The notes under the pieces were generated by a model. It saw nothing but the letters and a program-made list of their open reading frames with translations. It searched no databases and was not told the DNA's origin. A DNA stretch of 60,106 bases from Thermodesulfobacteriota bacterium. Its GTDB lineage: Bacteria; Desulfobacterota; Desulfobacteria; Desulfobacterales; Desulfosudaceae. The translations under genes and the position numbers were made by a program. Of the stretch, positions 1 to 60,106 are shown piece after piece. The first letter of the stretch is position 1. Each line of letters starts with the position of its first letter. The DNA lies in assembly GCA_040753795.1 (NCBI GenBank), contig JBFMDX010000024.1, positions 1-60,106 of the forward strand, in the 5' to 3' direction.

Positions 1-2
1 AA

Positions 3-37
3 AAAGGCCGCCCTTGAATTTCTTTCGGGCGGCCTTT
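3..37 (-). terminator. Rho-independent terminator of fdhA
   Basis: A perfect 11-bp inverted repeat (arms 3-13 and 27-37, 13-nt loop) is followed on the minus strand by a T run. It lies 49 bases past the fdhA stop codon, so it probably ends that transcript. Because the stem is flanked by A on one side and T on the other, it could also serve a plus-strand gene entering from the left. Confidence 0.75.
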
Positions 38-85
38 GTGTACATTTTTTATTTACTTGTTACGGACAGACTCCAGACGGTTCCA

Positions 86-2749
86 TCACACTTTCTCCAT
101 CCGGACGGCGCAGATTTTAAACTCCGGTATCTTGGATACAGGATCAAGCGCGCTGTTCGTCAGTTTGTTGGCGGCGGCCTCAATAAAATGGAACGGCACG
201 AACACGACCCCCCGATCGGTCACATCGGAAACCATGGCCTTTATTTTCATCTGACCGCGCCGGGAAATCAGATTGACATAATCCCCGTCCGCGAGATGAA
301 TGGCCTTCGCGTCCTCGGTGTTGACTTCCGCCAGCGCCTCGGGATAGATACGGTTTAACGCGGTGCCTTTCCGGGTCATGGTGCCGGTATGATAATGCGC
401 ATGGACCCGGCCGGTTGTCAGGACAAAAGGATATTCGCCGTCGCTGACTTCCGCCGAAGGCTTGTACTCGATGGGGAAGAACTGTCCCTTTCCCCTGGTA
501 AACTGGTTGACGTGAAGGACAGGAGTTCCCGGGTGATTTTCATCCGGGCACGGCCACACCAGCCCCTCTTTTTCTATCCGATCATACCGGATGCCGGCGT
601 AGCTCGGGGTGACCCTGTTGATTTCATCCATGATGGCGGACGCGTCCGTGTAGACCATGGGGTAACCCATTCTGCCGGCGATCTCCGTGATGATTCGATA
701 ATCATCCATGGCTTCGCCCGGGGCATCCAAGGCTTTGCGCACTCTCAGTACCTTGCGCTCGGTATTGGAAAATGTGCCGTTTTTCTCCGCGAAACAGACG
801 CCGGGCAGTACCACATCCGCAATTTTCGCGGTTTCCGTCAGGAAGATATCCTGAACCACCAGAAAATCCAGTTTCGCCAGGCTCTTTTCCACGTGATTCA
901 GGTCGGCATCACTGAGCAGGGGGTTCTCTCCCATGACATAAAGGGCTTTGATCTTGCTGCCGGCCGCCGGGATCATTTCCGTCACGGTCATGCCGATATC
1001 GGCGGGAAGGGACGCCACCTTCCAGGCCGCAGCGAACTTCTCCCGCACGGCGGCATCCGTTACCGGCTGATAGCCCGTGAACACGTTGGGGAGGCCGCCC
1101 ATATCACAGGCGCCCTGCACGTTGTTCTGACCCCGCAGGGGATTGACGCCACCGCCTTCGACACCCACATTTCCGCAGAGCATGGCCAGGTTCGCCAGAG
1201 ACTTTACATTGTCGGTTCCGTGTGTGTGCTGAGTGATTCCCATGGTATAAAGAATGGACGCGGGTTTTGCCGTCCCGTACATCCGGCCAGCGGCAACCAG
1301 GTCATCGGCGGGGATCCCCGTGATTTCCGATACATAGTCAGGAGTATAACGGGCAACGCAATTTTTCAGTTCTTCAAAACCGGTGGTCCTGGCCTCGATA
1401 TATTCCGTAGCCTGAAGGTTCTCGCTGAGAATGACGTTGATGAGACCGTTGATCCAGGCGACATCCGTTCCCACCTTCGGGCGCAGCCACAGGTCACAGA
1501 TATCGACCAGCTTGATCCGTCTGGGGTCGGCCACGATCAGCCTGGCACCGTTCTTCTGGACCGCCTCATAGATAGAGTTGGCGATGATGGGATGGTTTTC
1601 CGTCGTATTCGTTCCGGTAATGAGGATCACCTTCGCCTTCAGTACGTCCCTGGCGGGATTGGTCATTGCGCCGCTTCCGAAAGAGGCAGCCAGACCGGCT
1701 ACCGTGGAGCTGTGTCAGAGGCGGGCGCAGTGATCGACATTGTTGGTACCGATCACCGCTCTCATGAATTTCTGAAATATATAGTTGTCTTCATTGGTGC
1801 ACCGGGCGGAGGTCAGCCCGCCAATCGCGTCCGGACCGTATTCCTTTTTTATTTTACCTAACTTCTCGGCGACCAGGCTCAACGCTTCGTTCCAGGAGGC
1901 CTCGACCAGCCGGCCGTCCCGCTTGATGAGGGGGGTTTTCAGACGCTCTTCACTGGAGACAAACTCATAGCCGAACCGGCCTTTCACGCACAGACTGCCC
2001 TGATTCACGCTGCTGTCTTTTCGCCCCGTGACGGCGACAATCTGATTATTAAATATGTTCAGCTCCATCTGGCAGCCGCAGCCGCAATAAGTGCAGGTAG
2101 TGGGCACTTTCTCTATGGTCCAGGCTTTCCCCTTGATGTCGCTTAGATTTTCCGTCAGCGCGCCCGTCGGGCAGACCTGCAGACATTCGCCGCAGGAAAC
2201 GCATGTTTCCGTATTGACCGCGAGCTGATGCACACCGTCTTCATTCTTCACCTCCAGAGCGCCGATCCCTTTGATTTCCCTGCAGGCGCTGACGCAGCGG
2301 AGGCAAAGGATGCAACGATCCGGCCAGTATCGGATCAGGGAGGTGGCATAGGTGGCGTTCTTTTCCTTCCGGGGAATCTGGTAGGGCACATCTTTGACCT
2401 GGAACTCAACCACCAGATCCTGAAGCGTGCACTCACCAGCCTTGTCGCAGATGGGACAATCCAGGGGATGATCGACCAGCAGGAGCTTCAGGGTTTCCTG
2501 CCGCATCCGAAAAAGATTTTCCGAATGGGTGGTAACCATGATGCCTTCCGCCACCTGGGTGTCACAGGCCGTTACCGGCTCCGGAAACCCCTGGACCTCG
2601 ACCACGCACATGCGGCAGGAGCCGATGGGTTTCAGCCTTTCATGGAAACAAAGCGTCGGGATACGAATGCCGACGCTCCTGGCCGCTCCCAGGATGGTAC
2701 TTCCTTCCGGCGCCAGGATCTCCTTTCCATCGATTGTCAATCGAACCAT
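86..2749 (-). CDS. fdhA: Selenocysteine-containing formate dehydrogenase, catalytic subunit with NuoG-like N-terminus
   Basis: Oxidises formate or reduces CO2 at a molybdopterin (Mo or W) site. The frame is interrupted by one UGA (1715-1717) in the context HCARL-U-HSSTV, the classic selenocysteine site of formate dehydrogenases, so it is read as one 887-residue protein with Sec345. The order of sites is: plant-type [2Fe-2S] (C34, C45, C48, C62), NuoG-like His/Cys [4Fe-4S] (H94, C98, C101, C107), two ferredoxin clusters (C146-C156 and C183-C193), the molybdopterin-domain [4Fe-4S] (C219, C222, C226, C254), then the Sec site and the C-terminal dinucleotide-binding domain. There is no signal peptide, so it should be cytoplasmic. 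An in-frame start exists 40 codons upstream, but the chosen ATG has a GGAGG seven bases before it. It is divergent from the hmc genes and monocistronic here; the electron acceptor (NAD, ferredoxin or HdrA) cannot be read from the sequence. Confidence 0.93.
1685..1717 (-). promoter_or_regulatory. SECIS hairpin and UGA selenocysteine codon of fdhA
   Basis: The UGA lies at 1717-1715. Eleven bases later a 7-bp stem (1703-1697 paired with 1691-1685, one G-U pair) closes a GGUCU loop. The GGU of the loop starts 18 nt after the UGA, the same spacing and loop core as I recall for the E. coli fdhF element that binds SelB. This supports recoding rather than termination or a frameshift. Confidence 0.85.
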
Positions 2750-3207
2750 TTGAATTCCTCCGAAAAAACGGGTTTGCCAATATATCGATTTAAATATCAA
2801 GCGTTGTATTCGGGCGGCGCTGTCGCTTCCGGTCACTGACCTGTTTTTCGTTTTTTGCACCAACGCCACAAGGGGGAATAAGTATCAAAAACTTTTTCGA
2901 TAATCAAATACTTTTTCACCCCTTTTCCGCTTTTAGACCAGTAGCGGAAGGCATGGTTTCCCGCCTGCGATCGCGATGCGCCTTCCGATTCAAGACGGGA
3001 ATAAACTTGCGCCTTTTCCGAAATAACAGCAATTTTTTTTTGCAATCCGTAGAAAAATATTCTAAAAAGGAGGGTCGTTTTATTGCGGAAAAAACATTTT
3101 TCCGTGGAGGGTCGCCGGGCATGAGCGCGGGCCGTAACCGGATATAATCCCGGGATGCGGCGACAACCAGTTGAAACGGTTGATCATTATTTAAGGATTA
3201 TCGGAAA
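2750..3207. other. Divergent intergenic region between fdhA and hmcA
   Basis: This 458-bp AT-rich gap must hold the promoters of both fdhA and the hmc operon. It contains a perfect hairpin (CGGAAAAA 3086-3093, TTTTTCCG 3097-3104), a TATAAT hexamer at 3143-3148 without a recognisable -35 partner, and several poly-A/T stretches. Short frames inside it resemble no known protein. No sigma-54 -24/-12 pair was seen. Confidence 0.5.
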
Positions 3208-4791
3208 ATGATGACGAGAAAACATCTGGCTTATTTCGCCTGTGTGTTATCAATAGTCACGATGGGCATATTCTGCACCGACCTGTATGGACGGGATCCG
3301 TCTTCGCCGGAACCCTCGCAGCTTCGCCCTGACCTGATTTCCATCGACGGCCTGACCGCCTTCGGCCACCTGGAAAAGCAACCGGTTGAATTTCTTCACG
3401 ATGCTCACACCAAGGCCCTGTCCGAAAAAAACCGCGACTGCACCGTCTGCCATCTACCGGAAAAAGACCGTATTTCCCTGAAGTTCAAAAGGACAAAAGA
3501 TACGAACCGGGTCGAGGTGATGAATATTTATCACCAGGAATGCATCTCCTGCCACGGGGACATGAAAAAAGCGCGGGAAAAAACCGGCCCGGTGGAGTGC
3601 GACGGCTGCCATAAAGAACAAAAACAGTACGTTTCTTCCCGCCGGCCCATGGGGTTTGACGCCTCCCTGCACTTCCGGCATTCTGAAGCGCGGCAGAAAA
3701 AATGCGAGCAGTGTCACCACGAATATGACGAAAAAGAGCAAAAACTGTTTTATGCCAAGGGCCAGGAAGGCACCTGCCGCTATTGTCATCGTGCCGAAAC
3801 AACGGACAAGGTCATTTCCATGCGCCTGGCCTCCCACATGGCCTGCGTCAATTGCCACGCCGGCAACCTGGCCAGAAAGATGGAAAGCGGGCCCATCGAT
3901 TGCGCCGGATGTCACGACGCCGAGGCCCAGGCGAAAATCGAAAAAGTTTGGCCCCTTCCGAGAATGGAGCGGAAGCAACCGGACGTGGCGCTGCTGAAGA
4001 CCGCGTCGAAACCGGCAGGGGAAGAAGAAAAACCGACCCGGATGAATTATGTGCCCTTTGATCATAAAGGCCATGAAACCTATAACGACACCTGCCGGGT
4101 CTGTCACCATGAAAGCCTCCAGCCGTGCAACCAATGTCATACCCTTACCGGAACAAAGGAAGGCAAAGACGTCCGCCTCGAAACCGCCATGCATCTGGCG
4201 GATACGGAACGAAGCTGCACGGGCTGTCATGCCGGAAAAACGCGGGACAAGAATTGCGCCGGCTGTCATGCCCTCATGGGAACAAAGCCGGCCAACGAAG
4301 ATCGATCATGCCTGATCTGCCATATGACGCCGCCGTCTGGATACGAATCTCCCCTGACGCCGGAAGCGGAAAAGACCATGGCCGGCGACATGCTCCAATC
4401 CAGAAAACCGGTCACCGGCACCTACCCGGATGAGGATATCCCGGAGAAAGTGGTGATCAAGCATCTTTCCAGAGAATATGAAGCGGTCGAGTTTCCCCAT
4501 CGAAAGATCGTCCGGGCGCTGGCGGATAATATCAAGGAAAACCGTCTGGCCGGGTACTTCCACGACCAGGAAGGCACCCTGTGCATGGGCTGTCATCATC
4601 ACAGCCCCGCCTCGACAAAACCGCCCCAGTGCGCCAGCTGCCACGGCAAAACCTTTGACAGGGAAAATCCGTTAAAACCCGGCATCATCGGCGCCTATCA
4701 TCAGCAGTGCATGGGCTGTCACCGGGAAATGGACATCGCCAAACCGGCCGGATGCACGGAATGCCATAAGAAAATCGAGTCAAACCCATAG
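3208..4791 (+). CDS. hmcA: Sixteen-haem cytochrome c HmcA
   Basis: Periplasmic electron-transfer subunit that exchanges electrons with the cytochrome c3 pool. The 527-residue protein has an N-terminal hydrophobic signal segment (about residues 8-24) and exactly sixteen CXXCH haem-binding motifs, from CTVCH near residue 77 to CTECH near the C-terminus, with many additional His residues as distal ligands. Sixteen haems and a size near 540 residues match the high-molecular-weight cytochrome of Desulfovibrio. The next genes encode the ferredoxin, NrfD-type, small and cytochrome b subunits in the known hmc order, which makes the assignment firm. It starts the operon; hmcB follows after 18 nt. Confidence 0.93.
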   Translation: MMTRKHLAYFACVLSIVTMGIFCTDLYGRDPSSPEPSQLRPDLISIDGLTAFGHLEKQPVEFLHDAHTKALSEKNRDCTVCHLPEKDRISLKFKRTKDTNRVEVMNIYHQECISCHGDMKKAREKTGPVECDGCHKEQKQYVSSRRPMGFDASLHFRHSEARQKKCEQCHHEYDEKEQKLFYAKGQEGTCRYCHRAETTDKVISMRLASHMACVNCHAGNLARKMESGPIDCAGCHDAEAQAKIEKVWPLPRMERKQPDVALLKTASKPAGEEEKPTRMNYVPFDHKGHETYNDTCRVCHHESLQPCNQCHTLTGTKEGKDVRLETAMHLADTERSCTGCHAGKTRDKNCAGCHALMGTKPANEDRSCLICHMTPPSGYESPLTPEAEKTMAGDMLQSRKPVTGTYPDEDIPEKVVIKHLSREYEAVEFPHRKIVRALADNIKENRLAGYFHDQEGTLCMGCHHHSPASTKPPQCASCHGKTFDRENPLKPGIIGAYHQQCMGCHREMDIAKPAGCTECHKKIESNP

Positions 4792-4809
4792 TAAGTTGAG
4801 GAACATCAC

Positions 4810-5751
4810 ATGTCCATGTCACGAAGGAAGTTTCTCGGATGGATAGGCGCGGCGGGGCTGGGATCGGCCGTGGGAAAATCGGCCCTTGCCGGCGGCGGCA
4901 AGCACTTTGAAGGCTATCCCGACAGCTTCGGTGTCCTGCACGACATCACGCTGTGCGTGGGGTGCCGCAGCTGTGAAGCGGCCTGCGCCAGGGTCAACGA
5001 ACTGCCCGCGCCCGAAAAGCCGTTTACCGATCTGACCGTACTCAATGAAAAACGGCGGACAACAGCCAAGACATTTACGGTGGTCAACAAGTATGCGATC
5101 GACGGCCGGAAAGCGCCTCTGTTCAGGAAGAACCAGTGCAATCACTGCCTGGAGCCGGCCTGCGCCTCCGCCTGTTTTGTCAGAGCCTTCCAGAAGACAA
5201 AAACCGGCGCGGTCGTCTACGATCCCTCCGTATGCGTCGGATGCCGCTACTGCATGATCGCCTGCCCTTTTGAGATTCCGACTTACGAATATGACGAGCC
5301 CCTGACGCCCCGCGTCATGAAATGCACCATGTGTTACCCCCGGGTAATGGAAGGAAAACTTCCCGGATGCGTGGAAGCCTGCCCCAAAGAGGCCCTGATC
5401 TTCGGCAAGCGGAAAGAACTGCTCAAGATCGCCCGGGAAAGGTTCCGCAAGTATCCGGGCCGGTATGTGGATCACATTTACGGCGAGACGGAAATGGGCG
5501 GCACCAGCTGGCTGTATATTTCCGGCGTTCCGTTCTCTCAAATCGGCATGCGGGAGGACCTCGGCGTCACCCCGGCCCCCGAGCTGACATCCGGCGCCCT
5601 GTCCGCGGTTCCCGTGGTGGTGGGGTTGTGGCCGGTGCTGCTGATGGGGATCTACGCCATATCCAAACGCAAGGAAATAATCTTCAATCAGGAACGGGAA
5701 GCACCGGCGCATGAAACGGCCGCGCCGGCGCCGGCCGAGGAGGATCTCTGA
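4810..5751 (+). CDS. hmcB: Hmc complex ferredoxin-like iron-sulfur subunit HmcB
   Basis: Passes electrons between HmcA and the membrane subunit. The protein (313 aa) begins with a twin-arginine-like signal (SRRKFLGW, residues 4-11), so it should be exported. It carries four cysteine groups for [4Fe-4S] clusters: [35 protein letters not shown] and a split CTMC...C...C set. A single hydrophobic helix near residues 262-282 probably anchors it to the membrane. This DmsB/NrfC-like layout is standard for partners of NrfD-family proteins. Its TGA overlaps the ATG of hmcC by one base, which indicates translational coupling. Confidence 0.9.
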
Positions 5752-6923
5752 TGTTCGACAAAACATCATTCGACGTCAAATCACTGCTGACCCCTTTTCA
5801 TATCGTGGCCGGGCTGATTATTTTCCTCGGGCTGATCATCACCGTCCTGCGGTTTACCATGGGACTGGGGGCCGTGACCCATCTTTCCGACGACAACCCC
5901 TGGGGGCTCTGGATCGGATTCGATCTGCTGGTCGGCGTGGCCCTGGCGGCCGGAGGATACGTGACCTCGGCGGCCGTCTACCTTTTCGGAATGAAAAAAT
6001 ACCACTCCGCGGTCCGGCCGGCGGTGCTGACGGGATTTCTGGGATACGCGCTGGTCGTTTTCGCCCTCAATTACGACGTCGGCCGGCCCTGGCGCCTGCC
6101 CTATCCGTTTATCATGCAACAGGGCACCACTTCCCTGCTTTTTGAAGTGGCCGCGTGCGTCGCCCTCTATCTGACGGTGCTGTTTCTTGAATTCCTGCCG
6201 GCCCCCCTGGAATGGCTGGGATTGAAAAAAGTGCGGCAGCTGGCCGTCCGGCTGACCCTGGCGCTGACGGTGCTGGGCGTCGTGCTGTCCACCCTGCATC
6301 AGTCCTCCCTGGGCGCCCTCTTCCTGATCGCGCCGTCCAAGCTTCATCCCCTGTGGTATTCGTCCTATCTGCCGGTATTCTTTTTCATATCGAGCATCAT
6401 CGCGGGGCTGTCCATGGTGATCTTTGAAAGCACGCTGTCTCACCGCTATTTTGCGGATAAAATGGATGAAACCCATCGCAGCGAAAAAGAGGGCGTAACC
6501 CTGGGGTTCGGCAAAGCCGCTTCCATGGTCCTGCTGGGTTACTTCACCATCAAGATGATGGGGATTGCCGCCGGCAACCACTGGCGGCTGCTGGGTACGC
6601 CTTACGGGATGTGGTTTCTGGTCGAACTGCTGGGATTTATCGCCCTGCCGTCACTCTTATACGCGGTCGGCGTCCGCAACAGGGATCTGGGGCTGATCAA
6701 ATGGACCGCCGCCTGGACGGTGCTGGGCATTGTCATCAACCGCCTGAATGTCTGCCTGATCGCGTTCAACTGGCAGCTTCCCGCGAGCCAGCGATACTTC
6801 CCGCACTGGATGGAGATCTCTCTGTCCGTTTTCATCGTCACCGTGGGCATTGTTGCTTTCCGGTTTATCGTCACCCGGATGCCGATCTTTTATGAACACC
6901 CGGAATACAAGGATGTCCATTAA
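5751..6923 (+). CDS. hmcC: NrfD/PsrC-family integral membrane subunit HmcC
   Basis: Membrane quinone-interacting or proton-translocating subunit of the Hmc complex. The 390-residue protein is almost entirely hydrophobic with about ten transmembrane helices and has the NrfD-family NPWGLWIGFDL segment near residues 46-56 between the first helices. In this family the subunit has no redox cofactor and works with an HmcB-type ferredoxin. It is translationally coupled to hmcB; hmcD starts 29 nt downstream. Confidence 0.9.
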   Translation: MFDKTSFDVKSLLTPFHIVAGLIIFLGLIITVLRFTMGLGAVTHLSDDNPWGLWIGFDLLVGVALAAGGYVTSAAVYLFGMKKYHSAVRPAVLTGFLGYALVVFALNYDVGRPWRLPYPFIMQQGTTSLLFEVAACVALYLTVLFLEFLPAPLEWLGLKKVRQLAVRLTLALTVLGVVLSTLHQSSLGALFLIAPSKLHPLWYSSYLPVFFFISSIIAGLSMVIFESTLSHRYFADKMDETHRSEKEGVTLGFGKAASMVLLGYFTIKMMGIAAGNHWRLLGTPYGMWFLVELLGFIALPSLLYAVGVRNRDLGLIKWTAAWTVLGIVINRLNVCLIAFNWQLPASQRYFPHWMEISLSVFIVTVGIVAFRFIVTRMPIFYEHPEYKDVH

Positions 6924-6952
6924 AAAGGCACAGCCTTAAGGAGACCGTATTG

Positions 6953-7096
6953 ATGGAACCCGTTTATTTTACCTATCAGGAATTTTATACGCACACCAAG
7001 GGGGTGGTCTATGTTCTGATGATTGCCGCCCTGATCGGTTTTGTGTTCTTCTGGCGATTTCTGACCGGAAAAGACGACGAAAATAAGGAAATCTGA
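6953..7096 (+). CDS. hmcD: Small single-helix membrane subunit HmcD
   Basis: A 47-residue frame opens with ATG after an AAGGAGA Shine-Dalgarno sequence (6938-6944). It has a polar N-terminus, one hydrophobic helix (about residues 18-38, VVYVLMIAALIGFVFFWRF) and a charged tail. Size and position, between the NrfD-type and cytochrome b genes, match the tiny HmcD of Desulfovibrio. It probably stabilises the membrane part of the complex. Only 3 nt separate it from the next gene. Confidence 0.8.
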   Translation: MEPVYFTYQEFYTHTKGVVYVLMIAALIGFVFFWRFLTGKDDENKEI

Positions 7097-7099
7097 GAC

Positions 7100-8611
7100 A
7101 TGTTTTACACGCTTGCGATCTATTGCGCCCTGGCGGTCTTCGGGGTCGGCCTGCTCTATAAGATGTCAGGCTGGTTCCGGTTTCAGATCGGAACCGGTCC
7201 CGGAGAGACGACGATGTCGACCCGTGTTGCGGCCGTTCTGAAGGGCCTGTCCGGTGTCCTGTTCAGCCCCCGGCTGATGATCCTGATCCGCGTTTTTTTC
7301 CGGGACGTGCTGCTTCAGTTGCGGATTCTGGAAAAAGACAGGCTGCGCTGGATCATGCACATGCTGATCTTCACCGGCTTCATGTTCCTGTTCTTCACCC
7401 ATGCCCTTGACCGGATCATCGCCACTCCCCTGGCCGACCGGTATTATTTGAAGCTCAATCCCTTCCTGATCGTTCCGGGGCTCATGGTCCTGGCGGGAAT
7501 CGCCCTGGCCGTCTACCGGCGTTTTGTCCTTAAGGTGCCGCGACTGAAAACCGGCCCCATGGATCGTTACGCCCTGACCCTCCTGGCGGTGATCATGCTC
7601 TCCGGAATCGCCATGGAACTGACCAAGCTCACTTCCTACGAGTACTACCAGTTCTTCTGGAACATCCATGTCCCGGCCTGCCTCCTGGGCCTGGCCTATC
7701 TTCCTTTCAGCAAAATGCTTCACGTGTTCACCACCCCGGCCAGCCTGCTGGCCAACGGCGTCATGAATGAACATTCCGCCGCCGCCAACGTCATGACCCG
7801 CCAGGTCATGGAGCTGGATGCCTGCACGCGCTGCTGCACCTGCAGTCTCCACTGCTCGGTGGCGGTCGCCGGCGACAGCCTCGGCAATGATTTGATTCTG
7901 CCCTCGGAGAGAATGGCCTTCCTGAAGGATTATATCGCCGGTAAACAGTTGAGCCCGCGAGGGTTGGCGGCCATTCAGCAGGGCGTTTACCTCTGCACCA
8001 ACTGCGACCGCTGCACGGTGGTCTGCCCGGCAGGCATCAACCTTCGGGATCTGTGGTTCCGGGTCCGGGAAGAGATGATTTTGCGCGGCCAGGCGGTTCC
8101 CCTGACGCTGACCCCCCTGTCTTTTTACCGGGGACTTCGTCAGCGGGAGCTGGCGCCGGATCAATATGCCGAGCCGCCGCGGAAAGCGCAGCAGGCTCTG
8201 GGCGGTGATGCCGCGCGGCTGCGGCAGCCGGAACAGACAATCGCACTGGCGCCGGCCGACGGAGGATTCGGTCTCTCCGCCGCCCTTTCCGGCCGCGCCG
8301 CCACCTTTGCCTCCTGTTTTACCTGCGAAAACTGCTCCACGGTCTGCCCGGTAGCCGGCAACTACGACGATCCCCGGGAGCATCTTGACCTGCTTCCCCA
8401 CCAGATCATCCGTTCCCTGGTCCTGGGCCTGGAGGATCTGGCCATGGGTTCTAAAATGCTGTGGTATTGCCTGACCTGCTATCAGTGCCAGGAGCACTGC
8501 CCGCAGGGCGTTAAGGTAACCGATATCTTCTATGAACTGAAAAACCTCGCCGCGCAAAAGGCGGCCCGTACTTCCGTTCCGGCCGTTTCCGGGGAACGCG
8601 CCGCTCATTAA
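7100..8611 (+). CDS. hmcE: Cytochrome b (HmcE/NarI-like) fused to ferredoxin and HdrC domains
   Basis: Takes electrons across the membrane and delivers them to the Hdr module. Residues 1-225 form a NarI/DsrM-like domain with about five helices and several membrane His residues (IMHML, FTHAL, NIHVP, KMLHVF) as likely haem b ligands. A first 2x[4Fe-4S] ferredoxin follows (CTRCCTCSLHC near 241, CTNCDRCTVVC near 300), then a second HdrC-like pair (CFTCENCSTVC near 405, CLTCYQCQEHC near 457). In Desulfovibrio hmc the cytochrome b (HmcE) and the Fe-S/CCG protein (HmcF) are separate; here the Fe-S part has moved onto the cytochrome and HdrB is a stand-alone gene. The symbol is used for the cytochrome part only. 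Confidence 0.82.
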   Translation: MFYTLAIYCALAVFGVGLLYKMSGWFRFQIGTGPGETTMSTRVAAVLKGLSGVLFSPRLMILIRVFFRDVLLQLRILEKDRLRWIMHMLIFTGFMFLFFTHALDRIIATPLADRYYLKLNPFLIVPGLMVLAGIALAVYRRFVLKVPRLKTGPMDRYALTLLAVIMLSGIAMELTKLTSYEYYQFFWNIHVPACLLGLAYLPFSKMLHVFTTPASLLANGVMNEHSAAANVMTRQVMELDACTRCCTCSLHCSVAVAGDSLGNDLILPSERMAFLKDYIAGKQLSPRGLAAIQQGVYLCTNCDRCTVVCPAGINLRDLWFRVREEMILRGQAVPLTLTPLSFYRGLRQRELAPDQYAEPPRKAQQALGGDAARLRQPEQTIALAPADGGFGLSAALSGRAATFASCFTCENCSTVCPVAGNYDDPREHLDLLPHQIIRSLVLGLEDLAMGSKMLWYCLTCYQCQEHCPQGVKVTDIFYELKNLAAQKAARTSVPAVSGERAAH

Positions 8612-8622
8612 GGAATACGATA

Positions 8623-9492
8623 ATGAAATATTCGTTATTTCTCGGGTGTAATATTCCGGCCAGAGTCCAGCACTATGAACTTTCGGCCAGGGCCGTGTGC
8701 AACCGGCTGGGAATCGAAATCGCCGACAACGACCAATTCAAATGCTGCGGCTATCCGGTCCGGAACATCGACGCCGGGACCTCCCTGCTCATGGCCGCGC
8801 GCAACCTGGCCCTGTCGGAAAAGACGGGCCTGGACATGATGGTGCTGTGCATGTGCTGCTTCGGCAATTTGAAGAAAGCCGCCCACCTGATCAAAAACAA
8901 CCCGGCCCTCCGGGATGAAGTCAACGGAGCACTGTCCAAAGAAGGCCTGACCTGTACGGGAACAATCGGCATCCGGCATTTTCTGTCCGTTCTGTGCCAT
9001 GACATCGGCATCAGCGCGCTGAAAGAAAAAGTGGTCCGGCCGTTTAAAAGCATTCGCATCGCGTCGCACTACGGATGTCACGGGCTGAGGCCCAGCGACG
9101 TCACTGAATTCGACAATCCCGTCGCGCCGGTTCTGCTCGATGAACTGGTCACGGTCACCGGCGCCGTCAGCGTCGACTGGCCGTTAAAGCTGGAATGCTG
9201 CGGCGCTCCCATGCTGGGCGTCAACGACGGGCTTTCCCTGGACCTGACCGGAAGAAAACTTGCCGATGCCAAGCGGTCCGGGGCCGATTATCTATGCGTC
9301 GCCTGTCCCTATTGTCAGATGCAGTTCGGCCGGGTCCAGCAGATGATGGCCTTGCAGCGCCAGATGGAAATCGGTGTCTTGAGCGTTTTATTTCCCCAGC
9401 TTCTCGGGCTTGCCATGGGCATCAAGGGAAGCGAACTGGGGATGGACAGGCATGTCCTCGATGTCAGCAGAATCGAATCATTACTGGAATAG
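8623..9492 (+). CDS. hdrB: HdrB-like CCG-domain protein
   Basis: Catalytic subunit of heterodisulfide-reductase type, holding unusual [4Fe-4S] clusters that react with disulfides or pass electrons to HdrA. The 289-residue protein has two CCG domains. The first includes C9 and the CCG at 41-43 plus CMCC near 80; the second has HYGCHG near residue 155, LECCGAPM near 195 and CVACPYC near 226. There are no membrane segments, so it is cytoplasmic. It starts 11 nt after the HdrC-bearing fusion and abuts hdrA, so together they supply the HdrB and HdrC functions that HmcF combines in Desulfovibrio. The natural disulfide substrate is unknown. Confidence 0.88.
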   Translation: MKYSLFLGCNIPARVQHYELSARAVCNRLGIEIADNDQFKCCGYPVRNIDAGTSLLMAARNLALSEKTGLDMMVLCMCCFGNLKKAAHLIKNNPALRDEVNGALSKEGLTCTGTIGIRHFLSVLCHDIGISALKEKVVRPFKSIRIASHYGCHGLRPSDVTEFDNPVAPVLLDELVTVTGAVSVDWPLKLECCGAPMLGVNDGLSLDLTGRKLADAKRSGADYLCVACPYCQMQFGRVQQMMALQRQMEIGVLSVLFPQLLGLAMGIKGSELGMDRHVLDVSRIESLLE

Positions 9493-9501
9493 GTGATCAC
9501 C

Positions 9502-12500
9502 ATGTCTCAAAAGAAAATCGGGGCAGTAATGGTCGTCGGCGGCGGCATTGCCGGTATGCAGGCGGCACTGGACGCGGCCGATTCCGGCTATTACGTCTAT
9601 CTGGTTGAACGCTCCTCCTCCATCGGCGGGCTGATGGCTCAACTGGATAAAACCTTCCCCACCAATGATTGCGCCATGTGAGTGATCTCGCCCAAACTGG
9701 TCGAGGTCGGCCGGCACATCAATATCGAGTTACTGACATTATCGGAAGTATTGAACATATCCGGCGAGGCGGGAAATTTCGCTGTTTCCCTGCGAAAGCA
9801 CCCCCGGTTCGTGGATATGGACAAATGCATCGCCTGCGGTCTGTGTGCGGAAAAATGCCCGAAGAAAGTCGCCAACGAATACGACGGCGCCCTGAGTCAG
9901 CGCAAGGCCATTTACGTCAAATACGCCCAGGCGGTACCGCTTAAATACGCCATCGATGCCGACCACTGCATCTTTCTGACCAAGGGGAAATGCGGGAACT
10001 GCAAAAAGGTCTGCCCCACCGGCGCCATTAATTACGACGAAAAGCCCCAGGACGTCACCCTCCAGGTGGGAGCGGTCATCCTGTCCAGCGGATGCGACCC
10101 CTATGATCCGAAAGGCCACGACAACTTCGGATACGAAAAATCCAAAAATATCGTCACCAGCCTGGAATTCGAGCGGATCCTGTCGTCATCCGGTCCCTAC
10201 GGCGGGCACCTGGTCCGGCCGTCCGACAAAAAAGAGCCCCGGAAAATCGCCTGGCTCCAGTGCATCGGGTCCCGGGACGTCCATATCGGCGCCCGGGGGT
10301 ACTGTTCATCGGTCTGCTGCACCTATGCCATCAAGGAGGCCATGCTGGCCAAGGAGCACTGCAAGGACCCCCTGGACGCGGCTGTTTTTTACATGGATAT
10401 CCGCGCCCATGGGAAAGACTTCGAAAGGTATTACAACCGGGCCCGCGACCAGTATGGCGTCCGTTTCGTCAAGTCCAGAATTACCAACATCCTTCCCACC
10501 GAGAACGGCAATCAGCTCATCCGGTATTTTGACGAATCCGGCCGGCGGATGGAAGAAGAGTTCGATATCGTGGTGCTGTCCGTGGGCCTGGGGGTAAACC
10601 CGACGGCGGCGGCTCTGGCTCGATCCATGGCGGTCGACCTGGACGGTTATGGATTTGTTAAAACCAGCAGTTTCGAACCGGTCCGGACCTCCCGGCCCGG
10701 CATCTTCGTGTGCGGTTCCTTTGAAGCGCCCAAGGACATCCCCTCCTCCGTCATCGAGGCCAGCGCGTCGGCCGGCACTGCCGGCTGCGACCTGGTGGAA
10801 GCCCGCTGGACATTGAGTAAAAAGAAGGAATCACCGACGGAACTGGATACCCGCGGCGAACCGCCCCGTATCGGCGTTTTTGTCTGCTGCTGCGGCACCA
10901 ACATCGCCGGGGTGGTCGACGTGCCGGCGGTGGTGGAATACGCCAGGACCCTGAAAGACGTCGTTTACGCCGAGAAGAACATGTTCAGCTGCTCCCAGGA
11001 CACCCAGGACAACATGGCCAAAATCATCCGGGAGCAAAATCTCAACCGGGTGGTGGTCGCCGCCTGCACCCCCAAAACCCATGAATCGCTTTTCCAGGAA
11101 ACCCTGACCAACGCCGGCCTGAACAAGTATGTATTTGAAATGGCCAACATCCGCAACCAGTGCTCCTGGGTCAACAAGGACAACCCGGAAGCCGCCACCG
11201 CCAAGTCAAAAGACCTGGTCCGCATGGCGGTGGCCAAGGCATCCCTCATCGAGCCCCTGACGGAAGCCGAACTGCAGATCAACCCGTCGGCCCTGGTGGT
11301 CGGCGGCGGCATTGCCGGCATTACCGCCGCGAAAACCCTTTCCGCGCAGGGCTACCACGTCTACCTGATTGAAAAAAGCAATCATCTCGGCGGCCAGGCC
11401 AGGCAGATTCAGGAAACCTGGCAGGGAGAAGATGTTCAGAAAAATCTCAACCGCCTGATCGAGGAGATCAAGGCCGACGACAAGATCGATATTTTCGCGA
11501 GCTCGGAGATTATCAAGGCGGACGGGTTCGTCGGCAACTACAAGGCCACCGTCCGGACCCCGGACAAGACAGTGGAGTTGGAGCACGGCGTCATCATTAT
11601 CGCCTCCGGCGCCGGTGAGCTGAAACCGGATCAATATCTTTACGGGAAGGATCCGCGGGTGATGACCAGCCTGGAACTGGACCGTAAAATGATCGAAAAA
11701 GATCCGGCCCTGTCCCGGAAAAACACCGTCCTGTTTGTTCAATGCGTCGGTTCCCGGATCCCCGAACGGCCTTACTGCTCCAAGGTCTGCTGCACCCATT
11801 CCATCCGGAGCGCCCTGCGGCTGAAGGCCCTTAACCCGGAAACGGACGTCTATATTCTCTATCGGGACATGCGCTCCTACGGGTTACGGGAAGACCTGTA
11901 CCGACAGGCCCGGGAGAAAGGGATCGTGTTTCTCCGTTATCGCGCCGAACAGGGGCCGGACGTGCGCGCGGAAGGCGGCTGTCTCAAAGTCCGCGTTGTC
12001 GACACCGTCCTCCGTCGCCCCCTGGAAATAACGCCGGATCTGATGGTGCTGGCCACGGCCGTCGTCCCCCCGGAAGACAATCCCCTGGCCCAGCAGTATA
12101 AAGTCACCCTGAACAACGACGGTTTCTTCATGGAGGCCCATGCCAAGCTGCGGCCGGTGGACTGCGCCACGGACGGTGTGTTCATCTGCGGCCTGGCCCA
12201 CGCCCCCAAACCCATTGACGAGTCCGTTGCCCAGGCCACGGCGGCGGCCACGCGGGCGGTAACGCTCCTGGCCCGGAAGACCATCCGCACCAGCGGCACT
12301 GTTGCCGAGGTCGTTCCCTCGATATGCTGCAGCTGCGGAGTGTGCGTGTCCATCTGCCCCTACTCCGCCCCGTCCTTCATCGACAAGAGCGCCAGATTCA
12401 ACCCCGGGAAAGCGACCATCAATCCGGCCCTGTGCAAGGGGTGCGGCCTTTGCGTGGCCTCCTGCCGGTCCGGGGCCATCCGCCTGAAGGGCTTTGACAC

Positions 12501-12543
12501 GCAGCAGGTCCTGGCGCAGATCACGGCGCTGACCGAGGAGTAG
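9502..12543 (+). CDS. hdrA: Selenocysteine-containing HdrA with two FAD domains
   Basis: Flavin and iron-sulfur hub of Hdr complexes, able in relatives to bifurcate or confurcate electrons. The frame contains one UGA (9679-9681) in TNDCAM-U-VISPKL, where ordinary HdrA has Cys, so it reads as 1013 residues with Sec60. The order is: FAD fold (GGGIAGM near 14), Sec motif, ferredoxin ([11 protein letters not shown] near 109, second half near 163), the HdrA N-terminal-type CCCGTNI segment near 461, a second FAD fold (GGGIAGI near 598), and a C-terminal ferredoxin ([11 protein letters not shown] near 940, [11 protein letters not shown] near 981). Typical HdrA is about 650 aa, so this is an extended, partly duplicated form. 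A GTG lies three codons upstream of the ATG; the ATG was chosen because an AGGTG sits just before it. Confidence 0.88.
9679..9714 (+). promoter_or_regulatory. SECIS-like hairpin and UGA selenocysteine codon of hdrA
   Basis: After the UGA (9679-9681) and 15 intervening bases, a 6-bp stem (CUGGUC 9697-9702 with GGCCGG 9709-9714, two G-U pairs) closes a GAGGUC loop containing the GGU core. The stem is weaker and 5 nt further from the UGA than in fdhA, but within the range seen for bacterial SECIS elements. Confidence 0.7.
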
Positions 12544-12610
12544 ACAGCCGGGCGCGGTCGTTGACGGAGACAGCCCCGGGGTCCAGGATTTGTTGAAATG
12601 AAAAGGGATT

Positions 12611-13966
12611 ATGGCGTCACCTGAAAACACCACCGGCACGGTTTATTCCGTATCCGGCCTGACGGCCGCGATCAAGCACCTGCTGGAGAAAAACTTCCCC
12701 ATCATCTGGATTGAGGGCGAAATCTCCAATTTCCGGACCGCCGGGTCCGGTCACTACTACTTCACCCTTAAAGACGACAAGGCCGGCATCGGCGCCGTCA
12801 TGTTCGCCGGCCAGCACCGTCACCTGAAGTTCATCCCGGAAGACGGCCTGAAGGTCACCGGGCTGGGCCGGATCAGCGTCTATGAGCCACGGGGAACCTA
12901 TCAGATCATCCTGGAACATATGATGCCCAAGGGCGCCGGAGAACTCCTCATCGCCTTTGAACAACTCAAGAAAAGACTGGGGGAAGAAGGGTTGTTCGAC
13001 CCGGCCCGCAAGAAACCGATTCCCTTCATGCCGGCCACCATCGGCATCATCTCCTCGCCCGCGGGAGCGGTAGTCCACGACATTATCCAGGTCGCCACCC
13101 GCCGCTTTCCCGGCCTGCGCATCCAGATTTTTCCCGTGGCGGTCCAGGGGAAAAACGCCGCCCGCGAGATAGCCGAAGCCGTGGCCCTGGCCAACCAGCG
13201 GGCCGAAGCGGAGGTGCTGGTCATCGCCCGGGGCGGCGGCAGCCTGGAGGATCTGGCGCCGTTCAACTCGGAGATCGTGGCCCGGGCCGTTTACGGATCC
13301 GTCATACCGGTCATATCGGCCGTGGGCCATGAAACGGATTTCACCATCTGCGACTTTGTCGCGGACCTGCGGGCCCCCACGCCTTCGGCCGCCGCCGAGT
13401 TGATGGTCCCGGTCCGGCAGGATCTGCTGGCGGCCCGCCGGGGACTGCACCGGCGACTGGTCAGCGCCGCCGACAAACTCCTTCGCCGCAACCGTGAAAT
13501 GCTGTCCTCCCTGCTGCGCCGCCTGGCCGATCCCCGTCGTCATGTCCAGGATATCCGGCTGCGGCTGGATGACCTGATGGCCCGCATGGAACGGATGCTG
13601 AAGAACAGCCTCCGGGGCCGGCAGACCCGTCTGGACTGGCTGAATGAACGGCTGACCGGCGGACAGCCGGCCCGGCTGCTTGAAGACCGGCGGCGATCCA
13701 TTGAACTTGCCCGTGCCGGCCTGACCCGGCAGACGGCCGCTTTTATCCGGGAAAAGCGCCACCGCCTGCATACCATCACCGCCACCCTTACCGCCCTTGA
13801 CCCCACCGCCGTATTGGAAAGGGGATACAGCATTGCCCGGACAATTCCCGGCGGACGCGTCATCACAACCCCCCTGCAGGTATCCGCCGGCGACAACCTG
13901 GAGCTGCGGGTGGCCCGGGGAATCATCAACTGTCAAGTCAAACCGGACAGGAGGGAAACGCCATGA
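12611..13966 (+). CDS. xseA: Exodeoxyribonuclease VII large subunit
   Basis: Catalytic subunit of the nuclease that degrades single-stranded DNA from both ends. The 451-residue protein has the N-terminal OB-fold (about 10-105, including the WIEGEISNFR segment), the central catalytic domain with GIISSPAGAVVHDI and the ARGGGSLEDLAPFN motif, and a long charged coiled-coil C-terminal region. The length is normal for the family. Its stop overlaps the xseB start by four bases, so the two subunits are coupled, and it heads an operon with isoprenoid genes. Confidence 0.95.
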   Translation: MASPENTTGTVYSVSGLTAAIKHLLEKNFPIIWIEGEISNFRTAGSGHYYFTLKDDKAGIGAVMFAGQHRHLKFIPEDGLKVTGLGRISVYEPRGTYQIILEHMMPKGAGELLIAFEQLKKRLGEEGLFDPARKKPIPFMPATIGIISSPAGAVVHDIIQVATRRFPGLRIQIFPVAVQGKNAAREIAEAVALANQRAEAEVLVIARGGGSLEDLAPFNSEIVARAVYGSVIPVISAVGHETDFTICDFVADLRAPTPSAAAELMVPVRQDLLAARRGLHRRLVSAADKLLRRNREMLSSLLRRLADPRRHVQDIRLRLDDLMARMERMLKNSLRGRQTRLDWLNERLTGGQPARLLEDRRRSIELARAGLTRQTAAFIREKRHRLHTITATLTALDPTAVLERGYSIARTIPGGRVITTPLQVSAGDNLELRVARGIINCQVKPDRRETP

Positions 13967-14208
13967 CACAGAAAAAGAATTTTGAACAGGCGCTGCAGGA
14001 ACTGGAAACCATCGTGGCTGAAATCGAATCCGGCGATCTGCCGCTTGAAACCGCCCTGAAAAAATTTGAAACCGGCATGAAACTGTCCGCGGCCTGCGCG
14101 GAAAAACTGAACGAAGCGGAACAGAAAATCAGCCTGCTGCTGAAAAACAGCGCCGGCGAATACGTGGAGACGCCTTTTATTCCCGATGATAGCCGCAATG
14201 ACAGCTAA
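13963..14208 (+). CDS. xseB: Exodeoxyribonuclease VII small subunit
   Basis: The 81-residue acidic, helical protein contains the family pattern FEQALQELETIVAEIESGDL followed by a LETALKKFETGM helix. It binds the coiled coil of XseA to activate the nuclease. It overlaps xseA by four bases (ATGA) and the start of ispA by 23 bases, a very compact arrangement. Confidence 0.93.
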   Translation: MTQKKNFEQALQELETIVAEIESGDLPLETALKKFETGMKLSAACAEKLNEAEQKISLLLKNSAGEYVETPFIPDDSRNDS

Positions 14209-15112
14209 CCGCCCGGCCGGGCCGGCCGCCGCCCTGGACCAGTACCTGAGGGAGCGCCGCGACGTGATCAATAAAGCCCTGTCCGCCATCCTGGACGACA
14301 TGGTGCCGGCTGGGCGCCTGCGCGTTGCCATGGCATACTGTTTGGAAGCGGGCGGCAAACGCCTGCGGCCCATTCTCTGCCTGGCAGCCACGGAAGCCGT
14401 GGGCGGGAACCCGGAAGTCGCCCTTCATGCCGGCTGCGCCATTGAACTGATCCACACCTATTCCCTGATCCATGATGATCTGCCGGGTGTGGACAACGCT
14501 CCTCTGCGACGGGGTCGGCCCTCCTGTCACGCGGCGTTTGACGAGGCCACCGCCATTTTCGCCGGAGACGCCCTGCACACCCTGGCCTTTCAGGTCCTGG
14601 CCTCGGCGAAACATGTTCCGACCGGACCGGAAACGCGTCTGGAATGCATCCGGATCATTGCCGCCGCCACCGGGAACACCGGCATGATCGAAGGCCAGAT
14701 GCGGGACATGCTGGCCACGGAAAAGCCCCAGACGCCGGAGGACCTGCGGCGTCTTCAGGAACTGAAGACCGGGGCCCTGATCACCGCCGCCGTCCATGTC
14801 GGCGCCCTGCTCGGCGGTGCCGACGCCGTTACGACCGGCCGTCTGATCGCGTATGCCGGACAGATCGGATTCGCGTTTCAGATCGCCGATGATCTGCTGG
14901 ACATTGAAGGCGATCCGTCCCTGATGGGAAAATCGACGGGGGAAGACGCCAGGCAGAAGAAGGCCACCTTCCCGGGGCTTATGGGAAAGGAGGATGCCAG
15001 GAAACTGGCCCACACCTTGGTGGAAGACTCCCTGGCCGCCCTGGCGTCTTTTGGAGAAAACGCCGACCCCCTGCGGAAAATCGCCGCTTTCATCATCGAA
15101 CGCGGCTACTGA
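14186..15112 (+). CDS. ispA: Polyprenyl (farnesyl/geranyl) diphosphate synthase
   Basis: Condenses isopentenyl diphosphate with allylic diphosphates to give C10-C15 prenyl chains. The 308-residue protein has the GGKRLRP substrate-binding motif, a first Asp-rich motif HDDLPGVDN (DDxxxxD, short-chain bacterial type), RRGRPSCH, and the second Asp-rich motif DDLLDIEGD. In most homologues the residues after the first motif are also Asp (MDDDDLRRG); here they are DNAPLRRG, a mild departure. The start overlaps xseB; an internal ATG four codons later is also possible because no clear ribosome site favours either. The gene pairs functionally with dxs just downstream. Confidence 0.92.
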   Translation: MIAAMTANRPAGPAAALDQYLRERRDVINKALSAILDDMVPAGRLRVAMAYCLEAGGKRLRPILCLAATEAVGGNPEVALHAGCAIELIHTYSLIHDDLPGVDNAPLRRGRPSCHAAFDEATAIFAGDALHTLAFQVLASAKHVPTGPETRLECIRIIAAATGNTGMIEGQMRDMLATEKPQTPEDLRRLQELKTGALITAAVHVGALLGGADAVTTGRLIAYAGQIGFAFQIADDLLDIEGDPSLMGKSTGEDARQKKATFPGLMGKEDARKLAHTLVEDSLAALASFGENADPLRKIAAFIIERGY

Positions 15113-15140
15113 AAAGGAATCAAAGGAGTCAGAAGTTAAC

Positions 15141-17030
15141 GTGGATCTATTAAAAACCATCAACTCACCGAAAGACCTGAAAACGCTTTCCGTGGCCGAA
15201 CTCAACAAACTGGCCCTGGAAATCAGAGAGTTGATCGTCGACGTGGTTTCCCGGACCGGCGGGCACCTGGCTTCCAGCCTGGGGGCCGTGGAACTGGCCA
15301 TCGCCATCCATTACGTCTTCAACATTCCCGTGGACAAGGTCATCTGGGACGTGGGCCACCAGGCTTACGCCCACAAGATCCTGACCGGCCGGCGCGACCG
15401 CTTCGCCACCCTCCGCCAGCATGGCGGCCTGTCGGGTTTTACCCGCCGGGGGGAAAGCCCCTTTGACGTCTTTTCCACCGGTCACAGCGGCACCTCCGTT
15501 TCCGCCGGGCTCGGTTTACTCTGCGCCAACGACCTCCGGGACGACCCCGCCAGCGTCATCGCCGTCATCGGCGACGGTTCGCTTACCGCGGGCCTGGCCT
15601 ATGAAGGATTCAACCAGGCCGGCTACCAGCACAAGGACAAAAATCTGATCGTCATTCTCAACGACAACGAAATGTCCATCACCCGCAATGTAGGCGCCAT
15701 CTCCTCCTTTCTGAGCCGGACGCTGTCGGCCACTTACCTTCAGGAGTGGCGGAAAGAGTTGGGGGAACTGCTCCGGGCCCTGCCCAAGATAGGGGACGAT
15801 ATCTACCAGTTTGCCAAGCGCTCAGAAGAATCCTTTAAGACCTTCGTCACCCCGGGCATGCTGTTTGAAGCCTTCAACTTCGAATATTTCGGCCCCATCA
15901 ACGGTCATAACATCAAGCAGCTGATTAATATCCTGCAAAACATCCGGGAAATCAGGGAACCGGTGCTGCTGCACGTCACCACAACCAAGGGTAAGGGTTA
16001 TCCGCCGGCCGAGAAGAACCCGGTCTATTTTCACGGCGTCGGTGCCTTTGAAAAGGAAACCGGGAACTGCGTCCCCGCCCGAAGACACAGCCCCACCTAC
16101 ACCCAGGTCTTCGGCGACACCATGGTGGAGCTGGCGAAAAATGACCAGCGTATCGTGGCCGTGACCGCCGCCATGCCGGAAGGAACCGGACTGACCGCTT
16201 TTGCCGAAGCCTTTCCCGACCGCTTCTTCGACGTCGGCATCGCCGAGCAGCACGGCGTCACCTTTGCCGCCGGCATGGCCGTCGAGGGGCTGCGGCCGGT
16301 GGTGGCCATCTATTCCACCTTTCTCCAGCGGGCCTATGACCAGATCATCCACGATGTCTGCCTGGACGCCCTGCCGGTCACTTTTGCCATCGATCGGGCC
16401 GGTATCGTGGGCGAGGACGGCCCCACCCATCACGGCCTGTTCGACCTGTCCTACCTGCGCAGCATGCCCAACATGATTGTCATGGCGCCGGCCGATGAAA
16501 ACGAGCTGAGGCGGATGCTGCTGACCGCAGTGCAGCATGACGGGCCGGCCGCGGTGCGATACCCCCGGGGACGCGGTCCGGGTGCGGTCATCCAGCCGAG
16601 CATCGCCCCCCTGCCCGTCGGTCGGGGCGAGGTGCTGCAGTCCGGCGGAGACGTGCTGATTCTGGCCGTGGGCAGCACCGTCTGCCAGGCCCTGACGGCC
16701 GCCGGCCGACTGACCGAGAAAGGCATATCGGCCACGGTGGTCAACTGCCGTTTCATCAAGCCCCTGGACACGGAATTGATCTGCACCCTGGCGGAGAAGA
16801 TCCCCCGGGTGGTCACTGTCGAGGAGAGCCTGCTGGTCGGCGGATTTTCCAGCGCTGTCCTGGAAGCCTTAAATGACGCCGGCACTTCCGGCGTTTCCGT
16901 CAGACGGCTGGGCATCCGGGACACCTTCGTGGAACACGGTTCCCAGAGTGAACTCCGGTCCCTTTACCGGATCGACGCCGATGCCGTCATGGCGGCCGCC
17001 CTGGACCTGATCTCATCCCATGAGTCCTGA
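15141..17030 (+). CDS. dxs: 1-deoxy-D-xylulose-5-phosphate synthase
   Basis: Thiamine-diphosphate enzyme that condenses pyruvate and glyceraldehyde-3-phosphate, the first step of the MEP isoprenoid pathway. The 629-residue protein shows the early WDVGHQAYAHKILTGR segment, the ThDP motif GDGSLTAGLAYEGFNQAG...LNDNEMSI, and DRAGIVGEDGPTHHG in the pyrimidine-binding domain. The frame is open 49 codons further upstream, but that stretch overlaps ispA and is unlike the family; the GTG at 15141 has an AAAGGAG upstream and gives the usual N-terminus. It overlaps tlyA by 11 bases. Confidence 0.95.
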   Translation: MDLLKTINSPKDLKTLSVAELNKLALEIRELIVDVVSRTGGHLASSLGAVELAIAIHYVFNIPVDKVIWDVGHQAYAHKILTGRRDRFATLRQHGGLSGFTRRGESPFDVFSTGHSGTSVSAGLGLLCANDLRDDPASVIAVIGDGSLTAGLAYEGFNQAGYQHKDKNLIVILNDNEMSITRNVGAISSFLSRTLSATYLQEWRKELGELLRALPKIGDDIYQFAKRSEESFKTFVTPGMLFEAFNFEYFGPINGHNIKQLINILQNIREIREPVLLHVTTTKGKGYPPAEKNPVYFHGVGAFEKETGNCVPARRHSPTYTQVFGDTMVELAKNDQRIVAVTAAMPEGTGLTAFAEAFPDRFFDVGIAEQHGVTFAAGMAVEGLRPVVAIYSTFLQRAYDQIIHDVCLDALPVTFAIDRAGIVGEDGPTHHGLFDLSYLRSMPNMIVMAPADENELRRMLLTAVQHDGPAAVRYPRGRGPGAVIQPSIAPLPVGRGEVLQSGGDVLILAVGSTVCQALTAAGRLTEKGISATVVNCRFIKPLDTELICTLAEKIPRVVTVEESLLVGGFSSAVLEALNDAGTSGVSVRRLGIRDTFVEHGSQSELRSLYRIDADAVMAAALDLISSHES

Positions 17031-17778
17031 AAACAAAAAACGAATCGACCAACTCCTGGTGGAAAGGGGTCTGGCGGAATCCCGTCACCGCGCCCAGGCC
17101 ATGATTATGAGCGGCGACGTCCAGGTCGCCGGCGAAACCGTCGTCAAGCCGGGGCATCTGGTCGCCGGTGACGCCGACATCGCCGTCAAGGAGACCTGCC
17201 GTTATGTCAGCCGCGGCGGCTTGAAACTGGAGGCCGCCCTGACCGCCTTCGCCGTCGATGCCCGGGACCGGGTCTGCCTGGATGTAGGCGCCTCTACCGG
17301 CGGCTTCACCGACTGTCTCCTCCAGCACGGGGCCCGGAAAGTGATTGCCGTGGACGTGGGCTACGGCCAACTGGCCTGGAAGCTGCGCCAGGACGAGCGG
17401 GTGACGGTCATCGAACGGGCCAACATCCGGCACCTGCAGGAAAAGGCCCTGCCGGAAAAGGTCGACCTGATCACCATCGACGTTTCCTTCATCTCCCTTA
17501 AAATCGTCATCCCGGCGGTGATTAAGTTTCTCAAACCCGACGGTCTGATCGTGGCCCTGATCAAGCCCCAGTTTGAAATCGGCAAGGGCCGCGTGGGCAA
17601 AGGGGGCGTCGTCCGCGACCCGGCCGATCACCGGGAAGTGCTGACGGATATATCCGCCTTTGCCGGGGAACAGGGGCTGAACGGCCGGACACCGGTGGTC
17701 TCGCCGATCATCGGGCCCAAGGGGAATGTAGAATTTTTTAATGTTTTTAGCCTTGCTTTTCCCGAAAAGATAGGCTAA
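17020..17778 (+). CDS. tlyA: TlyA family rRNA (cytidine-2'-O)-methyltransferase / hemolysin-like protein
   Basis: The 252-residue protein has an N-terminal S4 RNA-binding domain (residues 4-65, with RIDQLLVERGLAESR) and an FtsJ-type SAM methyltransferase domain starting with CLDVGASTGGFTDCLL (motif I, near 87). The K-D-K-E-type residues of 2'-O-methyltransferases are plausible in DVGYGQLAWKLR, TIDVSFISLK and IKPQFEIGK. In this family the substrate is rRNA; hemolytic activity has been claimed for some members. It is the last gene of the xseA operon and a common neighbour of dxs. Confidence 0.9.
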   Translation: MSPENKKRIDQLLVERGLAESRHRAQAMIMSGDVQVAGETVVKPGHLVAGDADIAVKETCRYVSRGGLKLEAALTAFAVDARDRVCLDVGASTGGFTDCLLQHGARKVIAVDVGYGQLAWKLRQDERVTVIERANIRHLQEKALPEKVDLITIDVSFISLKIVIPAVIKFLKPDGLIVALIKPQFEIGKGRVGKGGVVRDPADHREVLTDISAFAGEQGLNGRTPVVSPIIGPKGNVEFFNVFSLAFPEKIG

Positions 17779-17877
17779 TCGTTTTGAATTTATAGCAGAA
17801 CCTTTCGTAATTACGGAATATGTCCGTCGCTGTCATGCCGACAGTCGTTAACCCTGATATCGGAAGAGGAGCGTTAA

Positions 17878-19950
17878 ATGGATGAGCAGGTAGAAAAAAT
17901 CAGAAATATCGTCCTGGCCGGTCACGCCGGATCGGGTAAAACCATGATTTCCGAAGGCATGCTGTTCAACGCCAAAGCCATCGACCGTTTCGGCCGGGTG
18001 GAGGAAGGCAACACCGCCATGGATTCCGAGCCGGAAGAGGTCAAGCGCGGTTCCAGCATCACTACCGGGATATTTCAGCATGAATGGAAGAAACACATCA
18101 TCAACCTGCTGGACACTCCCGGCGACCAGAACTTCTTCTCCGATTCCATCAGCTGCATGCAGGCGGCCGACGCGGCCGTTATCGTCATCGACAGCGTCGA
18201 CGGCGTCAAGGTGCAAACGGAGGAGTCCTGGGAATTCGCCGCCACGCGCCATATCCCCTGCGCTGTCTTCATCAACAAGCTCGACAAAGAGCGGGCCGAT
18301 TTCCAGCAGGCCCTCAGCGACGCCAGGGATATCCTGGCCCAGCCCAAACTGATTCTGCTGCAGCTGCCCATCGGCGAAAAGGAAAAATTCTCCGGCGTGG
18401 TCGACCTGATCAACATGAAGGCCCACACCTATGACGCCAGCGGCAACCGCACCACCGGCGAAATTCCGGCGGACATGAAGGAAGAGGCGGAAGCGGAAAA
18501 AGAGGCCCTCATCGAAAACATCGCCGAAGCCGACGACTCCCTGCTGGAACGGTACCTGGAAGGAGAATCCTTGAGCGACGAAGAGTTGAACACCGCCTTG
18601 AAAAAAGGGATCCTGTCGCGACTCTTCGTGCCGGTGCTGTGCGGCGCCGCCACCTCCCGCATCGGCATCGACCTGCTGTCCGATTTTGTCGTCAACTGCC
18701 TGCCCTCGCCGGCCGACCGGGGCGCCTGGAAAGCCAAAGACACCGACGGCAATGAAGTGACCTGCCTGCCCGACGCCAACGAACCGCTGGCGGCCTTTGT
18801 CTTTAAAACCGTAGCCGATCCCTTTGCCGGCCGCCTTTCCCTGTTCCGGGTGGTTTCCGGCAAGATGGGCACGGACGGCACTTTTCTCAACGTCAAAACC
18901 GACACCAGCGAGCGGTACAACCAGCTGCTGGTGCCGGTCGGGAAAAAGCAGAAGATTTCCACCGGCGCCGTGCCGGGCTCCATCGTCGCCCTGGCCAAGC
19001 TCAAGAACACCAATACCGGCAACACCATCTGCGACCCGACCCGGAAAGTCGTCTTCGAATGCGCCGAGCCCCTGCCCACGGTCATTTCATTCCAGGTCGA
19101 GCCCAAGAACAAGGGCGATGAAGACAAGCTTCAGTCCTCCATCAACAAGCTTATCGAAGAAGATCCGGCGCTGCAGCTGTCACGCAACGCCGAAGCCCGG
19201 GCCATCATGCTGGCCGGGCGGGGCCAGATCCACATCGAAACCGCGGTGGAGCGACTGAAACGCAAATTCAACGTGGAAGTCACCTTGAGTGTTCCCAAGA
19301 TTCCCTACCGGGAGACCATCACCAAATCGGTGCGGGTCCAGGGCCGGCACAAGAAACAGTCCGGCGGTCACGGCCAGTTCGGCGACTGCTGGGTTCAGCT
19401 GGAACCCATGGAACGGGGCGGCGGCTATGAATTCGTCGACAAGATCGTCGGCGGAGCCATTCCCCGGAACTATATTCCGGCGGTGGATAAGGGCATCCAG
19501 GAAGCCTGCGTGGCCGGCCCCATTGCCGGGTTCCCCTGCGTGGATTTCCGGGCCATTCTGGATTACGGTTCCTACCACGCGGTGGACTCTTCGGAAATGG
19601 CCTTTAAAATCGCCGGTTCCCTGGCCTTCAAAAAAGCAGCGGTGGAAGCCGGTCCGGTGCTGCTCGAACCCATCATGGAAATCGTCGTCACCACCCCGGA
19701 AGAGTTCATGGGCGACGTCATGGGCGACCTGAACAGCAAGCGCGGCCGGGTGCTGGGCATGGACAGCAAGGGCAAAAACCAGATCATCAAGGCCATTGTG
19801 CCCATGTCCGAATTCCAGACCTACGACCCGGACCTCAGGTCCATGACCGGCGGCCGGGGAAAATTCACCTTGACCTTCTCTCATTATGAGATCATGCCGG
19901 CCCAGGAAGCCAACAAGGTCATCGAAGCGGCCAACCGTGAAAAAGAATAA
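17878..19950 (+). CDS. Elongation factor G-like GTPase (EF-G paralogue)
   Basis: A 690-residue five-domain translational GTPase related to EF-G. It has the P-loop GHAGSGKT (residues 15-22), the G3 motif DTPGDQNF (79-86), NKLD for G4, domain II, and domains III-V (RGQIHIE, the GGxGQFG loop, ALDYGS-like segments). In canonical EF-G the G3 motif is DTPGHVDF with a catalytic His; here that position is Asp83, as in a divergent EF-G-like subfamily whose role differs from normal translocation. The P-loop also departs from AHIDAGKT. A GAGGAG lies six bases before the ATG. It is monocistronic; an EF-G housekeeping copy probably exists elsewhere. Confidence 0.88.
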   Translation: MDEQVEKIRNIVLAGHAGSGKTMISEGMLFNAKAIDRFGRVEEGNTAMDSEPEEVKRGSSITTGIFQHEWKKHIINLLDTPGDQNFFSDSISCMQAADAAVIVIDSVDGVKVQTEESWEFAATRHIPCAVFINKLDKERADFQQALSDARDILAQPKLILLQLPIGEKEKFSGVVDLINMKAHTYDASGNRTTGEIPADMKEEAEAEKEALIENIAEADDSLLERYLEGESLSDEELNTALKKGILSRLFVPVLCGAATSRIGIDLLSDFVVNCLPSPADRGAWKAKDTDGNEVTCLPDANEPLAAFVFKTVADPFAGRLSLFRVVSGKMGTDGTFLNVKTDTSERYNQLLVPVGKKQKISTGAVPGSIVALAKLKNTNTGNTICDPTRKVVFECAEPLPTVISFQVEPKNKGDEDKLQSSINKLIEEDPALQLSRNAEARAIMLAGRGQIHIETAVERLKRKFNVEVTLSVPKIPYRETITKSVRVQGRHKKQSGGHGQFGDCWVQLEPMERGGGYEFVDKIVGGAIPRNYIPAVDKGIQEACVAGPIAGFPCVDFRAILDYGSYHAVDSSEMAFKIAGSLAFKKAAVEAGPVLLEPIMEIVVTTPEEFMGDVMGDLNSKRGRVLGMDSKGKNQIIKAIVPMSEFQTYDPDLRSMTGGRGKFTLTFSHYEIMPAQEANKVIEAANREKE

Positions 19951-20045
19951 CGGGCTTCGCCCGTAAGGAGTCGAGGGTTCAAGGGGTCAAGGGGCCTAGG
20001 GTCGCTTGCCCCCTGCCCCCGTTTCCCTGAATCCTCTTCTCCGAT
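19951..20045. repeat. Hairpin and palindromic repeat between the EF-G-like gene and pgi
   Basis: Immediately after the stop codon is a CGGGC-TTC-GCCCG hairpin (19951-19963). A roughly 65-bp G-rich then C-rich stretch follows (19973-20040), whose ends GAGGGTTCAAGGG and CCCTGAATCCTC are imperfect inverted repeats. Its 16-mer AAGGGGTCAAGGGGCC (19981-19996) recurs exactly at 21724-21739 after pgi. It looks like a dispersed intergenic repeat. Confidence 0.55.
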
Positions 20046-20087
20046 TGGATTGTGAGAAACCCGCGACAACAAGTCGGAGAAATGACC

Positions 20088-21713
20088 ATGCAGAAAGAAT
20101 CACTCACCCGTCTCGATGTCTGGCAGCGCCTGACCCGCCAGGCGGAAACCATGACCCGGCCTGAAATGCACCTGAAAAATCTCACCGCCGACCCGCGGCG
20201 GCTGGAGGACTTTTCGCTGGCCGGTTCCGGTTTTTTCTATGATTTTTCGCGGCAGCGGGTTGACCAGTCCGTCATGGACCTGCTGCTGGAACTGGCCGGG
20301 GCAAGGAAGGTCACGGATCAGTTCCGGGCCATGGCCAGCGGCGCCGTCGTTAACGTCACCGAGAAGCGGGCCGCCCTCCACACCGCGGCCCGGGACCTTT
20401 CCGGCAAACCGCTCACTGCCGACGGCCTGGACGTAACCGCGGAAATCCGGCGGGTGCTGGAGGAAATCAGGGCGTTTTCCGCGGCCGTCCACAACGGGAC
20501 CGTGACCGGCTCCACCGGTAAACCCTTCCGACACGTGGTGGTCATCGGCATCGGCGGCTCCTACCTGGGCACGGAGTGCGTGGCCCGTTCCCTGGAGGCC
20601 GTGGCCGACAAGGGCATCACCCTCCATTTTCTGGCCAACGTGGACATCCACGACTTCGGCCGGATCGCCGCCCGCATCGACCCGGAGACCACCCTCTGGA
20701 TCGTGGTCTCCAAGACCTTCACCACCGCCGAAACCATGGCCAACGCCAATCAGGCCCGGCGGTTCATGGAACACAGAGGCCTCGACCCGGCCCGCCATTT
20801 CGTGGGTGTGACCAGCAAGGGCAGCCCCGGCGACCGGCCGGACGACCCGGGCGCCTTTCCGGTCATGCGCGCCTTTCATATGTTTGATTTTATCGGCGGC
20901 CGCTACAGTGTTACCTCGGCGGTGGGCGGGCTCCCCTTAAGCCTCTATCTGGGGTATGACCGGTTCGAAGCGTTCCTGCGGGGGGCCAATGACATGGACG
21001 TCCACTGCCTGTCCGCGCCGCCGGAAAAGAACATGCCCCTGATCGCCGCCCTGATCAGCATCTGGAACAACAATTTCCTCGGCTACCGCTGTCAGGCCGT
21101 CATTCCCTATTCGTCGCCCCTGGCCGAACTGGCGCCGCACATCCAGCAGCTTTACATGGAGAGCAACGGCAAGGCCGTCACCGCCGACGGGGCACCGGTG
21201 GAAGTGCCCACCGGCGTCATCATCTTCGGCGAGCCGGGCACCAACGCCCAGCATTCCTTCTTCCAGCTGGCCCACCAGGGCAATCCCTTCCCGGTTGAAT
21301 TCATCGGCGTGATCACGCCCCAGTATGGCCAGTACCAGGAGATGTCCAAAGGCGTCACTAACCACCAGGAACTGTGGGCCAACCTCATCTCCCAGCCCCG
21401 GGCCCTGGCCGAGGGGAAACAGTCGGACGACCCGCACAAGTGTTTTTCCGGCAACCGGCCCTCGTCCACCATCATTGTCCCGGATCTGTCCCCGGCCGCC
21501 ATCGGCCGGCTGATCGCCTTTTACGAAGCCCGTACGGTTTATGAGGCCTTCATCTGGGGAATCAATCCCTTTGACCAGTTCGGGGTGGAACTGGGCAAAG
21601 TTCTGGCCGACGGTCTCCGCAAGCAGATGGCGGAAAAGAACAAGAACGCCGCCCATCAATTTGATGGTGTCGATCCTATCTCACGGCATTACCTGGAAAT
21701 GCTGATGAAGTAA
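20088..21713 (+). CDS. pgi: Glucose-6-phosphate isomerase
   Basis: Interconverts glucose-6-phosphate and fructose-6-phosphate in glycolysis/gluconeogenesis. The 541-residue protein has the sugar-isomerase core: GIGGSYLGTE, SKTFTTAETM, GGRYSVTSAVG, the NGK and QHSFFQLAHQG active-site segments and the C-terminal WGINPFDQFGVELGK signature with its catalytic Lys. Two in-frame ATGs lie close together; the second (20088) has GGAG eight bases upstream, whereas the first (20082) is only two bases from it. The 3' end is partly duplicated at 24316-24366, and 16-bp direct repeats flank the gene. Confidence 0.94.
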   Translation: MQKESLTRLDVWQRLTRQAETMTRPEMHLKNLTADPRRLEDFSLAGSGFFYDFSRQRVDQSVMDLLLELAGARKVTDQFRAMASGAVVNVTEKRAALHTAARDLSGKPLTADGLDVTAEIRRVLEEIRAFSAAVHNGTVTGSTGKPFRHVVVIGIGGSYLGTECVARSLEAVADKGITLHFLANVDIHDFGRIAARIDPETTLWIVVSKTFTTAETMANANQARRFMEHRGLDPARHFVGVTSKGSPGDRPDDPGAFPVMRAFHMFDFIGGRYSVTSAVGGLPLSLYLGYDRFEAFLRGANDMDVHCLSAPPEKNMPLIAALISIWNNNFLGYRCQAVIPYSSPLAELAPHIQQLYMESNGKAVTADGAPVEVPTGVIIFGEPGTNAQHSFFQLAHQGNPFPVEFIGVITPQYGQYQEMSKGVTNHQELWANLISQPRALAEGKQSDDPHKCFSGNRPSSTIIVPDLSPAAIGRLIAFYEARTVYEAFIWGINPFDQFGVELGKVLADGLRKQMAEKNKNAAHQFDGVDPISRHYLEMLMK

Positions 21714-21723
21714 AAAAGGGAAC

Positions 21724-21739
21724 AAGGGGTCAAGGGGCC
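21724..21739 (+). repeat. 16-bp direct repeat, copy 2
   Basis: AAGGGGTCAAGGGGCC begins 11 bases after the pgi stop and is identical to 19981-19996 upstream of pgi. The pair brackets pgi at a distance of 1743 bp. It probably belongs to a dispersed intergenic repeat family rather than being a transposon target duplication. Confidence 0.55.
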
Positions 21740-21791
21740 AAGAGAAAGTATCTGGGTATCTTCAGAGATGCCCTTTATTATTACGGCAACG

Positions 21792-24227
21792 CTATCGATC
21801 ATCGGAACAGCGCACTAAATCCTGATATTCAGCGGACCCCCTGATATTGTTTAAATCACTATCTGTTTTTATCTGATTCCAATTATCATAACCCTTTTCG
21901 ACGGCGCGTTTTAACCAGTAAACGGACTTATCTTCTTCTCCCTGAAGAGAATATAAACATCCGATATTATAACATATCTTTCCCGCGCTGGGTGAATCCG
22001 GCTGCAATGAAAACATTTTTGCGTAATATTCAACGGCATGAGCGTACTGTTTCTTCTTTACGCCCAGGCAAGCCAGGCTGTTCAAGACGCCAAGAGAGTC
22101 AGGATCTATCGCCAGTGCTTTTTGGTAATGCGCTTCAGCCTTCTCGGAATCCCCGTTCATTTCGTGCAGTAAACCAAGCTGACAATACAAATCAGCGTTT
22201 CCCGGGTTATGGCGCAAGGATTCACTGATATTCCTGATAGACTCCTGAACCTGTCGCTTCTGATTCAAAACACGGTCCAGATACTGATTCGCCTCTTTGT
22301 AGTTGGCATTCATTTTCCTGACGCTGCCCAAATGACGCTCCGCTGAAGACAAGTCGCCTACAGCGAACCTGCTCACCCCCAGGCCATAAAGGCCATCAAT
22401 GTTGTCCGGATCTTCTTCCAGCGCCCTGGAAAACAACAAAGACGCCCCGGCCCAATCTCCCGCCTTAAATTTTTCCCCCGCTAGACTGGCGTATAATCTG
22501 CTTTTTAATTGCGATCTCCCTTTGATCAGGCGCGCGTTTTCAATCAGATCCAGGGCGACATGAAAATCCCCGACACGTTGAGCGAAACGGATGAGTTGCA
22601 GGAGACGGCGCGTGTTTTTAATTTTTAAGATTGACGTTGAAACCGTTTTTTCACGGACGTCTATCAGATCGCTGCCTTTTTTTATAAACACCGCGTCCCA
22701 GGAACCGTAAAAAATCAAGACCCAGTCCGGGGCCTGTAAAAAATAATTAATGACCGGTTTATCAAGACCGATACACCAGAGGTCACAGGCAAACTTTTCT
22801 AAAAACCGATTAACGTCAACGCCCTGTATGAACCGGATATATTCAGGATACCACGCTTCGAATGGAAAATATCTGGAATCAATTGCGGTTTTTACTTGGG
22901 GCCATAACATCCAGGACAGATAGCTGCCGCTCTCATAATCATTTCCGATTCGTGGTCCATGGAAATGATCTTTTAGAAATCCGGTTTCTTCTATCGGGGC
23001 GTCATCTACTGTGCCGAACCCCAGCCAGTCTCCCCCCGAATAAATATTCAATGCATTAAAGTAAACCAGCATTCCGGCAAACAGAAAAAAGAGAAGAACG
23101 CGAGAGAAGGTCGTGCCGGCCGGCGTCCAGATCCCGGCAACTTGGCGGCGACAGAGAAGATAAAAAGAGCTGAAAGCAAAAACTGAAGCGTACAGGAACA
23201 TGGTCCTGGAAATATAAACATATAAGAAAGCGAACAATAAAAACGGCAGCAGAATGGTCCAGTCAAGAGAACGGGATTTGATCTGATGCCGGAACAGCAT
23301 CAAAAAAATAAATACCGAGACAATAAGAAGGAACAACGTGTTGTATTCCGTTAATCCCCCGAAAACACGTATCATGGTATACAATGATACATAATCTAAA
23401 TTCGTGGCAAAATGGGTCTTGAACTCAGCGCTGAACATAGACTCAACCACCTGAAAAGGATACACCCAGCCATAAGGGTTCACCAGTGTCGCCAACGCGC
23501 TGAGGATAACGGCGACAAAAAAATGCTTTCGGATAATTGGATTCAATGCCTTATCAGGAGAAAAAACCATGTTCATTATTTCTCCCGCACCGATAACGCA
23601 TAAGTAAGCCAATCCGAATATCCATACGCCGTGAGTATTCACCCAGAATATGGTTAAAACCGGATAGGCATAACACCAGCAGACGTCTTTTCCGGTCGCG
23701 GTCTTGAGTTGAAACCAGATCAAGACAAACAACTGCATAAATATGCAGGAAAACATATTGGGTTTGATGATGATGGCGCTGGAACTGATGATTAAAGACA
23801 AAAACGCGATCAGCCATGCCGTCGGCTGGTGAGCCAGGTCATGCCTGCGGATATAAAAATAGAGAAGCATCAAGTATGTCAAAAAGGTGGCATACCTTAC
23901 CGCGAACAGGAAGGCGCGGCCGCCCATCTCATAGCAGACATAAAGAAACGCTTGCGCAAGCCATTGGCAGTAGACGATATCGTTGCTGGCGGGAGTCCAG
24001 GTGAAAATCCGATGGTCCAGAATCAGGGTCTTGTTGGTGAGGATATATTTTCCATAAGCCAGATGGAACCATATATCAGCGTCCATTACCGGCCTTGTGC
24101 ACATGATGATCACTGTCAACAGAAGCAGGGGGAACGGAAGGGTATAAAGAAAACCGGAGGCAGCCTTATCTCCGGCCTCATGCGGCTTACCGCTAAAATT
24201 TCTATCATTGTCTTGTGTCTGTGACAT
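21792..24227 (-). CDS. Multi-spanning membrane protein with C-terminal TPR repeats
   Basis: The 811-residue protein is not assigned to a named family. Residues 25-420 hold about ten to eleven transmembrane helices, with a D-A-D-I-W-F-H-L segment after the first helix that resembles the first-loop Asp motif of GT-C type glycosyltransferases. A soluble region follows, and residues 580-800 contain at least five tetratricopeptide repeats, for example AGASLLFSRALEEDPDN and AEAHYQKALAIDPDS. A role in surface polysaccharide or protein glycosylation is possible but only inferred. Base composition is clearly more AT-rich than the neighbours. The gene lies between intact pgi and a degenerate second pgi tail, which suggests acquisition by insertion. 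No strong ribosome site precedes the ATG. Confidence 0.75.
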   Translation of the reverse strand: MSQTQDNDRNFSGKPHEAGDKAASGFLYTLPFPLLLLTVIIMCTRPVMDADIWFHLAYGKYILTNKTLILDHRIFTWTPASNDIVYCQWLAQAFLYVCYEMGGRAFLFAVRYATFLTYLMLLYFYIRRHDLAHQPTAWLIAFLSLIISSSAIIIKPNMFSCIFMQLFVLIWFQLKTATGKDVCWCYAYPVLTIFWVNTHGVWIFGLAYLCVIGAGEIMNMVFSPDKALNPIIRKHFFVAVILSALATLVNPYGWVYPFQVVESMFSAEFKTHFATNLDYVSLYTMIRVFGGLTEYNTLFLLIVSVFIFLMLFRHQIKSRSLDWTILLPFLLFAFLYVYISRTMFLYASVFAFSSFYLLCRRQVAGIWTPAGTTFSRVLLFFLFAGMLVYFNALNIYSGGDWLGFGTVDDAPIEETGFLKDHFHGPRIGNDYESGSYLSWMLWPQVKTAIDSRYFPFEAWYPEYIRFIQGVDVNRFLEKFACDLWCIGLDKPVINYFLQAPDWVLIFYGSWDAVFIKKGSDLIDVREKTVSTSILKIKNTRRLLQLIRFAQRVGDFHVALDLIENARLIKGRSQLKSRLYASLAGEKFKAGDWAGASLLFSRALEEDPDNIDGLYGLGVSRFAVGDLSSAERHLGSVRKMNANYKEANQYLDRVLNQKRQVQESIRNISESLRHNPGNADLYCQLGLLHEMNGDSEKAEAHYQKALAIDPDSLGVLNSLACLGVKKKQYAHAVEYYAKMFSLQPDSPSAGKICYNIGCLYSLQGEEDKSVYWLKRAVEKGYDNWNQIKTDSDLNNIRGSAEYQDLVRCSDDR

Positions 24228-24315
24228 GCCGGAGTGATTTCTTTAAAACAGTGGACACGTTTTGAAAAAAAATTATCATCTCCGGCAGTATTCCGCAAGG
24301 GTTGAATGCCGGCAA

Positions 24316-24366
24316 GACGGCGTCGGTCCCATCTCACGGCGTTATCTGAAAATGCTGATGAAGTAA
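24316..24366 (+). pseudogene. Degenerate duplicate of the pgi 3' end
   Basis: These 51 bases match the last 51 bases of pgi (21663-21713) at 44 of 51 positions, including the stop codon. In the pgi frame they read DGVGPISRRYLKMLMK-stop against DGVDPISRHYLEMLMK-stop. Four of the seven changes are synonymous, so this was once coding sequence. Nothing pgi-like precedes it. It ends five bases before the end of the convergent secretin-like gene and looks like the remnant of an earlier pgi whose body was replaced or displaced. Confidence 0.8.
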
Positions 24367-24371
24367 TGCGT

Positions 24372-25193
24372 TTACTCGACCATCAGGGAAATGGACGTCG
24401 AGGCTTTGCGATTTTCCCGCGAGCCGCCAAGGATGGCTTTCATTTCTTCGCTTTCGGAGGAACCGGTCCCGCCGATGGTTGTCCACTGGCCCAGCGGCAC
24501 CGAGACGGACGTGGACGCTTCGGTACAGCGGACAACGGTCTGACCGCCCCGGTCATCCAGGTAGGAGATTCGCGGCGTAATGGTGATGTCGGCGTACCCC
24601 CCCCGGACAATTGGCGTAACCTCCATGCCGGTCTCGACCCGCTGAAAAACCAGTGTTTCCGAAATTTCCGCGTGCCGTTGCCCCAGGGTCAGCCACCTCT
24701 CCTTATAAGGGATATCGGTGGCCGTTCGGATATAAGCCGGACTGCCGGACGTGGCCAGGATAAAATACTCGCTATCGCCCTGTTCGCGGACGCTGCTCTG
24801 TCCGTAGCTGATCCGCACCCCGTCCCGGCTGCTGGCGCTGCCGGACGCGGCTTGACGGCCGGTCAACCGGTCGGAATCGAACCGGACTCTTATTTTCACC
24901 TGTTTGCCCGGAACGTCGTGACGGGACAAAAAGGAGCGGACGGCATTGATGTTTTCCGGTTCGTCCACCACCACCAGCGAATGAGTGCGCTCATTGAAGG
25001 TGGCTGACCCTCGTGGCGACAGCAGGCCTTTTACCAGGGGCAGCAGTTCGGCACTCTTACTGTACTTGACCGGGATAACGGCGACTTCCGCCGGGCATAC
25101 GCAAGGCAACAGTAACAACCCGAAGAGGAGTACAAGGACAACATTGATCGTGTACTTTACGCTATGGTTGTGCTTGCGTTGCCGGACAGACAC
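24372..25193 (-). CDS. Short secretin-like exported protein
   Basis: The 273-residue protein starts with GTG (ribosome site AGAGGAA seven bases before it) and has a signal peptide ending near VCPA-EV (residue 35). Residues 36-100 resemble the secretin N-domain (NolW-type), with a VIPVKY...LVKGLLSPRGS...LVVVDEPENI pattern. Residues 170-270 resemble the first beta-strands of a secretin core (VTPIVRGGYADITITPRISYL, then SVPLGQWTTIGG). Complete secretins are 450-700 aa with a gate and outer-membrane rim, which are missing, so it may be a periplasmic accessory protein, a truncated secretin or an independent small family. No secretion genes adjoin it. Confidence 0.6.
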   Translation of the reverse strand: MSVRQRKHNHSVKYTINVVLVLLFGLLLLPCVCPAEVAVIPVKYSKSAELLPLVKGLLSPRGSATFNERTHSLVVVDEPENINAVRSFLSRHDVPGKQVKIRVRFDSDRLTGRQAASGSASSRDGVRISYGQSSVREQGDSEYFILATSGSPAYIRTATDIPYKERWLTLGQRHAEISETLVFQRVETGMEVTPIVRGGYADITITPRISYLDDRGGQTVVRCTEASTSVSVPLGQWTTIGGTGSSESEEMKAILGGSRENRKASTSISLMVE

Positions 25194-25359
25194 GTGTTGC
25201 TTCCTCTTCTATGACAGATCCCGATTTAAATCCCCCGCATTTCTATCAATCGCCTGACATGGACACCAAGCGACCACGAATTCCGGTTCCAGCATACGGA
25301 TTTCCTCTATTATTAAGTACCTCTATGCTCCCCCCTGCCCGTTGCAGCGCCGCCGAGGG

Positions 25360-25506
25360 CGAACGGTTTTTTCGGAAACAGCGGGCAGACTGTCCGAGCG
25401 CCAATCCCTGATGAAGGCGATAAAGAGGTGATATTTCGTCAACCGGGAAACAGGGTTTAGAACCGGTTCCCGAGCGAGTTTCTGCCCGCGCCGAAAAAAT
25501 CGTTCG
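25360..25506. repeat. Imperfect palindromic repeat element
   Basis: CGAACGGTTTTTTCGG (25360-25375) pairs with CCGAAAAAATCGTTCG (25491-25506) at 15 of 16 positions. Inside this, a GCGGGCAGA...GAGCG block (25381-25400) pairs imperfectly with CGAGC...TCTGCCCGC (25471-25489). The whole could fold into one long hairpin of about 147 bp. It occupies the 402-bp gap between the secretin-like gene and fabH, where no coding gene is supported. It resembles the dispersed palindromic intergenic repeats common in this group. Confidence 0.6.
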
Positions 25507-25561
25507 CGCGAGGGAAGCCACGCCCGCGGCGTGGCCAAGCTGCCGGCCAATGTTTCTTTTG

Positions 25562-25590
25562 GTCCTTTTCTTTGCGTCAAAGAAAAGGAC
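25562..25590. terminator. Perfect hairpin downstream of fabH
   Basis: GTCCTTTTCTTTG (25562-25574) and CAAAGAAAAGGAC (25578-25590) form a perfect 13-bp stem with a 3-nt loop, five bases past the fabH stop. No U run follows on the minus strand, so it may be a transcript-stabilising hairpin or part of the adjacent repeat rather than a canonical terminator. Confidence 0.5.
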
Positions 25591-25595
25591 GACAA

Positions 25596-26609
25596 TTACC
25601 CATGCCGGTACAGATTGGCTCCCCAGGTCACCCCCGCTCCCAATCCCAGGAAAAGCACGGTATCGCCCTTCTTATACCGCCCCTGCTCCATCACTTCATC
25701 AAGCGCCAGGGGTATGGTGGCCGCCGTGGTATTGCCGTACTTCTGAATGTTGTTGTAAATCTTTCCGGCCGGCAGTTTCATGATCTCCTGGTAAAATTCG
25801 TTGATGCGCAGGTTGGCCTGATGGGGGATGATCAGATCGATTTCATCCATGGAGGTCATGCCGGCTCTGGCCATGACTTCCAGGGTCACTTCCGGCAGTT
25901 TCGTCACCGCCATCTTGAAAATCAGCTTGCCGTTCATCCTGGGATAATGGCGGCCTTCGTCTATCAACTGATGATCAATCCGGCTGGGATAAATTCTTGA
26001 CGCCGGCGCTTCCACGCACAGGCTTTCGGCGAACTCGCCCTGGGCGTGCAGGACCGAGGCCAGAACGCCGATATTCTCCTCGGTCTCCACCCCTTCCAGG
26101 CAGACTGCGGCCGCGCCGTCCCCGAAGATCACGGTCACGTCCCGGCCTTTGGTGGAAATATCCAGGCCGGTGCTGTGGACTTCGGCACCGACAAAGAGGA
26201 TCCGGTTGGCCAGCCCGCTGCGGATATAGGCATCGGCCGTGGCCAGCCCGTAAATAAAGCCGGTACACTGCTGCCGGATATCCAGGGCCGGGGTGTCGGT
26301 CAGGCCCAGCTTGTGCTGGAGCAGGCAGCCCGATCCCGGGAAAGTGATGTCCGGGCTCAAGGTGGCAAAAATGATCAGGTCCAGATCTTTGGCGGTCCAG
26401 CCGGCCTTCTCCAGGGCGATATTAGAAGCGTACAACCCCAGATCGGAGGCGCCGGTCTCGCCCTCGGGCTTGATCCAGTAACGCTGTTCGATGCCGGTCC
26501 GTTTGCGGATCCACTCATCCGAGGTATCCATCCATTGCGTCATGTCTTCGTTGGTCACCAACCGCTCGGGCAGATACCGCCCGGTACCTCTGATCAGGGT
26601 ACGTTTCAT
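25596..26609 (-). CDS. fabH: 3-oxoacyl-ACP synthase III (FabH-like)
   Basis: Starts fatty-acid chains by condensing an acyl-CoA with malonyl-ACP. The 337-residue thiolase-fold protein has the catalytic triad: Cys in RQQCTGFIYG (near 119), His in IIPHQANLRI and Asn in YGNTTAAT. TSDEWIRKRTGIEQR and FGDGAAAVCLEG are also typical of the family. The frame continues nine codons upstream, but the chosen ATG has AGAGGAG six bases before it. It stands alone, away from a fab cluster, so it may be a FabH paralogue for special starter units rather than the only copy. Confidence 0.9.
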   Translation of the reverse strand: MKRTLIRGTGRYLPERLVTNEDMTQWMDTSDEWIRKRTGIEQRYWIKPEGETGASDLGLYASNIALEKAGWTAKDLDLIIFATLSPDITFPGSGCLLQHKLGLTDTPALDIRQQCTGFIYGLATADAYIRSGLANRILFVGAEVHSTGLDISTKGRDVTVIFGDGAAAVCLEGVETEENIGVLASVLHAQGEFAESLCVEAPASRIYPSRIDHQLIDEGRHYPRMNGKLIFKMAVTKLPEVTLEVMARAGMTSMDEIDLIIPHQANLRINEFYQEIMKLPAGKIYNNIQKYGNTTAATIPLALDEVMEQGRYKKGDTVLFLGLGAGVTWGANLYRHG

Positions 26610-26643
26610 TTTTTTCTCCTCTGAACTTTTTTCCATGACGAGA

Positions 26644-26677
26644 CCGGATATTGAATCCGTTATGTCAAATATCCCGG
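26644..26677. promoter_or_regulatory. Inverted repeat upstream of fabH
   Basis: CCGGATATTGA (26644-26654) and TCAAATATCCCGG (26665-26677) form an inverted repeat with small gaps, centred about 50 bases upstream of the fabH start and next to a minus-strand TTGACA. It could be an operator for a lipid-responsive regulator, but no -10 partner or regulator is evident. Confidence 0.35.
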
Positions 26678-26688
26678 CCAGTAAAATA

Positions 26689-26716
26689 AATCCGGATGTC
26701 GACCACCATCCGGATT
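26689..26716 (-). terminator. Probable terminator between purB and fabH
   Basis: AATCCGGATG (26689-26698) and CATCCGGATT (26707-26716) make a perfect 10-bp stem with an 8-nt loop. On the minus strand it is followed by TATTTTA. It lies about 150 bases past the purB stop and before the fabH start, so it probably separates the two transcripts. Confidence 0.6.
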
Positions 26717-26868
26717 GGAATAAACAAATCTGAAAAACAACCGCGCGGCATCAGTCCGCTTTCCCCGCCCGATATTATCGACCGGCAGGTCGATAAAATT
26801 TTTGAAAGTCTATGCGCGCCAATCGCATTTTGCAAGTTTTTTTGAAGATCGCTGTTCCGGAATGGGGG

Positions 26869-28254
26869 CTATCGTCCGTCATCTTTGCCCTGCCGGGCAC
26901 TGAAATAGGCGTCCACCAGCTGTTCCGCCACGCCGGTGTAGGCATCGCAGGTCAGGGCCCGCAGCCGCTGCCGGCAATCGGCCGGAACCTTTTCCAGGGA
27001 ATCGACCAGCCGGCAGAGATCAGCCGAGGATATGGTTTTCCCCCGGGTCAGGGCCTTGAGCTTTTCATACGGGTCCGCTTCGCCGCACATGCGCATCACC
27101 GTCTGGATGGGTTCGGCCAGCAGGGCCGGATTGTTGTCCAGGTCCGCCTGAATGGCCGCGCGGTTGACGGCCAGCTTACCCATCCCCTTGAGGCAGTTTT
27201 TGATGCCGATGAGCACATAGCCGAAGACGGCACCCATGTTCCGCAGGACCGTACTGTCGGTCAGGTCCCGCTGGAAGCGGGAGTGCAACAGCTTGACGGA
27301 CAGGTGGGACATCAGAGAAATGGCCACACCCAGGTTGCCCTCGCTGTTCTCAAAGTCAATAGGGTTGACCTTGTGGGGCATGGTCGATGAACCCACTTCA
27401 CCGGGTTTGAGCTTCTGGGTGAAATAGCCCAATGAAATATATCCCCACATGTCCCGGTCCAGATCGATCAGGGCGCCGGAAAAACGGATCATGATCTGAA
27501 GCAGCTCGGATATATAATGATAGGGGTTGATCTGGGTGGTGAACAGCAGGGGCGCCGCGCCCAGATAGTCGGCGATAAACCGCCTGGAGGCGGCGATCCA
27601 GTCGATATCGGGAAAGGCCGCCAGGTGGGCGTTGAAATTGCCGGAGGCGCCGTTGAGCTTGGCCTGGATCTCGGCAGCCAGAAACTTTTCCAGTTCCCGG
27701 GACAGCCGCCAGGCGAAATTGACAAACTCCTTGCCCACGGTGGTGGGTGTGGCCGGCTGACCGTGGGTCCGGGCCATCATGGGCACCGCCTTATGGGCCG
27801 TGGCCATATCCTCCACGACCTTGAGCAGCGCGGCCAGGGCCCCGGCCACGACGGTCCGGCCCTGCCGGATCATCAGGGCATAGGCTGAGTTATTGATATC
27901 CTCGGAGGTGCAGGCAAAATGGGTCCACTCCTTGACGGCGCCCAGGCCGGCGGTCTCGAGTTCGCCCTTGATGTAATATTCCACGGCCTTGACGTCGTGA
28001 TTGGTCGTCTTTTCGATATCCTTGACGGCCCGGGCCCGATTGACATCAAAGGCCCGGCCGATGGCGTCGATTTTTTCCGCGTCTTCGGCCGACAGGTCGA
28101 ACAGGCGCAGATCGCGGCCCAGAAACTTGAGCCATTGCAGTTCCACCGTCACCCGGTTCCGGATCAGCCCGGCCTCGGAAAAAATATCCGTCAGATCCGT
28201 GGTCATGGCCGCGTAGCGGCCATCCAGGACGGATAAAGCCGTTAATGAGTCCAT
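26869..28254 (-). CDS. purB: Adenylosuccinate lyase
   Basis: Cleaves SAICAR and adenylosuccinate to release fumarate in purine synthesis. The 461-residue protein of the fumarase/aspartase superfamily shows TEDINNSAYAL, the ARTHGQPATPTTVGKEF catalytic-His region and the signature SSTMPHKVNPIDFENSEGN with the catalytic Ser loop. The ATG has GGAGG about five bases upstream. It resembles the E. coli-like longer PurB subgroup. Confidence 0.95.
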   Translation of the reverse strand: MDSLTALSVLDGRYAAMTTDLTDIFSEAGLIRNRVTVELQWLKFLGRDLRLFDLSAEDAEKIDAIGRAFDVNRARAVKDIEKTTNHDVKAVEYYIKGELETAGLGAVKEWTHFACTSEDINNSAYALMIRQGRTVVAGALAALLKVVEDMATAHKAVPMMARTHGQPATPTTVGKEFVNFAWRLSRELEKFLAAEIQAKLNGASGNFNAHLAAFPDIDWIAASRRFIADYLGAAPLLFTTQINPYHYISELLQIMIRFSGALIDLDRDMWGYISLGYFTQKLKPGEVGSSTMPHKVNPIDFENSEGNLGVAISLMSHLSVKLLHSRFQRDLTDSTVLRNMGAVFGYVLIGIKNCLKGMGKLAVNRAAIQADLDNNPALLAEPIQTVMRMCGEADPYEKLKALTRGKTISSADLCRLVDSLEKVPADCRQRLRALTCDAYTGVAEQLVDAYFSARQGKDDGR

Positions 28255-28314
28255 CTTTCCTCCAGTAACTTACCCCCGGGATTATGCCCGGCCTAGGGAT
28301 TGAAAGCCAAAGGT

Positions 28315-29115
28315 TTAATACCCCATCATCCCGAAGTACCACCATATTATTTCCGGCCCGTAGAAAACGTACAGTATCGCCCCCAGGGCCAGGAACGGAC
28401 CATAGGGCAGGGCCAGTTTCATCAGGTTTTTCCGGTAAACGGCCATGGTCATCAGTCCCGCCAGGGTACCGGCCGCGGAGCTGACCAGGATGATAAACAG
28501 CACGCCCACCCAGCCGCACCAGGCGCCGATCATGGCCAGCAGCTTGACATCACCCATGCCCATGCCGTCCGTCCCGGTCAGCAGTTTATAAACCAGGGCC
28601 ACCAGATACAGGCTGCCGCCGCCGGCCAGGATCCCCAGAAGCGGTTCGGTCCAGGGCATTTTCCCGATAAAAACCGCCGCCAGGAAACAGATGACAATGC
28701 CGGGAAGGGTGATGCCGTCGGGTATGATGCGGTAATCGATATCAATAAAAATGACCACGATCAGGGCGGCGACAAAGGCGAAAAGAAAGACGCCCGCCGC
28801 CGTCAGACCGAACCGGGCGTAAACAGCCAGGGCCGCCAGGCCGGTCATGACCTCGACCAGCCAGTACCGGAAGGGAATATTCAGACCGCAGCTCCGGCAG
28901 CGGCCGCCGAGCAGCAGCCAGCTGATCACCGGAATATTGTCCCAGGGCCTGATTCGCCGCTCACACTGGGGGCAGGACGAAGGCGGGAAGACAATCGATT
29001 TTCCCAGGGGCAGCCGGTAAATACAGACGTTCAGAAAACTGCCCAGGCAGGCTCCCCACACGAAAACAAAAATTTTTACAATAGATTCCGGAATGTTAAT
29101 CATATTTATGGCCAA
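28315..29115 (-). CDS. pilD: Type IV prepilin peptidase / N-methyltransferase
   Basis: Inner-membrane aspartic protease that cleaves and N-methylates prepilin-like signal peptides. The 266-residue protein has the GSFLNVCIYRLP start, two zinc-type Cys pairs (CPQC near 48 and CRSC near 73) of the methyltransferase domain, eight predicted helices, and the two catalytic Asp sites IDIDYRIIPDG and GMGMGDVKLLAMIG. The full bifunctional form is present. Two in-frame ATGs (29115 and 29103) are both possible starts. No other pilus genes are in the window. Confidence 0.93.
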   Translation of the reverse strand: MAINMINIPESIVKIFVFVWGACLGSFLNVCIYRLPLGKSIVFPPSSCPQCERRIRPWDNIPVISWLLLGGRCRSCGLNIPFRYWLVEVMTGLAALAVYARFGLTAAGVFLFAFVAALIVVIFIDIDYRIIPDGITLPGIVICFLAAVFIGKMPWTEPLLGILAGGGSLYLVALVYKLLTGTDGMGMGDVKLLAMIGAWCGWVGVLFIILVSSAAGTLAGLMTMAVYRKNLMKLALPYGPFLALGAILYVFYGPEIIWWYFGMMGY

Positions 29116-29338
29116 ACCTCCGCATGGATTTTGATACTACGGGGTTACCGCTTAAAAAGCAAGACCGGCGGAACAAAGCAGCCAAAATTGCTTTTTCAGG
29201 GCCGGCGCCGGTGTTACGGCCCGACAAGAACAGCTTAATGCCCCTTTTATTCAAACACTTAACCTTTTTTTCACAGACTGACCCCCAGCCGCAACGCAAA
29301 TTTGTTGAAACGCCGGGAGATATTGGTGGTAAAGTCGG

Positions 29339-29366
29339 TTGTAAAAAGGTAAAGAAGCATTATATT
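29339..29366 (+). promoter_or_regulatory. Sigma-70-type promoter of lon
   Basis: TTGTAA (29339-29344), 16-base spacer, TATATT (29361-29366), placing transcription start near 29373, about 28 bases before the lon ATG. No sigma-32-type (CTTGAA/CCCCAT) or CIRCE element was seen. Confidence 0.6.
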
Positions 29367-29400
29367 ATTTTTCAAAAATGACCGTAAAGGAATGAAAACC

Positions 29401-31869
29401 ATGGGTGAAACCGACAAAGACGACCTCATCAATATACTTGAAGAACAGGATCTGGACCCGGATGTTCCGGAAAAACTGCCGCTTTTGCCGATACGGGACG
29501 TGGTGATCTTCACTGACATGGTTCTGCCGCTGTTTATCGGGCGGGAGCGGTCCATCGCCTCGGTGGAGGCTGCCATGGCCACTCCCAGCAAATACCTGCT
29601 GCTGGTTTCCCAGAAAGACCCGGCCGACGAAGTTCCCACGCCGGACAGCATCTACCGGGTCGGCACCGTCGGAAAAATCCTGCGCATGCTCAAACTGCCC
29701 GACGGCCACCTGAAAACCCTGGTCCAGGGCATTGCCAAAGCAAAAATCACCGAGTACGTGGAAGCGCCGCCGGGTTACTGGGTCAAGGTCGAACTCATCA
29801 AGGAAACGCCCCTTGAAAATATCGACATCCAGGCCGAGGCATTGATGCGCACCGTTCGGGAGCAATGCGAAAAAATCCTGACCCTGCGCGGCGAAATGTC
29901 CGCCGAAATCGACGGCATCCTGGAAAGCATGGACGATCCCGGCAAATTGGCCGATCTGATCGCCTCCAACCTGAAGCTGAAAATCGAAGAGGCCCAGGAG
30001 CTTCTGGAGACCATCGATCCCATTCAACGGTTGACCCGGATCAATGAAACCCTCTCCCGCGAAATCGACCTGTCCACCATTCAGGCCCGGATTCACTCCA
30101 ACGTCAAAGACGAGATTTTCAAGACCCAGCGGGATTACTACCTGAGGGAACAGATGCGCGCCATCAACAAGGAACTGGGAGAGACGGATGAACGGACCAT
30201 TGAAATCAATGAATACGCCGAGCGCATCAAAAAAGCCCGCATGCCCAAGCACGCCCGGGCCGAGGCCGACCGCCAGCTCAAGCGCCTGGGCCAGATGCAT
30301 CCCGACTCTTCGGAGGCGTCCATTGTCAGGACCTATCTGGACTGGATGGCGGATATCCCCTGGCACCATACCACCAAGGACGTCCTGGACATCAAAAAGG
30401 CCAAGGCCATCCTGGATGAGGATCACTACGGACTGAACAACGTCAAGGACCGCATCCTCGAATACCTGAGCGTGAGAAAACTCAATCCGGAAATGAAAGG
30501 CCCGATTCTCTGTTTTATCGGCGCTCCCGGAGTGGGCAAAACCTCCCTGGGCAAATCCATCGCCCGGGCCATGGGCCGCAAGTTCGTGCGCGTTTCCCTG
30601 GGCGGCATCCGCGACGAAGCCGAAATCCGCGGCCACCGCCGGACATACATCGGCGCCCTGCCCGGCCGCATCATCCAGGGACTGAAACAGGGCGGTTCGA
30701 AGAACCCGGTATTTATCATGGATGAAATCGACAAGCTGGGCTCCGATTTCCGGGGAGATCCATCGGCCGCCCTGCTGGAGGCCCTGGACCCGGAACAGAA
30801 CACGGAGTTTTCCGATCACTATCTTAATATCGCCTTTGATCTTTCCAAGGTGCTGTTCATCCTGACGGCCAACCAGCCCGACGGCATTCCGCACGCCCTC
30901 TATGACCGCATGGAAATCATCAACATCCCGGGATACACCGAGGAAGAGAAAAAGAAGATCGCCGAAAAATACCTGCTGCCGCGGCAACTCAAGGAAAACG
31001 GCCTCAAGGATAAGCAGGTATCCATCAGCGGATCGGCCATTCTGAAGATCATCAATAATTTCACCGCCGAGGCCGGCCTGCGAAACCTGGAACGGGAACT
31101 GGGCACGGTCTGCCGCAAGATTGCCCGGAAAATAGCCGAAGGGGAAAAGACCTCCCAGACCGTTACCGCCGCCAACCTGAACAAGTACCTCGGCATCCCC
31201 CGGTTCATTCCCGAAATGGACAAGGAAGAAAGCCAGGTCGGCCTGTCCACCGGCCTGGCCTGGACCCAGACCGGCGGGGAGGCCATGTACGTGGAAGTGT
31301 CCTTCTTCCCGGGCAAGGGGGAACTGATTCTGACCGGCCAGCTGGGTGAAATCATGCAGGAGTCGGCCCGGGCGGCCCTGACATACGCCCGGGCGAACCT
31401 GAAAAAATTCGGCCTCAAACCCGCCGTCCTGGACAATACCGATATCCATATCCATGTCCCGGCCGGGTCCATCCCCAAGGACGGGCCTTCCGCCGGCGTG
31501 GCCATCGCCTCCGCGCTGATCTCCATGCTGACCGGATCGCCGGTCAACAGCGACGTGGCCATGACCGGAGAGATCACCCTGCGCGGCCGGGTGCTGCCCG
31601 TGGGCGGATTAAAGGAAAAGGCCCTGGGCGCTTTGAGGGCGGGGATAAAAACCATTATCGTTCCGGAAAAAAACCGCAAGGACATCTCGGAAATCCCCGG
31701 CGAGGTCAAGCGGAAAGTGAATTTTATCTTTGTGGATTCCATGGACAAGGTTCTCCCCGTCGCGCTGAAAATCAAACCCGGAAAACCGGCCGGGAAAAAG
31801 AACGCCATAAAAAAACAGGCCGGGAAAAAAACGCCCCGGAAGAAGGCCGCCGGGAAAAAGTCCAGATGA
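29401..31869 (+). CDS. lon: ATP-dependent protease Lon
   Basis: Cytoplasmic AAA+ serine protease for misfolded and regulatory proteins. The 822-residue protein has the N-terminal LON substrate domain (LPLLPIRDVVIFTDMVLPLF), a coiled coil, the AAA+ Walker A GAPGVGKTS (near 375), Walker B VFIMDEIDK, and the proteolytic domain with catalytic Ser in PKDGPSAGVA (near 697) and Lys in GLKEKALGA (near 740). An ATG three codons upstream directly abuts the AAGGA, so the ATG at 29401 is preferred. The last 30 or so residues form an unusual Lys-rich tail with repeated AGKK units. It overlaps tsaB by four bases. Confidence 0.95.
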   Translation: MGETDKDDLINILEEQDLDPDVPEKLPLLPIRDVVIFTDMVLPLFIGRERSIASVEAAMATPSKYLLLVSQKDPADEVPTPDSIYRVGTVGKILRMLKLPDGHLKTLVQGIAKAKITEYVEAPPGYWVKVELIKETPLENIDIQAEALMRTVREQCEKILTLRGEMSAEIDGILESMDDPGKLADLIASNLKLKIEEAQELLETIDPIQRLTRINETLSREIDLSTIQARIHSNVKDEIFKTQRDYYLREQMRAINKELGETDERTIEINEYAERIKKARMPKHARAEADRQLKRLGQMHPDSSEASIVRTYLDWMADIPWHHTTKDVLDIKKAKAILDEDHYGLNNVKDRILEYLSVRKLNPEMKGPILCFIGAPGVGKTSLGKSIARAMGRKFVRVSLGGIRDEAEIRGHRRTYIGALPGRIIQGLKQGGSKNPVFIMDEIDKLGSDFRGDPSAALLEALDPEQNTEFSDHYLNIAFDLSKVLFILTANQPDGIPHALYDRMEIINIPGYTEEEKKKIAEKYLLPRQLKENGLKDKQVSISGSAILKIINNFTAEAGLRNLERELGTVCRKIARKIAEGEKTSQTVTAANLNKYLGIPRFIPEMDKEESQVGLSTGLAWTQTGGEAMYVEVSFFPGKGELILTGQLGEIMQESARAALTYARANLKKFGLKPAVLDNTDIHIHVPAGSIPKDGPSAGVAIASALISMLTGSPVNSDVAMTGEITLRGRVLPVGGLKEKALGALRAGIKTIIVPEKNRKDISEIPGEVKRKVNFIFVDSMDKVLPVALKIKPGKPAGKKNAIKKQAGKKTPRKKAAGKKSR

Positions 31870-32567
31870 GAATCCTGGCCGTCAATACCGCCACGCCGGC
31901 CTGCGGAGTGGCCGTGGTGGACGAGGGGACCGTGTCCGCCCACGCCGTCATCAACAGCGGGGAAACCCATGCCCGTCAACTGCTTCCCCTCATCGACCGG
32001 ACGTTGAATTCATGTCGCCTGACGGTGGCCGACCTGGACGGATTCGCGGCGGTGCGGGGCCCGGGAAGTTTTACCGGTTTGCGCATCGGCATCAGCACCA
32101 TCAAGGGGCTGGCGGCGGCCGGCGGAAAACCCGTGACCAGTGTTTCCAGCCTGGAGGCCCTGGCCTACCCGTTTTCCGGCTGCGTTTTCCCCGTCTGCGC
32201 CCTGATCGACGCCCGCAAGGGCCAGGTTTACGCCTGCTGGTATCGTTTCCGGGACAACGCCCTGGAACCGCTCACGGGAGAGGTGGTAATCCCCCCGGAA
32301 GAGGCCGCCGCGCGGTTCAGCGGGCCCTGCCTGTTTGTCGGGACCGGCGCCGGCGTTTACCGGTCGGTGATTGAAAGCATCGCCGGCAGCGAAGCCCGGT
32401 TCGCCCTTCCCTTTCAGAACGACATCCGGCCGGAAACGGTCGCCCACCTGGGTCTCCGGCGGCTTCGAGACAACGATACAGAATCACTGGACGGTTTCAC
32501 GCCGGTTTATGTTCGGCCGCCGGACGCTATCGTCAGCCCGCCGGCCGTCTTAAGGGATAATGGTTGA
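31866..32567 (+). CDS. tsaB: tRNA threonylcarbamoyladenosine biosynthesis protein TsaB
   Basis: Scaffold partner of TsaD in making t6A at position 37 of ANN-decoding tRNAs. The 233-residue ASKHA-fold protein starts with ILAVNTATPACGVAV, has HARQLLPLID and the RGPGSFTGLRIGI motif (near 58-70). The length is normal. The start overlaps the lon stop (ATGA), so the two are translationally coupled. Confidence 0.92.
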   Translation: MRILAVNTATPACGVAVVDEGTVSAHAVINSGETHARQLLPLIDRTLNSCRLTVADLDGFAAVRGPGSFTGLRIGISTIKGLAAAGGKPVTSVSSLEALAYPFSGCVFPVCALIDARKGQVYACWYRFRDNALEPLTGEVVIPPEEAAARFSGPCLFVGTGAGVYRSVIESIAGSEARFALPFQNDIRPETVAHLGLRRLRDNDTESLDGFTPVYVRPPDAIVSPPAVLRDNG

Positions 32568-32626
32568 CATGGCCGGAAAGTCATGATTTGCTTTACCGTT
32601 GCCATAAACAATATCGGATATGAATC

Positions 32627-34498
32627 ATGTATAAAGACTGGCTGAACGACCACTGCAGCGGAAAAATCGTCGTCGCCGAAGAGGCGATCTCTAAAATCAG
32701 AAGCGGTGACAGGGTCTTTGTCGGTACCGGCTGCGGGGAGCCCCAGCTGCTGATCAAGACCATGGTCGGCGAAGAAACGATCCAGGACATCATGGTCTAC
32801 CAGATGCTGTCCTCGACCTTCGCCCAGTTTGTCGAAGACCCCTCTTTTTTAAGAAGATTTTTCCTCAAACTTTTTTTCATCAGCCGGGACATGCGCCAGG
32901 CCGCGTTCAACGGTAAAATCGAATATATTCCCGCCTATCTTTCCCAGATTCCCGGCCTGTTTTCCCGAGGCGCCATCGGGCTGGACGTGGCCCTGATCCA
33001 GGTCAGCCCGCCGGACAAATTCGGCTACTGCAGCCTGGGGGTTTCCGTGGACATCACCAAGGCCGGTACGGAAAACGCCAAACTGGTCATCGCCCAGGTC
33101 AACCAAAACATGCCCATGACCTTTGGTGACGGTTTTATCCACGTGGATGACATCGACTACCTGGTCCTGCATGATGAACCCCTGGTGGTGGGTTTCCGGG
33201 ATATTCCCGACAACGTCGTGTCGCAGCGCATCGGCTTTTATGTTTCCCAGCTGGTCCCGGACGGCGCCACTCTGCAGATCGGGTTCGGCCAGTTGCCCAA
33301 CTACATTCTCAAACACCTGGCCAACAAAAAAGACCTGGGACTGCACACGCAGCTCATCACCGACGGCATGATCCCTCTTTTCGAGCAGAAAGTCATTACC
33401 AACCGGAAAAAAACACTGCTGCCGGGACGGGCCGTGGCTTCACTGTGCATGGGGACACCGGAACTCTACGAGTATGTGAACAAAAACCCGGCCTTCATCT
33501 TCCGCTCGTCGGAGTTCGTCAACGACCCCACCGTCATCGCCCGCAATGACAACCTGGTATCCATCAGTTCGGCCCTGGAAGTGGACCTGACGGGTCAGGT
33601 CTGCTCCGACTCCATGGGATACCGGTTCTACAGCGGCATCGGCGACCAGGTCGATTTCCTGCGGGGCAGTGCCATGTCCCGGGGCGGTTTTTCCATCATC
33701 GCCCTGCCCTCGACGGCCCAGAAAGGTCAGGTCTCGCGTATCGTCTCCCACTTGAGCGAAGGCGCCGGCGTGGCCACCACCCGCGGCGATATCAATTTTG
33801 TCGTGACCGAATACGGCATCGCCGAGCTTCAGGGCAAGGGCATCTATCAACGGACCATGGAACTGGCCCAGATCGCCCATCCCAAATTCCGGGCAGACTT
33901 GATCAACGTCGCCAAGAGGCATCATTACATATTTCCCGATCAGTTGCCCCCGATTCAGGAAGACCTGATTTTTCTGGAGGATTACAAGAGTACCCTGAAG
34001 CTTAAAGACGGACGGACCATTGAAGTGCGGCCGGTGCTGCCGTCGGATGAATTTTCCTACCGGAACTTCTACTACTCCCTCAAAGGCGAAACCATCTATT
34101 ACCGGTTTTTCCATAAAAAGCGCATTTTCTCCCATGCCATGCTGCAGAAGCAGTGGTCAGCGGTGGATTATCGCAAAAACATGTCCCTGGTCGGGCTGGT
34201 CCGGACCAAAGGCCGCAAGGAATTCATGGCCATCGCCTCCTACGCCAGAGGAGACGACGACACCAGAGCCGAAGTCGCCTTCGTAGTCCGTGAAGATTAC
34301 CAGGGCCTGGGCATCACCTCCTACCTGCTGGAGCAACTGGAAAAGATCGCCATTGAAAACGGCTATATCGGTTTTACCGCCACCGTTCTGGCGGACAATA
34401 CGGCCATGCTCCATATTTTCAAGAAACGGTACCCCAACGCCAAGTTCGCGCGGGAAAGCGGCAACGAAATTACCATTACCATGGATTTCGAGCGGTGA
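32627..34498 (+). CDS. Acetyl-CoA hydrolase/CoA-transferase fused to a GNAT acetyltransferase domain
   Basis: Residues 1-435 form a family I CoA-transferase (acetyl-CoA hydrolase / 4-hydroxybutyrate CoA-transferase type), with VFVGTGCGEPQ at the start, ATLQIGFGQLPNYIL and the FRSSEFVND segment that carries the likely catalytic Glu (near 290). Residues 455-623 are a GNAT domain with EVAFVVREDYQGLGITSYLLEQL, the acetyl-CoA pyrophosphate-binding loop. Similar fusions are known in Deltaproteobacteria; the GNAT part might acetylate the enzyme itself or another protein, which is inference. It probably moves CoA between short-chain acids. It follows tsaB by 59 bases with no clear promoter. Confidence 0.85.
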   Translation: MYKDWLNDHCSGKIVVAEEAISKIRSGDRVFVGTGCGEPQLLIKTMVGEETIQDIMVYQMLSSTFAQFVEDPSFLRRFFLKLFFISRDMRQAAFNGKIEYIPAYLSQIPGLFSRGAIGLDVALIQVSPPDKFGYCSLGVSVDITKAGTENAKLVIAQVNQNMPMTFGDGFIHVDDIDYLVLHDEPLVVGFRDIPDNVVSQRIGFYVSQLVPDGATLQIGFGQLPNYILKHLANKKDLGLHTQLITDGMIPLFEQKVITNRKKTLLPGRAVASLCMGTPELYEYVNKNPAFIFRSSEFVNDPTVIARNDNLVSISSALEVDLTGQVCSDSMGYRFYSGIGDQVDFLRGSAMSRGGFSIIALPSTAQKGQVSRIVSHLSEGAGVATTRGDINFVVTEYGIAELQGKGIYQRTMELAQIAHPKFRADLINVAKRHHYIFPDQLPPIQEDLIFLEDYKSTLKLKDGRTIEVRPVLPSDEFSYRNFYYSLKGETIYYRFFHKKRIFSHAMLQKQWSAVDYRKNMSLVGLVRTKGRKEFMAIASYARGDDDTRAEVAFVVREDYQGLGITSYLLEQLEKIAIENGYIGFTATVLADNTAMLHIFKKRYPNAKFARESGNEITITMDFER

Positions 34499-34550
34499 GC
34501 ATTGCGGTAACCGCCTTCTGTTCGTTCCACGATCATTTCGGTGAATAAAA

Positions 34551-35246
34551 ATGAACGTTCCCGACTGGGATGAGTGGCAGGCATTCATCCTTGAGCAAGC
34601 CGCCGTAATGGGACTGCCCGTCACGGCGGCCCAGACCCGCCGGTTCGCCCTTCACGCCGGTGAACTGCTCCGCTGGAACGCGAAAATCAATCTCACCGCC
34701 ATCACCGACCCGATTGAAATGGCGGTCAAGCATTTTCTGGATTCCCTGGCCCCCTCAACGTATATCCCTCACGCCACCGCTCTGCTGGACATCGGCACCG
34801 GCGGCGGTTTTCCGGGTATACCGCTGGCGGCCTTCATTCCGTCTCTGGCGGTCTCCCTGCTCGACGCCACCCTGAAAAAAGTCACTTTCGTCCGGCAGGT
34901 GATCCGGCAACTGGACCTGACCAATGCCACCGTTTTTCACGGCCGGGCTGAAACCCTGTCAAATGAACCGGCCTTCCGGCAGGCCTTTGACACCGTGATC
35001 TGCCGGGCCTTTGATTCCCTGCCCGCATTTGTTTCCCTGTCCCATGGCCTGGTCCGGCCGGGCGGACGCCTGATTGCCATGAAGGGAAAACACGCCGGCA
35101 GTGAAATCGCCGGCTTGAACGACCTGGCCCTGTCCATGGACGGAAAATCCGTTAAAGCGGCGGACCTGTTCTCCATTGACATCCATGAATACGCCCTGCC
35201 CGTTCTGGGAGACCGGCGAGCCCTGATCATTCTGACCGGGAAATAA
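34551..35246 (+). CDS. rsmG: 16S rRNA (guanine-527-N7)-methyltransferase RsmG
   Basis: SAM-dependent methyltransferase acting on G527 of 16S rRNA. The 231-residue protein has LLRWNAKINLTAITDP, the KHFLDSLAP helix and the motif I sequence LLDIGTGGGFPGIPLA (near 78-93), followed by the FDTVICRAFDSLP active-site segment. The ribosome site is weak. A hairpin terminator follows about 50 bases downstream. Confidence 0.93.
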   Translation: MNVPDWDEWQAFILEQAAVMGLPVTAAQTRRFALHAGELLRWNAKINLTAITDPIEMAVKHFLDSLAPSTYIPHATALLDIGTGGGFPGIPLAAFIPSLAVSLLDATLKKVTFVRQVIRQLDLTNATVFHGRAETLSNEPAFRQAFDTVICRAFDSLPAFVSLSHGLVRPGGRLIAMKGKHAGSEIAGLNDLALSMDGKSVKAADLFSIDIHEYALPVLGDRRALIILTGK

Positions 35247-35299
35247 AAAAAATACTTGCTTTTCCCGAAAAGTATGTTAATTTGCAAAAAATCAACTTG

Positions 35300-35328
35300 G
35301 CTTCGCTGATATTGGCGAAGCGGTTTTT
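35300..35328 (+). terminator. Terminator after rsmG
   Basis: GCTTCGC (35300-35306) and GCGAAGC (35315-35321) form a 7-bp stem with an 8-nt loop, followed by GG and a T run (35324-35328). It sits between rsmG and the cold-shock gene. Confidence 0.7.
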
Positions 35329-35411
35329 CTCTGAAGGAACTTTTCTTTCCAGCCTGTTGGATCCTCCAGTGTAAAATCTTGAGCATTACTTTATAGAAAG
35401 GAGGAATCAGC

Positions 35412-35612
35412 ATGAGCAATGGAACAGTCAAATGGTTCAACGATCAAAAAGGGTTCGGTTTTATTGAACAGGAAAACGGGCCCGATGTTTTCGTTCACCA
35501 TTCCGGAATCAACGCCAGCGGTTTTAAAAGCCTCAAAGAAGGTGATCGGGTTTCCTTTGACCTTGAGCAGGGGAAAAAAGGTCCGGCCGCTATCAATGTT
35601 ACGGTAATTTAA
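35412..35612 (+). CDS. Cold-shock protein (CspA family)
   Basis: Single OB-fold nucleic-acid chaperone of 66 residues with both RNA-binding motifs: KGFGFIEQ (RNP1) and VFVHHSGI (RNP2), after the standard NGTVKWFND start. A strong AAAGGAGGAA ribosome site precedes it. The leader from the rsmG terminator to the ATG is about 85 bases; transcript start was not identified. It ends in a strong terminator and is followed by an RRM protein, so two RNA-binding proteins are neighbours. Confidence 0.94.
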
Positions 35613-35621
35613 GTTTTCAAT

Positions 35622-35664
35622 AAAAAAGGACACGGCTCCACAACCGGAGCCGTGTCCTTTTTTT
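35622..35664 (+). terminator. Strong bidirectional terminator after the cold-shock gene
   Basis: An 18-bp stem (35622-35639 with 35646-35663, loop ACAACC-like of six bases) with GGACACGGCTCC as its core is followed by a T run. The A run on the 5' side makes it functional in both directions. Confidence 0.9.
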
Positions 35665-35808
35665 CAGTATGGCGCCTTGAAGAAAGGCCGCCCCCCGCCG
35701 CCGGTTATCGATTCCGGCAAAAATCCGCGCAAAAATCATCAACAGCGGGTCCAATCCGCGCCCCCCTGCAAAAGCATAAAACAACTTACCAGCGAAAGGC
35801 ATTCCACC

Positions 35809-36093
35809 ATGAATATTTATCTCGGGAATTTGTCTGACAGCGTCACCGAGGAAAAGCTGACATCTTTGTTCGCGGCATTCGGAACCATCGAAAGCGTTAA
35901 GTTGATCAAAGACAGAATGTCCGGCAGATCGAAGGGGTTCGGCTTTATCGAAATGCCCAGCAACTCCGAAGCGGATCAGGCCATAAAAGCACTGAACGGG
36001 AACCTCGTCGATGGCAGTTATATGAAAGTCCGGCCGGCGGATCCCGGTGGAAAAAAGCGAAAAAAACGCCCCTTCCGCCGGAGGGACTATTAA
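35809..36093 (+). CDS. RRM-domain RNA-binding protein
   Basis: The 94-residue protein is a single RNA-recognition motif: RNP2 IYLGNL at residues 3-8 and RNP1 KGFGFIEM near 42-49, followed by a short very basic tail (GGKKRKKRPFRRRDY). Such stand-alone RRM proteins are known in cyanobacteria and Deltaproteobacteria and are often cold-induced. The frame is open 44 codons further upstream but that part has low-complexity Pro/Lys sequence and no ribosome site; the chosen ATG follows GCGAAAGG. Confidence 0.9.
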   Translation: MNIYLGNLSDSVTEEKLTSLFAAFGTIESVKLIKDRMSGRSKGFGFIEMPSNSEADQAIKALNGNLVDGSYMKVRPADPGGKKRKKRPFRRRDY

Positions 36094-36332
36094 CCCGATA
36101 TTTCGCATGTCAGCAACGACGATATGCCTATCCCCCCAATATACATCCACCCATCGACGGCACCAGGTGTGCCGGCCGCATCGGACAGCCATACCCGCTG
36201 ATCATCGATAAGAACCGGAAAAACTAAAAATCATCCACCGGATTCCAGCCCGGTCATTTCCCTTTCCGGCGGGCCGCCAGTCCGCCTGCAGGGACTCAAG
36301 CGGATGAAAAACAACAACGGGTGAATATACTG

Positions 36333-36361
36333 TTGACGGACGGCGTTGAATGCGATATAAA
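36333..36361 (+). promoter_or_regulatory. Sigma-70-type promoter of the PBP/porin operon
   Basis: TTGACG (36333-36338), a 17-base spacer and TATAAA (36356-36361) form a near-consensus promoter about 137 bases before the ATG, giving a long AT-rich leader. Confidence 0.7.
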
Positions 36362-36372
36362 AATTATAATAA

Positions 36373-36395
36373 AAATAAACAATTATCATTTATTT
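36373..36395. promoter_or_regulatory. Possible operator downstream of the porin operon promoter
   Basis: AAATAAA (36373-36379) and TTTATTT (36389-36395) flank CAATTATCA, giving an AT-rich inverted repeat just after the predicted transcription start. The centre resembles part of a Fur box (ATTATCATT), but the match to the 19-bp consensus is incomplete. Confidence 0.3.
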
Positions 36396-36497
36396 TTCAT
36401 TCTTACCTTATCCATTGAAATCATATTTCCTGCTGATGCGCAGGGAATAGAGGTGTACTGACATCATCGATCATCAAGCGTAAAGGAGGAGGAAGAA

Positions 36498-36956
36498 ATG
36501 GACCCCATCAGAAGACGAGGTTTATTCCTGGCCTGGACAGCGACGGTTTTATTGCTGTTGTCCGGCAGCGGCTTCAGCCAGGAAAACATTCCGACCGGCA
36601 TTTCCGTTATCGCCAACCCGTCCGTAACCGTTACCGCCATTGACAAAAACACCTTGAAAAAACTTTTCACGGGCCAGCAGGTGACCTGGGGCGATGGCCG
36701 GCCGGTCAAAAGCGCCCTGCTGACGGAAGGGGAGACGCATGACCGGTTTGTCGGCGGCTATCTTGACAAGACCCCCAGCCAGTTCCAGACCTACTGGCGG
36801 AAAATGGTCTTTACCGGACAGGGCATTCAGCCGCCTGCATTCGACAATGAACAGAAGCTGATCGAGTACGTTGCCGGAACGGAAGGCGCCATCGGTTATA
36901 TTTCCTCTTCCACCACGGCGGCCGGAACCAAAACGCTTCAGGTTACAGACAAGTAA
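36498..36956 (+). CDS. Small exported phosphate-binding-like (PBP) protein
   Basis: The 152-residue protein has a signal peptide (about residues 1-27, ending SGSGFSQ) and a compact PstS-like PBP domain: VIANPSVTVTAIDKNTLKKL, FTGQQVTWGDG, FQTYWRKMVFTG and GAIGYISSS. Full PstS proteins are about 330 aa, so this is the short version found beside porins in many Proteobacteria. Ligand is unknown; phosphate or another oxyanion is a guess. AGGAGGAGG precedes the ATG, and a porin gene follows after 12 bases in the same operon. Confidence 0.8.
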   Translation: MDPIRRRGLFLAWTATVLLLLSGSGFSQENIPTGISVIANPSVTVTAIDKNTLKKLFTGQQVTWGDGRPVKSALLTEGETHDRFVGGYLDKTPSQFQTYWRKMVFTGQGIQPPAFDNEQKLIEYVAGTEGAIGYISSSTTAAGTKTLQVTDK

Positions 36957-36968
36957 AAGGAGGCCACC

Positions 36969-38363
36969 ATGAAAAAAATTCTTTTTATACTGTTCATCTG
37001 CCTGGGAATGGCTGCCAACACTGGCGCGGTGGAACTGTCCGGTGGCGAACTTCACGGCTTTATATCTCAGGGATACTTAAACAGCAGCGACAATAATTTC
37101 CTGGCCCACGATACCGAAGACGGCACCATGGAATACATGGAAATGGGCATTAACTATAACAAATGGTTAACCCCGGGACTGTCGGCCGGATTCCAGCTCT
37201 TTGCCAAGGATCTGGGCAAGGCTGAAAATCAGGAGGTCAAACTGGACTGGGCCATGCTTAACTACCGCTGGAAGCCATGGCTGGGGGCCAAGGCCGGAAG
37301 GATGAAAATGAAAACCGGCCTTTACAACGACACCAGGGACATCGACATGGTCCGGCCCTGGGCATTGCTCCCCCAGAGCGTTTATCTGGAATACTTCCGG
37401 GATCCCTCCCTGTCAATTGACGGCGGCGATCTCTACGGCACCGTTCCGGCCGATGGGGTGGGCAGCTTTTCCTATGAAATTCAATATGGAACCCAGGACC
37501 TGAACCCGGACCGGGACAGCGCCATGACCCTGTATATCGAAGACGTGAGCACCTTTGTCCCGGACAAAACCGATGATTATGATGTGGACAGCCGTTCCGT
37601 CTTCAACCTGGAGTGGGCCGCCCCCCTGGAGGGACTGGTCATCGGCGGATCTTACAACGACGCGGATATGTCCATGGATTCTCATTTCACGGAGGACACC
37701 CTGGGCGGACCGCCCCTGGTCAATGTCAACACCGTCTTTGATCCCGTTTCCGGCGCCACCACCGTGACCGCCACCGTGACCACCATGGCGGTCAATGCCG
37801 GGGACCGGCTGGAAACAAAATTCAAGGAATGGGAGCAGACGAATTATTACATTAAATATACCTGGAAAAACCTGGAACTGTCCGGTGAATGTTTTCATCA
37901 GGACCAGAAACAGGAGATTACCATTAACTCCACCGGTGACGTTATCGCCACCACGGACACCACCGTCATTCCGGCGGCCGGGCCTCCGACCACCACCACC
38001 ACCGTCAATGTCCTGGGCAGCGGCTGGACCGATTCCATGACCACCGAGCGGGAATCCCTGGGCTATTATGTCGCCGCGGCCTACCGCTTCTGCGACTGGT
38101 TCCAGCTGGGCGGTTACTATTCCGCGGCCTATCCGGACAAGAACGACAAGGACGGTGACGATCTTGAGGCGGCCGGCAAAGAAGATTACCAGGCCTGGCT
38201 CAAGGACATTTGCGTAACCCTGCGGTTCGATGTTACCGCCAACTGGGCCTTCAAGCTGGAAGAACACTTCATGGACGGAGCGGCCTACCTGAATCCGGAG
38301 GATAACGATGATTTAAAACAGCACTGGACCCTGACGGTCGCCAAGGCCAGCTACATGTTCTAA
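36969..38363 (+). CDS. Outer-membrane beta-barrel porin
   Basis: The 464-residue protein has a signal peptide (residues 1-20, MKKILFILFICLG start) and alternating amphipathic strands rich in Tyr, Trp and Gly. It ends in LTVAKASYMF, whose C-terminal Phe is typical of outer-membrane barrels. The N-terminal part (HGFISQGYL, LDWAMLNYR, GLYNDTRDIDMVRPWALLPQSVY) matches the porin at 58799 closely. A Thr-rich loop (TVTATVTT, then TTTTTVNV) is present in the middle. It probably takes up small anions or organic acids together with the preceding binding protein; the substrate is unknown. A terminator follows. Confidence 0.85.
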   Translation: MKKILFILFICLGMAANTGAVELSGGELHGFISQGYLNSSDNNFLAHDTEDGTMEYMEMGINYNKWLTPGLSAGFQLFAKDLGKAENQEVKLDWAMLNYRWKPWLGAKAGRMKMKTGLYNDTRDIDMVRPWALLPQSVYLEYFRDPSLSIDGGDLYGTVPADGVGSFSYEIQYGTQDLNPDRDSAMTLYIEDVSTFVPDKTDDYDVDSRSVFNLEWAAPLEGLVIGGSYNDADMSMDSHFTEDTLGGPPLVNVNTVFDPVSGATTVTATVTTMAVNAGDRLETKFKEWEQTNYYIKYTWKNLELSGECFHQDQKQEITINSTGDVIATTDTTVIPAAGPPTTTTTVNVLGSGWTDSMTTERESLGYYVAAAYRFCDWFQLGGYYSAAYPDKNDKDGDDLEAAGKEDYQAWLKDICVTLRFDVTANWAFKLEEHFMDGAAYLNPEDNDDLKQHWTLTVAKASYMF

Positions 38364-38390
38364 ACCGGAGCAGCGATCTCCGCGATCAAT

Positions 38391-38437
38391 AAAAGCGCTC
38401 CATGCCGCCGATAAAAAACCGGCTGGAGCGCTTTTTT
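38391..38437 (+). terminator. Terminator after the porin gene
   Basis: AAAAGCGCTCCA (38391-38402) pairs perfectly with TGGAGCGCTTTT (38424-38435), with a further T run to 38437. It ends the PBP-porin transcript. Confidence 0.88.
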
Positions 38438-38519
38438 ATTAATGACATGGCCATGCCAGCTTTTACGACTTTATCAACAATGATGCGATCGTAAAAAAGT
38501 CTTTTGTGAGCGACGTCCC

Positions 38520-39425
38520 ATGAAACCCGGCGTTCATCTCTCTTTATCCCATCGACTGTCCCCTCGCGCCGTCGGGTGGCTGGGATATACCTGCGTCTTT
38601 GCCTCGGCCATCTGTTTTTATTTCGCCACGGCCGTCATCCGGTGGGCCGCCGCCGAAACGGTCATCGACGCTTCCTACTTCAGTTTTTTCCGCTTTCTGC
38701 TGGGGTTTTTGGTTATCAGCACCGTCATGGTCATCCGCCGGCAGGGACCGGTTCCCCGCAAATACAGCCTGCTCCTGGGAAGAGCGGTTTACAACTGTAT
38801 CGCCGTCTACTGCTTTTACAAGGCGGTGGAGACCACGTCCGTGGCCGAGGGCAATATCATGAACATGACCTATCCCGTTTTTTTAACCGTATTCTCCTGG
38901 TTTTTCTTAAAGGAGCAGCGGGATATCCCCATGATCGCCATGGTCGTGATCGCGTTCGCGGGGATCTGGCTTATTCTCTCCCCGGGCCTGAAAACCCCGA
39001 CGACCAGCCTCTGGGGGGTTGCCTCCGGCATCACCTCGGCCCTGGCGATCCTTTATCTGAACCTGAGCCGCCAGTATCATGATTCTGAAACCGTCCTGTT
39101 TTACATGTTCGGCATCGGCTGCGTCATCATGTACGGCGTGTTTCACGAAAAAATATTTCTGCCCGATAAAAATGAATTCTACTTCCTGATGATTTGTTCC
39201 CTGTTCGGCACCGCCGGGCAGTACCTGCTGACCTTCGGATTTCGGTATGTGACGGCTGTGGAGGGGAGCGTCATCTCGTCGTCCCGAATCCTGATGGCGG
39301 CGATCCTCGGCCCCTGGGTGGCCGGTGATCCGGTCCTTTCCGTTGGGGGCTGGATCGGGGCGCTGCTGATCTTTTTCGCCAACGTCATGCTGACCCTCCG
39401 GCGGCACGGAAAAGAGCAGCCATAA
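38520..39425 (+). CDS. EamA/DMT-superfamily transporter
   Basis: The 301-residue membrane protein has ten predicted helices in two EamA repeats (about 20-145 and 160-290), with the repeat-typical GIWLILSPG and TFGFRYVTAVEGSVISSSRILMA-like segments. DMT transporters export amino acids, metabolites or nucleotide sugars; substrate cannot be predicted. The start is 7 bases after the nearest G-rich stretch and has no strong ribosome site. A hairpin with arms TTTTACGA/TCGTAAAA lies in the leader. It is monocistronic. Confidence 0.82.
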   Translation: MKPGVHLSLSHRLSPRAVGWLGYTCVFASAICFYFATAVIRWAAAETVIDASYFSFFRFLLGFLVISTVMVIRRQGPVPRKYSLLLGRAVYNCIAVYCFYKAVETTSVAEGNIMNMTYPVFLTVFSWFFLKEQRDIPMIAMVVIAFAGIWLILSPGLKTPTTSLWGVASGITSALAILYLNLSRQYHDSETVLFYMFGIGCVIMYGVFHEKIFLPDKNEFYFLMICSLFGTAGQYLLTFGFRYVTAVEGSVISSSRILMAAILGPWVAGDPVLSVGGWIGALLIFFANVMLTLRRHGKEQP

Positions 39426-39496
39426 GAATACGCTTCGGCCGGGGCGACAGGGGCGGTTCGGCCGTCCAGCCAAGGCCCGCGGGCCGATATATTTGC

Positions 39497-39525
39497 TTGA
39501 CACCAAAGGGCTTTCCGCTTTAGAT
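39497..39525 (+). promoter_or_regulatory. Sigma-70-type promoter of ileS
   Basis: TTGACA (39497-39502), 17-base spacer, TTAGAT (39520-39525). Transcription would start near 39532, only about 30 bases before the ATG, leaving no room for a T-box leader. A GGCCCGCGGGCC palindrome (39474-39485) lies just upstream. Confidence 0.7.
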
Positions 39526-39560
39526 AGGGCGAGTTTATATCCTTATGACCGGAGGAAATC

Positions 39561-42356
39561 ATGGATTACAAGAAAACGCTGAACCTGCCCTCGACGTCGT
39601 TTCCGATGAAGGCCTCTCTGGTCCAGCGTGAACCGGAGCAGTTAAAGCAGTGGGAAGTTGAAAACCTGTATGAAAAGACGAAAGCCGCTTCCCGCAACAA
39701 GCCTAAGTTCATCCTGCACGACGGCCCGCCCTACGCCAACGGCCGGATTCATATCGGACACGCCTTAAACAAGATTTTAAAGGATTTCATCGCCCGCAGC
39801 CGCCGCATGACCGGGTACGACGTGGACTATATTCCGGGCTGGGACTGCCACGGCCTGCCCATCGAGCACAACGTCGACAAGGAACTGGGGGCGAAAAAGA
39901 ACAGCCTGTCCCAGGTGGAAAAAAGGGACATCTGCCGCCGCTACGCCCGGAAGCATGTCGACATCCAGCGGGAGGAGTTCAAACGGCTGGGCGTCATGGG
40001 CGACTGGGACAACCCTTACCTGACCATGAACAACGAGTATGAGGCCGTCATCGCCCGGGAATGCTGCCAGTTCGCCATCAACGGCAGCCTGGCCCGGAGC
40101 AAAAAGCCGATCCACTGGTGCTGCAGTTGCCGGACGGCCCTGGCCGAAGCGGAAATCGAATACGCCGACGCGCCCTCGCCGTCCATCTACGTCAAATTCC
40201 CGGCCAGAGACGACCTGTCGGACCTGATCCCGGAACTAGCCGGAAAACCGGTGGCCATCGTCATCTGGACCACCACGCCCTGGACCCTGCCGGCCAACCT
40301 GGCCGTGGCCCTGCATCCGGAATTCGAATACGCGGCCGTGGAGACCCCGGACCACGGCGTGCTGATCCTGGCCGCCGAACTGGTCGACCGCTGCCTGGCC
40401 GCCTTCGGCATCACCGGCCATACCTTACTTAAACGTTTCCCGGGGACGCTGCTGGAAAAACGGCGCTTTTCCCATCCTCTTTACGACCGGGCCGCCACCG
40501 TCGTTCTCGGGCATCACGTCACCCTGGAAGCCGGCACCGGCTGCGTCCATACCGCTCCCGGGCACGGCGCCGAGGACTACGAAGCGGCCCTGGCCTACGG
40601 CCTGGACATCTACTCCCCGGTGGACGACGGCGGCCGCTTTACGCCGGACGTGGAGCTTTTCGCCGGCCAGTTCGTGTTTGACGCCAACGCCGCCATCATG
40701 GAGCGGCTGGCGGAAAAAAACGCCCTGCTCAAGCAGGACACCTTCACCCATTCCTACCCGCACTGCTGGCGCTGCAAGCGGCCGGTCATCTTCCGGGCCA
40801 CGGCCCAGTGGTTTGTCTCCATGGAGAAAAACGACCTGCGGAAAAAGGCCCTGGCGGAAATCGACAAGGTCAAATGGATCCCCGCCTGGGGCCGGGAACG
40901 GATCTACGGCATGATCGAGAACCGGCCGGACTGGTGTATTTCCCGCCAGCGTTCCTGGGGCGTGCCCATCACCGTGTTCTTCTGTGAAAAATGCGGCGCC
41001 GTGCTCATGAACGAAACCATCCAGCGGAAAATCTTCGACCTGTTCAAAGAACGCGGCTCGGATGCCTGGTTCGAGGAGCCGGCGGAAACCTTTATCGGCG
41101 CCGATGCCGTCTGCCCGTCCTGCGGCGGCCAAGACCTGATCAAGGAAACCGATATCCTCGATGTCTGGTTTGATTCCGGCGTCAGTCACGCCGCGGTCCT
41201 GGAGATGCGGGACAGCCTGGGCTGGCCCGCCGACCTGTACCTGGAAGGCAGCGACCAGCACCGGGGATGGTTTCACAGTTCCCTGCTGACGGCGGTCGGC
41301 ACCCGGGGGGCGTCCCCGTACCGCGCTGTCCTGACCCACGGCTTCGTGGTCGACGGCGCCGGAAAAAAAATGTCCAAGTCGGTGGGCAACGTCGTCGCGC
41401 CGGACAAGGTCATCAGCAAGTACGGAGCCGAAATCCTGCGGCTGTGGGCGGCCGCTTCCGATTACCGGGAAGACATCCGCATATCCGACAACATCATCAA
41501 CCAGCTCAGCGAGGCCTATAAAAAAATCCGCAACACCTGCCGCTTTCTGCTCGGCAACCTGAACGACTTCTCGCCGGCCGCGGATGCCGTTCCCCTGGAA
41601 CGGATGACCGCCGTCGACCGGTTCATGCTGTTTTCCCTGGCGCAGTTGATCAAAACCCTGCGGGAAGCCTATGAAACCTGCGAGTTTCATGTCGTCTATC
41701 ACCGGCTCTATAATTTCTGCACGGTGGACCTGTCCGCCTTTTACCTGGATATCATGAAGGATCAGCTTTACACGGCGTCACCGACCGATCCCGGCCGGCG
41801 CAGCGCTCAAACCGTCATGTTTACCATTGCCAGCAGCCTGGCCCGACTCATGGCGCCGATCCTCCCCTTTACCGCCGAAGAGGTCTGGCGCTATCTGCCC
41901 CGTGAGCAGGAAAGCGTCGACAGCATTCACCTGTCATCCCTGCCCGAAGCCGACGCCGCCTGGGAAGACCGGGAACTGGCCGAGGAATGGAAGTTGCTGC
42001 TGAAAATCCGCGGGGAAGTCACCCGGGCGCTGGAAACGGCCCGGGCCGCAAAAAGCATCGGCCACCCCCTGGACGCCCAAGTGATCATCAGCGCCGAAGG
42101 TGAACCGGCCCGGGTGCTGACCAGGTACGCCGGCGAGTCGAGACAGTTGTTCATCGTTTCCAGCGTCCTGCTCAAGTCCGGGGATAAAACGACCGGTGCT
42201 TACGAAAGCCGTGAAATTGAGGGTCTGACCATCGCGGTCGGCCAGGCCCCGGGGACCAAATGCGAACGCTGCTGGGTGCATGATGAAACCGTCGGCGCGG
42301 ACCAAACCCATCCGGCCATCTGCCGGCGATGCCGGGACGCCCTGGCCAGAATCTGA
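39561..42356 (+). CDS. ileS: Isoleucyl-tRNA synthetase
   Basis: Charges tRNA-Ile and edits valine. The 931-residue class I enzyme has the HIGH motif (GRIHIGHAL, near 58), the editing CP1 domain ([14 protein letters not shown] near 235), the KMSKS motif ([10 protein letters not shown] near 603) and a C-terminal zinc finger (CERCW near 900, CRRCRDAL at the end). This is the standard bacterial type I form. GGAGG lies seven bases before the ATG. It leads an operon with lspA, lgt and holA; ileS-lspA pairing is common. Confidence 0.97.
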
Positions 42357-42378
42357 AAAATCAGGAGCCGAACAAGAC

Positions 42379-42885
42379 ATGTCGACCGGGCCGGAGCCAT
42401 CAGCCTTAGCCAAACGCCTCATCATCGTCATTGTTGCCGGTTTGACGGCGGCGCTGGACCAGGCGAGCAAATACCTGATCATCCAGCAGGTCTGCCTGCA
42501 CCAGACCATCACCGTCATCCCGGGGTTCTTCAGCATCACCCATATCCTCAACCCCGGCGGCGCCTTCGGTTTCATGGCCGGCCAGTCTCAGGTGGTCCGC
42601 TCGCTGCTGTTTATTCTCGTTTCCCTGGTGGCCACGGGGTTCATTCTCTATCTGTATGTCCGGACACCCCGGCGGCATCCCTTTCTGCTGACCGCCCTGG
42701 CCATGATTTTCGGGGGTGCCCTGGGTAACCTGGCGGACCGAATCCGCAAGGGCGCGGTCGTTGATTTTCTGGATTTCCATGTCAGCGGCCTGCACTGGCC
42801 CGCCTTCAACCTGGCGGACAGCGCCATATCCGTCGGCATGGCCGTGCTGCTGTATTACATCATTTTCAAGAAGGTACCGGTCTGA
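42379..42885 (+). CDS. lspA: Lipoprotein signal peptidase (signal peptidase II)
   Basis: Inner-membrane aspartic protease that cleaves lipoprotein signal peptides. The 168-residue protein has four helices, DQASKYLI at the start, the NPGGAFGF segment, and the two catalytic Asp regions GALGNLADRI and PAFNLADSAI. The frame is open 33 codons further upstream inside ileS, but an AGGAG precedes the chosen ATG and the family begins here. It is followed one base later by lgt, the preceding step of the same pathway. Confidence 0.95.
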   Translation: MSTGPEPSALAKRLIIVIVAGLTAALDQASKYLIIQQVCLHQTITVIPGFFSITHILNPGGAFGFMAGQSQVVRSLLFILVSLVATGFILYLYVRTPRRHPFLLTALAMIFGGALGNLADRIRKGAVVDFLDFHVSGLHWPAFNLADSAISVGMAVLLYYIIFKKVPV

Positions 42886-42886
42886 C

Positions 42887-43663
42887 ATGCATCCCGTTCT
42901 CTTCAGAATCGGCGGTTTTACCGTATACACCTACGGATTTTTCGCGGCCCTGGCCATGATGGCCGGCCTCTGGTTCATCCTTTACCAGACCAGAAAGTGG
43001 GAACTCCCCACGGACCAGATCTCCGACCTTTTTTTCTACAGCATCATCGCCGGGCTGGTGGGCGCCAGATTATTTTACGTGCTGCTCAGCCTGCCGACCT
43101 TTATCGCCGATCCGCTTGAAATCTTCCGCATCTGGAATGGCGGTCTGGTGTTCTACGGCGGATTTCTGACCGGTCTTGTTTTCGTCGCGGTCTATATCCG
43201 ATACAAGAAACTGCCGGCGGGCAAAATCATGGATATGATCGGCATGGGCATGCCCCTGGCCCACGGGGTGGCCAGAATCGGCTGCTTTTTCGCCGGATGC
43301 TGCTACGGCAAGCCCAGCGGCCTTCCCTGGGCCGTCTCCTTCTGCCATCATGAGACGTTGGCCCAACCCGTCTGCGTTCCCCTTCATCCCACGCAGCTAT
43401 ACTGCTCACTGGGTAATTTCCTGATCTTTCTGATCCTGCTGCGGTTAAGCCGCACCGGCCGTTTTTCCGGAAGATTGATTTTCATCTATCTTATGATCTA
43501 CGGACTGTTCCGCACGTTTGTCGAAATCTTCCGGGGCGACGAAAGAGGCGCGCCCGTGGTCGACTTTCTGTCCACCTCCCAGACCATCGGCCTGACCATG
43601 GCCGCTTTTGCCGCCGTCTGCCTGACGATCATCGCCATCCGTAACAAGCGCGACAACGGGTAA
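42887..43663 (+). CDS. lgt: Prolipoprotein diacylglyceryl transferase
   Basis: Transfers diacylglycerol from phosphatidylglycerol to the lipobox Cys. The 258-residue membrane protein has seven helices, YTYGFFAALA at the start, GGLVFYGGFLTG and the Lgt signature HGVARIGCFFAGCCYGKPS with the essential Arg. The start lies one base after the lspA stop; the longer open frame upstream overlaps lspA and is not used. The stop overlaps the ATG of the holA gene by one base. Confidence 0.95.
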   Translation: MHPVLFRIGGFTVYTYGFFAALAMMAGLWFILYQTRKWELPTDQISDLFFYSIIAGLVGARLFYVLLSLPTFIADPLEIFRIWNGGLVFYGGFLTGLVFVAVYIRYKKLPAGKIMDMIGMGMPLAHGVARIGCFFAGCCYGKPSGLPWAVSFCHHETLAQPVCVPLHPTQLYCSLGNFLIFLILLRLSRTGRFSGRLIFIYLMIYGLFRTFVEIFRGDERGAPVVDFLSTSQTIGLTMAAFAAVCLTIIAIRNKRDNG

Positions 43664-45156
43664 TGACCGAAATCTCCTACAAACAGTTCAAGCCCCATAT
43701 CACCGCCGACTTCTCTCCCGCGCCGGTTTACCTCATTTACGGCGAAGAGTACCTGTACAAATCCGTTTACGCCGAACTGGTCGCCGCCATCGTTCCCGAA
43801 AACCGGAGGAGCTTTTGCCTGGAGGAACTGGACGGGACGGACGACAACGCCCATGAGGCCATCGAGCGGGTCAATACCTTCTCCCTGGACGGCGGGGCCA
43901 AGGTGATCGGCTTTGTCGACGCCAACATTTTCTATTCCAAAGAAGATACCGCCTCCCTGATTCAGCGCTTGAAAACGGCCGTGGCGGACGGAAACCTTCG
44001 CAAGGGGACGGAGCTGTTCCTCAAGCTCCTGGCCCTGCTGGACATCGCCCCGGATACCATGACCGCCGATGACCGGCAGCGCCTTCTCCAGGCGGAAACC
44101 GGTTCTCTGGACGCCGATCCGTCCTGGCTGGACGCCGTCATCGCCTGCTGCCGGGACCGGCGGCAGGGCAGTGCCGCGGCCGCCGACGCGGCCGGCGCCC
44201 TGTCCGCGGCCATTGAAAAAGGATTCGCCCCGGGTAATCACCTGATCATCACCGCCGAAACCGTCGACAAGCGGCGGAAGCTCTATAAAGCGATCAAGGA
44301 CCATGGGATCGTCATCGACTGCGGTGTTCCCGCCAGGGACACCCGGGCGGACCGGGCCCGCCAGGAAGAGGCCCTGTCCGAAACCATGCGGGCCGTTCTC
44401 GGTCCCAAGGGCAAAACCATGGGCCCGGACGCTTTTGCCGCCCTGCGGGATATGACCGGTTTCAATCTGCGGACCTTCCATAACAGCCTGGAGAAGCTGG
44501 CCGCCTTTACGGGCGAGCGTTCGGCCATTACCGCCGCGGATGTGGCCGCCCTCATGACCCGGACAAAAAAGGATCCCATTTATGAACTGACCGGCGCCCT
44601 GTTCGACAAGAATGGCCCCCAGGCCCTGTTCCTGCTCGGCAGCCTGCTTTCCGGCGCCGAGCCCATTCATCCGCTGCAGGTAGTCGCCGCCATCGTCAAC
44701 CAGACGAGAAAGCTGCTGGTCATCCGGGATTTCATGGACGGCGCCGGGAAAAAAGCCTGGCGCCCGGGTATGCCCTTTGAGGGATTTAAACAGCAGACGC
44801 TGCCGGCCATCGCGGCCTACGATGACCGGTTGCGGGAAGCCATCCGGCGGCAGGAGGAAGCGCTGTCCGGCCCCGCCTCCGGCAAAAAATCGGAAAAACA
44901 AAAAACGGTTTCATCGGACCTGCTCATCGATCCGAATCCGGCCAGCCCCTTCCCCACTTACAAAACCTTTCTCAAGGCAGATAACTTTTCACGCCGCGAA
45001 CTGCTGGCCGCCCTGACGGCCATGGCCGAAACGGACCGGAGCCTGAAAAGCAGCGCCGTGGATCCCCGGTTGATGCTGGAAACCCTGATCATCCGGATCG
45101 TCAGGCCGGACCTCCGCCGGGGATTGCGCCCAGCCGGAATTACTTCCACCGGGTGA
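43663..45156 (+). CDS. holA: DNA polymerase III delta subunit (HolA), enlarged
   Basis: Clamp-loader subunit that opens the sliding clamp. The 497-residue protein begins with YLIYGEEYLYK, matching the YLLxGxexxL start of HolA, and has the later FNLRTFHNSLEKLAAFTGE and AAIVNQTRKLLVIRDF segments of domains II and III. Typical delta is about 340 aa; the extra length lies mainly near residues 85-185 (an Ala-rich insertion of uncertain role) and 395-425. It is translationally coupled to lgt. Its last 17 bases overlap the convergent trkH gene. Confidence 0.8.
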   Translation: MTEISYKQFKPHITADFSPAPVYLIYGEEYLYKSVYAELVAAIVPENRRSFCLEELDGTDDNAHEAIERVNTFSLDGGAKVIGFVDANIFYSKEDTASLIQRLKTAVADGNLRKGTELFLKLLALLDIAPDTMTADDRQRLLQAETGSLDADPSWLDAVIACCRDRRQGSAAAADAAGALSAAIEKGFAPGNHLIITAETVDKRRKLYKAIKDHGIVIDCGVPARDTRADRARQEEALSETMRAVLGPKGKTMGPDAFAALRDMTGFNLRTFHNSLEKLAAFTGERSAITAADVAALMTRTKKDPIYELTGALFDKNGPQALFLLGSLLSGAEPIHPLQVVAAIVNQTRKLLVIRDFMDGAGKKAWRPGMPFEGFKQQTLPAIAAYDDRLREAIRRQEEALSGPASGKKSEKQKTVSSDLLIDPNPASPFPTYKTFLKADNFSRRELLAALTAMAETDRSLKSSAVDPRLMLETLIIRIVRPDLRRGLRPAGITSTG

Positions 45157-46579
45157 TGGTAAAAAAGAGAATCAGGCCAAAAATCTCCAGACGTCCCACC
45201 AGCATGTCCAGGGTCAGGATCCACTTGACCGCCCCCGGCATATGACCATAGTTGGCCATGGAGCCGACGGTCCCGAACCCGGGCCCGACACCGCCCATGG
45301 CAGCCGTCGTTCCGGAAAACGCGGTCAGGAGGTCCACCCCGAACAGGGTGATGGCGAGCGTCGAAACAAACAGCACCAGCAGATAAAGAAGAATAAAAGT
45401 CAGAACGGTTTCCGCCACGTCATCGTCCACCACGGACTGACCGGCCCGGATCACCACCACCGCCTTGGGATGGCGCAGCTTCACCATGCGCCGTCTGACG
45501 ACTTTCCAGAACAGGATCAGCCGGTCGGCCTTCATGCCGCCGGAGGTTGAGCCGGCACAGCCGCCCTGGATCATCAAGAAAATGATGACCAGCTGGGCAA
45601 AAGGCGGCCAGACGGCGCTGTCGGCCGAGGCAAAGCCCGTGCTGGTCCCCTGGGCTATCACCTGAAAGGCCGCGTGCCGCCAGGCATCGATCCATCCGGG
45701 GTAGATGCTGCCGTGCAGGTTTACCGCCACCAGGATGACGCCAATCACCAGGGAGGCCGTATAATAACGGAAAACCGGTGACTTCAGCAGATCACCGGGA
45801 TGACCGGTGACGCACTGGAAAAGAAGGCCGAAGTTCACCGCTGACAGGAACATGAAGGCAATAACCGTTATTTCGATGACCGGGCTGGAATAATAAGCAA
45901 TGCTGGTGTTTTTAGTGGAAAACCCGCCGGTGGCGATGGTGGCGAAAGCGTGAGCGACGGCGTCCAGGGGGCCCATGCCTTCGGCTATCAGGAGCAACGT
46001 TTCCATAAACGTCAGCCCGATATAAACGTACAGAAGGATTTTCAGTGTCTTTCTGGTCCGGTACTGCAAACTCTCCTGGGCCAGGGTGGACATCTCGTTG
46101 CGGTAGAGCACCAGGTAGGCGCCGCCCATGGCCGGCAGAATCGCCAGCACGAAAATAATGATGCCCACGCCGCCCATCCAGTGGGTGGCGGCCCGCCAGA
46201 ACAGCAGGCCGGGCGGAAGGGCTTCGACACTGGTCAGGATCGAGGCGCCGGTGGTGGTATATCCCGAAACGCTTTCAAACCAGGCATTGGTAAAGGTGAA
46301 CTCCCCGCCCCAGAGGACAAACGGCAACGCCCCCGCCAGGCAGGAGAGCAGCCAGCAGCAGACAACGATATACAACCCCTCCCGGTTGGTAATGTCGTCG
46401 GACGGCGGTACGAACACCAGCGGGAAAAGGCCGAAAAGAACGCTGACCACGGTGCTGAACAGCAGCGAAAAAAAAGCCCCGCCCCCGGTCGCCGCGGAGA
46501 CAAGGGTTGAGATCAGAAGGAAAAAGGCGTTAAACAGCAGAATCAGGCCGAGGTAGCGGAGAATGATTTGCGGTCTCAT
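45140..46579 (-). CDS. trkH: Trk-type potassium uptake protein TrkH
   Basis: Membrane channel-like K+ transporter, normally gated by TrkA. The 479-residue protein has about ten helices and four K+-selectivity loops with the Gly-centred pattern, such as SGYTTTGASIL, ATGGFSTKN, GTSTGFAS-like and GTTAAMGGVGPGFGTVG. No trkA gene is adjacent. Its start codon overlaps the stop of the upstream membrane sensor by four bases, so the two proteins are coupled, and its 3' end overlaps holA by 17 bases. Confidence 0.93.
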   Translation of the reverse strand: MRPQIILRYLGLILLFNAFFLLISTLVSAATGGGAFFSLLFSTVVSVLFGLFPLVFVPPSDDITNREGLYIVVCCWLLSCLAGALPFVLWGGEFTFTNAWFESVSGYTTTGASILTSVEALPPGLLFWRAATHWMGGVGIIIFVLAILPAMGGAYLVLYRNEMSTLAQESLQYRTRKTLKILLYVYIGLTFMETLLLIAEGMGPLDAVAHAFATIATGGFSTKNTSIAYYSSPVIEITVIAFMFLSAVNFGLLFQCVTGHPGDLLKSPVFRYYTASLVIGVILVAVNLHGSIYPGWIDAWRHAAFQVIAQGTSTGFASADSAVWPPFAQLVIIFLMIQGGCAGSTSGGMKADRLILFWKVVRRRMVKLRHPKAVVVIRAGQSVVDDDVAETVLTFILLYLLVLFVSTLAITLFGVDLLTAFSGTTAAMGGVGPGFGTVGSMANYGHMPGAVKWILTLDMLVGRLEIFGLILFFTITRWK

Positions 46580-47346
46580 GATGATTTCCGGCTGTTTTTG
46601 GGTCCGCCATAAAGAACCAGTTCTTGAATCGCTTCCGCCAGACGGGAAATTTCATCCCGGCTTTCAGTGCGGATGATCATCGGCTCACCGTCGCGGACAT
46701 GGGAAGTAACCGCCCGGGTCAACCGGCGAATGGGCGCGATGACATAGAGGTTGATAAAAAAATTAAACACCAGCGTAAAGACAATGGCGGCGATAATGGC
46801 CACGATGCCGGGCATGATGGTCCGGCCGGCCTGATTCTGAAGCCCAACTGCCGTGTCGTGAAGGGCGTTGCCGTTCAAGGTCATCAGGTGGTTTACCGCG
46901 GTGGTTACGTTCTGAAGCGACGGATAGACCTCTTCCAGATACAACAATTTTTTATCTCGGCCCCGGCTCCCGGCCTCGAAATTGGACCAGGACGCGCGGA
47001 ACAGAAGATAGGCTGTTTCCACCGCGTCAACGCTTTCCCTTTCTCCGGGGAGCGTGATGTTTTCGCGGGCCCGGGCAAAGGCCTGCTGGAAATCACCATG
47101 GGCCTTTTCCAGCGACTGCCAGCCGTCTTCCCGGTCTTTTAACGCCAGCATCAGTATGCCGCTGTGCTGCTCCTCCAACGCGTCCCTCATGTCCCGGGCG
47201 GCAACGATACTGATATAATTTTCTTCCAGCAGTCCCCTGACCGAATAGCGGATGCGATTGAGTTCGGCGATGGACACCAGGCCGGCGGCAAAGAGCATGA
47301 CCGCCAGGATGAGAAAGCCGGAAAGGATTTTAAAACGGAGGTTCAT
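46576..47346 (-). CDS. Membrane sensor with four-helix-bundle and HAMP domains but no output domain
   Basis: The 256-residue protein has a transmembrane helix (residues 7-28), a helical periplasmic region (about 30-175) like the four-helix-bundle sensors of kinases and chemoreceptors, a second helix (about 177-200), and a HAMP domain (about 200-250, with APIRRLTRAVTSHV and DEISRLAEAIQEL). It then ends; no kinase, cyclase or methyl-accepting domain follows. It overlaps trkH by four bases. It could act by contact with TrkH or with the hybrid kinase encoded just upstream; both ideas are inference. A frameshift that removed an output domain is unlikely because trkH starts at once. Confidence 0.78.
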   Translation of the reverse strand: MNLRFKILSGFLILAVMLFAAGLVSIAELNRIRYSVRGLLEENYISIVAARDMRDALEEQHSGILMLALKDREDGWQSLEKAHGDFQQAFARARENITLPGERESVDAVETAYLLFRASWSNFEAGSRGRDKKLLYLEEVYPSLQNVTTAVNHLMTLNGNALHDTAVGLQNQAGRTIMPGIVAIIAAIVFTLVFNFFINLYVIAPIRRLTRAVTSHVRDGEPMIIRTESRDEISRLAEAIQELVLYGGPKNSRKSS

Positions 47347-47432
47347 GAATCACCTCTTGACGAGTCATACGTTCGTTCAGTTGGCCCCTTGTCGTAAAGC
47401 ATCCGGTTTATAGCAGGAGCCGGACAGGGATG

Positions 47433-50072
47433 TCAAATGGGGATATACTTGGAAACGACATTATACAGATGTTCCAGGCGGAATGGCTTGGCAATGTAGT
47501 CGTTCATGCCGGCCGCGATAAATCGCTCCCGATCACCGGTCATGGCGTGAGCGGTCATGGCGATAATGGGGACATGATTGTTTCTGATCTTTGATCCCGG
47601 GTCCCGTATTATGGCGGTAGCCGTGATACCGTCCATCTTCGGCATCTGCTCATCCATCAGAACGACATCAAACAGCTCCATTTCCAGTATCCGGACCGCT
47701 TCCTGGCCGTTGGTCGCGACCCGGACCTGGAAACCGAATTTTTCAAGAATACGGGTCGCCAGCATCTGATTGACCGGGTTGTCTTCCACGATCAGAATCC
47801 GATGGGACGAATGATCCGTAGCCCCCTGGATGGTCGGCACCGCCGCTTTAGCCGAAATGTCCTCCGGCTCTTTCCCGCCGACATCTCCCAGGGTCGCCAT
47901 AAGGCAGTTAAAAAGATGGGAGCGTTTGATCGGCCGGGTCAGCAGGAGGGTTAAACTGTCACCTTCGGCCATGTCCTGAGCGGACTCTTCCGGCAGAGCA
48001 ATCAGGGCCACATGCGTTTTGCTGATGATGGGGGTGGACCGGATCTGCTTCTGGAGGGAATGTCCGTCCGACTGGCCGTTGGTATATCCGATGACGACCA
48101 GGTGATACGGACGGTCTGCCTTGGCGGCCTGGATCATCTCGGATAGCGCCTCCGCCCCGCCGGCGGCATTATGGAAACGGCAGTCCCACGACATCAGATA
48201 ACTCGCCAGAACTTTCATTTCGTTGACATTGTCGGACACCAGCAGGATATGCCTGCCGCGGATGGCGTCCGGCAGCAGTTCCCGCCGGATCTGGTCCTCC
48301 CGCTGTTTCTCCAGCTCGACGGTGAACCAGAAAGTGGAACCCCGCCCCTCCTCGCTTTCCACGCATATCTCTCCGCCCATCATTTCCACCAGTTGCCTGG
48401 AGATGGCCAGGCCCAGGCCGGTACCCCCGTATTCCCGGGTAGTGGAGGAATCGACCTGCGAAAACGGCTGGAAAAGAAGGCTGAGCCGGTTGGCGGGGAT
48501 GCCGATGCCCGTGTCGGTAACCGTGATTTTCAGCCTGGCGTTGGCCTCGGTTTCGTCAACCAGTCCGACATGAATCGCCACATCACCCCGGTCCGTAAAC
48601 TTGATGGCGTTTCCGGCCAGGTTGATCAGGATCTGCTTCAACCGGTGAGGATCGCCCTTGAGATAAATGGGCACTTCCGGATCAATGCTGTAAAACAGAT
48701 CCAGCTGCTTCTGGTAAGCCTTTAAGGCCAGCATTTCGCCGGTGGTCTCAACGGTATTGATGATATCAAAGTCGATCTTTTCGATCGTCAGTTTGCCGGC
48801 TTCGATCTTGGAAAAATCGAGAATGTCATCGATGATCAGCAGCAGCAGATCGGCGCTCTGCTGAATGATTTCGGCGAACTCCCGCTGTTCCCTGTCCAGG
48901 TCCGAGTTCAGCAGCAGCCGGACCATGCCGATGATCCCGTTCATGGGGGTCCGTATCTCGTGGCTCATATTGGCCAGGAACTCGCTTTTGGTCCGGGCCG
49001 CCTGCTCGGCGTCCTCCTTGGCCTGTCGCAGCTCCTTTTCGTGTTCCTTCTGTCCTGAAATATCCCTGGCGATATAAACCAGCCGCAGGGGCCTGTTGTC
49101 GCTGGTTCGGATGACACCGGCGGTCATCATGGTCGGGAAGATCGAGCCGTCCTTTTTCTGGTGGCCCACCTCCCGGGAACCGGCCCCTTTTACCCGCGCT
49201 TCCTCGTGATAAGGGATAAACTCCTGCCGGTACTGTTCTTCGGAATGAAAAAAGGAGATGTGAACGCCGGCCAGTTCTTCGGGTTCAAAACCGTGCATTT
49301 CAGCCCAGGCCCGATTGACAAACTGCAGGGCTCCGTTCACATCAGCCACCACAATCCCGTCCCGGGACTGTTCCATGGCTTTTTCCAGCATGAGGGTCTT
49401 GCCCAGAGGCCGGATAATGGAACGATTGATAATCAGTGACGTGAATATAACCGCCACCGTTAAAACCAGGATAAAGATAATCAGGTTGAGGTAGCGCTGA
49501 TGCTTGCTGATTTTCCGGATGGAAGCCAGTTCATCGTTCAATTCCCGCGAAAAGGAACCTGCCAACCGTGACAGATCGGACCGAACCATGTCTTTTTCCC
49601 GGGAAAGCTGGCGGGCGGTTTCATTCATCACCTCCGTCAGCGCCGCTTGCGCGTTGGTGCGGGACATATGACTCAACAGCAGGGGATAAAACTCCCGGGC
49701 CCTCTCCGTGAAAGCGCTCCACTCCCTCCGGATAGCGGCTACTTCCTCAATTTTCCCGGCATTCGTGTCCTGACGGCCGGCGATCTGAGACAGGGATTTA
49801 TCTACCTGCCCGGCCTGATTGTCGGCCGAGGTAAAATAGAGAGATTCGCCCATCATGATGGCTTCCTGGTAAATCTTGACCTGCTCGTCAAAAGCCGCCA
49901 GCGCGGTCTGGCTGTCTCTGGCGGCCGGATACAGGTATTCGGAAACCCTTGCCAGGCGGTATTCCGTCTGCCGCCCCAGATAAAACCCGAGGGAGATGGA
50001 GATAAAATACCCCAGCACCAGAAGGCTCAAGCTTAACCAGATTTTTGTGGAAACCGTAAATTGTCTTTTCAT
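47433..50072 (-). CDS. Hybrid sensor histidine kinase with PAS and two receiver domains
   Basis: The 879-residue protein has a transmembrane helix (13-33), a helical periplasmic sensor (about 35-190), a second helix (195-217), a PAS/PAC region (about 232-345), HisKA with phospho-acceptor His371 ([12 protein letters not shown]), HATPase with the N box NLAGNAIKF and DTGIGI and GGTGLGL loops (about 480-590), a degenerate receiver (608-728) and a functional-looking receiver (758-878, Asp807 in [11 protein letters not shown]). In the first receiver the acceptor Asp is replaced by Gly ([12 protein letters not shown]). The gene lies 86 bases upstream of the orphan HAMP sensor and may form one regulatory unit with it and trkH. 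The ligand is unknown. Confidence 0.9.
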
Positions 50073-50099
50073 CGTAACCGGGAAATAAGATTATCAATT

Positions 50100-50128
50100 A
50101 ATATAACATTTCAATATAAGGAAAACAA
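50100..50128 (-). promoter_or_regulatory. Sigma-70-type promoter of the hybrid kinase gene
   Basis: On the minus strand TTGTTT (50128-50123), a 17-base spacer and TATATT (50105-50100) lie 28 bases upstream of the kinase ATG. It is divergent from, and 24 bases away from, the promoter of the saccharopine-dehydrogenase-like operon. Confidence 0.6.
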
Positions 50129-50151
50129 ATTACTAAAATCCCAAAATTTTC

Positions 50152-50180
50152 TTGACATCCCCATTTCACTGAACTATGTT
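50152..50180 (+). promoter_or_regulatory. Sigma-70-type promoter of the dehydrogenase/kinase/TetR operon
   Basis: TTGACA (50152-50157), 17-base spacer, TATGTT (50175-50180). The -10 hexamer overlaps the first GTTAAATTTAAC palindrome. Transcription would start near 50187. Confidence 0.75.
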
Positions 50181-50206
50181 AAATTTAACTTTGTTAAATT
50201 TTTAAC
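50178..50206. promoter_or_regulatory. Tandem palindromic operator, probably for the TetR regulator
   Basis: GTTAAATTTAAC (50178-50189, a perfect palindrome) and GTTAAATTTTTAAC (50193-50206) share GTTAAA/TTTAAC half-sites and lie 15 bp apart, on one helix face, over the -10 and start region. This is the layout expected for repression by a dimeric regulator; the TetR gene at the end of the operon is the likely one. Confidence 0.65.
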
Positions 50207-50223
50207 CTTCAGGAGAAAGCAAC

Positions 50224-51489
50224 ATGGCAAAAGTAATCGTATTAGGCGGATGCGGAGCGGTCGGCCGGGTGGTGGTGAAAACCCTGGCCGCGGATGAAAC
50301 TTTTGATTCTATCGTCATCGGCGACATTGACCTGGACACGGCCCGGTCCCTGGCCGCGGGCATAAAGACCAAACCGGTTTCGGCCACGGCCGTCAACGCC
50401 CTGGAGCCGGAGACCGTGCGACAGGCCATCACCGGCTGCGACCTGGTGGTCAACTGCGTGGGCCCTTTTTACAAGACGGTCATGCCCATCGTCGAGACGG
50501 TCATCGCAAGCGGCATCAACTACCTGGATATCTGCGATGACGTGGACGTCACCGGCGATCTGCTGGCCATGAGCGGCCGGGCGGAGAAGGCCGGCATCAC
50601 CATGGTCATCGGCATGGGCAATTCCCCCGGCGCCACCAACCTGCTGGCCAAGCTGGCGGCCGACCACCTGCTGGACGAGACCGAGGCCGTGGACATCTTC
50701 CACGCCCACGGCGGCGAAAGTTTTGAAGGCAAGGGCGTCATCGGCCACCGCTTTCACTGCATGTCCATCGATATCCCCATGTACCTGGACGGCCGGCTGC
50801 AATACGTGAAATTTTTCGAGCCGGACGGCATGGCCCTGCGGCGGACTTTTGATTTCCCGATCCTGGGCAGCGGCATCATGGTCTATCCCTACCCCCATCC
50901 GGAACAGGTCACCCTGCCCCAATATCTCAAGGTGAAACAGGTCACCAACCGCGGCACCATCCTGCCGGCCGCCTATTATCAGTTGACCATGGATGTCTGC
51001 CGGCTGGGCATGGCCGACCGGACCCCCCTGGACATGGACGGGGTCAAGGTCAGCCCCTATGATTTTGCCGCCTCCTTCCTGATCCGGGAGCGGGAAAGAA
51101 TCCTGAAAGAAACCGCCTTCGGTAACCAGAAAGGCTGCACCTCCACGGTGGTCACCGGAAAAAAGGAAGGCCGCCGCCAGGAACTGCGTTTCCACATGGC
51201 CTCGGATTCCCAGGCCCTGGGAGAAGGCACCGGCATTCCCGCGGCCCTGGGCGCCATCCTGCTGCAGCAGGGCAAAATCACCCGCCAGGGAATCTTCCCG
51301 CCCGAGGCCGGCATCAATCCCCTGGATTTTGTTTCGCTGATCCCGGGTGTTCTTTCGAAAAACCGGGCCGAGTCCCCGTCCAAAAGCGAGCAGCTCATCA
51401 TCGACATCATCGACGAAGACGGCCAAAAAACCACCATGGACATGCTGGCGGCGGCAAGCCTGCTGACGGCGGCCAAAAAACAAGGCTGA
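50224..51489 (+). CDS. Saccharopine dehydrogenase-like NAD(P)-binding protein
   Basis: The 421-residue protein starts with a Rossmann motif VIVLGGCGAVGRVVV (GxGxxG, residues 4-18) and continues with the family pattern CDLVVNCVGPFYKTVMPIVE and NYLDICDD (near 98-108). True lysine-pathway saccharopine enzymes share this fold, but many homologues act on other substrates, and no lysine genes are here. It is the first gene of an operon with an FGGY kinase and a TetR regulator, which points to catabolism of a small, probably polyol- or sugar-like, compound. An AGGAG seven bases upstream supports the ATG. Confidence 0.8.
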   Translation: MAKVIVLGGCGAVGRVVVKTLAADETFDSIVIGDIDLDTARSLAAGIKTKPVSATAVNALEPETVRQAITGCDLVVNCVGPFYKTVMPIVETVIASGINYLDICDDVDVTGDLLAMSGRAEKAGITMVIGMGNSPGATNLLAKLAADHLLDETEAVDIFHAHGGESFEGKGVIGHRFHCMSIDIPMYLDGRLQYVKFFEPDGMALRRTFDFPILGSGIMVYPYPHPEQVTLPQYLKVKQVTNRGTILPAAYYQLTMDVCRLGMADRTPLDMDGVKVSPYDFAASFLIRERERILKETAFGNQKGCTSTVVTGKKEGRRQELRFHMASDSQALGEGTGIPAALGAILLQQGKITRQGIFPPEAGINPLDFVSLIPGVLSKNRAESPSKSEQLIIDIIDEDGQKTTMDMLAAASLLTAAKKQG

Positions 51490-51494
51490 CCACT

Positions 51495-53069
51495 ATGACC
51501 CGGGAGAAATATATTCTGGCCGTGGATCACGGTACATCCGGTATCAAGACCGCGCTGATTTCGGTCTTCGGCCGGGTGGTGGATTTCACCTTTGAAAAAA
51601 CCGCCCTTCATTTTCTTCCCGGCGGGGGAGTGGAGCAGGATCCCGGAGAGTGGTGGCAGGCGGTGCTGAACACTTCCGCCCGGCTGACGGGTTCCGGCAA
51701 GGTGGACAAAACCGACATCGTGGCCGTGTCGGTGTCCAGCACCTTTTCCAGCACCGTGGCCGTGGACCGGGAGGGCCGCCCCCTGGCCAACGCCATCACC
51801 TGGATGGACACCCGGGGCGGGCCTTATGTCAAGAAGGCCATGGCCGGGTTCCCCAGCTTCGACGGCTACGGCGTTATCCGGGCCCTGCGCTGGGTGAACC
51901 GGACCGGCGGCGCCCCGACCCTGTCGGGCAAGGACGATATCGGCCATGTCCTGCTCATCCGGAACGAATTTCCGGAGATCTACGAGCGGACCTACATGTT
52001 CCTGCCCAGCAAGGACTTTCTCAACCTGAAGCTGACCGGCGAATTCGCCGCCACCTTCGACTCCATCCACCTGTTCTGGGTGACCGACATCCGCGACATC
52101 AACAACGTCCGTTACGACGACCGGCTGATCCGGGACTTCGGCATCGATCGCGACAAGCTGCCGCCGCTGGTGGCCGCCACCGACATCCTCGGTGCCGTCA
52201 CCGACGAAAACGCCGACCGCATGGGTCTGCCCCGGGGCACGCCGGTAGTGGCCGGTTCTCCGGACCACCAGTCGGCGCTTATCGGCTCCGGGGCGGTGGC
52301 CGATTTCGCCGGCCACCTCTACATCGGCACTTCCTCCTGGGTGCAGTGCGTCGTTCCCTTCAAAAAGACCGACGTGCTCCATTCGGTGGCTTCCTTCCCC
52401 ACCGCCATCCCCGGCAAATACCAGTCCGTCAACGAACAGGACATTGCCGGTGAAGCCCTGGATTTCTTCGTGGAGCAATTTTACGCCGGCCACGCCGGGG
52501 GGAAAACCGGGCCGGACGTTTACCGCCACATCAACGAACTGGCGGCCGGGGCGCCGGCCGGCAGCGGCAAACTGATCTTCACCCCCTGGCTCAACGGTGA
52601 ACGCACGCCGGTGGACAACGAAACCATCCGGGGCGGCCTGTTCAACCTGTCCCAGACCGCCACCGCCGGCCATATCATCCGCGCGGTCATGGAGGGCGTG
52701 GCCTACAACAACCGCTGGAGCCTGACCTACGTGGAACGGTTCATCGGCCGGAAGCTGGACCCTCTCAACATCATCGGCGGCGGCGCCAAATCCGACCTGT
52801 GGTGCCGGATATTCGCCGACGTGCTGAACCGGGACATCCGCAAGGTCAAAGAGCCCATGATGGCCAATGCCCGGGGCGCGGCCTTTATCGCCGCCGTGGC
52901 CCTGGGCCATATCCGGTTTGACGATATCCCCGGACTGGTGGTTTTTGACGAAACCTATCATCCCCGCCCGGAGAACCGGGAGATTTATGACACCCTGTAC
53001 GGGCAGTTCCTGCGCCTGTACCGGGTCCACAAGAAAATCTGCCGAACCCTCAACAAGGTCAGCCCATGA
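51495..53069 (+). CDS. FGGY-family carbohydrate kinase
   Basis: ATP-dependent kinase of the xylulokinase/glycerokinase fold, 524 residues. It has the N-terminal phosphate loop VDHGTSGIKTALI (near 8-20), an AITWMDTRG motif, VVAGSPDHQSALIGSG and the C-terminal GGGAKSDLWCRIFADVLNR (second FGGY signature). It would phosphorylate a hydroxyl of a sugar, polyol or related compound; specificity cannot be read from the sequence. It starts five bases after the dehydrogenase-like gene, and its stop overlaps the TetR start by four bases. Confidence 0.87.
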   Translation: MTREKYILAVDHGTSGIKTALISVFGRVVDFTFEKTALHFLPGGGVEQDPGEWWQAVLNTSARLTGSGKVDKTDIVAVSVSSTFSSTVAVDREGRPLANAITWMDTRGGPYVKKAMAGFPSFDGYGVIRALRWVNRTGGAPTLSGKDDIGHVLLIRNEFPEIYERTYMFLPSKDFLNLKLTGEFAATFDSIHLFWVTDIRDINNVRYDDRLIRDFGIDRDKLPPLVAATDILGAVTDENADRMGLPRGTPVVAGSPDHQSALIGSGAVADFAGHLYIGTSSWVQCVVPFKKTDVLHSVASFPTAIPGKYQSVNEQDIAGEALDFFVEQFYAGHAGGKTGPDVYRHINELAAGAPAGSGKLIFTPWLNGERTPVDNETIRGGLFNLSQTATAGHIIRAVMEGVAYNNRWSLTYVERFIGRKLDPLNIIGGGAKSDLWCRIFADVLNRDIRKVKEPMMANARGAAFIAAVALGHIRFDDIPGLVVFDETYHPRPENREIYDTLYGQFLRLYRVHKKICRTLNKVSP

Positions 53070-53695
53070 GAACGCCCCGCGACCCCGAAGAAATAGAGCG
53101 AATCCGCAACGTCATCCTGGACCAGGCCCTGGACATCATCATCCGGGAGGGGTTGGACGATCTGACCATGCGCAACCTGGCCGGCCGGGTGGGCATGACC
53201 GCCCCCAACATCTACAACTATTATTCGGGTAAAGACGAAATTTACCTGTCCCTGGTGGTCAAGGGGTTTGAAATGCTGCACGCGGCCCTGGGAAAGGCCC
53301 GGGGCGGACACCGGAATAGAAAGGCCCGGGCCCGGGCCATGATCGAGGCCTATATCCGGTTCGGCATCGACCACTCCCGCTATTACGACATCATGTTTGT
53401 CCTGCCGACACCCAAGCACGACGACTACCGGGGCACGCCCCACGAGCAGCTTTCCGCAACCGAATTGCGGATCTCCATGGAGATCGCCGCCATGGCCGCG
53501 GACATGATCCGGGAGATGGTCGATAAAGAAACGGATGACAGCACCGTCCTCCGCCGCCTGATCCAGGTCTGGAGCCTGCTGCACGGCATGGTCAGCCTGC
53601 ACAACAGCAAGGTGGCCGCTTACGTGGCCGAAGACCTGCCCGAAATCTACCGCCGAACGGCGGATGAACTGATCAGCCTGACCGGGCGAATGTGA
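53066..53695 (+). CDS. TetR/AcrR-family transcriptional regulator
   Basis: The 209-residue protein has an N-terminal helix-turn-helix (about 30-68, with GLDDLTMRNLAGRVGMTAPNIYNYY) and a helical ligand domain. It is the last gene of the operon, overlapping the kinase gene by four bases. It probably binds the GTTAAA/TTTAAC palindromes at 50178-50206 and responds to the pathway substrate or a derivative. It ends one base before the convergent DUF169 gene. Confidence 0.9.
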   Translation: MRTPRDPEEIERIRNVILDQALDIIIREGLDDLTMRNLAGRVGMTAPNIYNYYSGKDEIYLSLVVKGFEMLHAALGKARGGHRNRKARARAMIEAYIRFGIDHSRYYDIMFVLPTPKHDDYRGTPHEQLSATELRISMEIAAMAADMIREMVDKETDDSTVLRRLIQVWSLLHGMVSLHNSKVAAYVAEDLPEIYRRTADELISLTGRM

Positions 53696-53696
53696 G

Positions 53697-54488
53697 TTAC
53701 GCTTCTTTACCGGGTTCTTTCTTAAAGACGATCAGCGGACAGTTCTTGCAGATGTCCGCGCCGGGGAACCCGTCGCCGGGGCGCGTGATGGCGCCGCTGC
53801 CGCACTCATCGATCCGCTCCTTCAGCCGCAGGCAAACCGCCGCGATGGCGGAACCGGGGATGATAACGTTGATTTCGCCCCGTTCGGTCTTGCCGGCGTT
53901 ATAGGCGCCGGAACAGGACGGCAGCATGTTGAATTCCCGGTTAAGGAAACTCCAGATGTTCCCCCCGCAGGCCGAGGAATTCATGGTGATGTTGCCGCGC
54001 AGCGGATGGGTGTCCGTGGCCGCCATGTAATCCACGGCCAGGTGGTAGGCCTGCATGTTGTCGCAGTAGAAATGGACGGTGTCGGGCCCGCCGAAGACAT
54101 CCGCTTTGGCCAGGGGGGCCACGGCGATGCCGATCAGGCCTTCGGTCATGCGGGCCTTGGTCCGGATAAAGCGCTCGGCCTGTTCCAGGGATTTCGTGTA
54201 TTTGGCCTGGCCCTTGATTTCGCCCTCGTCCAGTTCCTTCCAGCCGAAATTGTACTGGGCGTTGCCGCACCCCAGGTGCTTCTTCTCGCCGTAGACGATC
54301 CGGCCCTGCATCCGGGCCGCGATCTCCCACTGGCAGAACGTCAGCGGCTTGACCGGTGAATGGTATTCATCGGCCTTTTCCTTAAAAGCGTCGACCCGGG
54401 ACTGGTCAAAAAAAAATTTAACCGCTATGGGATAATGATAAAGCCGCAACTCCTCCATCAGCATCCGCTGCATTTCCTGATATGTCAT
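53697..54488 (-). CDS. DUF169-family protein
   Basis: The 263-residue protein belongs to the DUF169 family of unknown function, recognised by PIAVKFFFDQ near the start, LTFCQWEIAARMQGR, LGCGNAQYNFGW, and several conserved Cys positions (about 50, 72, 172-173, 191, 249, 252), including ICKNCP near the C-terminus, which could bind metal or an iron-sulfur cluster. No membrane segments are seen. The frame could start at a GTG five codons upstream (54503), but the ATG at 54488 has an AAGGA six bases upstream. It follows the chemoreceptor gene closely and is likely co-transcribed with it. Confidence 0.78.
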   Translation of the reverse strand: MTYQEMQRMLMEELRLYHYPIAVKFFFDQSRVDAFKEKADEYHSPVKPLTFCQWEIAARMQGRIVYGEKKHLGCGNAQYNFGWKELDEGEIKGQAKYTKSLEQAERFIRTKARMTEGLIGIAVAPLAKADVFGGPDTVHFYCDNMQAYHLAVDYMAATDTHPLRGNITMNSSACGGNIWSFLNREFNMLPSCSGAYNAGKTERGEINVIIPGSAIAAVCLRLKERIDECGSGAITRPGDGFPGADICKNCPLIVFKKEPGKEA

Positions 54489-54499
54489 GCGGAATCCTT

Positions 54500-55783
54500 T
54501 CACACCTCGAACTTGCTTACCAGTTGCGTCATCTTTTCGCTCATCAGGGACAGTTTCCCGGCGCTTTCCCGGACCGACTCCCCGGCCGCGCTGACATCGT
54601 CCACCGCCTGCCCCAGGTCGGACATATCGGTCACCATCTGCCGGGAGAGGCCGGCCGATTCCATCACCTTGCGGTTGACGTCCGAAGCGCCGCGATTGAT
54701 CTCTTCCACGTTCCGGGCGATGTCCTTGGTGGAGATGTTCTGCTCTTCGATGGAAGCGGCGATGGACGAAACCACCTCGTCCACCTTGCGGATGACATCG
54801 TTAATCTGACCGATATCACTAATGGTTTCCATCCGGACCCGGGCCATGGCCGTGAGTTTCTGGCGGATGCCTTCCACCGCCTCCTGGGTCTGATTGGCCA
54901 GTTGTTTGACCTCATCGGCGACAACGGCAAAGCCTTTGCCGTAAGCACCCGCCCGGGCCGCTTCGATGGTGGCGTTCAAGGCCAGCAGCTTGGTCTGGTC
55001 GACAATCTCGTTGATGGTGTCGATAATCGTGTTGGCCTCCTGGGCGCTGGACTCCAGCCGCTGAATATTTTCAGCGGCTCTTCCGGTCTGGGACACGGCC
55101 TGGCTGGAAATACCCCGGGCCAGTTCGGTATTGCGGGCGATTTCCCCCACGGTCACGCTCATCCCTTCGATCGACATGGAAATCAGGTTTAACCGCTTGG
55201 CCGACTGCTCGGCCGATTGCGAGACCGTCGCCATGCTTTCATTCATTTCCTTTGAAGCCGCCGATACGTTGGCGGACTGTGCTTTCATCTGCATGGAATT
55301 GGTCTGGAGCTGTCCGGATTTATCCACCAGCACATCCACGGTGCCGGTCAGAATGCCGATGTTCTGAACGATATCGGATACGATCCGGCTCAGGTCCTGG
55401 TAGGTGCCGTAAATGCTGTGAGACAGTTCCCCCAGCTCGTTCTCCGAGGCAAAGGCGCTGGTATCGATGCCGCTGTCCTTGAGCCGTCCCTCGGAGATGG
55501 CGTTGCTGATGGCGACTATGGCCTTGAGCGGCTGATGAATTCTCCGCCGGATCCGCTGCAGCATGAGGAAAAAAACCATTATGCCAAATGGAATAATCCC
55601 GAAGATACTTTCCCAGCGCGTCACATAAAAGACATAGGTGACCAGCGAGGATATCGCCCCGCCCATGACAATGGAATTGCCGATGGTGGTGACAATGGTT
55701 TTCTTGTACGCCAGCCGGACCATGATCACGGCGACCACGGTGGCGGTCCCCGCGCACAGCAGGTACGTCACATGCGGATTCAT
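54500..55783 (-). CDS. Methyl-accepting chemotaxis protein
   Basis: The 427-residue protein has two or three N-terminal membrane helices (about 5-23, 35-54 and 58-75) with almost no periplasmic loop, then a HAMP-like linker and a long cytoplasmic coiled coil. The signalling hairpin tip is DQTKLLALNATIEAARAGAYGKGFAVVADEVKQLA (about residues 264-298). The lack of a large periplasmic domain suggests sensing in the membrane or cytoplasm, perhaps of energy state. The stop is 12 bases before the DUF169 ATG, so they form an operon. Confidence 0.9.
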   Translation of the reverse strand: MNPHVTYLLCAGTATVVAVIMVRLAYKKTIVTTIGNSIVMGGAISSLVTYVFYVTRWESIFGIIPFGIMVFFLMLQRIRRRIHQPLKAIVAISNAISEGRLKDSGIDTSAFASENELGELSHSIYGTYQDLSRIVSDIVQNIGILTGTVDVLVDKSGQLQTNSMQMKAQSANVSAASKEMNESMATVSQSAEQSAKRLNLISMSIEGMSVTVGEIARNTELARGISSQAVSQTGRAAENIQRLESSAQEANTIIDTINEIVDQTKLLALNATIEAARAGAYGKGFAVVADEVKQLANQTQEAVEGIRQKLTAMARVRMETISDIGQINDVIRKVDEVVSSIAASIEEQNISTKDIARNVEEINRGASDVNRKVMESAGLSRQMVTDMSDLGQAVDDVSAAGESVRESAGKLSLMSEKMTQLVSKFEV

Positions 55784-55868
55784 CTTGCAGCCCCTCTCCT
55801 CTTATCCGGTGAATTCAATTTTGAATCGGAAATAATAGCGAAACCGGGAGGATATGTCAATATACGGC

Positions 55869-58133
<2,265 letters not shown>

Positions 58134-58230
58134 TTGCGGCTCCTTATTTCGTCAATTATAAAAATCGGCATTAAGCACTTCCGGGGGATTATACACAGGC
58201 AGACCGGGATGTCCATACCCGGTTTAACCA

Positions 58231-58376
58231 GTTTCCATCCATAAATGGCCTTTTTTCGCAATCTCTGCGTCAAACTGCGGGGCTTTCTGTGCGGCGTACG
58301 AAAAGTACGCCTCCGCAAAACCCCTTGTTTTCCTTGACCTTGCGCAATCCCGCCATGGCGGGACTGGATTGGAAAC
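58231..58376. repeat. MITE-like palindromic element
   Basis: GTTTCCATCC (58231-58240) and GGATTGGAAAC (58366-58376) form near-perfect terminal inverted repeats around 146 bp. Inside are GGCGTAC-GAAAA-GTACGCC (hairpin at about 58293-58311) and the perfect palindrome CCCGCCATGGCGGG (58349-58362). No transposase is encoded. The structure suggests a dispersed, non-autonomous or REP-type element. Short frames across it are not gene-like. Confidence 0.55.
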
Positions 58377-58418
58377 GGTTCAGTGTCCCTTTTCATAGCC
58401 TTGGATGGACACTAAACC
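58377..58418. repeat. Inverted repeat next to the palindromic element
   Basis: GGTTCAGTGTCC (58377-58388) and GGACACTAAACC (58407-58418) match as an inverted repeat at 11 of 12 positions with an 18-nt loop. It directly abuts the 146-bp element and may be part of a larger composite repeat. From here to 58798 the sequence becomes AT-rich and shows only the ATGGTAACCAT palindrome at 58721-58731. Confidence 0.5.
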
Positions 58419-58798
58419 ATGATGACGACGGGCCTGAAAATCCGTCACCCGTATCGCGCCAACCGCCCAATATTTCAGGAATCAATCCGATTTTTCAGGA
58501 CATTGTGGTATCGTCCCTACCGGACGGACAGTATTCCCGCCAGGCGAAGAAAACATTTAATATTATGAAATTATTAGCAATAAATTAAAAAATCAGCGAT
58601 TTTATTTTTCGGCACATTATTCGCAACAGCACTGATATTCATGGGTTTTCACGCCACAAAACGTTCAGCAGGAAAGGATTATGCTGACCCGCTCCGTTTT
58701 CTTGCAACCGGCATAAATGTATGGTAACCATGAAATTACATTTTAATTTATATAAAGCCCGTCAACCGAGTCCCTCTGAAAAAATCAGGAGAAAAAAA

Positions 58799-60073
58799 AT
58801 GAAAAAGCTGGGAACCCTTTTCATCGCCGTCTTGATTACCCTGTCGACCGTGCCGATCGGAGCAACGGAAATGAAAATGTCCGACGTTTTAAACAGCATT
58901 CAGATTCACGGCTTCGTCAGCCAGGGGTTCATGCAGTCCAACCATGACCAGGATTTTCTTATCACGGACTCCCACAAGGGATCATTTGAATTTAACGAAA
59001 TGGCCATCAATTTTTCGTCCCAACTGTTTGACGATCTTTCCCTGGGCATGCAGCTTTTCGGTTATGACCTGGGCGAAAACGGCAACGACGAGGTTGACGT
59101 GGACTGGGCCTTCGGCGATTATGCCTTCAGGGATTACCTGGGATTCCGGGGCGGAATGATGAAGATCCCCTTCGGACTTTACAATGAAACCCGGAAACTG
59201 GATATGGTTCACACCAGCATCCTGCTGCCCACCAGCGTTTATCCGGAATGGTTCCGGGAGTCCTTCAGCCGGATCAAGGGGGGCGGCATTTACGGGGAAC
59301 TTCCCGGCGGCTTTTCCTACCAGGCGCTGGCGGGGACGTCTCCCTTTGAGGAAGAAGGTGGCCTTGCCGACGCTTTTGAATCCCTCATGGCGGACCTGGG
59401 CATGCAAGTCACCGGATCGGACCAGGAATATACCTACACCGGACAACTGCAGTGGGAATCCCCCTTCGGGTTAAAACTCAGCGCCAGCATGTTTTCCATG
59501 AACGACCCCGAAATCACAATGGCCACCGACCTGCCCCTGCCGCCTGAATTTACCGGCGGTCTCGGCCTGACCACGCCGCTCCGGGCCGATGTTGAATTCG
59601 AACCGTTTGAGGTCCGGGTCCTGTCCGCCGAATACATGGCCAAACGCCTCACCCTGGCCGCCGAGTATATTGAGTACGACCTTGATTTCACCATCAACAT
59701 CAGTTCCGTCATGGATCCGGCCACCTTCGCCCTGTTCCCCATTCCGCCGCGGATCGACATCGACACCACCATGCAGGGGTATTACGGCGGAGCCGCTTAC
59801 CGGCTGCTGGACCGTCTGGAAGTCGGCGCCTATTACTCGGAGTTGTACTATGACAAGCACGACAAGGATGGTGATGATTTTGTCCAGACCTATCCCGATA
59901 AGCCCAAATGGGGGGCCTGGCTCAAGGACATCTGCCTGTCCGCCCGCTACGACTTTACCCGGAACTGGTGCGCCAAGGTCGAGGGGCACATCATGGACGG
60001 CACCTTCATGGCCCTGGAAGACGTGGCCAGGAACTGGAACCTCTATGCTGCCAAGGTCACCTACAGTTTTTAA
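58799..60073 (+). CDS. Outer-membrane beta-barrel porin, paralogue of the one at 36969
   Basis: The 424-residue protein has a signal peptide (MKKLGTLFIAVLITL..., cleaved near residue 23, after IGAT) and barrel strands ending in YAAKVTYSF with the C-terminal Phe. The N-terminal half shares the pattern HGFVSQGFM, EMAINFS, LQLFGYDLG-like, VDWAF, RGGMMKIPFGLYNETRKLDMV and LLPTSVYPEWFR with the first porin. The frame is open 26 codons further upstream, but AGGAG lies seven bases before the ATG chosen and a signal peptide begins there. It is preceded by a long AT-rich leader. Substrate is unknown. Confidence 0.85.
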   Translation: MKKLGTLFIAVLITLSTVPIGATEMKMSDVLNSIQIHGFVSQGFMQSNHDQDFLITDSHKGSFEFNEMAINFSSQLFDDLSLGMQLFGYDLGENGNDEVDVDWAFGDYAFRDYLGFRGGMMKIPFGLYNETRKLDMVHTSILLPTSVYPEWFRESFSRIKGGGIYGELPGGFSYQALAGTSPFEEEGGLADAFESLMADLGMQVTGSDQEYTYTGQLQWESPFGLKLSASMFSMNDPEITMATDLPLPPEFTGGLGLTTPLRADVEFEPFEVRVLSAEYMAKRLTLAAEYIEYDLDFTINISSVMDPATFALFPIPPRIDIDTTMQGYYGGAAYRLLDRLEVGAYYSELYYDKHDKDGDDFVQTYPDKPKWGAWLKDICLSARYDFTRNWCAKVEGHIMDGTFMALEDVARNWNLYAAKVTYSF

Positions 60074-60106
60074 ACGCAATTTTGTTCGCGTACGCGATAT
60101 ATCGTC

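Follow-up and report, generated by a model that had tools for sequence, protein, structure and literature searches.

For the Hmc complex (HmcABCDEF in Desulfovibrio), the literature describes the cytoplasmic partner as not known and suggests DsrC or ferredoxin for this role (PMC4215793). In HotSeep-1, another study reports an HdrA encoded beside a protein with c-type hemes and a CCG domain, proposed to act as a cytochrome c oxidoreductase with possible bifurcation (PMC10553843). The stretch of DNA analysed here (the window, 60,106 nucleotides from a Thermodesulfobacteriota bacterium) shares HmcA, HmcB, HmcC and HmcD with the Desulfovibrio system in the same order, but HmcE and HmcF are absent and a membrane fusion protein, HdrB and HdrA stand in their place. 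No Hmc operon with hdrA appeared among the literature matches listed, which covered few subscription papers and no preprints. A natural Hmc variant ending in HdrB and HdrA names candidates for the cytoplasmic side, a disulfide at HdrB and ferredoxin at HdrA, and provides a testable system.

The seven genes run head to tail on the forward strand from hmcA to hdrA, with intergenic gaps of 18, -1, 29, 3, 11 and 9 bp in that order. Coordinates and profile scores confirm the gene series that a first-pass annotation of this DNA had described (hmcA with 16 CXXCH motifs, hmcB, hmcC, a 47-aa hmcD, the fusion, hdrB and hdrA). The features are the following:

86..2749, - strand: fdhA, divergent, formate dehydrogenase with a NuoG-like N-terminus (TIGR01591, 867 bits, cut-off 666, TGA read)
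3208..4791, + strand: hmcA, periplasmic hexadecaheme cytochrome c, 527 aa, 16 CXXCH (NF045713, 620 bits, cut-off 400)
4810..5751, + strand: hmcB, iron-sulfur protein (NF045715, 539 bits, cut-off 420)
5751..6923, + strand: hmcC, NrfD-type integral membrane protein (NF045714, 683 bits, cut-off 550)
6953..7096, + strand: hmcD, 47 aa (NF045712, 70 bits, cut-off 34)
7100..8611, + strand: membrane fusion, 503 aa, with NarI-like cytochrome b, ferredoxin dicluster and HdrC-like dicluster (conserved ligands, fold matches)
8623..9492, + strand: hdrB, cluster-ligand cysteines present in both CCG half-sites (5odc_B, E 2.7e-59)
9502..12543, + strand: hdrA, predicted selenoprotein of 1013 aa with two thioredoxin-reductase-like cores (type II architecture; TGA read through)
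9679..9681, + strand: UGA read as putative selenocysteine, HdrA residue 60, context TNDCAM*VISPKL
9697..9714, + strand: SECIS-like stem-loop 3' of the hdrA UGA, 7 bp, loop AGGU

HmcA, HmcB, HmcC and HmcD all score above their NCBIfam equivalog cut-offs; HmcA has solved relatives (1gws, 1h29, 2e84 and 1z1n), and the N-terminal SRRKFLG of HmcB is presumably a twin-arginine signal. The full set of Hdr-type subunits that the first-pass annotation had placed beside HmcABCD in one gene block is indeed present. The fusion is not HmcE, and the Hdr parts stay below the curated equivalog cut-offs (HdrA2 971 of 1100 bits, HdrB 236 of 345, HdrC 70 of 160) and on these profile scores are Hdr-like, not equivalogs. 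The short gaps make it plausible that hmcA to hdrA form one transcription unit. Scans of positions 2600-14300 say little on the transcript, with 7 promoter-like sites against 4.9 expected and 20 terminator-like sites against 13.3 expected, and Rfam models gave no match in the window at gathering cut-offs.

The fusion contains four CX2CX2CX3C motifs arranged as a ferredoxin dicluster (C242-C309) and an HdrC-like dicluster (C406-C467), the first being closest to those of HmcF, DsrK, GlpC and succinate dehydrogenase and the second resembling HdrC and QmoC. His 87, 101, 190 and 208 and the 16 cluster cysteines are kept in 74 of 74 full-length sequences, a set that excludes the truncated fusions L031, L046, L050, L052, L061, L083 and L094. 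A Foldseek search returned EtfD (9ojn) as best match at E 1.1e-3 and NarI at E 0.85 and above, with no match at E <= 0.001; the structure model is poor in the C-terminal third (pLDDT about 31-51). The idea that this protein is HmcE with added domains was not borne out. Against the HmcE model it reaches 21 bits (cut-off 275), and by its sequence it is a member of a common membrane-Hdr family with the arrangement fusion-HdrB-HdrA. Of 389 genomes sampled from the order, 133 have a fusion of this kind, short forms included, and the papers searched offered no name for a heme-c-bearing membrane Hdr family.

Most members of the family are long forms that carry one heme c in an extra loop. This insert precedes the final transmembrane helix and lies across the membrane from the Fe-S domains; in the predicted topology it is read as periplasmic. 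A CXXCH motif occurs once in each of the 65 other fusions and in none of the 9 Hmc-linked ones compared with them, nor in the further Hmc-linked fusions of L257 and L258. Where at least 2.5 kb of upstream sequence is present, Hmc genes lie upstream of 8 of 8 short forms and of 0 of 40 long forms, and the short fusions form one clade with support of 100/100 in a tree of 41 of the 74 sequences. Since loop loss and the link to Hmc count as one evolutionary event, this perfect association has a single origin. HmcA seems to replace the heme lost from the fusion loop. The absence of the loop just where HmcA is encoded is what docking of HmcA onto the fusion would lead one to expect, and constitutes further evidence that the Hmc and Hdr halves cooperate. 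It also weighs against an alternative in which one operon encodes two complexes that share regulation only, with HmcABCD working on the menaquinone pool and fusion-HdrB-HdrA acting as a separate menaquinone- or cytochrome-linked Hdr. In favor of such a separation, the membrane-Hdr family mostly occurs without Hmc, HmcC belongs to the NrfD type and the fusion resembles NarI/EtfD, and both families may react with quinones. NrfD relatives have been proposed to be menaquinone-interacting pumps (PMC4215793). Taking the loop into account, we consider two independent complexes unlikely.

The same gene order, whose search in other genomes had been suggested as a check, recurs in 10 other genomes placed in Desulfobacterales and Desulfobulbales, recurrence being judged on the genes of the block other than hmcD. 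This exceeds what chance would give, and a fortuitous neighborhood of Hmc and Hdr genes is therefore rejected. In one of the 10 (L025), hmcA is at the locus without hmcBCD beside it, and the hmcC and hmcF of that genome lie elsewhere. The genes downstream of the block in the window, which we take to be xseA, xseB, ispA, dxs and tlyA, gave no match when used as queries in L023-L030. A concatenation of HmcABC (30 rows, without L025) accepts a single clade of Hmc-linked rows (p-AU 0.694), the AU test covering this concatenation; in trees of HmcC alone (52 rows), Hmc-linked rows split into two groups in 200 of 200 bootstrap trees. The structure alignments comprise 37 fusions and 22 HdrA. Among the sampled loci, L256, L259, L260 and L261 are repeat genomes, L275 is the genome of L067, and L262 and L263 look like the genomes of L051 and L081.

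Six of the seven other carriers with whole genomes (L028-L030 not included) also have an ordinary Hmc, its hmcC and hmcF scoring above their cut-offs on a different contig, so that a simple replacement of ordinary Hmc by the Hdr-linked copy is rejected; the Hdr-linked copy stands alone in G542 and in the window's genome. HmcF is missing from the window's operon, and its best match in the same genome, on another contig, reaches 244 bits against a cut-off of 750. At 31 other hmcC loci over cut-off, hdrA or hdrB was found in none, and 18 end in HmcE-sized and HmcF-sized genes (17 of 462-489 aa and one of 419 aa).

The hdrA gene is cut by a TGA at 9679-9681, so that its mechanical open reading frame covers 9682-12543 and the product reaches 1013 aa only with the TGA read. 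An interrupted frame might indicate a nonsense mutation and a broken gene. The TGA, however, is kept in 9 of the 10 other Hmc-linked genomes, L257 having Cys (TGC) instead, and is found in 67 further distinct sequences, with Cys at the same site in 15 others. All 7 pairs of the SECIS-like stem are kept in 66 of 68 distinct TGA sequences and in 2 of 3 TGC forms, and have decayed in most TGT forms (kept in 1 of 12), although the single-sequence fold is not remarkable (z -0.55). The window's genome also has a tRNA-Sec match of 75 bits, to a model that also scores above threshold in 5 of 14 control genomes. A TGA widespread at a Cys-homologous site, the kept stem-loop and the tRNA-Sec lead us to reject a broken hdrA as vanishingly improbable; the in-frame UGA very probably encodes selenocysteine.

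Residues 10-380, 447-610 and 829-1010 of the protein match HdrA, and Pfam and the structure model show two nucleotide-binding cores, in agreement with the two thioredoxin-reductase domains that distinguish type II HdrA (PMC12054007). In the first core, E224 and K278 are kept in 22 of 22 sequences and align with E356/K409, residues proposed for flavin bifurcation in the same source, which puts the frequency of the pair among type II HdrA sequences at 75 percent (PMC12054007). In the window's HdrA the second core has D727 and R769 in place of the pair, the positions being assigned by visual comparison with the LELER and CC-motif as guides, and the E/K pair is confined to the first core. In HdrB, nine ligand cysteines are kept in 74 of 74 sequences and C79 in 71 of 74, and the locus shows both the HdrB cluster ligands and the HdrA flavin-core E/K pair of the HdrABC functional type.

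The organism is probably a sulfate reducer, since its genome encodes DsrC (118 bits) and DsrK (731 bits, cut-off 400). This gives substance to a line from cytochromes to DsrC without bifurcation, in which HdrB, a CCG protein with both ligand sets, would act on DsrC and HdrA would be minor or structural. A fusion and hdrB occur without detectable hdrA in L267-L273, and PMC4215793 suggests DsrC as a partner of Hmc and Tmc. What makes this reading rather unlikely is HdrA itself: across the loci it shows higher conservation than the fusion and HdrB, no cluster cysteine is missing in any of 22 sequences, and the first of its two cores bears the E/K pair. In L068 and L083, neither hdrB nor hdrA was found in about 10.9 kb downstream of the fusion.

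Formate had been offered as the cytoplasmic partner on account of the divergent fdhA. This gene is present and full-length, provided that its own UGA (1715-1717) is read; the coordinates given place its start, by choice, at the MVRL methionine of a frame that opens at 2869, and the gene lies 338-458 bp upstream of hmcA depending on the start taken. That FdhA feeds HdrA would fit this proximity, the fdhA relatives that lie on the same strand beside long-form fusions in L052, L069 and L084 (L015 was dropped as a fourth case, being the same DNA as L069), and the Fdh-Hdr complexes solved in methanogens (7bkb). No match to the FdhA catalytic domain was found, however, in the flanks examined around any of the 10 other Hmc-linked loci or around L031, and other loci carry a FrhB/FdhB-like, a NuoE/F-like or a 316-aa Fe-S protein instead, which makes formate a quite improbable partner.

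These results fit best with the idea that the block encodes a single membrane-spanning complex that would connect cytochromes of the periplasm with HdrB and a bifurcating HdrA. We consider this fairly probable, its assembly, wiring order, partners and direction being inferred. Electrons would be exchanged between periplasmic c3-type cytochromes and HmcA and cross the membrane via two b hemes of the fusion; HmcB/HmcC would form a side branch, possibly in contact with menaquinone or involved in proton movement. On the cytoplasmic side they would pass four [4Fe-4S] clusters, through the ferredoxin domain and then the HdrC domain, to HdrB and HdrA. At its first flavin, the putatively selenocysteine-containing type II HdrA would split or merge electrons. 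Running downhill, the complex would most likely bifurcate: a two-electron donor in the cytoplasm, such as formate or NADH, would send one electron via HdrC and heme b to HmcA, or else to a disulfide at HdrB, for example that of DsrC, and the other to ferredoxin. The opposite course, in which ferredoxin and periplasmic electrons yield NADH, may also occur. Points against this reading are the single origin of the association between loop loss and Hmc, the two HmcC groups, the lack of hmcBCD beside hmcA in L025, the fusions with no detectable hdrA (L267-L273) or with neither hdrB nor hdrA (L068 and L083), the missing E/K pair in the second HdrA core and the poor C-terminal third of the fusion model. 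In favor of the Hmc-Hdr conduit drawn in the first-pass annotation are the kept gene block, the bifurcation residues of the first HdrA core and the absence of the loop with HmcA. It is possible, if somewhat short of probable, that the whole works as a transmembrane bifurcating or confurcating machine in which HdrA couples ferredoxin chemistry to extracytoplasmic electrons via heme b, the HmcABCD module replaces a one-heme docking loop and the periplasmic cytochrome pool serves as high-potential or input arm. If true, a single complex could couple electrons of the periplasm, derived from H2, formate or partner cells, to ferredoxin, with a bearing on how sulfate reducers and syntrophs conserve energy.

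The swap of loop for module also points to a broader family of membrane Hdr clusters bearing heme c. The Hmc-Hdr block can be set beside several described systems. EtfD and HdrF-type membrane proteins combine a NarI-like cytochrome b with Fe-S domains, as the fusion does, but have their CCG domains within the same chain, whereas here HdrB is separate and HdrA is present. The HdrABC of methanogens (5odc, 8rvu and 7bkb) shares the HdrB ligands, the HdrC-like domain and the HdrA core cysteines with the E/K pair, and differs in that the window has HdrC fused to a membrane cytochrome b and a two-core HdrA below the HdrA2 cut-off. The HotSeep-1 system, likened by description and not by sequence, is described in its source as a two-gene pair, in a text that does not name Hmc (PMC10553843). 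QmoA/B are HdrA homologs (PMC4215793), and QmoABC shares a membrane cytochrome b with an HdrC domain; QmoC is the best NCBIfam match of the fusion, at 75 bits against a cut-off of 300, but in the fusion the HdrC domain comes last and not first, and HdrB is present.

The gene order proposed by the first-pass annotation proved correct, and all the genes of the Hmc-Hdr block were located on the forward strand:

3208-4791, +, hmcA, 16 CXXCH motifs
between hmcA and hmcD, +, hmcB and hmcC
between hmcC and the fusion gene, +, hmcD, 47 aa
7100-8611, +, fusion of NarI-like cytochrome b with ferredoxin and HdrC-like diclusters, 503 aa
8623-9492, +, hdrB
9502-12543, +, hdrA, in-frame TGA at 9679-9681

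Neighbouring genes of the block overlap by 1 bp at the closest and are 29 bp apart at the widest, and the next gene, presumably xseA, starts 67 bp past hdrA. In profile searches HmcA, HmcB, HmcC and HmcD all score above the NCBI equivalog cut-offs. The fusion does not pass the HmcE model (21 bits, cut-off 275); its first ferredoxin domain is HmcF/DsrK/GlpC/succinate-dehydrogenase-like and its second HdrC/QmoC-like. Elsewhere in the window, an acetyl-CoA hydrolase/transferase and a GNAT acetyltransferase domain share a single ORF (32627-34498).

The fusion occurs in 133 of 389 sampled genomes of the order, and in nine of these, the window's own included, the match spans the N-terminal half in a short-form-like manner (one is partial). 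At the 81 loci formed by the best 80 of 160 relatives from the collection scan plus the window's, hdrB lies near the fusion at 77 and hdrA at 74, some contigs ending early; at L068 and L083 neither gene was found in about 10.9 kb downstream. Among 74 full-length sequences, His 87, 101, 190 and 208 and 16 cluster cysteines are invariant, and nine short forms (490-506 aa) without any CXXCH are distinguished from 65 long forms (558-613 aa) with exactly one each. This motif sits in an insert of about 90 residues preceding the last membrane helix, as placed in a predicted model, and the insert is probably periplasmic because the Fe-S domains after it must be cytoplasmic. In one long-form cluster, L043, a tetraheme cytochrome c3-like gene is found 3' of hdrA (6715-7134).

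Loss of this loop goes together with the presence of Hmc. hmcA lies upstream of all nine full-length short forms and, among scan loci with at least 2.5 kb of upstream sequence, Hmc genes precede 8 of 8 short but 0 of 40 long forms. In 20 further stretches, hmcA was present at all six with short forms (four repeating genomes already scanned), and no Hmc match came from the 14 long-form stretches (some repeats). A search for the same gene order, which the first-pass annotation had called for, recovered the block in ten genomes besides the window's (L023 to L030, L257 in G542 and L258 in G711), making eleven; L031, cut off upstream, is not counted. In L025 (genome G529, 8365-11503) hmcA stands immediately 5' of the fusion, without hmcB, hmcC and hmcD, and the sole HmcC above cut-off in that genome adjoins an HmcF on another contig.

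Short fusions form a single clade with 100/100 support. In the HmcC-only tree the Hdr-linked sequences fall into two groups, one group appearing in 0 of 200 bootstrap trees; HmcA, HmcB and HmcC combined accept one clade (p-AU 0.694), with a better likelihood when constrained together. Because of the short-fusion clade and this acceptance, our reading is that the hybrid probably arose once and was later kept in Desulfobacterales and Desulfobulbales, so that loop loss and Hmc gain would represent one event, not many.

At the level of HdrA, residues 10-380 match the core of solved HdrA, residues 447-610 its N-terminal part and residues 829-1010 its C-terminal part. Two thioredoxin-reductase cores, as in the window's protein, characterize the type II HdrA described for archaea in the accessible part of PMC12054007, where E356 and K409 are proposed as markers of flavins that bifurcate. 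The corresponding residues, E224 and K278, occur in 22/22; in the second core of the window's protein, the positions matched by eye hold D727 and R769. HdrB retains its ligand cysteines, and its first CCG half-site (residues 76-79, window 8848-8859) reads C-x-C-C, whereas solved HdrB has CNGC; the extra Cys78, present in 74/74 sequences, may mark a changed active-site cluster.

The TGA of hdrA aligns, by printed alignment offsets, to a cysteine position, residue 197 of solved HdrA (5odc_A). Across 83 distinct 60-base stretches from the collected loci, paralogs included, the codon is TGA in 68, TGT in 12 and TGC in 3. The Hmc-linked hdrA of L257 has TGC. A stem of 7 bp, starting 18 bases from the U of UGA, has all its pairs in 66/68 TGA, 1/12 TGT and 2/3 TGC forms (TGA versus Cys forms, Fisher p 4e-10, relatedness ignored), and the single-sequence fold of the region is unremarkable (z -0.55). 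The genome's tRNA-Sec scores 75 bits against a gathering score of 47, with a model that also passes in 5/14 control genomes. The divergent fdhA (86-2749, -) likewise requires TGA read-through for full length (1715-1717, HCARL*), and is a second likely selenoprotein, at the window edge. Selenocysteine HdrA is already known from Desulfobacterium autotrophicum, according to the available text of PMC2702500.

Candidate cytoplasmic partners vary by locus (FdhA, FrhB/FdhB-like, NuoE/F-like, a 316-aa Fe-S protein), a pattern that points to a single core with interchangeable donors. The 316-aa protein, which has two Fe-S motifs, is frequently encoded 3' of hdrA (L028 15990-16940, L034 16290-17240, others); it has matches at 22/81 loci, distant copies included, and its domain matches are limited to Fer4-type Pfam families, NCBIfam giving none. 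At L052, L069 and L084 its distant copies adjoin fdhA. One locus that had spoken for formate as partner proved to be a duplicate, which makes that partner slightly less likely. At L064, L066, L070, L079, L081, L085 and L092 what comes after the fusion and hdrB is a short stretch resembling HdrA, with NuoE-like and NuoF-like genes beyond it, and at L079 a NuoG-like/HdrA-like fusion (Pfam) is next in order; such loci suggest an NADH-linked version. At L267-L273, with distant long forms and hdrB (37-43 percent), hdrA was undetected within 5-7 kb downstream. In the window's genome, several segments similar to HdrA are found no more than about 10 kb from the gene for DsrC (G000:C6 93993-103984).

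We favour a single complex, in which a periplasmic cytochrome would exchange electrons with HmcA, the heme b pair of the fusion would provide the transmembrane step, and the two ferredoxin-type diclusters would connect it to HdrB and HdrA. The single origin of the hybrid makes this reading slightly less likely. Textbook potentials indicate that two reactions would be downhill: formate-driven bifurcation with ferredoxin and c3 cytochromes as acceptors, and confurcation in which ferredoxin and c3 electrons together yield NADH. Desulfovibrio mutant data, in the accessible part of PMC4215793, suggest outward electron flow via Hmc.

HmcC is above cut-off in 32 of 395 genomes of the phylum, the window's included. 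When the other 31 loci and 49 weaker ones were compared, no match above 50 bits to hdrA, hdrB or the fusion appeared on either strand of these 80 stretches, some of which stop at contig ends. Of the 31, 18 follow the ordinary order, in which hmcA, hmcB and hmcC precede one gene of HmcE size and one of HmcF size; another 11 are nine-heme clusters, and in two hmc-like clusters (L167, L168) an HmcA-like gene with 12 hemes is accompanied by an ORF of 567 aa in the HmcE place. Ordinary hmcC and hmcF were found elsewhere in the genome of 6/7 other block carriers tested; the hybrid thus often represents an additional, divergent Hmc. No description of such a hybrid was met in the literature open to search. 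The Hmc-Hdr block is genuine and conserved: two known systems are combined in a hybrid that bears a clear structural signature.
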